Shown in pieces: positions 1-38,419 of a stretch of DNA of 38,419 nt. Position numbers and translations under genes: made by a program. The notes beneath the pieces were generated by a model. That model ran no database searches, was not told the origin of the DNA, and saw only the letters and a list, made by a program, of their open reading frames with translations. The DNA lies in the NCBI RefSeq assembly GCF_902788255.1, contig NZ_CADAJR010000028.1, positions 1-38,419 on the forward strand, written 5' to 3'. The first letter of the stretch is position 1. The number at the start of each line of letters is the position of its first letter. Origin of the DNA: an uncultured Methanobrevibacter sp. Its GTDB lineage: Archaea > Methanobacteriota > Methanobacteria > Methanobacteriales > Methanobacteriaceae.

Positions 1-99
1 TGGTTCCGCGGGGATAGCCTAGAAAATACTCAATAAACGATTGAGCAATAAAAATAAAACTCTAGGAATCCTCACCTTCTATAAGGCGAGGTTGTTCAA
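1..99 (+). mobile_element. Right end of an IS200/IS605-family element (possible tnpB tail plus terminal hairpin)
   Basis: Positions 70-91 form an imperfect hairpin: a 9-nt arm CCTCACCTT, loop CTAT, and arm AAGGCGAGG with a single A-C mismatch. It is followed closely by TTCAA at 95-99. A short subterminal hairpin followed by a cleavage tetranucleotide is typical of the right end of IS200/IS605 elements. In frame 1 the bases before the hairpin read WFRGDSLENTQ then stop, and further on NSRNPHLL then stop, which looks like a TnpB C-terminal tail, possibly degraded by in-frame stops. A second small inverted repeat, CTCAAT/ATTGAG, lies at 30-46. From about base 95 the permease sequence begins. The body of the element is outside the window, so the family assignment rests on the end structure only. 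Confidence 0.55.
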
Positions 100-1420
100 A
101 CTGGGGCCTATGACCATTCCTCAAATCACCTTTGAAGAGTTTGGAATGCTCTACAGCATTCCTGAATGGCATGTCGGATTTGACATGATTTTCGTTGTTG
201 CAACAGCAGGAATAGTGATATTGTCCCTTCTGATATCATATCTGGCATGCAGAAGCATTGCAAAGGAAAGCCCTTCACAGGCCATCAAGCCGAAGGTTCC
301 GAAAATTTCCTCTTCGGGATGGTTTGAAAATTCAAGAATCTGGAAGAAACTATCATTTAATGTTCGCTGGAATTGGCGTGATGCCAAAAGAAATAAGTTC
401 AGGGCATTGATGAGCGTTGCAGGAGTATTGGGCTGTACAGTAATCATTATCGCATCATTCGGATGTATGGACAGTTTTGATGAAATGAAAGAGTGGACCT
501 ATGATGATATAAATCATTACGATTCCAAACTGGTCCTGGAGGAGAATGCTACGGACTCACAAATCGACAATATAGTTGATGAGGTTGATGGTGAGAAATT
601 AATGGAAGGTTCGATTGAAATCAAATCGGGTGATATCAAGAAATCGGGGCTTCTGACAGTTTTGGATGACAATGAACTCATCACTCCGACCGATGATGAT
701 GAAAATCCGATTGAGATTGGCGATGATGAGGTTTGCATTTCTCATAAGATGGCTGAATTATTGGGTGTTGGCGTTGGAGATACCATTAAATGGCATACCA
801 TGGGCTCCGACAAGTGGATCAGTTCAAATGTGGATAAGATTTACGCTGACCCTACATCTCAAGGCATAATACTTTCAAAGGATAAACTCGAAGACTTTGA
901 TAAGGATTACAATCCGACCAGCATCTTATCTTCCCAAAATGTCACTGATAATTTCACTGGCGTAAAAACCGTGCTTTCAAGCGACACTTTAACTGAAAGC
1001 TGGGATCAGATGATGGAATCCTCAATGAGCATTGTTTATCTCTTAGTGGTATTTGCAACATTGCTGTCCGTCATTGTGCTTTATAACTTGGGTCTTCTTT
1101 CATACACTGAAATCAAGCGTGAACTGGCAACATTGAAGGTTTTGGGCTTTAAAACTAGCAAACTCAGAAGACTGCTGCTCACTCAAAACCTGTGGTTTAC
1201 AACAATAGGATTTGTGATTGGAGTTCCATTGGGTATAGCGGTCCTGCAGTATCTGTTCGGCACTATGGGAGATTCATTCTACTTGCCTGTGCACTTATCC
1301 CTCAAGACATTGGTTGTAACATTCCTAATCACTTATGTAGTTTCAGTTCTTGTGAACCTGATGTTTTCAGGCAAGCTCAAGAAATTGGATATGGTTGAAT
1401 CACTTAAGGATAATGAGTAG
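41..1420 (+). CDS. FtsX-like ABC transporter permease, C-terminal fragment (5' part lost or interrupted)
   Basis: This is the C-terminal part of a large FtsX/MacB-type membrane permease that works with an ATPase to move lipids or peptides or to give resistance. The open frame starts at a TTG at 41, but its first 18 or so residues are encoded by the terminal sequence of an IS element. Permease-like sequence begins near LGPMTIPQ (base 101). A membrane segment follows at about residues 48-68, then the second-repeat start RWNWRDAKRNKFRALMS (about 109-125) with a membrane helix, an extracellular domain of about 190 residues, and three C-terminal helices (about 330-355, 385-410, 425-448). Full-length relatives are about 1000 residues or more, so at least the first half is missing here. 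It is probably a broken gene, although an unseen 5' part beyond the IS may exist. No downstream partner gene is apparent. Confidence 0.75.
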   Translation: MSNKNKTLGILTFYKARLFKLGPMTIPQITFEEFGMLYSIPEWHVGFDMIFVVATAGIVILSLLISYLACRSIAKESPSQAIKPKVPKISSSGWFENSRIWKKLSFNVRWNWRDAKRNKFRALMSVAGVLGCTVIIIASFGCMDSFDEMKEWTYDDINHYDSKLVLEENATDSQIDNIVDEVDGEKLMEGSIEIKSGDIKKSGLLTVLDDNELITPTDDDENPIEIGDDEVCISHKMAELLGVGVGDTIKWHTMGSDKWISSNVDKIYADPTSQGIILSKDKLEDFDKDYNPTSILSSQNVTDNFTGVKTVLSSDTLTESWDQMMESSMSIVYLLVVFATLLSVIVLYNLGLLSYTEIKRELATLKVLGFKTSKLRRLLLTQNLWFTTIGFVIGVPLGIAVLQYLFGTMGDSFYLPVHLSLKTLVVTFLITYVVSVLVNLMFSGKLKKLDMVESLKDNE

Positions 1421-1498
1421 TTTTTTCTACTTATTATACTTAAATGGTGACATAATCTTTAAAAAGAAGTAATTTCTATTATTATTTAGGTGATATTG

Positions 1499-1720
1499 AT
1501 GGTTGAGATTACTAGCAAGTCAAAATACATGGATTTGTTGAACGCATATCCCTTGCTCAAAACGGATTTGGTGAGAAAAAACCATAAGTTCAAGTTCCTG
1601 GTGACTCCTATGGGAAAGATTTCCCTATGGGAAGCTGATCTTGAGGAAGTCAGTGAAAGTGCCCAAATGAGTGTTGACGAAACTGTCGAACTGTTTCAGG
1701 AATTGATTGATTCGTATTGA
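1499..1720 (+). CDS. DUF1858-like small protein
   Basis: A 73-residue soluble protein. The pattern of a short helix, YPLLKTDLVRK, a central FLVTPMGKISLW stretch, and a final helix SVDETVELFQELI resembles DUF1858, a small helical domain often found near redox or iron-sulfur proteins (as in the ScdA/Ric N-terminus). That assignment is from memory of the family pattern, not a search. The ATG at 1499 is chosen because AGGTGA sits 5 nt upstream; the GTG at 1490 lies inside that ribosome-binding site. It stands alone, about 200 bp before the C_GCAxxG_C_C gene. Confidence 0.6.
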   Translation: MVEITSKSKYMDLLNAYPLLKTDLVRKNHKFKFLVTPMGKISLWEADLEEVSESAQMSVDETVELFQELIDSY

Positions 1721-1929
1721 ATTTAACATGGGAGTTGTATGGTCTGAAATTGCTTTAGATTATCCTCTCAAATTTTTAATTTTTTACACTATTAAATTGA
1801 TATTTATGATTACACTTCTTTTTCATGAATTGTTTCTTCAATTAAATAACATTATTTTTCAAAAAGGAATTTTTTTCATACATTTATCCATAGGAAACTT
1901 AATTACTGGCATCAATAAATAATATAATC

Positions 1930-2343
1930 ATGAATTCAATTGAGGATGCAGTTCAGTTATTTGAAGATGGGTACGTGTGCTCACAGGCAGTATTTGCAGC
2001 ATTTTCTGAAAAACTTGGACTTCCCAAACAACAGGCTTTAAAAATTGGGGCTTGTTTTGGAAGCGGCATGAGAAAGGGGGAAGTTTGCGGGGCCTGTACT
2101 GGAGCATTAATGGTGCTGGGCTTGAAATATGGTGAAAACAAGACTGAAAGTAATGAGGCTTGCGTTAAGTTTCTAGATGAATTTAAAAAAGAAAATGGAT
2201 CCATCATCTGTCGTGATTTGCTTGGTTGTGATATCAGTACGGATGAGGGAGTAAAACACGCTAAAGATAACAATCTATTTAAGGAATTCTGCCCAAAAAT
2301 GGTGGAATCAGCTTCTAAAATTGTTGATGAAATGATTTTATAA
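1930..2343 (+). CDS. C_GCAxxG_C_C family protein
   Basis: A 137-residue cysteine-rich protein. The family signature is visible in order: a Cys in GYVCSQAVFAAF (about residue 18), then GACFGSGMRKGEVCGACTGALMVLG (43-67) with its core Cys-Gly-Ala-Cys-x-x-Gly, then single cysteines at CVKFL, CRDLLGC and FCPKMV. The family is assigned to redox or metal-cluster roles, but its reaction is unknown. The region upstream (1721-1929) is very AT-rich and has no convincing gene. There is no strong ribosome-binding site, so translation may be from a leaderless or short-leader mRNA. The next gene starts 17 bp downstream and is probably co-transcribed. Confidence 0.85.
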   Translation: MNSIEDAVQLFEDGYVCSQAVFAAFSEKLGLPKQQALKIGACFGSGMRKGEVCGACTGALMVLGLKYGENKTESNEACVKFLDEFKKENGSIICRDLLGCDISTDEGVKHAKDNNLFKEFCPKMVESASKIVDEMIL

Positions 2344-2360
2344 TATTGTTCGGAGGTCTT

Positions 2361-2810
2361 ATGGCTAAAAAGGGATTAATATTAATTTTAGTGGTTCTTG
2401 TGGCTAGTTTAGTTCTTGTTGGTGCTTATTCGCTAACTGAATCTCCTGCAGGTGGCGGTAATGTCACTAAACTGGAAGTGTCATCGGAAGGACCATTCAA
2501 TGTGAGTGAAATTGTTGAGGATATAGAGAACTCCTCATATTATGAGGGATATGACAATGATACTGTGGATTGGATGAAATCATTGGGGGATATGTATGTC
2601 TTTAACGGTTTGCAGTCATTTGTCATCATGGATTCTAAGGATGCAAGCAAATTGCCGTCAGAATTTGCCACTGATGTTTCTATAAAAAACATTTTCAACT
2701 GTGAAGTGGTTGAAAAGCGTTCTTTGGGAGACATTGAGCATCCGAGGGATGTGTATTTGGTAAAGAATGTGGAATATCTGGAACAGAATATAACTTATTA
2801 TCCTGTTTAG
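2361..2810 (+). CDS. Membrane-anchored hypothetical protein
   Basis: A 149-residue protein that I do not recognise. The N-terminus (about residues 4-25) is a single hydrophobic segment after MAKK, consistent with an uncleaved anchor or a signal peptide; there is no lipobox cysteine. The remainder is acidic, contains several NxS/T sites (such as NVTK, NVSE, NNT-like) and looks extracytoplasmic. The ATG at 2361 is preferred over an earlier TTG at 2346 because CGGAGGT lies at 2351-2357, 4 nt upstream. It follows the C_GCAxxG_C_C gene at 17 bp, so the two probably form an operon. Confidence 0.6.
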   Translation: MAKKGLILILVVLVASLVLVGAYSLTESPAGGGNVTKLEVSSEGPFNVSEIVEDIENSSYYEGYDNDTVDWMKSLGDMYVFNGLQSFVIMDSKDASKLPSEFATDVSIKNIFNCEVVEKRSLGDIEHPRDVYLVKNVEYLEQNITYYPV

Positions 2811-2869
2811 GCCTGCACATTGACGGGAGTTGTCAAAAGATAACTCTTATTTTTTTTAAAATTAACATG

Positions 2870-2918
2870 TCATAATATCATGATATGAAAACTTTTAAAT
2901 ACATCATATCATAATATG
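2870..2918 (+). promoter_or_regulatory. Promoter and candidate operator of the CadC-type regulator and P-type ATPase operon
   Basis: A perfect 12-bp palindrome ATATCATGATAT lies at 2875-2886. A second inverted repeat, CATAT-N4-ATATG, lies at 2905-2918. The word TCATAATAT is repeated at 2870 and 2909. An AT-rich TATA-like stretch (TTTTAAATAC, about 2893-2902) sits between the two, so a bound ArsR-family dimer would block transcription factor access. Assignment to the regulator just downstream is inference from position and symmetry. Confidence 0.5.
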
Positions 2919-2943
2919 TAAATATATAATATATGTGATGGAA

Positions 2944-3318
2944 ATGAAAAAAGATAATCTTGAAATTGATGACGAAGGCGTATGCGAAGTATTTAACTCT
3001 CATGAAGATGCAGTTGAAAGAGTAAAAGGTCGCATGCCCTCAGAAGAAGAGTATGCTGAGCTATCTGAATTCTTCAAAATATTTGGTAACCCAACAAGAT
3101 TAAAAATTATTTCCCTGCTTGCAGTAGAAGATTTATGTGTATGTGACATTTGTGAAGCTCTGGACTTGAACCAGACAACAGTCTCAAACCAACTTAGGAT
3201 ATTGCGTGCCAATAACTTGGTAAAATATCAAAAAGAAGGTAAAATGGCAAGATATTCACTTACAGACCTGCACATTGAAATGATTTACAAAGTGGGATTA
3301 GAACATATATTAGAATAA
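2944..3318 (+). CDS. ArsR/SmtB-family metal-responsive repressor, CadC-like
   Basis: A winged-helix repressor of about 124 residues expected to control the P-type ATPase 18 bp downstream. An N-terminal CEVF resembles the N-terminal Cys of CadC. The core runs from FFKIFGNPTRLKIISLL through the metal box DLCVCDICEAL (the alpha-3 CxC site), the recognition helix NQTTVSNQLRILRANNLV, and the wing GKMARYSL. The C-terminal helix carries DLHIEM and a later LEHILE, matching the alpha-5 D-x-H...H zinc site of SmtB/CzrA. Both metal sites therefore appear to be present. The ATG at 2944 has GTGAT 4 nt upstream; ATG 2938 and GTG 2935 are alternatives. Expected ligands by family are Zn(II), Cd(II) or Pb(II). 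Confidence 0.85.
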   Translation: MKKDNLEIDDEGVCEVFNSHEDAVERVKGRMPSEEEYAELSEFFKIFGNPTRLKIISLLAVEDLCVCDICEALDLNQTTVSNQLRILRANNLVKYQKEGKMARYSLTDLHIEMIYKVGLEHILE

Positions 3319-3336
3319 TTTTTAATTGGTGATAAT

Positions 3337-5937
3337 ATGGTAGAAAATAGATGTTATGATGCAGATTGTGCAGATGAAAACTGCCGCAATCCAGAACATT
3401 ACAACTACATCTGTTTTGACCCTGAATGTGAAGAAATTCACTGTACAGATTCTAATCATTATAATAAAGAGTTGTTAAGAGAATATCAAGAAAATTCAGA
3501 TTTAAGTGTATATGACCACAGAGAAGAAATAGATTATGATGAGGATGTTGACATAAGTATTTGCGGATGTCCTGATTGTGCAGATGACCATGATCACGAC
3601 CATGACCATGACCACCATCATCACCATCATGAGCATGAGGAAGAAGATTCTTGCTCTGATCCTGACTGTGGCTGTCATGACCACGACCATGAGCATGAAG
3701 ATGAGGATTCTTGTTCAGACCCTGATTGTGGTTGTCATGATGAGCATGAGCATCATCATGAGCATGACCATGAGTATGAGGATGAGGATTCTTGTTCAGA
3801 CCCTGATTGTGGTTGTCATGATGAGCATGAGCATCATCATGAGCATGACCATGAGCATGAAGATGAGGATTCTTGTTCTGATCCTGATTGTGATTGTCAT
3901 GACCATGAGCATGAGGAAAAGGATACCTGTTCAGACCCAAACTGTTCCTGCCATAACGATGATGATGTAGATATCAGCATTTGTGGTTGTCCTGACTGTG
4001 CAGATGATGACCATGACCATGAACATGGGGAAGAGGAGCTATTGGCTGAAGGAAAACCTTTGATTGCAAATAGACCTATTCAAATCATCGTTGCAAGCGG
4101 AATTTGTTTTGCAGTGGGACATATTATGGAAATGCTGTCAGTCAATCTGACTGTTGTAACATTGGTTTTCATGGTTGGTGCATTGATTGCAGGTTATGAA
4201 ATAGCAGGTCTTGCATATAAGTCATTGGTTAAAAGACACACTGTAGGTCCTGCAATGTTGATGTGTATTGCTTGTGTTGCTTCATTCATCATTGGCCATC
4301 CTGAAGAAGGTGCTGCAGTAACATTCCTTTACTACATTGCTGAGTTTTTAGAGGATTATGCTGAACATCGTGCAAAACGTTCAATCAAATCCTTGGTTGA
4401 AATCGCTCCTGAAACCGCAAGGGTTAAAGTGGGAGACTCTGAAGTGGAAAGGAAAGTCGATGACGTAAACATTGGTGAGATCGTTATTGTGAAACCTGGG
4501 GACAAGGTTCCTTTGGATGGTGCTGTTGTTTCCGGTTCATCATCAATTAACCAGGCTTCAATCACTGGTGAAAGCGTACCTGTACTTAAGGAAATCGGTG
4601 ATGAGGTATTTTCAGGAACCGTTAATGTGGATGGATACCTGGAAATTGTTGTAACCAAAAAGGCAAAAGATTCAGTCATCTCTAAAATTGTTACTTTGGT
4701 TAAAAGGTCACAACTTAACAGGTCTGAAACTGAATCCCTGGTTGAAAAAGTGGCAAAATACTATACTCCGGTAATGATGGTTGCTGCGGCATGCGTTGCA
4801 TTCATTCCCCCATTGCTATTTGGCCAGCCTTTGGTTGACTGGGTTTATAAGGCACTTTCACTTCTGGTAATCTCATGTCCTTGTGCGTTTTTAATCTCAA
4901 CACCGGTAGGTATGGTGTCTGCAATTACATCAGCTACTAAAAATGGTGTTTTGATTAAGGGAAGTACATATGTCGAGGAGATGCGTGGAGTTAAAGCGGT
5001 GATCTTTGACAAGACTGGTACATTGACTGAAGGGAAACTTGAATTGAGTGAAGTTAAAGTATTGGATGAGGGTTGTACCCAAGAGGATGTTGTAAGAATT
5101 GCGGCTTCACTGGAGCATAACTCATCTCACCCTATCGCTCAGGCTATTGTAAATTATGCAACAATGAACGATATCGAGTTTGAAGAGGTTGATGAGTTTA
5201 AAAATGTTCCAGGTAAAGGTATTGTTGCAAATATCAATGGAAATGAATATTATGCGGCAAATGAGTCTTTAATCGAAGGTTCAAACTTTGATATTTCAAG
5301 AGAAGAGATTAATAGGTATTCCAGTGAAGGCAAGACCATAGTGTTTGTGGGCGATGCATCAAAAGTGCTGGGTATAATTACCGTTTCAGATAAAATCAGG
5401 GACAATGCATTCGAAGTAATCAAAGACCTGAAAGGTCAAGGGGTACAGACTGTAATGCTTACAGGGGACAACAAGATTGCCGCTAAAAGTGTGGCCGATG
5501 AAATCGGAATCGACTATGTTTATTCCAACCTGATGCCTGAAGACAAACTGAACATTCTTGACACTATCAGAAACAAATTCGGTGATGTTGCCATGGTCGG
5601 AGACGGTATTAACGACGCACCGGCTCTTGCACGTGCAAACATTGGTATTGCAATGGGTGCTGCAGGTTCAGATGTGGCAATCGAGACAGCGGATGTTGCA
5701 TTGATGCAGGATGATATCTCAAAACTTCCATATTTATTTTCCTTATCACGCAAAACAATGGGAATCATCAAGCAGAACATTACTGTGGCAATTGCAGTTA
5801 AATTGTTATGTGTAGTGCTTGCTGTTTTAGGTATTATCACACTGATGATGTCTGTTGGATTTGGAGATTTGGGATTAACACTTCTGGTTATCTTAAACTC
5901 ATTTAGAATTGGAATGGTGAAAGATCCACTATTCTGA
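3337..5937 (+). CDS. Zn/Cd/Pb-type P1B ATPase with Cys/His/Asp-rich repeat N-terminus
   Basis: An 866-residue heavy-metal exporter. The first 240 residues are a metal-binding region instead of canonical GMxCxxC domains: a Cys-rich start (Cys 6, 11, 16, 27, 31, 36), then CGCPDCADD motifs at about 70-84 and 210-224 that flank five CSDPxCxCH units (from about residues 104, 124, 151, 178 and 196) separated by His/Asp/Glu runs. The ATPase core follows: TGES, the transmembrane CPC (514-516), phosphorylation site DKTGT (Asp 558), SSHP, and GDGINDAPAL. The C-terminal helices carry a Lys (KLLCVVL) and an Asp (DLGLTLLVILNSFR), as in ZntA/CadA, which points to Zn, Cd or Pb rather than Cu. GGTGAT precedes the ATG. 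It forms an operon with the repressor upstream. Confidence 0.93.
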   Translation: MVENRCYDADCADENCRNPEHYNYICFDPECEEIHCTDSNHYNKELLREYQENSDLSVYDHREEIDYDEDVDISICGCPDCADDHDHDHDHDHHHHHHEHEEEDSCSDPDCGCHDHDHEHEDEDSCSDPDCGCHDEHEHHHEHDHEYEDEDSCSDPDCGCHDEHEHHHEHDHEHEDEDSCSDPDCDCHDHEHEEKDTCSDPNCSCHNDDDVDISICGCPDCADDDHDHEHGEEELLAEGKPLIANRPIQIIVASGICFAVGHIMEMLSVNLTVVTLVFMVGALIAGYEIAGLAYKSLVKRHTVGPAMLMCIACVASFIIGHPEEGAAVTFLYYIAEFLEDYAEHRAKRSIKSLVEIAPETARVKVGDSEVERKVDDVNIGEIVIVKPGDKVPLDGAVVSGSSSINQASITGESVPVLKEIGDEVFSGTVNVDGYLEIVVTKKAKDSVISKIVTLVKRSQLNRSETESLVEKVAKYYTPVMMVAAACVAFIPPLLFGQPLVDWVYKALSLLVISCPCAFLISTPVGMVSAITSATKNGVLIKGSTYVEEMRGVKAVIFDKTGTLTEGKLELSEVKVLDEGCTQEDVVRIAASLEHNSSHPIAQAIVNYATMNDIEFEEVDEFKNVPGKGIVANINGNEYYAANESLIEGSNFDISREEINRYSSEGKTIVFVGDASKVLGIITVSDKIRDNAFEVIKDLKGQGVQTVMLTGDNKIAAKSVADEIGIDYVYSNLMPEDKLNILDTIRNKFGDVAMVGDGINDAPALARANIGIAMGAAGSDVAIETADVALMQDDISKLPYLFSLSRKTMGIIKQNITVAIAVKLLCVVLAVLGIITLMMSVGFGDLGLTLLVILNSFRIGMVKDPLF
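3703..3864 (+). repeat. Tandem 81-bp in-frame repeat in the P-type ATPase gene
   Basis: Bases 3703-3783 and 3784-3864 are nearly identical 81-bp units, each encoding 27 residues that include a CSDPDCGCH motif plus a His/Glu/Asp spacer. Only a few bases differ near the end of each unit (TAT versus CAT, GAG versus GAA). Shorter diverged copies flank them at about 3646, 3865 and 3919. The number of units is likely to vary by slippage or recombination without breaking the frame. Confidence 0.9.
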
Positions 5938-6152
5938 TTTATTCTTTATTTTTTTTGGAATAACTAAATTTTAAAACGATTTAGATTGTCCTAAATTAGT
6001 TTTAACTAAATATTTATTCTTTGATTAACCTAAAAATGAATTTTAAAACGAATGGTTTATATTGTAGTTTTTATTTAATGTTATAATAGGTAATATTACT
6101 TAATTTTTATTTAAAAATTTAGGTGAATAAAAAATATTTTTTTCATCTAAGT

Positions 6153-6164
6153 TGGGGCAACCCA
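6153..6164 (+). other. Short GCAA-tetraloop hairpin in the leader of the DUF6110-like genes
   Basis: TGGG-GCAA-CCCA forms a small 4-bp hairpin with a GNRA loop, about 47 nt before the first of three small genes. A TATA-like stretch (TTTATATTG, about 6056-6064) would place it in a leader of roughly 130 nt. The remaining gap 5938-6210 is AT-rich, with a repeated TTTTAAAACGA word (about 5970 and 6041). I see no gene there. Function is unknown. Confidence 0.3.
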
Positions 6165-6210
6165 TATCTGGTCATTTTTGGCCTAAACTATTATACAAGG
6201 AGGAATACTG

Positions 6211-6432
6211 ATGGTATACAAAAAAATCATGGACTGCGCGATTGAACATAAACACGCTTTAATATTTGCGGGAGGTATTGCAACCGCAATTATCGGTAAA
6301 AAAGTATTAGAATCACAAACTTTCAAAGAAACCACTACAAAAGCTATGGCTAATGTAATGTCAGCTAAACAGGATGCTGAGAAAGCTGTTGAAGAAATGA
6401 AAAAGGATGCAGAAGAAATTAATAAAGAATAA
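6211..6432 (+). CDS. DUF6110-like small protein, copy 1
   Basis: A 73-residue protein with one short hydrophobic segment (about residues 16-29, ALIFAGGIATAIIG) between a positively charged start and the motif KKVLESQTFKETTTKAMANVM, then a highly charged amphipathic helix rich in Lys and Glu. This layout matches DUF6110 as I remember it, a family of unknown function seen near metal P-type ATPases. AAGGAGG at 6197-6203 gives a strong start. It is the first of three tandem paralogues spaced 15 and 11 bp apart, all on the same strand as the ATPase about 270 bp upstream. A role as an accessory to metal transport is inference. Confidence 0.7.
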   Translation: MVYKKIMDCAIEHKHALIFAGGIATAIIGKKVLESQTFKETTTKAMANVMSAKQDAEKAVEEMKKDAEEINKE

Positions 6433-6447
6433 ACCGGGGGAATAGTT

Positions 6448-6678
6448 ATGGTATGGAAAAAAGCATTGACTTTAGCAGTAGGGCACAAAGCAGCATTAAT
6501 CTTTGCTGGAGGAGTTGCAACTGCAGTAGTCGGTAAAAAAGTGTTGGAATCAGACATTGTAAAAGAAACCGCAACAAAAGCTATGGCTGAAGTAATGTCC
6601 ATGAAAAACGATGCTGAAAAAATGATGGATGATATGAAAGCCGATGCTCAGGAAATTGTTGTTGAATCTAAAGAATAG
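6448..6678 (+). CDS. DUF6110-like small protein, copy 2
   Basis: A 76-residue paralogue of its neighbours. It shares HKAALIFAGGVATAVVGKKVLES and the following TKAMAEVMS-x-K-x-DAEK region, then an acidic helix with Met-rich spacing (EKMMDDMKADAQEIV). GGGGGAAT lies just upstream of the ATG. One membrane-inserting or peripheral hydrophobic segment is predicted by eye at about residues 15-29. Its position in the middle of a three-gene run suggests a hetero-oligomer or dosage amplification, but no function is known. Confidence 0.7.
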   Translation: MVWKKALTLAVGHKAALIFAGGVATAVVGKKVLESDIVKETATKAMAEVMSMKNDAEKMMDDMKADAQEIVVESKE

Positions 6679-6689
6679 CTGGTGATTGG

Positions 6690-6956
6690 ATGCTACGTGA
6701 AGACATTTTACCATTTGCAAAAGAACATAAACATGCTTTACTATTCGCTGGAGGAGTTGCAACAGCACTCATTGGTATGAAAATCTTAAAATCACAGACA
6801 ACCAAAGATTTGGCAACCAAAGGAATGGCTAGTGTAATATCTGCCAAAAAAGATGCAGAAGAAACCTTCCAGGATATGAAGGAAACTGCTGAAGACATAG
6901 TCTATGATGCCAGTGAACAAAATCAGCAGGAAATCTACGTTGAGAAAAAAGAATAG
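6690..6956 (+). CDS. DUF6110-like small protein, copy 3
   Basis: An 88-residue paralogue with the same core (HKHALLFAGGVATALIG, then MKILKSQTTKDLATKGMAS) and a longer acidic, Gln-rich C-terminus (ASEQNQQEIYVEKKE) than the other two copies. GGTGATT at 6680-6686 precedes the ATG by 3 nt. It ends the small operon; 127 AT-rich bases follow before the MATE gene. Divergence among the three copies is substantial, so the duplication is not recent. Confidence 0.7.
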   Translation: MLREDILPFAKEHKHALLFAGGVATALIGMKILKSQTTKDLATKGMASVISAKKDAEETFQDMKETAEDIVYDASEQNQQEIYVEKKE

Positions 6957-7083
6957 TCCATCTATTCTTTAACTTTTTTTATTTTAAAATGAAATTTTCC
7001 ATTTAATTTGTTCGAAAAATTTGACCAACTGAAAAATTATTGAATAATTAATTTTATATTTGAATAAATTTTAATTATAATGT

Positions 7084-8454
7084 ATGTTAGGTAATGATTC
7101 ATCAAATGTTGACATAATGCTTGGAAACCCTAAAAAAGCATTGCTTAAAATGTCAGTGCCTTTGATTGTATCGTTGCTCATTTCCAGTTTTTATAATCTG
7201 ATTGATGCGGCATGGGTGTCTGGTCTTGGTGCCGATGCTCTTGCAGGTGTTGGGTTTTTCACACCAATATTTATGGTTTTGGTCGGTTTTGGAAACGGTT
7301 TGGGTGCGGGGGCATCGTTTGCCATATCAAAATACATTGGTGAGGAAAATAAACCAAAGGCGGATAATGCCTCAATCCATTCAATTTTATTGGATATAAT
7401 TGTTTCAATAATTTTGACAATTGTTCTGTTGGGGTTCCTAAATCCAATATTGAATGTGATGGGTGCCGGCCAAACTATAAATTATGCCACAGATTATGGG
7501 GTAATAATCTTGACAGGTTCAATCCTTATAATTCTTTCAAATGCCTTGTATGGTATTTTCAGAGGTGAAGGTGACAGTAAAAGGCCAATGTATGCCATGA
7601 TTGCCTCAGCAATTCTTAATATTATCTTGGATCCAATTTTTATCTACACTTTGGATTTGGGAGTTAAAGGAGCAGCCATTGCGACATTGATATCTGCAAT
7701 GTTTGTAATATTGATTTTGATTTACTGGTTCTATTTTAAAAGGGACACTTACCTAAAGCCTAATTTAACTAATTTCAATTTTAAAAGGGAAATTTCAAAT
7801 GATATCGTTAAGGTGGGTATTCCCGCAAGCATTCAGCTTTTAAACAATGCATTCTTTGCGGCTGTGTTCTCCATGCTTTTGGTTTATGTTGGATCAACTG
7901 ATTCTGTGGCGGTATACTCAACTGGTTGGAGGATTGTAATCATAACAACAACTCCTCTCTTGGCTATTGGAACCGCTCTAATCAGTGTCATTGCAGCTAA
8001 TTTCGGAGCTAAAAATTATAAGAATATCCAAACAGCTCACAGATATGCCATGAAGGTTTCTCTGGTAATAGCAATTGTTGTAATGATTTTAACAAATCTT
8101 TTTGCTTCAGATATTGCATCGGTCTTTACATCAAGCGGAAGCAGCGCAAGAATATCTGCCGAGCTTACAAGCTTCATTGCTTGGATAGTAATCTATTATC
8201 CGACAATGGCCGTTGGAGTTCCATCCACTTATGTGTTCCAGGGAATTGGTAAGGGAATAACTGCAATGTTTCAAACAATAATGCGTGAAACAGGTTTTAC
8301 AATATTTTTTGCGGTTTTATTTGCGGTTGTTTTAAATTATGGTGTTTGGGGTGCTTGGATGGGTATCGTATTGGGTGAAATTGTTTCCAATAATCTTACG
8401 GGTATCTGGGCGGATTGGCAGATTAGAAAATTAATGAAATCTTATGAACCTTGA
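7084..8454 (+). CDS. MATE-family multidrug/toxin efflux transporter
   Basis: A 456-residue integral membrane antiporter of the MATE family, usually driven by Na+ or H+ and exporting cationic or amphipathic compounds. About 12 hydrophobic segments are visible in two homologous halves. Family-typical pieces include the start LGNPKKALLKMSVPLIVSLLI, FYNLIDAAWVSGLG, GIFRGEGDSKRPM and the second-half GIPASIQLL. The start at 7084 has no ribosome-binding site, while a TATA-like TTTTATATTTG lies about 30 bp upstream, consistent with a leaderless mRNA. The gene sits directly before the metal-uptake island, so export of a chelator is conceivable, but nothing in the sequence shows it. Confidence 0.9.
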   Translation: MLGNDSSNVDIMLGNPKKALLKMSVPLIVSLLISSFYNLIDAAWVSGLGADALAGVGFFTPIFMVLVGFGNGLGAGASFAISKYIGEENKPKADNASIHSILLDIIVSIILTIVLLGFLNPILNVMGAGQTINYATDYGVIILTGSILIILSNALYGIFRGEGDSKRPMYAMIASAILNIILDPIFIYTLDLGVKGAAIATLISAMFVILILIYWFYFKRDTYLKPNLTNFNFKREISNDIVKVGIPASIQLLNNAFFAAVFSMLLVYVGSTDSVAVYSTGWRIVIITTTPLLAIGTALISVIAANFGAKNYKNIQTAHRYAMKVSLVIAIVVMILTNLFASDIASVFTSSGSSARISAELTSFIAWIVIYYPTMAVGVPSTYVFQGIGKGITAMFQTIMRETGFTIFFAVLFAVVLNYGVWGAWMGIVLGEIVSNNLTGIWADWQIRKLMKSYEP

Positions 8455-8469
8455 ATTATTTTTAAAAAT

Positions 8470-8509
8470 TTAATACTTTATTTATATTATTTATTAAAAT
8501 AGTAATACT
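8470..8509. promoter_or_regulatory. Upstream paired operator (32-bp spacing), first importer
   Basis: A TTAATAC site (8470-8476, centre 8473) and AGTAATACT (8501-8509, centre 8505) match the island-wide palindrome AAGTAWTACTT and lie 32 bp apart, centre to centre. It is one of four such pairs in the island. It lies about 160 bp before the first substrate-binding protein gene and may be a distal site. Confidence 0.5.
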
Positions 8510-8582
8510 AATTTTTAATTTATTAGTAATTTTTATATACTTTAATCTTGAAATAATTATGTGTAATATCATTTTATAATAA

Positions 8583-8637
8583 AGTATTACTTATCAATTA
8601 ATTATTTATAAAAAAGTAATACTTAGGATATTACTTT
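8583..8637 (+). promoter_or_regulatory. Promoter and paired operator of the first ABC importer operon
   Basis: AGTATTACTT (centre 8587) and AGTAATACTT (centre 8619) are 32 bp apart, and a third ATATTAC (centre 8631) follows 12 bp later. A TATA-like TTTATAAAA (8605-8613) lies between the first two, so the second and third sites cover the expected transcription start. That arrangement fits repression. The words resemble GTRTTAC half-sites reported for nickel regulator NikR in some bacteria, but NikR spacing is shorter, so the regulator is unassigned. Confidence 0.6.
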
Positions 8638-8664
8638 AATTATGATATTTAATGGGGAAAAAGT

Positions 8665-10269
8665 ATGGATAAAAAATATATTATTGGAGCAATTGTAGCT
8701 GTTATTGCAGTAGTTGCCGTAGCTGCTTTTGCTTTAGGTGGGGGCAGTACTGAACATGCTGCTAATGAATTAGTTACATGTGTGGCTGCTCATGGAGAGG
8801 AACCTGAATTCGGTTTTGACCCAATGCATGGTTGGGGATACCATGATTCAGGAACAGAACCTCTCATTCAAAGTACAATTCTTAAAAGAGACAAAGACAA
8901 TAATTTCGTAAATGACCTAGCAACAGACTATGACATTTCCAGTGACTTTAAAACATACACCGTAACTATCCGTGACGATGTAAATTTCACTGACGGTAAT
9001 AAATTAACCGCAAAAGATGTTGCATTCTCTTATAATAAAGCTAAAGAGTTAGGTGAAGGTGCAGACTTAAGCTCTATGAATGAAGCTAAAGCTGATGGAA
9101 ACAAAGTTGTATTCACACTCAATAAATCAGATTCAACATTCATCAACAAATTGACTGATGTAGGAATTGTTCCTGAAGCAGGTTACAATGAAGATTCATA
9201 TGGTCAAAACCCAATAGGATCAGGACCTTATAAATTGGCTCAATGGGATAAAGGACAACAGTTCATCCTCGAGAAAAACCCTGACTACTATGGAAAAGAA
9301 CCATACTTCGATAAAATCACCAATCTCTTCCTTGACTCCGATGCGGCATTTGCAGCAGTTAAAAACGGAGATGTGGACATTGCTGAAGTGCCAGTAGCAT
9401 ACGCTAACGAAACCGTAAAAGGATATCATATGGAATACTTCGATTCTATTGATGTACGTGGTATTTCTCTGCCAACTCAAATGGACGAAGGTAAATTAAG
9501 TGAAGATAATGTAACCATTGGTAACAATGTAACTGGTGACCCTGCTATTAGGGAAGCATTAAACATTGGTATTGACAGAGAAGCATTATTAGAAGGTGCA
9601 TTAAACGGTTTCGGTGATGTTAACTATAATGGTGTAGCGGATCAATTAGCATGGTCATTTAATTCCACATTTAAAGACGGTCAAGTTGACCAAGCAAAAC
9701 AAGTTCTAGAACAAGCAGGTTGGAAAGATACTGACAACGATGGAATTGTAGAAAAAGATGGTCAAAAAGCATCATTCTCAGTTTACTATAATTCTCAAGC
9801 ATCCGAAAGACAGGCAATTGCTGTAGCTGTTGCAGAACAAGCTAAACAAATAGGTATTGAAATTGAACCTGTTGGCGGAAGCTGGGATGACATTGACCCT
9901 AACAGATACAGCCAAGGTGTTGTATGGGGATTCGGTTCAGCTGACCCAATGGAAATCCAACATCAATATGATTCCAGAGTAGCAGCCGTAGGTTACGACA
10001 ACCCTGAAGCACTCAACGATACTGCAGTTGATTCATTGATTGATTCAGCAATGGCTCAAGAAACTAACTCTTCATATGCTACATGGTCTCAAGCAGCTCA
10101 ACAAGCTAATTCCAACTACCCATTCCTTTGGGTTGGAACTATGGATTACACTTACTTTGTAAGTGATGACTTAGACATTTCCAACAGTACACACCTGATA
10201 TATCCTCACGGTGGAGATATCTGGGGTAATATCTACGATTGGAAACGTGTTAATGAAACCGAAGCTTAA
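8665..10269 (+). CDS. ABC importer substrate-binding protein, NikA/CntA/OppA type (copy 1)
   Basis: A 534-residue family-5 extracellular binding protein. After MDKK there is one hydrophobic helix (about residues 5-25) with no lipobox cysteine, so it is anchored by an uncleaved helix. Then come HGEEPEFGFDPMHGWGYH, LATDYDIS, VTIRDDVNFTDGNKLTAKDV, GSGPYKLAQWDKGQQ and DPAIREALNIGIDREALLEG, all standard for this fold. The GFDP...GWG start is characteristic of the nickel/peptide subgroup, which includes proteins binding nickel complexes. It heads a five-gene operon A-B-C-D-E. A second copy with the same architecture lies at 17939. Specificity for nickel or a nickel chelate is inferred from family and context. 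Confidence 0.88.
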   Translation: MDKKYIIGAIVAVIAVVAVAAFALGGGSTEHAANELVTCVAAHGEEPEFGFDPMHGWGYHDSGTEPLIQSTILKRDKDNNFVNDLATDYDISSDFKTYTVTIRDDVNFTDGNKLTAKDVAFSYNKAKELGEGADLSSMNEAKADGNKVVFTLNKSDSTFINKLTDVGIVPEAGYNEDSYGQNPIGSGPYKLAQWDKGQQFILEKNPDYYGKEPYFDKITNLFLDSDAAFAAVKNGDVDIAEVPVAYANETVKGYHMEYFDSIDVRGISLPTQMDEGKLSEDNVTIGNNVTGDPAIREALNIGIDREALLEGALNGFGDVNYNGVADQLAWSFNSTFKDGQVDQAKQVLEQAGWKDTDNDGIVEKDGQKASFSVYYNSQASERQAIAVAVAEQAKQIGIEIEPVGGSWDDIDPNRYSQGVVWGFGSADPMEIQHQYDSRVAAVGYDNPEALNDTAVDSLIDSAMAQETNSSYATWSQAAQQANSNYPFLWVGTMDYTYFVSDDLDISNSTHLIYPHGGDIWGNIYDWKRVNETEA

Positions 10270-10324
10270 ATGATTTATTTCATATAAATCATTTTCTTTT
10301 CTTTTTTTAAATTAATTATATGAG

Positions 10325-11320
10325 TTGATTAAAATTAACAATAAAAAATTAGCTAAATTTTTAGGTTTTAAAGCCATTAGATTACTAATTTTATTAATTG
10401 TTATTGCAGCAATCAGTTTTATAATGATCCAATTATCTCCAATTGATCCGGTTAAAGCGTATCTTGGTCAAAGAATCGTTAGCCAGGAACAATTGGCAAT
10501 TGTTGGAGAATATTGGGGAACAAATCTGTCTTTAGGCGAAAGAGTTATGGGTTGGCTTACAACATTGGCATCTGGAAGCATGGGTTTCTCATTGATTTTC
10601 AGAGTTCCTGTTACTGAAGTAATCGTACAGAAATTCACAGCGTCATTGACTCTTATGGTCGTCTCTTGGGTAATATCTGCAATCGTAGGATTTGGGTTAG
10701 GAGTTATTGCAGGTGCAAAAGAGGGAACTTGGATAGATAAAGTAATTAAAACTTATTGTTACATTTTACAATCCACACCGACCTTTTGGATAGGATTAGT
10801 ACTTTTAATGGTTTTTTCAGTATATTTAGGATGGTTCCCAATCGGTCTTTCAGTGCCTATTGGCCAGTTATCCGACACGGTCACTTTCTGGCAGTGGTTG
10901 TATAGATTGATACTTCCAGCTGTTACTTTAAGTATTGTTGGAATAGCGTCCCTTACAATGTTTACAAGGGATAAGCTTATCAATGTTAAAAAAAGCGATT
11001 ATTTCTTGTTTGCACAGGCTAGAGGTGAAAGCTTTTGGGGGATAATAAAAAACCATGGGATAAGAAATATTCTGCTTCCTGCAATAACAATTCAATTCAT
11101 GTCATTCAATGAGTTATTTGGTGGAACAATTCTTGTTGAACAGGTATTTGCCTATCCGGGTATCGGTCAGGCAACAGTTGCGGCAGGATTAAGGTCAGAC
11201 GTTCCCTTATTGTTAGGCATTGTTATTGTCAGTACAATTTTTGTATTTGTCGGAAACCTGATTGCAGACATGATTTATAAATATGTTGATCCTAGATTGA
11301 GGGGTGAGGATGATGAGTGA
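10325..11320 (+). CDS. ABC importer permease, NikB/DppB type (copy 1)
   Basis: A 331-residue inner permease subunit with about six membrane helices. It has the family N-terminal part (RLLILLIVIAAISFIMIQLSP-I-DP) and the cytoplasmic coupling loop around FAQARGESFWGIIKNHGIRN (about 225-248). The start is TTG; an upstream in-register ATG at 10320 leads straight to a stop. The same TTG usage in the paralogue at 19610 supports it. The 3' end overlaps the next gene, so translation is coupled. Confidence 0.9.
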   Translation: MIKINNKKLAKFLGFKAIRLLILLIVIAAISFIMIQLSPIDPVKAYLGQRIVSQEQLAIVGEYWGTNLSLGERVMGWLTTLASGSMGFSLIFRVPVTEVIVQKFTASLTLMVVSWVISAIVGFGLGVIAGAKEGTWIDKVIKTYCYILQSTPTFWIGLVLLMVFSVYLGWFPIGLSVPIGQLSDTVTFWQWLYRLILPAVTLSIVGIASLTMFTRDKLINVKKSDYFLFAQARGESFWGIIKNHGIRNILLPAITIQFMSFNELFGGTILVEQVFAYPGIGQATVAAGLRSDVPLLLGIVIVSTIFVFVGNLIADMIYKYVDPRLRGEDDE

Positions 11321-12164
11321 AACTCCATGGTACAATAAAGGTTTATTCAGTTCTTTAAACTTAAGGCAAAAAACCTTATTGACAATTGCACTCACAGGAT
11401 TGCTGTTATTGGTTATTTTTCTTTGTGGAATGTTTATTGATGCAAATTTGCCTACCGATTTCACCACAAGAATGAAACCGCCGTCCTTTGAACATCTTTT
11501 CGGTACTGATTGGATGGGAAGGGACATGTTTTTAAGAACAGTTAAGGGTTTAAGCTTAAGTATTGTAATTGGTATAGGAGCATCAGTGATATCCAGTATC
11601 ATCGCCACTATTCTAGCATTTGTCGCAAGTTTTAACAGGTATAGTGACACATTCGTGTCCTGGCTTATTGACTTATTTGCGTCAATACCTCATATCCTAC
11701 TGATTATGATGATATCCATTGCGTTGGGTAAAGGTGCATTTGGTGTAATAATGGCTGTGGCATTTTCACATTGGGTGAATTTAACCAGAGTATTGAGGGC
11801 GGAGGTCTTGCAGATTAATACCTCAGAATATGTTGCATTGTCCCAGAAATTTGGAAGAAGCAAATTATGGATTGCAAAAGAGCATATCCTACCATTGGTA
11901 TTGTCCCAGATATTTGTTGGAACATTACTGGTATTCCCTCATGCGATTATGCACGAATCAAGCGTAACATTTTTAGGATTCGGTTTATCTCCACACGAAC
12001 CTGCAATTGGTATAATCCTATCCGAATCAATGTCCTATCTTGCAATGGGGGCATGGTGGTTGGCATTCTTCCCAGGTTTGGCATTGCTGATTGTAGTATT
12101 GCTGTTTGATATTATTGGGGATAATCTAAAACGTTTGTTTGATCCTTCAGAGGCTAATAATTAG
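11313..12164 (+). CDS. ABC importer permease, NikC/DppC type (copy 1)
   Basis: A 283-residue second permease subunit. It shows the family N-terminal helix with the loop FEHLFGTDWMGRDMFLRTVKG, six hydrophobic segments, and the coupling loop region SQKFGRSKLWIAKEHILPLV. The C-terminal part has HEPAIGIILSES, common in Opp/Dpp/Nik permeases. GGGGTGA at 11301-11307 supports ATG 11313; ATG 11310 or GTG 11304 are alternatives. It overlaps the end of the B gene by 8 nt and is followed by the ATPase gene after 11 bp. Confidence 0.9.
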   Translation: MSETPWYNKGLFSSLNLRQKTLLTIALTGLLLLVIFLCGMFIDANLPTDFTTRMKPPSFEHLFGTDWMGRDMFLRTVKGLSLSIVIGIGASVISSIIATILAFVASFNRYSDTFVSWLIDLFASIPHILLIMMISIALGKGAFGVIMAVAFSHWVNLTRVLRAEVLQINTSEYVALSQKFGRSKLWIAKEHILPLVLSQIFVGTLLVFPHAIMHESSVTFLGFGLSPHEPAIGIILSESMSYLAMGAWWLAFFPGLALLIVVLLFDIIGDNLKRLFDPSEANN

Positions 12165-12175
12165 GTGGTGATTTA

Positions 12176-13123
12176 ATGTCAAAGCTATTGGAAGTAAATA
12201 ATTTATCAATATCATTCACACAATATGTTCAGGGATTGAATAGGCATGACTCAAAGGTTATCACCGACTTAACAATTGATGTCGATGAAAATGAAATTGT
12301 TGCGATATTGGGTTCTAGCGGCTCAGGTAAAAGTCTTTTGGCACATTCAATTTTAGGAATTTTGCCGTATAACTCTCATGTAACCGGTGAAATTAAATAT
12401 GAGGGGCAAGTTTTAGACCAGGAATTAAAAGAAAAGTTAAGAGGTGATGAAATATGTCTGATACCTCAATCCGTTAATTTCCTGGATCCTCTTATGAAGG
12501 TGTCTGAACAGGCAATTGGTGAATGCAAGGATGAAAATGAACATAAGGAAAAGAAATTGAGACAAAGGGAAATATTTGACAAATACGGATTAGATGAAAG
12601 TGTGGATGATTTATATCCTTTTGAGTTATCCGGAGGAATGGCAAGGAAGGTGTTATTGTCAACTGCGCTGGTGGGCAATCCTAAATTGTTGATTGCCGAT
12701 GAACCAACTCCTGGTCTTGATTCAAAAAGTGTTAAGGAAACAATTGAAGATATTCGTAATTTAAAGGAAAACGGTAAAGGGGTACTGTTAATCACTCACG
12801 AAATAGATGTTGCTCTTAAAACTGCAGACAGGATTGCAATATTTTATTCAGGTTATGTTATCGAAATAAACACTGTTGAAAACTTCAAAAATGCGGAAAA
12901 TGTATTGCATCCATATTCAAAAGCGTTGATTAATTCTCTGCCGAGAAACGGTTTCAATTTAACTGAGGGTGTTCAGCCCTTAGATGAGGTTCCAGGTTGT
13001 CCTTACTATGAAAATTGCCCGATACGATTGGATAAATGTGAAAAAAACAAACCTGAATTGATTGACCATGATGGAATTATGATTAGATGTTTCAATTTTG
13101 AGGAGGTTAACGATGGAACTTAA
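12176..13123 (+). CDS. ABC importer ATPase, NikD/DppD type (copy 1)
   Basis: A 315-residue nucleotide-binding subunit. Walker A is GSSGSGKS, the signature is LSGGMARK and Walker B is LLIADEPTPGLD, with a switch His in LLITHE. The C-terminal extension (about 255-310) contains four cysteines in CPYYENCPIRLDKC and a later RCFNFE, the conserved oligopeptide/dipeptide-type tail that in related proteins binds an iron-sulfur cluster. GGTGGTGATTTA precedes the ATG. The 3' end overlaps the E gene by 11 nt. It is nearly collinear with the copy at 15266-16213. Confidence 0.92.
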   Translation: MSKLLEVNNLSISFTQYVQGLNRHDSKVITDLTIDVDENEIVAILGSSGSGKSLLAHSILGILPYNSHVTGEIKYEGQVLDQELKEKLRGDEICLIPQSVNFLDPLMKVSEQAIGECKDENEHKEKKLRQREIFDKYGLDESVDDLYPFELSGGMARKVLLSTALVGNPKLLIADEPTPGLDSKSVKETIEDIRNLKENGKGVLLITHEIDVALKTADRIAIFYSGYVIEINTVENFKNAENVLHPYSKALINSLPRNGFNLTEGVQPLDEVPGCPYYENCPIRLDKCEKNKPELIDHDGIMIRCFNFEEVNDGT

Positions 13124-13724
13124 AGCAAGTAACATTTCTTTTTCATATAATAAAAATCGAAAGATTTTACAGGATTTTTCCATATCTGTCAATAGTAATC
13201 AGATAATTGGTTTGATGGGAGACAGTGGAAGCGGTAAATCCACCTTATGCAAGATTATGGCAGGCTATATTTCACATTATTCTGGTGAAGTTACATTGGA
13301 TGGCAAAACAATTCCTAATAAGGATTTCTATCCAGTTCAATTAATTTTCCAACACCCTGAAAAGACCATGAATCCTAAATGGAAAATGGAAAAGGTTTTA
13401 AATGAATCCTGGACTCCTCCTCAAGATTTAAAAGATACTTTTGGCCTTAAAGAGCACTGGTTGACACGTTGGCCTAATGAACTTTCAGGAGGGGAACTGC
13501 AGCGCTTCAGCATATTGAGGGCTCTTAATCCAAAAACTAGATTCATCATTGCAGATGAGATAAGTACTATGTTGGATGCCGTAACACAAGTGCAGATATG
13601 GGAAGCGCTTATCAATCATTGCAAAGCGAATAATATTGGCATATTGGCTGTAAGTCACGATAAAGAGTTGCTTGAAGTGTTTTGTGATGATATTTTATAT
13701 TTTGATGAAGTTAATAATCTTTAA
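13113..13724 (+). CDS. ABC importer ATPase, NikE/DppF type, short form (copy 1)
   Basis: A 203-residue second ATPase with Walker A GDSGSGKST, signature LSGGELQRFSI, Walker B FIIADEISTMLDA and the switch VSHDKE. Usual NikE/DppF subunits are about 260-330 residues; this one ends soon after the switch region and lacks the C-terminal Cys tail, as does its paralogue at 14650. AGGAGGT at 13101-13107 fixes the ATG at 13113; an earlier TTG at 13098 is less likely. It is the last gene of the operon and converges on the nicotianamine synthase gene. Confidence 0.9.
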   Translation: MELKASNISFSYNKNRKILQDFSISVNSNQIIGLMGDSGSGKSTLCKIMAGYISHYSGEVTLDGKTIPNKDFYPVQLIFQHPEKTMNPKWKMEKVLNESWTPPQDLKDTFGLKEHWLTRWPNELSGGELQRFSILRALNPKTRFIIADEISTMLDAVTQVQIWEALINHCKANNIGILAVSHDKELLEVFCDDILYFDEVNNL

Positions 13725-13790
13725 CTCATCAATATATAACTTTTTTTTAACCATATTAAATTTTAATTTGGCGATGGTTTATTTTGGTAC

Positions 13791-14612
13791 TTACTCAATT
13801 TTCCTAATTAAAACTGAAGTGTTGTTTGTTTTTCCTGAAGGTAGCATCATAACTTCCTTATGGAAACCTCTTGTATCCTTATCAAGCACTGGAGAATATA
13901 GTATTGCTCTCATTCCGGTATATGTTCTGTAGATTACTGGTGTTTTTTCATCTACATATTCCCAGATGTTTGCAAAGACCCTGTCCTTCGGCTCAGCCAG
14001 TGCTGCAACCATCAAAATGTCATAATCCAGATCTTTGATTGCGGTTTCATCTCCCACAACAATTTCAATGTCCTTGTCGAGGCCCAATCTTTTAAGAACT
14101 TTTACGGATAGCTCTGCAACATTTTCCTGCTGTTCGATTCCAATGCATTTGCATCCGAATACCTTGTTAAACATTATCAATGTCAATGGAAGAGGGCCTG
14201 ATCCTAAAAATAAAAAAGTTTTTTCTTCATTGAATTTTGCAAGTTGGCTTTCATTTTCAATAAGTCCAATGTATCTATCATAAAAATGGAATGAATCTAG
14301 TGTTTTGCTTGGATTGTCTGATTCCAATATTTTTAGGGCATTTTCGGTTTCTAGTCTAGCACCAATGTAAACATAAAATTTTCTAATCAGTTTCAATGCC
14401 TTGTTCATCTTTTCATCATCTAGGATGTGTTTTGCGGAATCGAAATCGATTGTCTTGTCATGAGCTATTATTTCCACATCGTCTAAAATTTCTATGATTT
14501 CATCAATGTTGATGTCATCTAGTTCCGAACTTCCGTATTTGTTCAAATCACCATAGGATGATAGTTTTTCTGCAATTTCCGCTAGTTTTCCCCAGTATTT
14601 ATAACAACTCAT
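13791..14612 (-). CDS. Nicotianamine synthase family protein (metal-chelator synthesis)
   Basis: A 273-residue protein recognised as a nicotianamine synthase homologue, a family that joins aminocarboxypropyl groups from S-adenosylmethionine into metal chelators: nicotianamine in plants, thermonicotianamine in Methanothermobacter, and the staphylopine precursor in CntL. The helical N-terminal domain (about 1-110) contains FYDRYIGLIENE (109-120). The Rossmann domain starts with FLFLGSGPLPLT, equivalent to the plant FVGSGPLPLT, and continues with CIGIEQQ and DILMVAALAEPKDRVF. Near the end is YRTYTGMRAILYSPV, matching the family HGxRAFLYP. GGTGA sits 5 nt before ATG 14612. It lies 37 bp after the E2 ATPase gene and is very likely in the D2-E2 operon, tying chelator synthesis to uptake. 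Confidence 0.88.
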   Translation of the reverse strand: MSCYKYWGKLAEIAEKLSSYGDLNKYGSSELDDINIDEIIEILDDVEIIAHDKTIDFDSAKHILDDEKMNKALKLIRKFYVYIGARLETENALKILESDNPSKTLDSFHFYDRYIGLIENESQLAKFNEEKTFLFLGSGPLPLTLIMFNKVFGCKCIGIEQQENVAELSVKVLKRLGLDKDIEIVVGDETAIKDLDYDILMVAALAEPKDRVFANIWEYVDEKTPVIYRTYTGMRAILYSPVLDKDTRGFHKEVMMLPSGKTNNTSVLIRKIE

Positions 14613-14649
14613 TTTTTTCACCGAATAATTTGTTTTTCAATGATTATAA

Positions 14650-15264
14650 TTAAATATGGTTAATATCTTTTAAATAAATCTTATCGTCACAAATAGTTTC
14701 CACTAAATCCATGTCATGACTAACAAGTAAAAAACCCATTTTTCTTTGTTTCACGATTTTTAAAACAGAATCTAGTATTTGTACTTGTGTGATTGCATCA
14801 AGCATTGTTGTCATTTCATCTGCAATTAAAAACTTGGTGTTTGGATTCAGTGATCTTAAAACTGAAAATCTTTGAAGTTCTCCTCCAGATAATTCCTGAG
14901 GAAAACGGGTTAACCAACTCTTTTGAATACCGAATTCCTCAAAGAATTCATCAGGCACATTCCATGATTCTTTTAACACCATTTCCATTTTCCATTTTGG
15001 ATTCATTACTTTTTCAGGGTGTTGGTATATTAACTGCACTGGTTTGAATCCTTTTTTAGGTAATGGATTTCCATCAAAAGTCACGCTACCTTCATATTTT
15101 GTGACATATCCTGATAATATTTTGCATAATGTTGATTTTCCACTTCCGCTGTCTCCAATCAAGCCGATGATTTTATTATTGTTCAATTCAAGATTAACAT
15201 CTTTTAATAAATAATTTTTAGCGGAAGGATACTTAAAGGATATATTTGTTGCTTTAAGTTCCAT
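14650..15264 (-). CDS. ABC importer ATPase, NikE/DppF type, short form (copy 2)
   Basis: A 204-residue ATPase closely similar to the copy at 13113 (for example ATNISFKYP, GLIGDSGSGKST, QLIYQHPEKVMNPKWKME, LSGGELQRFSV, FLIADEMTTMLDA). AGGTAGGTG supports the ATG at 15264, one base after the stop of the D2 gene; a GTG at 15273 is less likely. It is transcribed away from its presumed partners A2-B2-C2, which lie 2.7 kb off on the other strand. The operon continues into the nicotianamine synthase gene. Confidence 0.9.
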   Translation of the reverse strand: MELKATNISFKYPSAKNYLLKDVNLELNNNKIIGLIGDSGSGKSTLCKILSGYVTKYEGSVTFDGNPLPKKGFKPVQLIYQHPEKVMNPKWKMEMVLKESWNVPDEFFEEFGIQKSWLTRFPQELSGGELQRFSVLRSLNPNTKFLIADEMTTMLDAITQVQILDSVLKIVKQRKMGFLLVSHDMDLVETICDDKIYLKDINHI

Positions 15265-15265
15265 T

Positions 15266-16213
15266 TTATGCACCTACCTCATATTTGAAGCATCTTACTT
15301 TTTTATTTCCCAAGTTTAATAGTTCTGGCCTTTCATCTCTGCATCTATCAAATCTCATTTCGCATCGGTCATAATATGGGCATCCGTTTTGGATTTCTCC
15401 GTGTAATGGTTGATGGCCTTTAATCAATTCAAATCCGTTTGCAGGCAATGCCTTGTATAATGCTTTGGTGTATGGGTGCAATAGGTTTTCACCATCACCT
15501 GAGAAATCCTTGTTTTCAGCAATTTCAATAACATATCCTGAATAGAATATACCAATTCTGTCTGCCACTTCTAGTGCTGCATGTATGTCGTGTGTGATAA
15601 GAAGCACTCCGATTCCATCTTCTTTCATGTGTTTAAAGTGATTTAATGTTTCTTTTACAGTTTTTTCGTCAAGTCCCGGTGTAGGTTCGTCTGCTACAAC
15701 GAGTTTTGGGTCGGATAATAATGCAGTGGATACGAGTACTCTTCTTGCCATTCCTCCAGATAATTGGAATGGGTACATATCGTCCACTTCGGGTCCTAAG
15801 TTGTAGTGTTTGAATATTTCTCTTTGTTTAAGTTTTTTCTCTTTTCTTTTATTTTCATCTTTAACATTTCCGATGGCTTGATCGGAAATTTTCATCAATG
15901 GATCGAGGAAGTTGACTGATTGAGGTACCAATACAATTTCTTCGCCTCTTAGTTCCTCTTTATCCTGTTGGCTTAATTCTTTTCCTTTGTATTTAATTTT
16001 TCCGTTTAAGTTAGCATTTTCAGGAAGTATTCCAAATATTGCATGTGCTAACAGGCTTTTTCCAGAACCACTTGAACCTAAAACCGCCAATATTTCTCCT
16101 TCAGATATATCTAAGGTTAAATCCGTTATTACCTTTAAATCTCTTTGAGTTAATCCTTTTGTATATTGGATAAATGAGATTGAAACATTTTCTACATCTA
16201 GTAATTTTTCCAT
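15266..16213 (-). CDS. ABC importer ATPase, NikD/DppD type (copy 2)
   Basis: A 315-residue ATPase, the same length as copy 1. Walker A is GSSGSGKS, the signature LSGGMARRV and Walker B LVVADEPTPGLD. The Cys tail is GCPYYDRCEMRFDRC plus RCFKYE, expected to hold an iron-sulfur cluster. GGTGAATTA precedes the ATG. A TATA-like TATATAAAA on this strand (about 16243-16252) gives a promoter that shares a 145-bp divergent region with the GNAT gene and its operator pair. Confidence 0.92.
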   Translation of the reverse strand: MEKLLDVENVSISFIQYTKGLTQRDLKVITDLTLDISEGEILAVLGSSGSGKSLLAHAIFGILPENANLNGKIKYKGKELSQQDKEELRGEEIVLVPQSVNFLDPLMKISDQAIGNVKDENKRKEKKLKQREIFKHYNLGPEVDDMYPFQLSGGMARRVLVSTALLSDPKLVVADEPTPGLDEKTVKETLNHFKHMKEDGIGVLLITHDIHAALEVADRIGIFYSGYVIEIAENKDFSGDGENLLHPYTKALYKALPANGFELIKGHQPLHGEIQNGCPYYDRCEMRFDRCRDERPELLNLGNKKVRCFKYEVGA

Positions 16214-16300
16214 TAATTCACCTTCATAATTTCCAAATGGTAAGTTTTATATACTAATTTGTACTTTATCAATATTAAAGTTATTCAAAATTTACTAAAA

Positions 16301-16341
16301 AGTATTACTAATTGCATAAAATTTGTAGAATTAATAATACT
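16301..16341. promoter_or_regulatory. Paired operator in the divergent D2 / GNAT-1 promoter region
   Basis: AGTATTACT (centre 16305) and ATAATACTT (centre 16337) are again exactly 32 bp apart, with CATAAAAT (about 16315-16322) between them as a TATA-like element for the rightward GNAT gene. The leftward TATA is about 50 bp away, so the pair may mainly control the GNAT promoter, or both. Confidence 0.55.
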
Positions 16342-16358
16342 TTTACATTGGTGTTAAT

Positions 16359-16919
16359 ATGAATGTTACAATTAAGGCTTTAGGCAATAATCCAAAGGAA
16401 ATTAAGCAAGTTCAAGACTTTTTATTTAAAATGATAAAAGAAGAATTTGGATATGGATATGTTGCCAAATGGCATCAGGATATTGTTAAAATAGATGAAT
16501 ATTATATTAATCCTGAACGAAACAATTTCTTTGTTGCTTACTATGAAACTGGCGAGATTATTGCAACCATTGGAATGAGAGCATATGATAAGGATTTTCC
16601 TCAATTTAGACATTTATACTCTAATGATATTACTTCAAGCATTTGGAGGCTGTTTGTAGATAGGAGATGTAGGCGTTGCGGATTGGCTTCAAAAATGGTT
16701 AGTGTTGCTGAAAATTTTGCAAATCAGAAAAACTATGAGAATATCTACCTTCATACTCATAAAACATTAGATGGTGCTTTGGAATTTTGGAAAAAAATGG
16801 GTTTTATAGTAAGTTTGGATGCAAATGATGAACTTGAAACGGTTCATATGGATAAAAAAATTCAAGGATTGAAAATAGATTCTCTTGCAAATGACTTTAG
16901 ATATGCTGTAAAATTATGA
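16359..16919 (+). CDS. GNAT-family N-acetyltransferase (copy 1)
   Basis: A 186-residue GNAT-fold enzyme expected to transfer an acyl group from acyl-CoA to an amine. The order is WHQDIVKIDEYYINPERNNFFVAY, then the beta-4 strand and acetyl-CoA loop SSIWRLFVDRRCRRCGLASKMV (a Q/RxxGxA-like motif), then NIYLHTHKTLDGALEFWKKMGF. It is clearly a paralogue of the GNAT at 21486 (YYINP, ATIGxRxYDKDF, SIWRL, YLHTH), with a C-terminal extension of about 15 residues. GGTGTTAAT precedes the ATG. Its placement under the island operator suggests a substrate linked to metal uptake, possibly the chelator. The substrate is unknown. Confidence 0.85.
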   Translation: MNVTIKALGNNPKEIKQVQDFLFKMIKEEFGYGYVAKWHQDIVKIDEYYINPERNNFFVAYYETGEIIATIGMRAYDKDFPQFRHLYSNDITSSIWRLFVDRRCRRCGLASKMVSVAENFANQKNYENIYLHTHKTLDGALEFWKKMGFIVSLDANDELETVHMDKKIQGLKIDSLANDFRYAVKL

Positions 16920-17606
16920 TTTTTTAATATATCTTTGTGTGTGGGGACATGCATAGATGCATTTTCCACATACGGTATCGGGCTTTCCCAAGTTTTCTTT
17001 TGAAATTTTCAATGCATATTTTTCACATTTTTTATCGTCATAAAAATCGTTTCTCTTAAGTGTGTAATTCCATTCCTTGCCGCTTATTGCTCCTCCGGGA
17101 CAGGCGTCCATACATTCTGTGCACTTTCCACATCTTGACTTGAGCACGGGTTTTCCGATATTCAGAGGGGCATCGGTTAGAACGGATGATAGTCTAAGTG
17201 CTGATCCATATTCTTTTGTTGTAAACAGTGCAGATTTTCCAATCCACCCAAGCCCTGCCTTTGTGGCAATGGTCTTGTGGGGTAATTCAAATGAATTGAA
17301 CTTTCCAAAATCAGTTCCTAATCTCTTTTTTGTTTGAGCATATGCATGGTATCCTTTATCAATTAAGAACTCTTCGCAAATCATGCCTAATGTGTCTAAC
17401 CGTGTATTCAAGCTTACTAACTCATCAACATATTCTCTTGTTGGTGCGTTTTTCATATTCCTTATTATGTCTTTAGGATATGTGATGTAGAATACCACTC
17501 CTATGTTCAAGCCATCTTTTGGGGTAAAGTTTGTGATGTCGGCATATCCCAATTCTGTTGCACCGTTTTTTAACAGATGGTCTTTAAGTTCGGTGGATAA
17601 ATTCAT
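16914..17606 (-). CDS. QueG-like two-[4Fe-4S] reductase of unknown substrate
   Basis: A 230-residue iron-sulfur protein related to epoxyqueuosine reductase. It has the family core HKTIATKAGLGWIGKSAL and LRLSSVLTDAPL, then two ferredoxin-like motifs: CGKCTECMDACPGGAI (about 161-176) and a later Cys in KKCEK followed by VCGKCIYACPHT. QueG proteins are usually 310 or more residues with a longer N-terminal cobalamin region, so this is a short form. Archaea use archaeosine rather than queuosine, so tRNA epoxyqueuosine is an unlikely substrate. The gene overlaps the GNAT end by 6 bp tail to tail, and an island-type palindrome lies 45 bp upstream of its start, which suggests co-regulation with the importers. 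Confidence 0.75.
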   Translation of the reverse strand: MNLSTELKDHLLKNGATELGYADITNFTPKDGLNIGVVFYITYPKDIIRNMKNAPTREYVDELVSLNTRLDTLGMICEEFLIDKGYHAYAQTKKRLGTDFGKFNSFELPHKTIATKAGLGWIGKSALFTTKEYGSALRLSSVLTDAPLNIGKPVLKSRCGKCTECMDACPGGAISGKEWNYTLKRNDFYDDKKCEKYALKISKENLGKPDTVCGKCIYACPHTQRYIKKS

Positions 17607-17646
17607 GAATGGTATATTTGCTTTGGGAATATTTAAATTTAAGTTT

Positions 17647-17655
17647 TGTATTACT
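17647..17655 (-). promoter_or_regulatory. Single operator palindrome upstream of the QueG-like gene
   Basis: TGTATTACT (centre 17651) matches the island palindrome and lies just upstream of an AT-rich TATA-like TTTAAATA on the minus strand (about 17628-17636), which would give a leaderless mRNA starting near 17606. No partner 32 bp away is visible, so its assignment is weaker than that of the pairs. Confidence 0.4.
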
Positions 17656-17864
17656 TTTAAAAATTTGATATTTAATTTTTATTCAATTTTATGAACCTTT
17701 TTTTTGAATTTTTGATTTATTTGTTATTTTATTGTAATAATTGCATTCAATTTCATGATTGTTTGTTTGAATTATTTATATTTTTAAAGGAAATTTTAAA
17801 AGTAATAAATATATTTTTATATTGTCTGATATAAAATAGACATGTTATTAAAATAAATTTGAAT

Positions 17865-17917
17865 AGTATTACTTATTAGGTACTTTTATGCCAAAAAGTA
17901 TTACTTTATTTTAATAC
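17865..17917 (+). promoter_or_regulatory. Promoter and paired operator of the second ABC importer operon
   Basis: AGTATTACTT (centre 17869) and AAGTATTACTT (centre 17901) are 32 bp apart, with a third TTAATACTT (centre 17914) 13 bp further on. A TATA-like TTTTATG (17884-17890) lies between the first two. The arrangement is almost superimposable on the promoter at 8583-8637, including the third site at 12-13 bp, although the flanking sequence differs. Confidence 0.6.
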
Positions 17918-17938
17918 TTATCTTTTATGGTGAAAATT

Positions 17939-19555
17939 ATGGATAAAAAATATATTATAGGAGGGATTATAGCTGTAGTGGTAATTGTAGTTGCGGCTTT
18001 TGCGCTCATGGGAGGATCTACAGATTCCGACCCGACACATTTGACTGTAGCTGCACACAGCAACATCAAAGAACCGGAATCAGGATTCAATCCGTTGACC
18101 GGTTGGGGATGCGGACACCAAAACTATAATCCATTAGTACAAAGCTGTTTATTCAAAACAGATAAGAAGGGAGAAATAGTTCCAGACCTTGCTAAAGACT
18201 ACTCAATCAGTAGTGATGGTAAAACATGGACAGTACATGTAAGAGATGATGTGAAATTCTCAGACAATTCAACATTCGATGCAGAGGATGTGGCATTTAC
18301 ATTCAACACTGCAAGAGCAACTGAATCAGACTTGGATTTAACCAACATTAAGGATGTTAAAGCAACTGATAATAAAACTGTTGAATTCACATTAGAAGAG
18401 CCAAGATCAACATTCATTTATGACTTAAGATATGTGGGTATCGTTCCTTCCGATTCATACAACAACGAAACCTATGGTGAACAGCCAATAGGTACTGGAC
18501 CATATGTATTGGACCACTGGGACAAAGGCCAACAAGCTATATTCAAAATCAATGACAATTATTATGGTGACAAACCATACTTCACACAAATTACCTTATT
18601 ATTCCCTGAAGAATCAACATGGTTGGAATTAGCAAAATCTGGTCAAGTTGATGTGGTTCCTGTAGCAACATCTGCATTAAACCAAACTGTTGACGGATAC
18701 CAATTCGTTGAAAAATCCGCTGGAAGAGCACAAGGAGTATCATTCCCTTACCTTGAAGACACTGGAAACGTAAGTGAAGGTGGCGCTAAAATAGGTAACA
18801 ACGTAACAGCTGACAAGGCTATAAGACAAGCATTGAATGTTGGTGTAGACCGTCAAAAAATGTGTGATGAAATATTCGCAGGTCACGCAACTCCTGAATA
18901 CACAAGTGTAGATACAAGGGATTATGCAAACGATAATGCAAAAGTTCAAGACGGCGATGTGGCTAAAGCAAAAGAAATCTTGAAAGAGGGTGGATGGACT
19001 GACACTGATGGTGATGGAATCGTGGATAAAGATGGTGTAAAAGCATCATTTGACTTATACTATCCTCCTGATTATCTTGACAGGCAATCTTTATCAACCG
19101 TATTTGCTGAACAAGCAAAAGAAATTGGTATTGAAGTTAACCTCAAAGGTGCTGACTGGGATACAATTTATCAAAACATGTACTCATCAGCAGCATTGAT
19201 GCAACAAACTTCTCCGGACCCATACAAATCAATTTACCAACAATACCACAGTAAAGAAGCAGATGACTTCTATATGAACCCTGGTTTATATAATAACACT
19301 GAATCTGATGCATTGATGGAACAAGCAATGCACGCTAATGATTTCAGCCAAGCTGATTCATTATGGGCACAATCTGCATCCGTTAACGGTGGAGGTTGGG
19401 GTCCTGCTGGTGATGCTCCATTTGCATGGTTAGTCAACTATGACTACAACTATTTCATTAAAGATGGTATTGATATTGGTGAACAACCTGACGGTTTAGG
19501 AAACGATATTTTAATTAATGTTGGAGATTGGACTAGGAACAATGCTACAGCATAA
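17939..19555 (+). CDS. ABC importer substrate-binding protein, NikA/CntA/OppA type (copy 2)
   Basis: A 538-residue paralogue of the protein at 8665. It has the same anchor (MDKKYIIGG and a hydrophobic helix to about residue 24, no lipobox), then AAHSNIKEPESGFNPLTGWG, LAKDYSISSDGKTWTVHVRD, GTGPYVLDHWDKGQQ and ADKAIRQALNVGVDRQKMC. Ligand-site surroundings differ from copy 1 (for example GWGCGHQNYNPL versus GWGYHDSGTEPL), so the two may bind different complexes. ATG 17939 is chosen because GGTGA lies 5 nt upstream; an ATG at 17927 overlaps that site. It heads A2-B2-C2-GNAT. Confidence 0.88.
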   Translation: MDKKYIIGGIIAVVVIVVAAFALMGGSTDSDPTHLTVAAHSNIKEPESGFNPLTGWGCGHQNYNPLVQSCLFKTDKKGEIVPDLAKDYSISSDGKTWTVHVRDDVKFSDNSTFDAEDVAFTFNTARATESDLDLTNIKDVKATDNKTVEFTLEEPRSTFIYDLRYVGIVPSDSYNNETYGEQPIGTGPYVLDHWDKGQQAIFKINDNYYGDKPYFTQITLLFPEESTWLELAKSGQVDVVPVATSALNQTVDGYQFVEKSAGRAQGVSFPYLEDTGNVSEGGAKIGNNVTADKAIRQALNVGVDRQKMCDEIFAGHATPEYTSVDTRDYANDNAKVQDGDVAKAKEILKEGGWTDTDGDGIVDKDGVKASFDLYYPPDYLDRQSLSTVFAEQAKEIGIEVNLKGADWDTIYQNMYSSAALMQQTSPDPYKSIYQQYHSKEADDFYMNPGLYNNTESDALMEQAMHANDFSQADSLWAQSASVNGGGWGPAGDAPFAWLVNYDYNYFIKDGIDIGEQPDGLGNDILINVGDWTRNNATA

Positions 19556-19609
19556 TTAAATATTTTTTTCCTTTTTTTTATTTTTTAAAATTTTTAAGGG
19601 GGTTTATTT

Positions 19610-20599
19610 TTGAATAAAAATCAATTAATAAAATTTTTTGGTTTTAAATTAGTTCGTTTTATCATATTGATGATTGCAGTTGCAATTTTTAGTTTCATAC
19701 TATTAGATTTATCCCCTATCAATCCGGTTACTGCTTATTTGAAAGGTGCTGCAGTATCTGAATCTCAACGTGCAATACTTGAAAGCTATTTTGGCGTTAA
19801 TGTCCCATTGCCTACCAAAATATATCATTGGCTCCTTGATTTAGTTCAAGGGAATCTTGGAACCTCTTTAATCTATCGTGCACCAGTTATGGATGTCATC
19901 ATGGATAAGTTTTCAGCATCAATTGTGTTGATGGCAATATCATGGTTGCTTAGTGGTGTGTTAGGTTTTATTTTTGGTGTTGTCGCTGGAAAAAACAAGG
20001 GATCCTGGATTGACAAGGCTGTTAAAGTATATTGTTATGCAATTCAATCTGCACCTTCATTTTGGGTTGGAATGCTTATTTTAATGGTTTTTGCAGTGTA
20101 TCTTGGTTGGTTCCCTATTGGTTTTGGTGTTCCGATTGGTGTTAAAAGTACCGATGCTACTTTTATGGAATGGGCATCAAGGCTTGTACTGCCCACTTTA
20201 ACTTTAAGTCTCGTGGGTCTTGCTCCAATTGCAATGTACACACGTAATGAATTGGTTCAGGTATTGTCTTCAGACTATGTATTGTTTGCAAAATCAAGAG
20301 GTGAACAAGGTTGGGATTTAGTTAAAAACCATGGAATCAGAAATATTCTGCTTCCAGCAATAACTCTGCAATTCTTATCATTCAGTGAACTTTTTGGTGG
20401 TGCTGTTCTTGTAGAACAAGTATTTTCCTATCCTGGAATAGGGCAAACTGCTGTAGCGGCAGGTCTTCAAAATGATGTTCCATTGTTTTTAGGAATTGTG
20501 GTGTTTAGTGCAGTGTTCGTATTTGTTGGAAACTTGCTTGCTGATATCTCATATTACTTAATCGACCCAAGAATTAAGGAGAGTGAATTCAGTGATTAA
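19610..20599 (+). CDS. ABC importer permease, NikB/DppB type (copy 2)
   Basis: A 329-residue permease with six membrane helices and the coupling loop FAKSRGEQGWDLVKNHGIRN, closely matching copy 1 at 10325. The TTG start at 19610 is preceded by AAGGGGG. Its end overlaps the C2 gene. The cognate ATPases D2 and E2 are not downstream but on the opposite strand at 14650-16213. Confidence 0.9.
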   Translation: MNKNQLIKFFGFKLVRFIILMIAVAIFSFILLDLSPINPVTAYLKGAAVSESQRAILESYFGVNVPLPTKIYHWLLDLVQGNLGTSLIYRAPVMDVIMDKFSASIVLMAISWLLSGVLGFIFGVVAGKNKGSWIDKAVKVYCYAIQSAPSFWVGMLILMVFAVYLGWFPIGFGVPIGVKSTDATFMEWASRLVLPTLTLSLVGLAPIAMYTRNELVQVLSSDYVLFAKSRGEQGWDLVKNHGIRNILLPAITLQFLSFSELFGGAVLVEQVFSYPGIGQTAVAAGLQNDVPLFLGIVVFSAVFVFVGNLLADISYYLIDPRIKESEFSD

Positions 20600-21446
20600 A
20601 AAACAATCAGACGATAAAAAACAATGGTTTTTATACCCGGGAAACCTCCGGACCAAAACTCTCGTAATTATTATCCTTTCAATTATCGTGATTGTGTCAA
20701 TATTCATCTCAGGTTACTTTGTTCGTGATATTCCAACAAGTTTCATTAGTGCTAATCAAATGCCTTCACTTGAACATATCTTCGGAACCGATTGGATGGG
20801 AAGAGACATGTTTCAAAGAACCATTGCAGGTCTTGGATTGAGCCTGATGGTTGGTTTCATTGCATCTGCTGTAAGTACTTTGATTTCAATAATCCTGGGA
20901 TTGTTTTCAAGTTTCAACAGGTTTGCTGATGAACTGGTTGCAGGAATTATAGATTTGTTTGGTTCAATACCTCACATTCTTTTAATAATTCTGGTATCCA
21001 TAATGTTTGGTGGAGGAGTGTTTGGTGTGATAATGGGTGTCGGTTTGACTCATTGGACTCCTCTTGCAAGGGTTTTAAGGTCAGAAGTTAAGGAAATTAG
21101 AACAAAGGAATATATTCACTTGGCAGAAAATCTTGGCAGATCTAAAATTTGGATTGCAACAAAGCATATTTTGCCTTTGGTCGTTTCACAGATTATTGTG
21201 GGAGTCATTTTGATGTTTCCTCATGCAATCATGCACGAAGCAGCTATTACCTTTTTAGGTTTTGGTTTACCTCCTCATGAACCGGCTATTGGTGTGATTT
21301 TATCCGAATCAATGAATTACTTGTCTTCAGGGTATTGGTGGCTAGCATTTTATCCAGGTATGTCATTACTGATTGTAGTATTGTTATTTGATCTGATTGG
21401 TGAAAATGTTGAGAAATTGTTAAATCCTGAAACTGCACATGAATAA
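20592..21446 (+). CDS. ABC importer permease, NikC/DppC type (copy 2)
   Basis: A 284-residue permease with LEHIFGTDWMGRDMFQRTIAG, the coupling region AENLGRSKIWIATKHILPLV and HEPAIGVILSES, parallel to copy 1. GTG 20592 is preferred because AAGGAG lies about 10 nt upstream; GTG 20583 is a possible earlier start with little spacing. Either start overlaps the B2 stop, so translation is coupled. The GNAT gene follows after 39 bp. Confidence 0.88.
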   Translation: MIKKQSDDKKQWFLYPGNLRTKTLVIIILSIIVIVSIFISGYFVRDIPTSFISANQMPSLEHIFGTDWMGRDMFQRTIAGLGLSLMVGFIASAVSTLISIILGLFSSFNRFADELVAGIIDLFGSIPHILLIILVSIMFGGGVFGVIMGVGLTHWTPLARVLRSEVKEIRTKEYIHLAENLGRSKIWIATKHILPLVVSQIIVGVILMFPHAIMHEAAITFLGFGLPPHEPAIGVILSESMNYLSSGYWWLAFYPGMSLLIVVLLFDLIGENVEKLLNPETAHE

Positions 21447-21485
21447 TTGTAAATTTATTTTTTTTTAATTTTTTTTGATGATACT

Positions 21486-21998
21486 ATGGATGTTGTAATT
21501 AGAGAAATAGAAAATGATGAAACTGAAATAAAAAAGGTTAAAGAGTTCTTATTTGGCCAAATAAATAATGAGTATCATATTGGACCAACTGAAAAATTTC
21601 ATTATGATATTTTTGGATTGGAGCAGTATTACATTAATCCTACTAAAAGCAATTTCTTTATTGCTTTTGAGGGGGATAAAATTGTTGCTACAATTGGTAT
21701 TAGGGAGTATGATAAGGATTTTGAATTTTTCAGAGGGATTTATTCTCGTGAAGACACAGCAAGCATTTGGAGATTGATGGTTGATCGTAATTATCGTCGT
21801 AAGGGAATAGCTCGTTTGCTTGTTGACGCTGCTGAGGATTTTGCAAGAGATAGTGGTTATGATAGAATATATTTGCATACTCACAGGTATCTTGAATCAG
21901 GATTGCCTTTTTGGAAGTACAGTGGCTATGAGATAACTGTTGAAGAGGATGATTATGATGAAACTACTCATATGGTTAAAGTCTTAAGAAATAAGTAG
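21486..21998 (+). CDS. GNAT-family N-acetyltransferase (copy 2)
   Basis: A 170-residue GNAT paralogue of the protein at 16359. It shows YYINPTKSNFFIAF, ATIGIREYDKDF, SIWRLMVDRNYRRKGIARLLVDAA (the acetyl-CoA loop is RRKGIA) and YLHTHRYLESGLPFWKYSGY. The ATG follows GATGAT at short distance. It is the last gene of A2-B2-C2-GNAT, 39 bp after the permease gene and probably co-transcribed. Two related GNATs, each attached to the same transporter system, suggest acylation of the transported or synthesised ligand, or protein-level control. The substrate is unknown. Confidence 0.85.
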   Translation: MDVVIREIENDETEIKKVKEFLFGQINNEYHIGPTEKFHYDIFGLEQYYINPTKSNFFIAFEGDKIVATIGIREYDKDFEFFRGIYSREDTASIWRLMVDRNYRRKGIARLLVDAAEDFARDSGYDRIYLHTHRYLESGLPFWKYSGYEITVEEDDYDETTHMVKVLRNK

Positions 21999-22175
21999 TA
22001 TTATTTTTTAAAATAGTATTACTTTTTTCAATCTCCTCATTCTTATTTATTTTTCATTAATTTTTTAGTTAAAATATGGGAATATTTGATTTTTAGAATA
22101 ATGTTATTTCTACTCAATTTTAACTGATGAGGTTATCTTTTTTTTTAAATTTAAGAATTTATATAACTATTTTAA

Positions 22176-22184
22176 AGTAATACT
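22176..22184 (+). promoter_or_regulatory. Island-type palindrome next to an orphan TATA-like box
   Basis: AGTAATACT (centre 22180) lies about 20 bp downstream of TTTATATAAC, resembling the promoter-proximal site of the importer promoters, but no recognised gene follows for about 380 bp. It could drive an RNA or a very short protein. No 32-bp partner is present. Confidence 0.35.
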
Positions 22185-22202
22185 AAATTTCATTAAATTA
22201 AT

Positions 22203-22286
22203 ATGATAGGTTGTTTAGTTTCATTGTTAAATATATTTTTATATTATTCCTTTAAATCGTATTTTATCGCCTGTTTGGGGTATTAA
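22203..22286 (+). CDS. Candidate 27-residue hydrophobic peptide (doubtful)
   Basis: An ATG-to-TAA frame of 27 residues, MIGCLVSLLNIFLYYSFKSY plus seven more ending GY, is hydrophobic with two cysteines. It begins about 40 bp after a TATA-like box and 20 bp after an island-type operator. There is no ribosome-binding site, and chance frames of this length are common in AT-rich DNA. It is listed only because of the promoter context. Confidence 0.12.
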   Translation: MIGCLVSLLNIFLYYSFKSYFIACLGY

Positions 22287-22369
22287 ACTATTTTAAGAAA
22301 TTATTAGATATAATTAAATATATATAGTTATTACTATTAAGAATATAATAGATTAATCAAATCAAAATT

Positions 22370-22432
22370 GTAGATAATTAAAATAAACTGGCATATAACT
22401 ATCTTTCCTTAAAAAATTTTTTAATTATCTAC
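22370..22432. repeat. 63-bp element with perfect 14-bp inverted ends
   Basis: GTAGATAATTAAAA (22370-22383) is exactly complementary to TTTTAATTATCTAC (22419-22432), with 35 bp between. As RNA it would form a long-loop stem; as DNA it could be a small transposon remnant or a regulator site. It lies about 130 bp before truA. Confidence 0.5.
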
Positions 22433-22478
22433 TGTCATATTTAATCGCCTAATTGTCAATACTGAGTCATAACTTTTT

Positions 22479-22505
22479 GTAAATAGCTATAAAATAGCTA
22501 TTTAC
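22479..22505. repeat. Perfect 12-bp inverted repeat with 3-nt loop upstream of truA
   Basis: GTAAATAGCTAT (22479-22490), AAA, ATAGCTATTTAC (22494-22505). The tight loop makes a stable hairpin in RNA and a symmetric protein site in DNA. It lies about 57 bp before the truA start and just upstream of the likely TATA (TTATTTTATATTG, about 22532-22544), so an operator or activator site is plausible. Confidence 0.55.
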
Positions 22506-22561
22506 TCTCCTCTAATTTTTCCACTAAAAACTTATTTTATATTGTTGCCAATATTATATTG

Positions 22562-23428
22562 ATGAAGCGAACTGCATTAAAAATTGGATATATCGGAACA
22601 AATTTTCACGGTTTTCAAAGACAGCCGGATTTGAGGACCGTTGAAGAGGAATTAATTTATCATTTACGCAAACTAGACTACATTGATGATTTGAAAAAGT
22701 CCAGATTCAGGATTGCCGGGCGAACCGATGCGGGGGTTCACAGTTTGGGAAACGTTATCAGCTTTCAATCAGAAAAGGAAGTCAGGGTTAATGAAATCAA
22801 CAATTCTCTGCCTGATGATATACAGATTCTTGCAAGTGCGCCTGTTCGCTATGCGTTCAAGCCGAGATATGCGCAGATGAGACAATACCGTTACTTTTTG
22901 TTCCATGACCTTGACGTGGATAAACTGAGGCAGTGCGCGGAGATATTCAAGGGAACACATAATTTCACAAATTTCACAAAAAGATACCAAAAGACCACAA
23001 CAAGGACAATAGATGACATAATAATCAACAAGGTCGAATTGAACGATTATCACAAAAGGGAATTTCCGAATCTGCACGGAACCCTCACACCTATTTTTGT
23101 AGACATTTACGGGGAGTCCTTCCTGTGGAACATGGTGCGGAAAATGATGAGGGTGTTCATTGATGTTGCAACGGATAAGATGAGTCTTGAGGAAGTAGAA
23201 AGATTATTGAATCCTGCTGAAGACGAGCCAAGAGCATACATCAAGGTGACAGATCCCGATTATCTTATTTTAATGGACATTCAGTATGATGGAATCAAAT
23301 TCAGATATGACGACTATGCCTGTGAAAGGTTCAGGCGAAATCTTGTTGATTCCCTAACAAATTTGCAGAGGAAGTACGCAATTCGTGAATCGATGATAAA
23401 AAGCCTAAATGATTTGCATGAGTTTTGA
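22562..23428 (+). CDS. truA: tRNA pseudouridine(38-40) synthase TruA
   Basis: A 288-residue enzyme that isomerises uridines in the tRNA anticodon arm. It begins with LKIGYIGTNFHGFQRQP, and the catalytic aspartate lies in FRIAGRTDAGVHSLGNVISF. Further family elements are YRYFLFHD, FKGTHNFTNFTK and ESFLWNMVRKMM. ATG 22562 is preferred to TTG 22559. There is no ribosome-binding site, and a TATA-like element about 25 bp upstream suggests a leaderless mRNA. A small gene follows within a few bases. Confidence 0.95.
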   Translation: MKRTALKIGYIGTNFHGFQRQPDLRTVEEELIYHLRKLDYIDDLKKSRFRIAGRTDAGVHSLGNVISFQSEKEVRVNEINNSLPDDIQILASAPVRYAFKPRYAQMRQYRYFLFHDLDVDKLRQCAEIFKGTHNFTNFTKRYQKTTTRTIDDIIINKVELNDYHKREFPNLHGTLTPIFVDIYGESFLWNMVRKMMRVFIDVATDKMSLEEVERLLNPAEDEPRAYIKVTDPDYLILMDIQYDGIKFRYDDYACERFRRNLVDSLTNLQRKYAIRESMIKSLNDLHEF

Positions 23429-23432
23429 TAGG

Positions 23433-23759
23433 ATGGATGAAAGAATTACTTATGATGATGTCAAGGAATATGAGAGGTTATTTACGCTGGCGCCGTCATT
23501 TCTGCTTGAAAGGTTTGCCAGAAAAAATTCCAATCTGGTTTTAAGATTCAAATCTGCAGTACAATCATATATGGATAACCTGACTGATGAGCAAAGAAAT
23601 AAATTAAATGTTGTGCTGAATAGTCCTGTTGAGGATTTACAGGCCATAATGCATGAGGCATATCTTAAAACCGGGATAAAACAGTATCGGGTATTGGCCA
23701 ATCCCAATTACAGGCAATTCATTGATGATAATTTTGATGAGCTTAGAAAAATGCTTTGA
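23433..23759 (+). CDS. Hypothetical helical protein downstream of truA
   Basis: A 108-residue, charged, mostly helical protein that I do not recognise. It has no membrane segment, cysteine or known motif. Features are LAPSFLLERFARKNSNLVLRF and a C-terminal VLANPNYRQFIDDNFDELRKML. Start choice is uncertain: ATG 23433 follows the truA stop by 4 bp, while ATG 23418 and 23409 would overlap truA. The close spacing indicates co-transcription. Confidence 0.65.
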   Translation: MDERITYDDVKEYERLFTLAPSFLLERFARKNSNLVLRFKSAVQSYMDNLTDEQRNKLNVVLNSPVEDLQAIMHEAYLKTGIKQYRVLANPNYRQFIDDNFDELRKML

Positions 23760-23820
23760 GGTTTTCCGGTCAATGAAAAAAATTTAAATTAATGATTATA
23801 AATATAATGTTGAGGTTATA

Positions 23821-23868
23821 TTTGCGGTTGTACCATACTCATTATTCAGTGGCAGTTATAACTGCAAA
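23821..23868 (+). promoter_or_regulatory. Leader stem-loop before the wecB gene
   Basis: TTTGCGGTTGTA (23821-23832) can pair with TATAACTGCAAA (23857-23868) as RNA over 12 bp with two G-U pairs. A TATA-like TTATAAATATAA at about 23798-23809 puts the start of transcription near 23830, so the first arm may lie at the very 5' end or slightly upstream. It could be a leader RNA structure or a DNA operator; no known riboswitch class is recognised. Confidence 0.35.
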
Positions 23869-23888
23869 TTAATTAAATCAGTGATAAT

Positions 23889-25211
23889 ATGAAAATAGCG
23901 ACAATTTTAGGAACACGGCCGGAAATTATTAAAATGGCGCCTATAATTGATGAGATATCAAAGAGGGGCATCGACCAGATAGTTTTACACACAGGCCAGC
24001 ATTATGACAAGGAAATGTCAGATAACTTTTTCACAGACCTTGAAATTCCAACACCAGATTACAATATTCATGTTGGATCAGGCACCCATGGAAAGCAGAC
24101 CGGTTTGATGATGCAAGGTATCGAAGAGGTTCTTCTGAAAGAAAAACCTGATATTGTCCTTGTTCAGGGTGATACCAATGCAGTTCTTGCAGGAGCACTG
24201 GTTGCATCTAAATTGCATATTGCAATAGGTCACGTTGAAGCGGGATTGCGTTCATTTGATATGACAATGCCTGAGGAGATCAACAGAAGGGCCGCCGATG
24301 TAACATCAACAATGTATTTTATTCCAACTGAGGAATCTGCAATAAATTTGCTTGCAGAGGGATTTTCACATAAAAACCTCCTTATCACTGGTAATACCGT
24401 AGTTGACGCATGTTTCAGGCATTTGGAAATTGCACGCAAAAAAGGTTTTGAAGAGGAATCCCTGGCATGTCTTGACATTGAGAATATGGATAACATTTTG
24501 ACCCTGACCATGCACAGGGCCGAGAATGTTGATGTAAAGGAAAGGGTAATCAACATTATCGAAGCTCTAAAGGAATTGGACCAGATGAATATCATTTTCC
24601 CAATCCATCCAAGAACCAAAAACACTCTTGAAAACTTTGGACTGTTTGATGAGCTGAATGAGATGGAGCATGTTCATATTATAAAGCCATTGGGTTATCT
24701 TGATTTTCTGCTTTTAACATCCAAGTCCACTTTAATTTTAACTGATTCCGGAGGTCTTCAGGAAGAGGCGATAACCCTTGACGTACCCGCATTGACCTTA
24801 AGGTATAATACTGAAAGGCCCGAAACCGTAACTGCAGGAGGAAATATCCTTGTCGGATCAAATAAGGAGGCTATTTTGGAAAATGCAAACAAGATATTGA
24901 ATGATAATGAATTTGCAGACAAAATGAAAAATGCTCCGAATCCTTATGGTGGAGGAGATTCAGCAAAACTGACTGTGGATGCAATTGAAGATTATTACAA
25001 TAAAGGATTGCTCAATATTGAAGCTCCTGAGGATATCATGAGTTCATTTACAAGAAAAATGGCTTCAATTGATGAGGACATTACCGTTCAGGAATTCGAG
25101 GAAAATGAAAATTCATTAATTCATATGGTATTCGATGGAGAAAAAATGCGCTTTCCAAGTGACGATTTAAATTTAAATGGTATGATGATTAGCTATGATG
25201 AACGAGAATGA
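23889..25211 (+). CDS. wecB: UDP-N-acetylglucosamine 2-epimerase (non-hydrolysing) with C-terminal extension
   Basis: A 440-residue enzyme that interconverts UDP-GlcNAc and UDP-ManNAc for surface polysaccharide or glycan synthesis. Family motifs are [63 protein letters not shown] and [10 protein letters not shown]. Usual length is about 360-390, so the last 60 or so residues (from about [13 protein letters not shown] to the end, acidic) are an extension with no motif I recognise. GTGATAAT precedes the ATG. Its end overlaps mfnD by 17 nt, an unexpected operon partner for a sugar enzyme. Confidence 0.93.
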
Positions 25212-26283
25212 TTCCCTACTGGTATTTGAGTATTTTACAGCTTCAGGTGAAAAGGATAAATGTATCATTTCAGAAGCTGAAGAATTGATATTTGCTCTTT
25301 TAGACGATTTGTCAGATTTTAATGTGGATTTGGTAATCAACCAATCCTATGAAGATGCAGTAAAAAAATATGATAATGTCAATCCGATTCTGATTGATGA
25401 AAACGTTGTTGACTGGTTAAATGACAATGCGGCAAACTTTGACAATGCTATTTTCATTGCCGCTGAGAATAACAACAATCTGTATAACATTACTAAAATT
25501 TTGGAAGACAACAACGTTAATACATACACCTCAAGTTCCGAGGCCTGCTTTAAAACATCCGATAAATATGAAACCTATGAGGCATTGCCTATGGAAGTTC
25601 CCCAGCCAAGGTCCTTCAGGTTTAAAATAGATCCTAAGGGTTACTGGAAAAGGGCGATTGAAAACTTGCATGAAAAATGGCAGTCAGAAGACCCTCTCAC
25701 ACCATTGAAATTAATAATCAAACCGTTGAACGGTGTTGACTGTGAGGATATTGTAATTATTGAAGACATTGGTGAGCTGACCCTGGATTTGGATAAGATT
25801 TTCAAACCGGGTTCAAGGGTTATCGTTCAGGAATATGTTGAGGGAACAGACATCAGCGTCAGTTTAATATCCGATGGTGAAAAGGCAATTCCATTAAGTT
25901 TGAATGAACAGTTCATTGAGTTAAAAAATGACAAGGGCAGATATCTTGGTGGAAGATTGCCATATGATAGCAAATATAGGGATGAGGCCTTTGAAATTGC
26001 AACAAAGGCAGTTGAAGCCATGGATGGTATAAAAGGTTTTGTCGGTGTGGACATGCTGATAAACGCCGATGAACATGATGTATACTCAGTTTATCTTTTG
26101 GAAATCAACTCAAGATTCACAACACCATATGTGGGTTTGACTAAAGTTTCCAACATTAACATCGGTAAAAGCATTATAGAATTAATTGACGGAAAAATTA
26201 ACATTGATGATATTGACATTACTCTGGATGGTGAAGTTGAATTTAAAAAATCCGGAGAATCACTGGTAATTAGGAGATTATAA
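25195..26283 (+). CDS. mfnD: Tyramine-glutamate ligase (ATP-grasp), methanofuran biosynthesis
   Basis: A 362-residue ATP-grasp protein assigned to MfnD, which joins glutamate to tyramine in an ATP-dependent step of methanofuran synthesis. Visible elements are [20 protein letters not shown] (ATP-binding strands), [18 protein letters not shown], and the magnesium-binding segment [17 protein letters not shown]. Assignment relies on family recall plus the adjacent mfnF homologue 3 bp downstream. The ATG pair at 25195/25198 lies inside the wecB end, so translation is coupled. It is presumably needed for methanogenesis, since methanofuran accepts CO2. Confidence 0.82.
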
Positions 26284-26286
26284 TTT

Positions 26287-27309
26287 ATGAAAATTGCAGG
26301 ATTTGACATTGGTGGTGCAAACACCGATTTGGCAGTAATTGACTTTGAGAATGGTGAAATAAAAAACATTGAAGTTGATTTTGCATATCTTCCAATGTGG
26401 AGTAATAATGATGACCTGTCACGGGTTCTTGTAGAATTGATAGAAAATATATGTCCGTTATCCGAAATTGACGCTGTGGGCATTTCAATGACTGCAGAAC
26501 TTGTTGATGCATATGATACTAAAAAAGACGGAGTTTTGGATATTGTGAAAAAATGTGAGGACACCTTTTCATGCCCTGTTGCATATGTGGGCATTGATGG
26601 AATGCTGTCCAAACTTGAAATCGAGGAAACTCCACTTAAGGCAGCTGCCGCAAATTGGGTTGCAACCGCACAAATTGCTACACTGATTTCAGATAACTGC
26701 ATATTCATTGATACCGGAAGCACAACCACTGATATCATTCCGGTTAAGGATGGTAAGGAGTGTGCTATCGGAAAATCTGATTTTGACAGGTCTGCAACAG
26801 GTGAACTGGTTTATACCGGAACTTTGAGAACAAATCTTGCCAGCTTTCTTGACAAGGTTGAATTAAAGGATAAGCAATATCGTGTCGCTTCTGAACTGTT
26901 CGCCCAAACTGCGGATGTTTATATGGTTTTGGATTTGATTGATGAAAGTGATTATATCTGCGACACTTTCGACGGTGAAGGAAAGTCCAAAATTGAGTGT
27001 GCCCGCAGAATTGCACGTGTAGTCTGTGCTGACTTGGAAATGTTGAGCATGGATGATATTGTTGAGATGTCAAAGTTCATTCATCAAAAACAAATCGCTC
27101 AAATTGCAGACGGCCTGAAACAGGTCCACGAAACTCAAGATTTGGATTTAGTTGTCACAACAGGTCTTGGAAAAGATATTCTGGATGGGCCTGCAGGTGA
27201 ACTTTTAGGTTTGAATGTCAAATCTATGGGTGATATTTTAAGTGATGATGAGTGTACTGTTGCTCCGGCTATTGGAACAGCGGTCATGATGGAAAAATAC
27301 CTGAATTAA
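26287..27309 (+). CDS. mfnF: MfnF-type kinase-fold enzyme, methanofuran biosynthesis
   Basis: A 340-residue protein of the hydantoinase/oxoprolinase-like ASKHA fold. It has the phosphate-binding FDIGGANTDLAVI at the start and FIDTGSTTTDIIPV in the second half. This type was identified as MfnF, which condenses the aminomethylfuran phosphate unit with gamma-glutamyltyramine in methanofuran assembly. It follows mfnD by 3 bp. It overlaps the convergent carS gene by 4 bp at the 3' end. Assignment is from family recall supported by the neighbouring mfnD. Confidence 0.82.
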   Translation: MKIAGFDIGGANTDLAVIDFENGEIKNIEVDFAYLPMWSNNDDLSRVLVELIENICPLSEIDAVGISMTAELVDAYDTKKDGVLDIVKKCEDTFSCPVAYVGIDGMLSKLEIEETPLKAAAANWVATAQIATLISDNCIFIDTGSTTTDIIPVKDGKECAIGKSDFDRSATGELVYTGTLRTNLASFLDKVELKDKQYRVASELFAQTADVYMVLDLIDESDYICDTFDGEGKSKIECARRIARVVCADLEMLSMDDIVEMSKFIHQKQIAQIADGLKQVHETQDLDLVVTTGLGKDILDGPAGELLGLNVKSMGDILSDDECTVAPAIGTAVMMEKYLN

Positions 27310-27872
27310 TACCACACGTCTTTTAATCCAAGTAAATATGCAAGGGTGTTTGCAATCAAATGGATTATTAATGTCAGTATTAATGCTATTACAACAAATA
27401 TCCAGTTGAGTTGGACCACTGGTGCAACCAAAATCAAAGCAACTATTATAAAATCTAACTGATCAAGAATTGGTGCAGGCTTTCCTCTGCCGATTCCCAA
27501 TCTTCTTTTTAAAAAACTGCCTAATGCATCACCGAGCAATGCACCGAATCCCAATAGGAATCCTATTAATATTCCGCTATTTACATCTGTTATGATTGGT
27601 GTTATTAAAAATGGATTAACTTCAGGAAGAATCCATGGTGCAACATATCCCTGTACTGTACCTGTAATTATACCTATTATTGTTCCCGCTATCAATCCTC
27701 TCCATGTAACTCCATCTCCAATCCAGCGGTTGCCTTTTGAATCACTTTTTCCAAAATCAAGTGGTGTTCCACCTCCAAAGGCTAAAGCCCCACCATTTGA
27801 GAAGTATGCCGGCAGGATGAAGTATAATGTTGTCAAGAATGCAATTAGAATTATCTGAATATTGAGGGACAT
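27306..27872 (-). CDS. carS: CDP-archaeol synthase
   Basis: A 188-residue integral membrane enzyme that transfers CMP from CTP to unsaturated archaetidic acid, forming CDP-archaeol for polar lipid synthesis. It has five or so hydrophobic helices and the DUF46 signatures NGGALAFGGGTPLDFG, LLGFGALLGDALGSFLKRR and APILDQLDF. It is divergent from the tetraether synthase gene with 133 bp between starts, so both lipid genes share an upstream region. Confidence 0.92.
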   Translation of the reverse strand: MSLNIQIILIAFLTTLYFILPAYFSNGGALAFGGGTPLDFGKSDSKGNRWIGDGVTWRGLIAGTIIGIITGTVQGYVAPWILPEVNPFLITPIITDVNSGILIGFLLGFGALLGDALGSFLKRRLGIGRGKPAPILDQLDFIIVALILVAPVVQLNWIFVVIALILTLIIHLIANTLAYLLGLKDVWY

Positions 27873-28005
27873 TTATTTTTCTGCTCCGATTTTATATTAT
27901 ATAATTATATAAAATTAATAATATTTAAATATTAAATTGTTTTAAATATATTATATTATGTAAGTTAATACTAACATTGCTTTAGTATTGTTAAAGGTGA
28001 TTTTT

Positions 28006-29514
28006 TTGAAAATTAAAGATACAAAAAGTTTATGTCCAGAATGTGGCAAACCTCTTGATGCTGAAGTTTATGATGAGGATGGCAAAATCTTAATCAAAAA
28101 AACTTGCGATGAACACGGGGAGTTTATCAACACTTACTGGTCAGATGATGAGTTATACAATAGGATGGAAGATTTCATTCCTACTGTTACAAAAATTGAA
28201 AATCCTTGTGTTGAAGATACTGGAGCCTGCCCAAGCAACTGCGGATTATGTTCCAAACACGAAACATCCACCGTTTTAGGTTTAATCGATGTTACAAACA
28301 GATGTAACCTGAGATGCCCAATCTGTTTTGCTAATGCGGCAGTTGCAGGATACAAATATGAACCGACACAGGATGAAATCAGACAGATGCTTAGGAACTT
28401 AAGAAACTTAAAGCCTCATCCATGTCCAGCTATACAGTTTGCAGGTGGAGAACCTACTGTCAGAAAAGATATAGTTGAACTTGTTAAAATGGCTAAAGAG
28501 GAAGGTTTCACTCACGTTCAAATCGCAACCAACGGTATAAGATTGGCTAAAAGGGAAAACCTTGCAGCTGAACTGAAAGCTGCTGGATTAAATACTGTAT
28601 ATCTTGCATTTGATGGTGTAACTCCTGAACCTTATATCAACAACAGGGGAAGAGACTTACTTCCGGACAAAATTCAGGCTATTGAAAACTGTAGAAAAGT
28701 CGGTTTAGGTGTTGTGCTTGTACCTACATTGGTAAGGGGAATAAACGATCATCAAATCGGTGAAATAATCAAATTCGCATTTGACCACAATGAAAACATT
28801 TACGGAGTCAACTTCCAGCCTGTATCATTTTCAGGAAGAACTCCATCCGACCATGTGGAAGAGCAGAGGATTACAATTCCTGACTTTGTCAAAACCATTG
28901 AAGAGGAAACCGACGGTCAGGTGCCTGTAAGTTCATTTTATCCGCCATCTTCAGTTGAACCTATTGCTGAATTCATATCCCTATTGGATGGTGAAGAGTC
29001 ATCAAAAGTAACTCTAAACTGTCATGAGCACTGTGGAATCGCAACTTATGTGTTCAGGGAAAAGACTGAAGGCAGTGGAAAGGACAAGTTAATTCCTATT
29101 ACAGACTTTATTGAAGTTGAAGACTTGTTTGATAAACTTAAAGAGTACAACGAAAAACTCAAAAGAGGTAAATTTGGATCACGTAAAAGAGTATTGGCCG
29201 GTTTAACTTCACATCTTCCTAAAATGGTTCATAGAAGCAAAACCCCTAAGGATTTGGATATCGTAAAAATATTGCTGAATGTATTTGCAAAAGGGGATTA
29301 TGATGCTTTGGGAGATTTCTCCAAAGACGCTATGCTTATCTCATGTATGCACTTTATGGATCCTTTCAACTTTGATGAGGACCGTGTTAAAAAATGTGTT
29401 ATCCACTACGCTACACCTGACGGCAGAATCATACCGTTCTGTACAATGAATTCAATGTATCGTGAAAGTGTGGAAAAAGAGTTCGCACAACCTTTAAATC
29501 AAAAATCTGAATAA
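28006..29514 (+). CDS. tes: Radical SAM tetraether lipid synthase homologue (Tes)
   Basis: A 502-residue radical SAM protein like Methanocaldococcus MJ0619, the tetraether lipid synthase that couples two archaeol tails to give membrane-spanning tetraethers. The N-terminus has a CPECGKPL...TCDEHG zinc or rubredoxin-like part and ACPSNCGLC. The radical SAM triad is in NRCNLRCPICF, followed by FAGGEPT. Later cysteines are in LNCHEHCG, SCMHF and KKCVIHYATPDGRIIPFC. TTG 28006 is chosen because AAAGGTGAT lies just upstream; the frame opens earlier at 27988. Adjacency to carS supports a membrane-lipid role. Confidence 0.85.
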   Translation: MKIKDTKSLCPECGKPLDAEVYDEDGKILIKKTCDEHGEFINTYWSDDELYNRMEDFIPTVTKIENPCVEDTGACPSNCGLCSKHETSTVLGLIDVTNRCNLRCPICFANAAVAGYKYEPTQDEIRQMLRNLRNLKPHPCPAIQFAGGEPTVRKDIVELVKMAKEEGFTHVQIATNGIRLAKRENLAAELKAAGLNTVYLAFDGVTPEPYINNRGRDLLPDKIQAIENCRKVGLGVVLVPTLVRGINDHQIGEIIKFAFDHNENIYGVNFQPVSFSGRTPSDHVEEQRITIPDFVKTIEEETDGQVPVSSFYPPSSVEPIAEFISLLDGEESSKVTLNCHEHCGIATYVFREKTEGSGKDKLIPITDFIEVEDLFDKLKEYNEKLKRGKFGSRKRVLAGLTSHLPKMVHRSKTPKDLDIVKILLNVFAKGDYDALGDFSKDAMLISCMHFMDPFNFDEDRVKKCVIHYATPDGRIIPFCTMNSMYRESVEKEFAQPLNQKSE

Positions 29515-29544
29515 ACAAAAAACAAAATCACCTTAACTTATTTT

Positions 29545-29580
29545 GTATTCGGGGCAACTCGAATACTCCATATTTTTTAT
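29545..29580 (+). terminator. Hairpin with T tract after tes
   Basis: A 9-bp stem (GTATTCGGG 29545-29553, CTCGAATAC 29558-29566, one G-T pair) closes a GCAA tetraloop and is followed by TATTTTTTAT (29571-29580). This looks like a transcription terminator between tes and hacB. The core GGGGCAACYC recurs in the smaller hairpin at 6153-6164. Confidence 0.5.
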
Positions 29581-29606
29581 TATTAATTATTATTACAGTG
29601 ATGATT

Positions 29607-30101
29607 ATGGATGCTATTAAAGGAAAAACATGGACTTTCGGGGAAAACATAGACACTGATGTCATAATTCCCGGAAGATATTTGAGAACTTTCAATCCTC
29701 AGGATTTGGCAGACCATGTCCTGGAGGGGGAAAGGCCGGATTTTACCAAAAATGTCAAATCAGGAGATATCATTGTTGCAGATGAAAACTTCGGATGCGG
29801 TTCATCAAGGGAACAGGCACCTGTTGCAATTAAAACTGCAGGAGTCAGCGCAATCGTTGCCAAATCATTTGCAAGAATCTTTTACAGAAATGCAATCAAT
29901 ATCGGGCTGCCGGTAATCGTATCAGATATTGAAGCAAAAGACGGAGATATCATAAACATAGATTTGTCAAAAGGAACATTGGTCAATGAAACCACCGGTG
30001 AGTCCAAAACTTTTGAACCATTCAAGGAGTTCATGTTAAGTATTTTGGAAGACGGCGGTTTGGTAAACCATTATTTAAATGATTCTGATAAGGGGGCATA
30101 A
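29607..30101 (+). CDS. hacB: Homoaconitase / 3-isopropylmalate dehydratase small subunit (HacB type)
   Basis: A 164-residue small subunit of an aconitase-family hydro-lyase. Motifs are WTFGENIDTDVIIPGRYLRT, DENFGCGSSREQAPVA and SFARIFYRNAINIGLP. The YLRT loop at residues 25-28 is the feature that marks the methanogen homoaconitase subunit (MJ1271) used in coenzyme B 2-oxosuberate synthesis, in contrast to the isopropylmalate isomerase loop (YLV-type). ATG 29607 has GTGAT 4 nt upstream; GTG 29598 and ATG 29601 are earlier options. The large subunit is not in this window. Confidence 0.85.
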   Translation: MDAIKGKTWTFGENIDTDVIIPGRYLRTFNPQDLADHVLEGERPDFTKNVKSGDIIVADENFGCGSSREQAPVAIKTAGVSAIVAKSFARIFYRNAINIGLPVIVSDIEAKDGDIINIDLSKGTLVNETTGESKTFEPFKEFMLSILEDGGLVNHYLNDSDKGA

Positions 30102-30103
30102 AT

Positions 30104-30730
30104 ATGGATTGTCCAATTTGTGGTTCTGATGAAATTGAAATTTTGAATTCAAAACAGAAAACATCCAAGAAAAAATTTACAGAGGAATATTTGCTTAAAT
30201 GCGAAGATTGCGGTCACGTTTTTAAGGATGTCGTGTCCTTAAAAAAACCTAGACCTTACAGGATAATTATTTCAGAGCAGGACAAGTCTCACAAGACCAC
30301 AATCGACCTCTCTCCAAGTGACGAGTTGGAGATTGGTGATGTTTTACTTAGTGAGTTTGGCCAGGTTGAAGTTTCAGGTATCGAGGTTGGAGACAAAAGG
30401 GTTAAAAAATCCCAACTTGAAGATGTGAATACCATCTGGGCATCTTCTATTGAAATTCCTGCACGTATAGGTTTTTCAGTTGATTTGCATGGTGAAGTCG
30501 ATTCATACAAACTCGATTTGGAAAGGGATTTTGAAATCGCTCCGGGAGATGTTGTAAAAATTGACAATCATATTGTTAAAGTGCATGTCATCAAAACACA
30601 GGAAAGAAAACTGACCTCAGGATTTGCAAAGGCAAATGTCATCAAGAGGGTTTATTCAAAACCGGTTAAATTCAATAATTATGATTATGATTTAACCAAA
30701 AACATATTTAAAAAATCAGAAAGGGATTAA
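30104..30730 (+). CDS. HVO_0476-family zinc-finger protein
   Basis: A 208-residue archaeal protein. An N-terminal zinc ribbon is formed by CPIC (residues 3-6) and CEDC (33-36), followed by a beta-rich region of unknown role. It matches the archaeal HVO_0476 family as I remember it. It starts 2 bp after hacB and ends directly before the e-MtaB gene (zero spacing), so the three are one operon. Nucleic-acid binding is suggested only by the zinc ribbon. Confidence 0.75.
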   Translation: MDCPICGSDEIEILNSKQKTSKKKFTEEYLLKCEDCGHVFKDVVSLKKPRPYRIIISEQDKSHKTTIDLSPSDELEIGDVLLSEFGQVEVSGIEVGDKRVKKSQLEDVNTIWASSIEIPARIGFSVDLHGEVDSYKLDLERDFEIAPGDVVKIDNHIVKVHVIKTQERKLTSGFAKANVIKRVYSKPVKFNNYDYDLTKNIFKKSERD

Positions 30731-32005
30731 ATGAAAGTTTTTATCGAATCTTACGGTTGTACTTTTAATCAGGCTGACGGCCAAATCATTGCAGGAAATC
30801 TCCTTGAAAATGATATTGATCTTGTTGAAAGTATAGAAGAGGCCGATGTAGTCATTGTAAATACATGCTATGTTAAATTGCCTACTGAAGACAAGATGGT
30901 TTTTAGGATTCAAAAGCTTCAAAAGGAATTTCCCGATAAAAAAATTATTGTCGGGGGATGCATGGTTGAAATTGATCCTGAAAAACTGGAAAAAATCGGG
31001 CCGAATGTTTCATGGATCGGTCCTCATCAGCTAAACAAGTCAGCCAGTGTTGTTAATGCCACTTACTGCGGGGAGGTTATTCGTGAAACCGGATTTTCAA
31101 AAGATTCGAAAGTTGGTGTTCCTAAGGTAAGTGATGACGGTTTGATTCATATCCTTCAAATTTGTGAAGGTTGTCTGGGAGCATGCACATTCTGCTGTAC
31201 TCGTTTTGCACGTGGGCCATTGAACAGCTATCCTATTTCAGATATTGTTGCCGAAGCGAAGAAAGCTATTGAAAATGGGGCCTGTGAAATACAACTGACT
31301 GCCCAGGATACTGCAGCATTTGGTCGTGACAGTGGTGAAAAACTGTCTGATTTAATTAAAGAAGTGGCTAATTTAGAAGGAGATTTTCGTGTACGTGTTG
31401 GAATGATGCATCCTAAAAACATTTTAAATAATGTTGATGAAATAATTGATGCGATGAAACATCCGAAGGTATATGATTTTATTCATTTACCTGTTCAAAG
31501 TGGAAGTGACAAGGTACTCTCAGACATGAGAAGGGGCCATAACATTTCACAGTATAAGGAAATCGTATCAAAATTCAAAAAGGAAATTCCCGATATCACA
31601 CTTGCAGTTGACATCATTGTGGGATATCCTACAGAAAGTGATGATGATTTTGATAAAACCGTTGAATTGCTCAGACAAATCAAACCAAGTCTGATACATT
31701 TGTCAAAATACCAGCACAGGATAGGTGCAATTTCATCTTCCCTAAAGGAAATTCCTCCAAAAGTGATGAAGGAAAGATCCAAATTTTTATCCGAAATCAA
31801 GGAAGAAATCACGAAGGAAGAGAACGTTGAATTTCTAGATTCTATTCAAAATGTTTTGGTTGTTGAAAAGGGTTCTAAAGGTGGATATATTGCAAAAACA
31901 AATAATTATATTCCAGTTATTGTTCATGATGTTGAATTAGGAACCTTTGTTGATGTAAAAATCACTGAAGCGACTTCCACTTATCTTAAAAGTGAATTAT
32001 TATAA
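30731..32005 (+). CDS. tRNA (N6-threonylcarbamoyladenosine-2-)-methylthiotransferase, archaeal e-MtaB
   Basis: A 424-residue radical SAM enzyme that adds a methylthio group to t6A37 in tRNA. The N-terminal domain has its three cluster cysteines in ESYGCTFNQADG, VNTCYVK and GGCMVE. The radical SAM triad is in EGCLGACTFCCTRFARG, followed by QLTAQDTAAFG and HLPVQSGSD. The last 60 or so residues form a TRAM-like tRNA-binding domain. It begins at the base after the zinc-finger stop, and no ribosome-binding site other than GGGATTA is visible. Confidence 0.92.
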   Translation: MKVFIESYGCTFNQADGQIIAGNLLENDIDLVESIEEADVVIVNTCYVKLPTEDKMVFRIQKLQKEFPDKKIIVGGCMVEIDPEKLEKIGPNVSWIGPHQLNKSASVVNATYCGEVIRETGFSKDSKVGVPKVSDDGLIHILQICEGCLGACTFCCTRFARGPLNSYPISDIVAEAKKAIENGACEIQLTAQDTAAFGRDSGEKLSDLIKEVANLEGDFRVRVGMMHPKNILNNVDEIIDAMKHPKVYDFIHLPVQSGSDKVLSDMRRGHNISQYKEIVSKFKKEIPDITLAVDIIVGYPTESDDDFDKTVELLRQIKPSLIHLSKYQHRIGAISSSLKEIPPKVMKERSKFLSEIKEEITKEENVEFLDSIQNVLVVEKGSKGGYIAKTNNYIPVIVHDVELGTFVDVKITEATSTYLKSELL

Positions 32006-32102
32006 ATTTTATTTTTTATTTTTCTTATTTATCTTATTTTGATAATACTGTTGATATGTATCCTTTAAATTTTTGTAATATCTATATTTTTTTTTAATTT
32101 TC

Positions 32103-32156
32103 AAAAGCATATTGTAATAGATATTATGGTTAAATATGAGGGTTGTATATGCTTTT
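32103..32156. repeat. Perfect 10-bp inverted repeat between e-MtaB and histone genes
   Basis: AAAAGCATAT (32103-32112) is complementary to ATATGCTTTT (32147-32156), the second arm ending in a T run. An overlapping pair TAATATCTAT (32076-32085) and ATAGATATTA (32117-32126) could form an alternative fold. This is a possible terminator or histone-promoter regulator site. The gap 32006-32210 otherwise holds only T-rich sequence and the histone promoter. Confidence 0.35.
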
Positions 32157-32165
32157 TTACCGATA

Positions 32166-32205
32166 CCTTTATATACTATTGTATACTATCATTTAATTGG
32201 AGGTG
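32166..32205 (+). promoter_or_regulatory. Histone gene promoter and ribosome-binding site
   Basis: A strong TATA box CTTTATATACTA (about 32167-32178) lies about 38 bp before the ATG, and a near-perfect GGAGGTG (32199-32205) lies 5 nt before it. Both signals are stronger than elsewhere in the window, in keeping with high expression. Confidence 0.65.
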
Positions 32206-32210
32206 TAATT

Positions 32211-32411
32211 ATGAGTGAATTACCAATCGCACCAGTCGGTCGTATCTTAAAAAATGCTGGCGCACAAAGAATTAGTGATGATGCAAAAATTGCATTAGCT
32301 GAAGCATTAGAAGAAAAAGGTGACGAAATCGCACAAAAAGCTGTTAATTTCGCACGCCACGCTGGTAGAAAAACTGTAAAAGCTGAAGATATCAAATTAG
32401 CAATCAAATAG
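32211..32411 (+). CDS. Archaeal histone
   Basis: A 66-residue HMf/HMt-type histone that dimerises and wraps DNA. The complete fold is visible: [20 protein letters not shown] (helix 1, loop 1), then the long helix 2 [20 protein letters not shown], then [17 protein letters not shown] (loop 2 with the R-K-T-V motif, helix 3). ATG 32211 is fixed by GGAGGTG. It is a single gene with its own promoter; a tRNA gene follows 168 bp downstream. Confidence 0.97.
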
Positions 32412-32579
32412 ATTTGTTAGTTAGTTATTTTCAATAAAAGCTTTATATAATAAAATCTATTGGCCATTTTCTTGGTCAATTTTTTTTATTTTATTTCAAA
32501 TTATTTTTTTTCACTACTTGTTCTATTCAACTTAGTAAACTTTATATATTAGTTTAACCTAACTATATTATGTTGTATA

Positions 32580-32651
32580 GGACCGGTGGTCTAGGGGTAT
32601 GATTCCTCTTTGACGTGGAGGAGATCACGAGTTCGAATCTCGTTCGGTCCA
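32580..32651 (+). tRNA. tRNA-Val (anticodon GAC)
   Basis: A cloverleaf can be drawn. Acceptor GGACCGG pairs with TCGGTCC (last pair G-T), the D stem is short, and anticodon stem CCTCT/GGAGG has loop TTGACGT, giving anticodon GAC. T stem ACGAG/CTCGT has loop TTCGAAT, and the discriminator is A. CCA is not encoded. A TATA box TTTATATATT lies about 40 bp upstream. The T tract expected for termination is not immediate. Confidence 0.93.
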
Positions 32652-32813
32652 TCGGCCCATGGCACTTGTTTTTACTATTTCTGAAATATTTTTTTGATTT
32701 AGAGTATTCTTTTTAATTATTTTTTGGTGTTGATACTCCTGTTGTCTATATGGCGATAGGTTCAATATATGGTTTTCATTGAATTAGATTAGAAAGTGAT
32801 GGTTGTTTTTAAT

Positions 32814-33545
32814 CTAATCTTTTTTGGTTAGTGTGATTGGTTTTGGTGTTACCTGAGTGTTTTCTCTTAATTCTTTGTATCTTTTGACAATTTCATAACC
32901 TTTATTACTTCCAATTAAGTCAGCTCCTCCAGTCAATACCTGGTTTGCAAATTTATATTCATCGATTCCACCGTAAAGTTCGATTTTGATTTTTGGAGCG
33001 TATTTTTGGATAATGTTTATGTCGTTTACATTTTCGAAAATGTGGTTTGGACTCATGAATCCGGTGGATGTTTTAACAAAGTCTGCTCCTGCAGTCTGTG
33101 CGGCTTTAGCTGCATTTGCCTTTTCATAGTCTTCCAGAGCTTTTGTTTCAATGATGATTTTTAGGATTCTGTCTCCAACGGCATCCTTGAGTTGTCTGAT
33201 CTCGTTTTCAAGCAAATCGTATTTTTCATCTTTTAGGTAATTTAGATTTATCACCGCTTCGATTTCATCGGCTCCCTTTTCGATGAGTTCCTTTGCCTCT
33301 GCAACTTTGCTTTCGGTATCTTCAAAACCTAATGGGAATCCCACGACACTTCCGATTTTTATTTCTGTATCTTTTAAGGTTTCTTTTGCTAAAGGAACAT
33401 ATGTTGGTGATATGACTACTGAATGGAAGTTCAATTCTTTTGCTTTTTCAAGAAATTCTTTCATTTCACTTTCACTAATCATATTGTTTAAATTAGTGTA
33501 ATTAATTAGACTTGCTAATTGTTTTGAATTTTTTATATTGTACAT
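32814..33545 (-). CDS. deoC: DeoC-family (deoxyribose-phosphate aldolase-like) protein with altered active site
   Basis: A 243-residue TIM-barrel protein of the DeoC family. The Schiff-base lysine is kept in DFVKTSTGF (Lys 158), and VVGFPLG and GADEI are also family features. Compared with E. coli DeoC, however, the Asp of MDLTTLN is Asn 15 (INYTNLN), the Asp of DEVDVVF is Glu 96 (DEIEAVI), and the second lysine of GFKPAGG is Glu 189 (KIELYGG). Three of the four classic catalytic residues are therefore changed, so deoxyribose 5-phosphate may not be the substrate. The gene stands alone, with a TATA-like promoter just upstream. Confidence 0.8.
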   Translation of the reverse strand: MYNIKNSKQLASLINYTNLNNMISESEMKEFLEKAKELNFHSVVISPTYVPLAKETLKDTEIKIGSVVGFPLGFEDTESKVAEAKELIEKGADEIEAVINLNYLKDEKYDLLENEIRQLKDAVGDRILKIIIETKALEDYEKANAAKAAQTAGADFVKTSTGFMSPNHIFENVNDINIIQKYAPKIKIELYGGIDEYKFANQVLTGGADLIGSNKGYEIVKRYKELRENTQVTPKPITLTKKD

Positions 33546-33600
33546 AGTAACACTCTCTTTAATTAGTTAGTATATATACGAACATATTATTTAAATATTT

Positions 33601-35265
33601 TCATATTAATTTTTTCTTCATGTATGGGCCGACCTTTTCATAGCCAAATTTGCGGTAGTAATTTCTGGTCCCAATTCCGCTGATGATTGCGATTTCATCT
33701 TTTCCGTTATCGATTGCAATGTTTTCAGCCTCTTTTAGGAGTCTTTCACCAAATCCGGTGTGCTGGCCGATTTTAGGATTCTTATCTCCAATTTTAATCA
33801 TATTTCCATAAACGTGCAGTTCACGAACAAGTGCTGTTGTGTCACTGATTTCAGGTCTGAAATGATTTTTTGAGGGAAGGCGCAGCCTTAAAAATCCCGC
33901 AAGGCTTTCCTCATTGAAATCCTCAATTGAAAGGAAGTATTCCTGACCCTCGCAGGCTGTGTAATTTTCGCTGAACAGTTCAAAATCATCAAGTGTATAT
34001 TCCTGTGATGTTTTCTTGTGACCTATTTCACGGCATCTGATGCATTTGCAGTTGATATCATGCTTTTCCAGATTATTATAAACGATTTCTCCAAGATTTG
34101 ACTTTAAAACTCCAGCTTCGATGAGCGTTGACGGGATATCCCTTTGGATTCTCATTGTTCTGACCCATTTCGGAAGGATTGCCTTAACCTTTGTAATCAA
34201 TTCGACAGCTTCCTCATCAGTATAGGGCTCATACTCTCCCTTTTGCCACAAATCATACAGTTCGCTTCCCTTAGTCACCAGACACGGATAGATTTTTAGC
34301 ATGTCTGGCTTGAAATTATCGTCGCTGAAAAGCTGCTTGAACATTTTCAAATCCTGCTTTTGGTTTGAAAATAACCCTGGCATCATGTGCATTGCCACTT
34401 TGATTGCGGAGTCTCTTAAAAGCTGATTTGCCTCAATGACATCTGCAATTGTGTGTCCACGTTTGATTTTAACATATAAATCATCTGACAGTGTCTGAAC
34501 TCCAAGTTCCACTCTTGTGACTCCAAAATCAAGCATTCTGTTGATGTGCTCCTTTTTGCAGTAATCCGGTCTTGTCTCAAATGTCATTCCGACACATCTG
34601 ACCTTTGAGTTTTCATTGACCTTCTGAACATCGTCAATCAGGACATAATCATTTGGAGCATAGGTCTTTAAGACTCCACTTTCAAATGACCTTATCTCAT
34701 CATAATCAAGATTATACTCATAGTTTGTCGGTTTGTTTTCCATTATCAAACCGATGTCGCACATTGCCTTTAGACATTGTGAAACGAACCATTCCTGATA
34801 GTCCAGATCTCTTGAAGGAAATGTCCCTCCCATTATAATCAGCTCCACCTTGTCAATCGGATGGCCAATTTTTTTAAGCTGCTTTAGACGGTTAAAACAT
34901 TGGACATAAGGGTGGTAGTCATACATTCTGCCCCTGAGTGCGGCAGGCTCCTCTCCGGTATAGCTTGGAGGTGCGATATCACTTTCGGGACAATAAAAGC
35001 ACCTTCCATGAGGGCATTTATGCGGATGGCACATTACCGCAACAACCGCAACCCCTGATATTGTTCTGGTAGGCTTTTTTTTAACGATTGCAGAAACGAT
35101 TTCCTTTTCTTCAGGTTTTGCATATTCCAATATGTCCGCATTGCTCATGAACTTTGAAAGCTTTAGGTCACGGCACAATTGTCTTTTTTTAACTTCAAGT
35201 TGTTTTCGGGCGGTAATCTTTCCATCAAGGATGTCATCAATAATAATTCTGCATGCTTTTTCCAT
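33601..35265 (-). CDS. Elp3-type tRNA uridine(34) acetyltransferase (radical SAM plus GNAT)
   Basis: A 554-residue archaeal Elp3 that forms 5-carboxymethyl-type modifications at wobble uridine. The radical SAM cysteines lie in [15 protein letters not shown] (about 109-123), followed by [11 protein letters not shown] and [24 protein letters not shown] segment (about 413-423) is the family zinc-binding part. The C-terminal GNAT domain includes [14 protein letters not shown] and [11 protein letters not shown]. Length is typical for a single-subunit archaeal enzyme. A weak GGATAG precedes the ATG. Confidence 0.95.
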
Positions 35266-35361
35266 TTTCTATCCTCATGATTCAATAGTTAATTATATAT
35301 AGGGGTTTCATTTAAATATTTAGTGATTTATAAATTATATTATAATAAAAAGGTGATAATT

Positions 35362-35640
35362 ATGAAAATTAAAGAATTCATAGGATCTACTGTTTTAGAT
35401 AAAAATGCAAATGTAGTCGGTAAAGTTGAAAATGTCGATTTTGACAAAGAAACCGGTAAAATTGAAACAATCACTTTAACTTTACAAAAAAATATCTTCT
35501 CTAAAGACGAACTTGAAATCTCTTTCGAGGATATTGCAACCATCGGTGCATATGTAATTTTAAACACTGAAATTACTCAAGAAACCGAAGAAGAAGTTAA
35601 AGAAGAAGCTGAAACTGTTGAAATTGAAGTTGAAGAATAA
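35362..35640 (+). CDS. PRC-barrel domain protein
   Basis: A 92-residue small beta-barrel protein. KEFIGSTVLDKNANVVGKVENVDFD is the typical PRC-barrel start, and the last 25 residues are a highly acidic Glu-rich tail. PRC-barrel proteins bind RNA-processing or division partners in archaea (CdpB-like), but a function cannot be set here. ATG 35362 follows AAGGTGATAATT; an upstream frame from 35323 is not needed. A DUF2098 gene follows 12 bp later, in the same operon. Confidence 0.85.
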   Translation: MKIKEFIGSTVLDKNANVVGKVENVDFDKETGKIETITLTLQKNIFSKDELEISFEDIATIGAYVILNTEITQETEEEVKEEAETVEIEVEE

Positions 35641-35652
35641 ACAGGTAGTAAA

Positions 35653-35958
35653 ATGGTTTTTGATGCAAGAGGATTAGAAATTGCTCTTGATTCTTATGCC
35701 AGATATGTTGGTACAGGAACAATCGGCAAGGTTGTTGATGTAAAAACACAGGATGGCAGCGGATGGGTAAAACTTGAAAAAACCAATTTATGGTATCGTT
35801 CTAATCTAGTTGAACTGCTTGATGAAAAGGACATTAAAAAATCCTCTTTCTATGATGAAAGGGATGATGATAAAATTGACATCGAAGCAATGAAGGAAAA
35901 AGCATCCGCATTGGAAGACATGCAAATGGATTCCAGTGTTGCTGAAGGTGGAGGTTAA
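35653..35958 (+). CDS. DUF2098 family protein
   Basis: A 101-residue archaeal protein of unknown function. The core YARYVGTGTIGKVVDVK and the later WVKLEKTNLWYRSNLVELL match DUF2098 as I remember it. The last 40 residues are charged, ending in a Gly tail. It lies 12 bp after the PRC-barrel gene. It converges on the helicase gene with 11 bp between stops. Confidence 0.8.
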   Translation: MVFDARGLEIALDSYARYVGTGTIGKVVDVKTQDGSGWVKLEKTNLWYRSNLVELLDEKDIKKSSFYDERDDDKIDIEAMKEKASALEDMQMDSSVAEGGG

Positions 35959-35969
35959 ATCCCACCTTT

Positions 35970-38039
35970 TTAATTTTCTGAGAATAATCTTATTTTTTCA
36001 GCTAATTTTGGACCAATACCTTCTACTTTTTGTAACTCGTTTTCTGAAACACCACTCAAATCATTTCCAAATATTTTTACAAGATTTCTGGCTCTTTTTC
36101 TTCCAAGTCTTTTAACGCCAACCACCAATGGAATGATGTCTTCTTTTACGCCGTAGTACAATCTTGCGGATAAAAAGTCAAAGTCCTTAAGATTTGAATA
36201 GTTGCCCAGTACTTCGGAAGTGTCCTTTGCAAATTTAACAAGGCGTGATGCCTCGTAAGCTGATCTTCTGGTTGAGGCTGAATAAACGTTATACTTGTTT
36301 TCGATTTCATACTCGTTTCTCTCATCAACCCACTCCATGAGTGAAACTGCAGTGGCCTCGACATTGCCGATATCAACAGCAAAAAGACCCTCTTCGGACA
36401 ACTTGTCCCTGACTGGATCTTTTGATTTTCTTCCTTTAAATGAGATTAAAGGCACGTCAGGGGTCTCGCACAGTGCGTAGATGAATTCGGAGACATTGAT
36501 TGAATCGATATTTGAAATGTATTCCTTGATTTTAACTGCGGTTTCAACGGAATAGTTTGACCTTGCAATCAGGTTTCCGAAATCGGTTGTTTTCAATCCT
36601 TCCGGTGTTGCCCTTATGATTCTGTTTTGAAGCAGGAATTCTATTGCGCTTTCAAGCTCGAATTTTATGCTGTCCTGGGCAAAGAGTGCCATTGAAGGAT
36701 TGTTGCTCATCTGATATCCGTACAATGTTTTTGAAAAGAATTCTGTCAGTTCATCAAGATTTTTGGAAAGTGATGATGCGATTTGGGCAATGATTTGTTT
36801 GAAGATTGCATCCTTGTTGTCGACCAGTTTTGAGTTTGTCTGTTCGATTTCACCTTCAACATAGTATGCCTCAAGGTTGAATGCCTCGTCCATGGTCTTT
36901 GCAATGAGGTATGAATATCCCACATCATCGTATTGTGGTCTTCCCGCTCTTCCGGACATCTGCTCATAGTCAAAAACAGGAATAGGCTGAGGTCCGTTTT
37001 GTGTCCATCGGGTTGTGTCCCTAATCACCACGGTTTTTGATGGCAGGTTCACTCCATACATGAGACTAGGGGTTGCTGTAATCATTAATATGTTTCCATT
37101 TCTGAATTCGTCCTCGATGATTTCCTTCTGTTCGTTGAAAAGTCCCGCATGGTGAAATGCTATTCCATGTTCCAGGCTTTCGGCCAGCTTTTGACAGGTG
37201 GTTGTTGGAAGGGATCCCTTCTTTTTTGGAACTTCAAGTATCATTTCTGAGACTTCCTTGAATTTCTCCCTCTGTTTGACGTTGAGTTTCTTGTCGATTT
37301 TTTTGGCGACGTATGTTGCAAGACTTTCTGTAAATCGTCTTGTTGAAACGAATGCCAATGCCTGGGAATCGTCCTTGATTGATTTTTCCAATACTTTCAC
37401 GATTACGTCATTCTTGTTTTTGGTGTTGAACATCTCGGCATCCAGAACTTCCTTGTGCAATGGTACCGGACGGTAATCGTGTTCAATGCATGTTCCCTCA
37501 AGCCATCCTTCGATTTCTTCAATGTTTTTCAGTGTTGCGGAAAGTGCTATTATTCTCATTGAAGGATTGATTATTTTTGCTCTGGTGATTGCAGCCTCAA
37601 GTGTCGGGCCACGGCTGAACTCTCCAATCATATGGAATTCGTCAATAATTAAGGTGTCCACATCCCTTAGGGTGTTCCAGGAAAATCTTGTAAGTGCGTC
37701 AAATGATTCAAAAACCATAACAGATAAGTCCGCAGTGGAGGGATGTTTTCCAACATTTATTCCATGCTCCTCAAATGCCTTGAATTCCTTTACCTTTTCA
37801 TTTTGTATTGAAAGCAATGGTGCGGCGTAAACCGCTTTTCCGCCATCAAGTATGGTCTTTAGGGCAGGCAATATTCCCAATACTGTTTTACCACTTGCTG
37901 TTGGAATGCATATAATGTAGTTTGATTTGTCTTCAATATATCCAGATTCAATCACGGCTTTTTGCGCAGGATTGAATTCTTTAATGTAAGGATAGGCACT
38001 GTTAATTATTGTTTTGATATCATTTCTTAAATTTTCCAT
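35970..38039 (-). CDS. Hel308-like superfamily 2 DNA helicase
   Basis: A 689-residue ATP-dependent helicase of the Ski2/Hel308 type, expected to act at stalled replication forks. It has the Q-motif region FNPAQKAVIESGY, Walker A CIPTASGKTVL (about 45-55), the DEFH box in LIIDEFHMIGEF, SATLKN, and GRAGRPQYDD (motif VI). The C-terminal end carries helix-hairpin-helix motifs (VKRLGRKRARNLVKIFG and VEGIGPKLAEKIR). Overall length and ending fit Hel308. ATG 38039 is preferred over TTG 38048. Confidence 0.88.
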   Translation of the reverse strand: MENLRNDIKTIINSAYPYIKEFNPAQKAVIESGYIEDKSNYIICIPTASGKTVLGILPALKTILDGGKAVYAAPLLSIQNEKVKEFKAFEEHGINVGKHPSTADLSVMVFESFDALTRFSWNTLRDVDTLIIDEFHMIGEFSRGPTLEAAITRAKIINPSMRIIALSATLKNIEEIEGWLEGTCIEHDYRPVPLHKEVLDAEMFNTKNKNDVIVKVLEKSIKDDSQALAFVSTRRFTESLATYVAKKIDKKLNVKQREKFKEVSEMILEVPKKKGSLPTTTCQKLAESLEHGIAFHHAGLFNEQKEIIEDEFRNGNILMITATPSLMYGVNLPSKTVVIRDTTRWTQNGPQPIPVFDYEQMSGRAGRPQYDDVGYSYLIAKTMDEAFNLEAYYVEGEIEQTNSKLVDNKDAIFKQIIAQIASSLSKNLDELTEFFSKTLYGYQMSNNPSMALFAQDSIKFELESAIEFLLQNRIIRATPEGLKTTDFGNLIARSNYSVETAVKIKEYISNIDSINVSEFIYALCETPDVPLISFKGRKSKDPVRDKLSEEGLFAVDIGNVEATAVSLMEWVDERNEYEIENKYNVYSASTRRSAYEASRLVKFAKDTSEVLGNYSNLKDFDFLSARLYYGVKEDIIPLVVGVKRLGRKRARNLVKIFGNDLSGVSENELQKVEGIGPKLAEKIRLFSEN

Positions 38040-38161
38040 TTTAATCAATAATTTTTTTCTTTCTTATATATATTAAAGATTTCCAGAGAGCATTTGGAAA
38101 CTGTCATTGATATCTAATCATTCATTTTTGTAAAATTTTTTATCTTAATGATGCAAAAATA

Positions 38162-38184
38162 CCACAACTTCTGTAAAGTTGTGG
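38162..38184 (+). mobile_element. Left-end hairpin of an IS200/IS605-family element
   Basis: CCACAACTT (38162-38170) and AAGTTGTGG (38176-38184) form a perfect 9-bp hairpin with a 5-nt loop, about 80 bp before the tnpA start. Single-stranded hairpins near the left end are the recognition sites of Y1 transposases. The exact cleavage point is not certain; the end probably lies a little upstream, near 38140-38160. Confidence 0.7.
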
Positions 38185-38266
38185 ATGAATTGCAAGTTGG
38201 GTATACTATTTTTTTTATTAATTTTTAAAGAGTTATTTTCTTATAATAATTATTATTAGCAGTAAT

Positions 38267-38419
38267 TTGAATAGGAATCAACATTCAGTATACATATTAA
38301 CCTATCACTTGGTATTGGTAATTAAATATCGTAGAAAGGTTATTAATGAGGATATTTTTGATTCATTTAGGGTTATTTTTAAAAATATTGGCTTTAAATA
38401 TGGTATTGTAGTTAAAGAA
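38267..38419 (+). CDS. tnpA: IS200-type Y1 transposase TnpA, N-terminal part (cut by window end)
   Basis: The frame from TTG 38267 runs open to the last base (51 codons). It begins LNRNQHSVYILTYHLVLVIK and continues with YRRKVINEDI and FDSFRVIFKNIGFKYGIVVK. This is the characteristic start of the IS200/IS605 TnpA family, single-strand transposases with one catalytic tyrosine; the HUH and Tyr motifs would lie beyond the window. The frame is open only from 38222, so it starts near here. Confidence 0.9.
   Translation, partial: MNRNQHSVYILTYHLVLVIKYRRKVINEDIFDSFRVIFKNIGFKYGIVVKE

Follow-up and report, generated by a model that had tools for sequence, protein, structure and literature searches.

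Zinc and cadmium pumps of the ZntA/CadA kind typically carry N-terminal HMA (GMxCxxC) domains. Arabidopsis HMA4 has a Cys/His-rich tail that binds about 11 Zn with a KD < 10 nM, largely via di-Cys motifs; these motifs are required for full function in vivo, whereas the His stretch is not (PMC6255694). The yeast Cd pump Pca1p uses its Cys-rich N-terminus as a Cd sensor, and the domains of ATP7B relieve autoinhibition (PMC10654040). Synechocystis ZiaA exports Zn and has a metal-binding region at its N-terminus (PMC3763678, PMC8880997), and a swap of this region altered the in vivo specificity of CoaT, which is a precedent for a role in specificity (PMC8880997). Oscillatoria brevis Bxa1 is described in a secondary account as a His-rich CPx-ATPase with an ArsR-family repressor (Tong 2002, cited in PMC11591864). 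In sCoaT, a pump of the related subclass P1B-4, removal of the metal-ligand-rich tail changed little in vitro, which counts against a strong role of the tail (PMC8880997). Whether the terminal metal-binding tails of metal pumps buffer metal, sense it or filter for specificity is still under discussion (PMC10654040, PMC8880997).

The window, by which we mean the whole stretch of 38,419 nucleotides that was analysed from an uncultured Methanobrevibacter sp., encodes a pump that shares with ZntA/CadA (4umv) the core, the CPC motif and the membrane Lys and Asp, and like CadA it adjoins a CadC-type sensor. Unlike ZntA/CadA, it has no HMA domain and carries a double CCCH head, CxCxxC boxes and an array of units. 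HMA4 is likewise a P1B-2 ATPase with a long Cys/His-rich tail, but this tail is C-terminal and has CC pairs, and HMA4 keeps its own N-terminal metal-binding region and has no CCCH head. ZiaA differs in having one N-terminal metal-binding domain, and the accounts of it cited above describe no unit array. Bxa1 and Pca1p are likened to this pump by description, and Pca1p differs in that it acts via ubiquitin-dependent degradation (PMC10654040). Cys/His-rich tails were thus already known from HMA4, Bxa1 and Pca1p, whereas the head and tether found here are new in detail. The features of the locus are the following.

2866 to 2887, no strand assigned: predicted repressor operator, the imperfect palindrome CATGTCATAATATCATGATATG, adjoining the TATA-like TTTTAAATA (2893-2901)
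2941 to 3318, plus strand: ArsR/SmtB-family metalloregulator, CadC/SmtB-like, with an LCVCD motif (profile and PDB matches)
3337 to 5937, plus strand: open reading frame of the pump, ATG start, 866 amino acids
3337 to 3459, plus strand: N-terminal head with two C-x4-C-x4-C-x4-H motifs (residues 6-21 and 26-41)
3460 to 3561, plus strand: partly conserved linker, residues 42-75, with a predicted helix at residues 44-53 (structure model)
3562 to 3579, plus strand: first CGCPDC (CxCxxC) box, starting at residue 76
3586 to 3981, plus strand: variable array of five C-x4-C-x-C-H units (at residues 106, 126, 153, 180 and 198) with His/Asp/Glu-rich linkers
3675 to 3755 and 3756 to 3836, plus strand: two 81-bp direct repeats carrying units 2 and 3
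3982 to 3999, plus strand: second CGCPDC (CxCxxC) box, starting at residue 216
4045 to 5937, plus strand: P1B-2 ATPase core with TGES, SCPC, DKTGT, HP, GDGINDAP, Lys822 and Asp844 (family models, 4umv alignment)

The pump is a P1B-2 (Zn/Cd-type) ATPase with its heavy-metal core from about residue 240 onward. It scored 511.6 bits with the Cd family model TIGR01512 (cut-off 313.5) and 605.8 with TIGR01525 (cut-off 346.25), and the closest solved structure to the core was the ZntA zinc pump 4umv (E 3.8e-112). The P-type motifs TGE, DKTGT and GDGxNDxP are present, as are the P1B hallmarks SCPC (residues 513-516) and HP (598-599), both of which were invariant when 39 orthologues were aligned. The same was true of other key core residues and of K822 and D844, which align with the transport residues K693 and D714 of 4umv. 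On the core tree, the nearest pump core was 93% identical, and in the core scan Methanobrevibacter MAGs were the closest named loci. Judged by its sequence, the pump is a predicted Zn/Cd exporter, with predicted transport of Zn, Cd and Pb.

The product of the upstream gene matched HTH_5 (E 8.6e-17) and NF033788 (86.5 bits, cut-off 55), and in the PDB it matched SmtB (1.7e-19) and CadC (3.7e-17). It has the ArsR/SmtB fold and the metal-site Cys pair LCVCD, which places it with CadC/SmtB. Of 87 loci, 81 have a CadC/SmtB-like gene immediately 5' of the pump; for the remaining 6, the upstream stretch in view is short or occupied by a longer N-terminus. Inverted repeats lie before the repressor gene at 2861-2900 and 2875-2917, and the predicted operator palindrome, to which the regulator may bind in a metal-released manner, is retained at the same place in most of the Methanobrevibacter-like relatives compared. 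The Methanosphaera-like relatives have a different palindrome there, CATATGAA(C/T)AAA(C/T)ATTCATATG, which reads CATATGAACAAATATTCATATG or similar and presumably resembles the SmtB/CzrA operators. Repressor and pump look like one two-gene, metal-induced export operon.

Core and regulator also bear on the question of which metal the tail may serve. It could be meant for another metal or for a partner, for example by buffering Ni or Cu or by docking a chaperone. Methanogens handle large amounts of Ni, a metal that is bound by His runs. The His-rich Bxa1 reportedly confers resistance to mono- and divalent cations, according to the secondary account (cited in PMC11591864). However, the core is of the P1B-2 class with the ZntA-type Lys and Asp, the regulator is CadC/SmtB-like, and the window genome has a separate large open reading frame in which a P-type ATPase domain is combined with two HMA domains, as in Cu pumps. 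We regard a tail for another metal or partner as very unlikely.

The original prediction described a P-type ATPase with an N-terminal region of about 235 residues with six early cysteines, two boxes, five units and a His/Asp-rich array, and no GMxCxxC domain. This description was borne out, and in residues 1-236 a search for the HMA domain (PF00403) gave no match, nor did any further family in Pfam or NCBIfam. The window genome has three HMA domains, all outside the window pump. Two tandem C-x4-C-x4-C-x4-H motifs, which had been overlooked as such, account for the six early cysteines (positions 6, 11, 16, 26, 31 and 36); they are followed by a CGCPDC box, the five C-x4-C-x-C-H units and the second CGCPDC box. 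When 52 species were aligned, ten columns were invariant, namely the six Cys and two His of the head, Pro19 and Leu47. Two CCCH motifs were found in 68 of the 71 copies with a complete N-terminus and three or four motifs in the other 3. In a related, Methanosphaera-like genus, the head is wholly or partly duplicated in five copies (L127, L137, L143, L169 and L170). The linker has near-invariant columns at L46, L47, Q51, D55 and H61. The cysteines C76, C78 and C81 of the first box were nearly invariant in the alignment of 52 species and C216, C218 and C221 of the second box in the 39 full-length proteins, and exactly two CxCxxC boxes are present in 63 of the 71 complete copies.

The head was compared with known domains. 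A PDB search gave no relative (best E 0.65), and a Pfam search gave no significant score. In 1 of 12 members, AZUL was matched with an E of 0.39. The AZUL pattern is likewise C-x4-C-x4-C; this E value is at chance level, and the resemblance was kept as a lead only. That the head is a domain known elsewhere was also rejected, since Pfam, PDB, plasmid and viral collections held no significant match. In the full-length structure model, residues 1-50 were the best-modelled part of the N-terminus, with a pLDDT of about 61-74. When the head was modelled alone, the pLDDT was 53.5, and tetrahedral sites or a metal-site geometry therefore receive no support from the model. In methanogens of rumen and gut, the head is a new candidate for a zinc domain.

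Of 139 Methanobacteriaceae genomes searched with a profile of the head, 88 have the module; they represent 5 of 17 genera. The 13 other genomes of the phylum gave no match. In the window genome, the module occurs once. No relatives of the module were found in the plasmid and viral collections searched, and the bacterial matches of the core scan, the search that reached other phyla, had N-termini of other types. A chance pattern or a misread frame is excluded by residue shuffles and by the relatives in the 88 genomes. The N-terminal module is a real and well conserved part of a known pump type. Among 18 module-negative genomes that were checked, 3 carry the same pump on contigs that start inside the array (L175-L177), 1 has a degenerate-looking copy with stops (G062), 11 have a different pump, 44-49% identical, with a short CC/His N-terminus, and 3 have only more distant pumps. 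The different pump (L178-L188), a distinct P1B-2-like protein of other Methanobacteriaceae, shows N-terminal Cys/His clusters, CCGHDH among them, together with a box resembling GCACE. These short Cys/His-cluster pumps indicate that Cys/His-rich N-termini are more widespread among these archaea, with the double CCCH head as the mark of a single branch.

Between the boxes, the five units of the window pump also read C.D..C.CH. When the array residues were shuffled 20,000 times, C-x4-C-x-C-H was found 0.05 times on average and at most twice. The two 81-bp repeats are 95% identical to each other, and a comparison of units 2 and 3 with their linkers gave the same 95% over 81 nt, so the near-identical direct repeats that had been noted are present. 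In the full-length model, residues 54-233 have a pLDDT < 50 and are predicted to be disordered, which weakly suggests that the small head is borne on a tether that is long and flexible.

Across the copies, the stretch between the boxes ranges from 38 to 207 residues. In the 71 complete N-termini, we counted no unit in 27 copies, one in 21, two in 10, three in 6, and four, five and six in 2 copies each; a cysteine-cluster copy, L150, was counted as 7 units, where the looser pattern matches CC runs. The original prediction had singled out the array as the distinguishing feature, but many orthologues have only 0-1 units, whereas both the double CCCH head and the pair of CxCxxC boxes hardly vary, and the array is excluded as the defining feature. 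It had also been asked whether the array is a common and constant feature already described in the family. The N-terminus is indeed common in the family; the array is not constant, and neither it nor the module as a whole was found described in the searchable libraries and open literature. It had been suggested that the unit number may vary among strains. Our comparison is at the species level only, and here the variation is large and arises by tandem duplication.

Close relatives differ in unit number. The window pump, with 5 units, is nearest to L107, which has 3; L136 and L146, with cores about 2% apart, have 2 and 3. On the pump-core tree (67 tips), a minimum of 30 changes in unit number was required, compared with 35.7 (range 29-40) when the labels were shuffled. 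The unit number changes almost as freely as shuffled labels and has little phylogenetic signal. Counts from short reads are approximate, since 9 of 88 gene copies run off a contig end within the array (L104, L119, L163-L167, L169 and L170), and L113, L126 and L116 have frameshifts or a junction, located inside the array or behind it. Single-contig genomes confirm the range, with 6 units in G039 (L135), 1 in G043 (L110) and 0 in G019 (L105, which has 92 His). In L116, an unrelated coding sequence follows the array, probably by misassembly. The family offers a natural graded series in which closely related pumps combine one invariant head with 0 to 6 units, which makes the effect of unit number on metal capacity, affinity or resistance directly testable.

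Since the unit number has so little phylogenetic signal, the array could be a tolerated, low-complexity product of slippage that has no function of its own, with the head and boxes alone functional. Its CAY/GAY repeats look slippage-prone, and several copies have frameshifts or contig ends inside the array. The units themselves speak against this. Their DNA identity is on average 0.81 within one array versus 0.66 between species, and for 35 of 68 units the closest relative lies in the same array, indicating tandem duplication. Between unit pairs of the same array, pS was 0.475 and pN 0.059 (0.740 and 0.068 for the pairs of the window array), giving a pN/pS of about 0.12, a ratio that is biased somewhat downwards because the units were selected by their Cys/His/Asp pattern. 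With pN well below pS, the C3H pattern is retained by purifying selection while silent sites drift. The His/Asp/Glu richness of the array (median 71%) is also maintained across species. We therefore consider an array without function unlikely.

With moderate confidence, we favour a metal-regulated Zn/Cd exporter with a head predicted to bind metal and a flexible, extensible buffering tether. Buffering or sensing of metal, as put forward in the original prediction, is plausible. The two-gene operon, the CadC/SmtB-like repressor followed by the P1B-2 ATPase, would be induced by metal. The HMA domain would be replaced by three layers, the C3H head (6-41), the C3 boxes (76-81 and 216-221) and the disordered tether bearing the units. 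We infer that tether and units take up cytosolic Zn2+ or Cd2+ and keep it close to the membrane entry site, and metal held in this way may lead to a greater capture under overload. The invariant head may sense metal occupancy or pass metal to the CPC/Lys/Asp site, and when loaded it would probably relieve autoinhibition. Unit number would result from slippage or unequal crossing-over among 60-81-bp repeats and would tune the capacity. By analogy with HMA4, the Cys units and the head may weigh more than the His runs of the window pump, which may do little, as the His stretch of HMA4 is dispensable. Since many orthologues have no unit at all, the array is dispensable for the pump, which counts against a strong role.

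Invariance is limited to the head, while the presumed buffering part ranges from none to six units. This would fit an N-terminus that is mainly a sensor, where the head blocks the ATPase until metal binds and the array sets the threshold and delivers no metal. The Cys-rich N-terminus of Pca1p and the domains of ATP7B are precedents (PMC10654040). However, a purely sensory role does not readily account for purifying selection acting on each C3H unit along a long array, and we find a mainly sensory N-terminus doubtful. A bolder and less probable reading takes the array as a capacity dial that can evolve, driven by slippage and under selection, combined with a double-CCCH zinc-sensing head that would be both undescribed and confined to Methanobacteriaceae. 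If so, gut methanogens would lengthen or shorten a repeat and thereby set the metal held per pump and the response.

Upstream of the operon, 1930-2343 encodes a putative redox protein of the C_GCAxxG_C_C family. The pump is followed at 6212-6956 by three tandem small paralogues with a common EHKHA-like start, the third of which matches DUF6110. From reading the sequence, 8665-21446 holds parts of peptide/nickel-type ABC transporters (binding protein, permeases and ATPases) in two similar sets.
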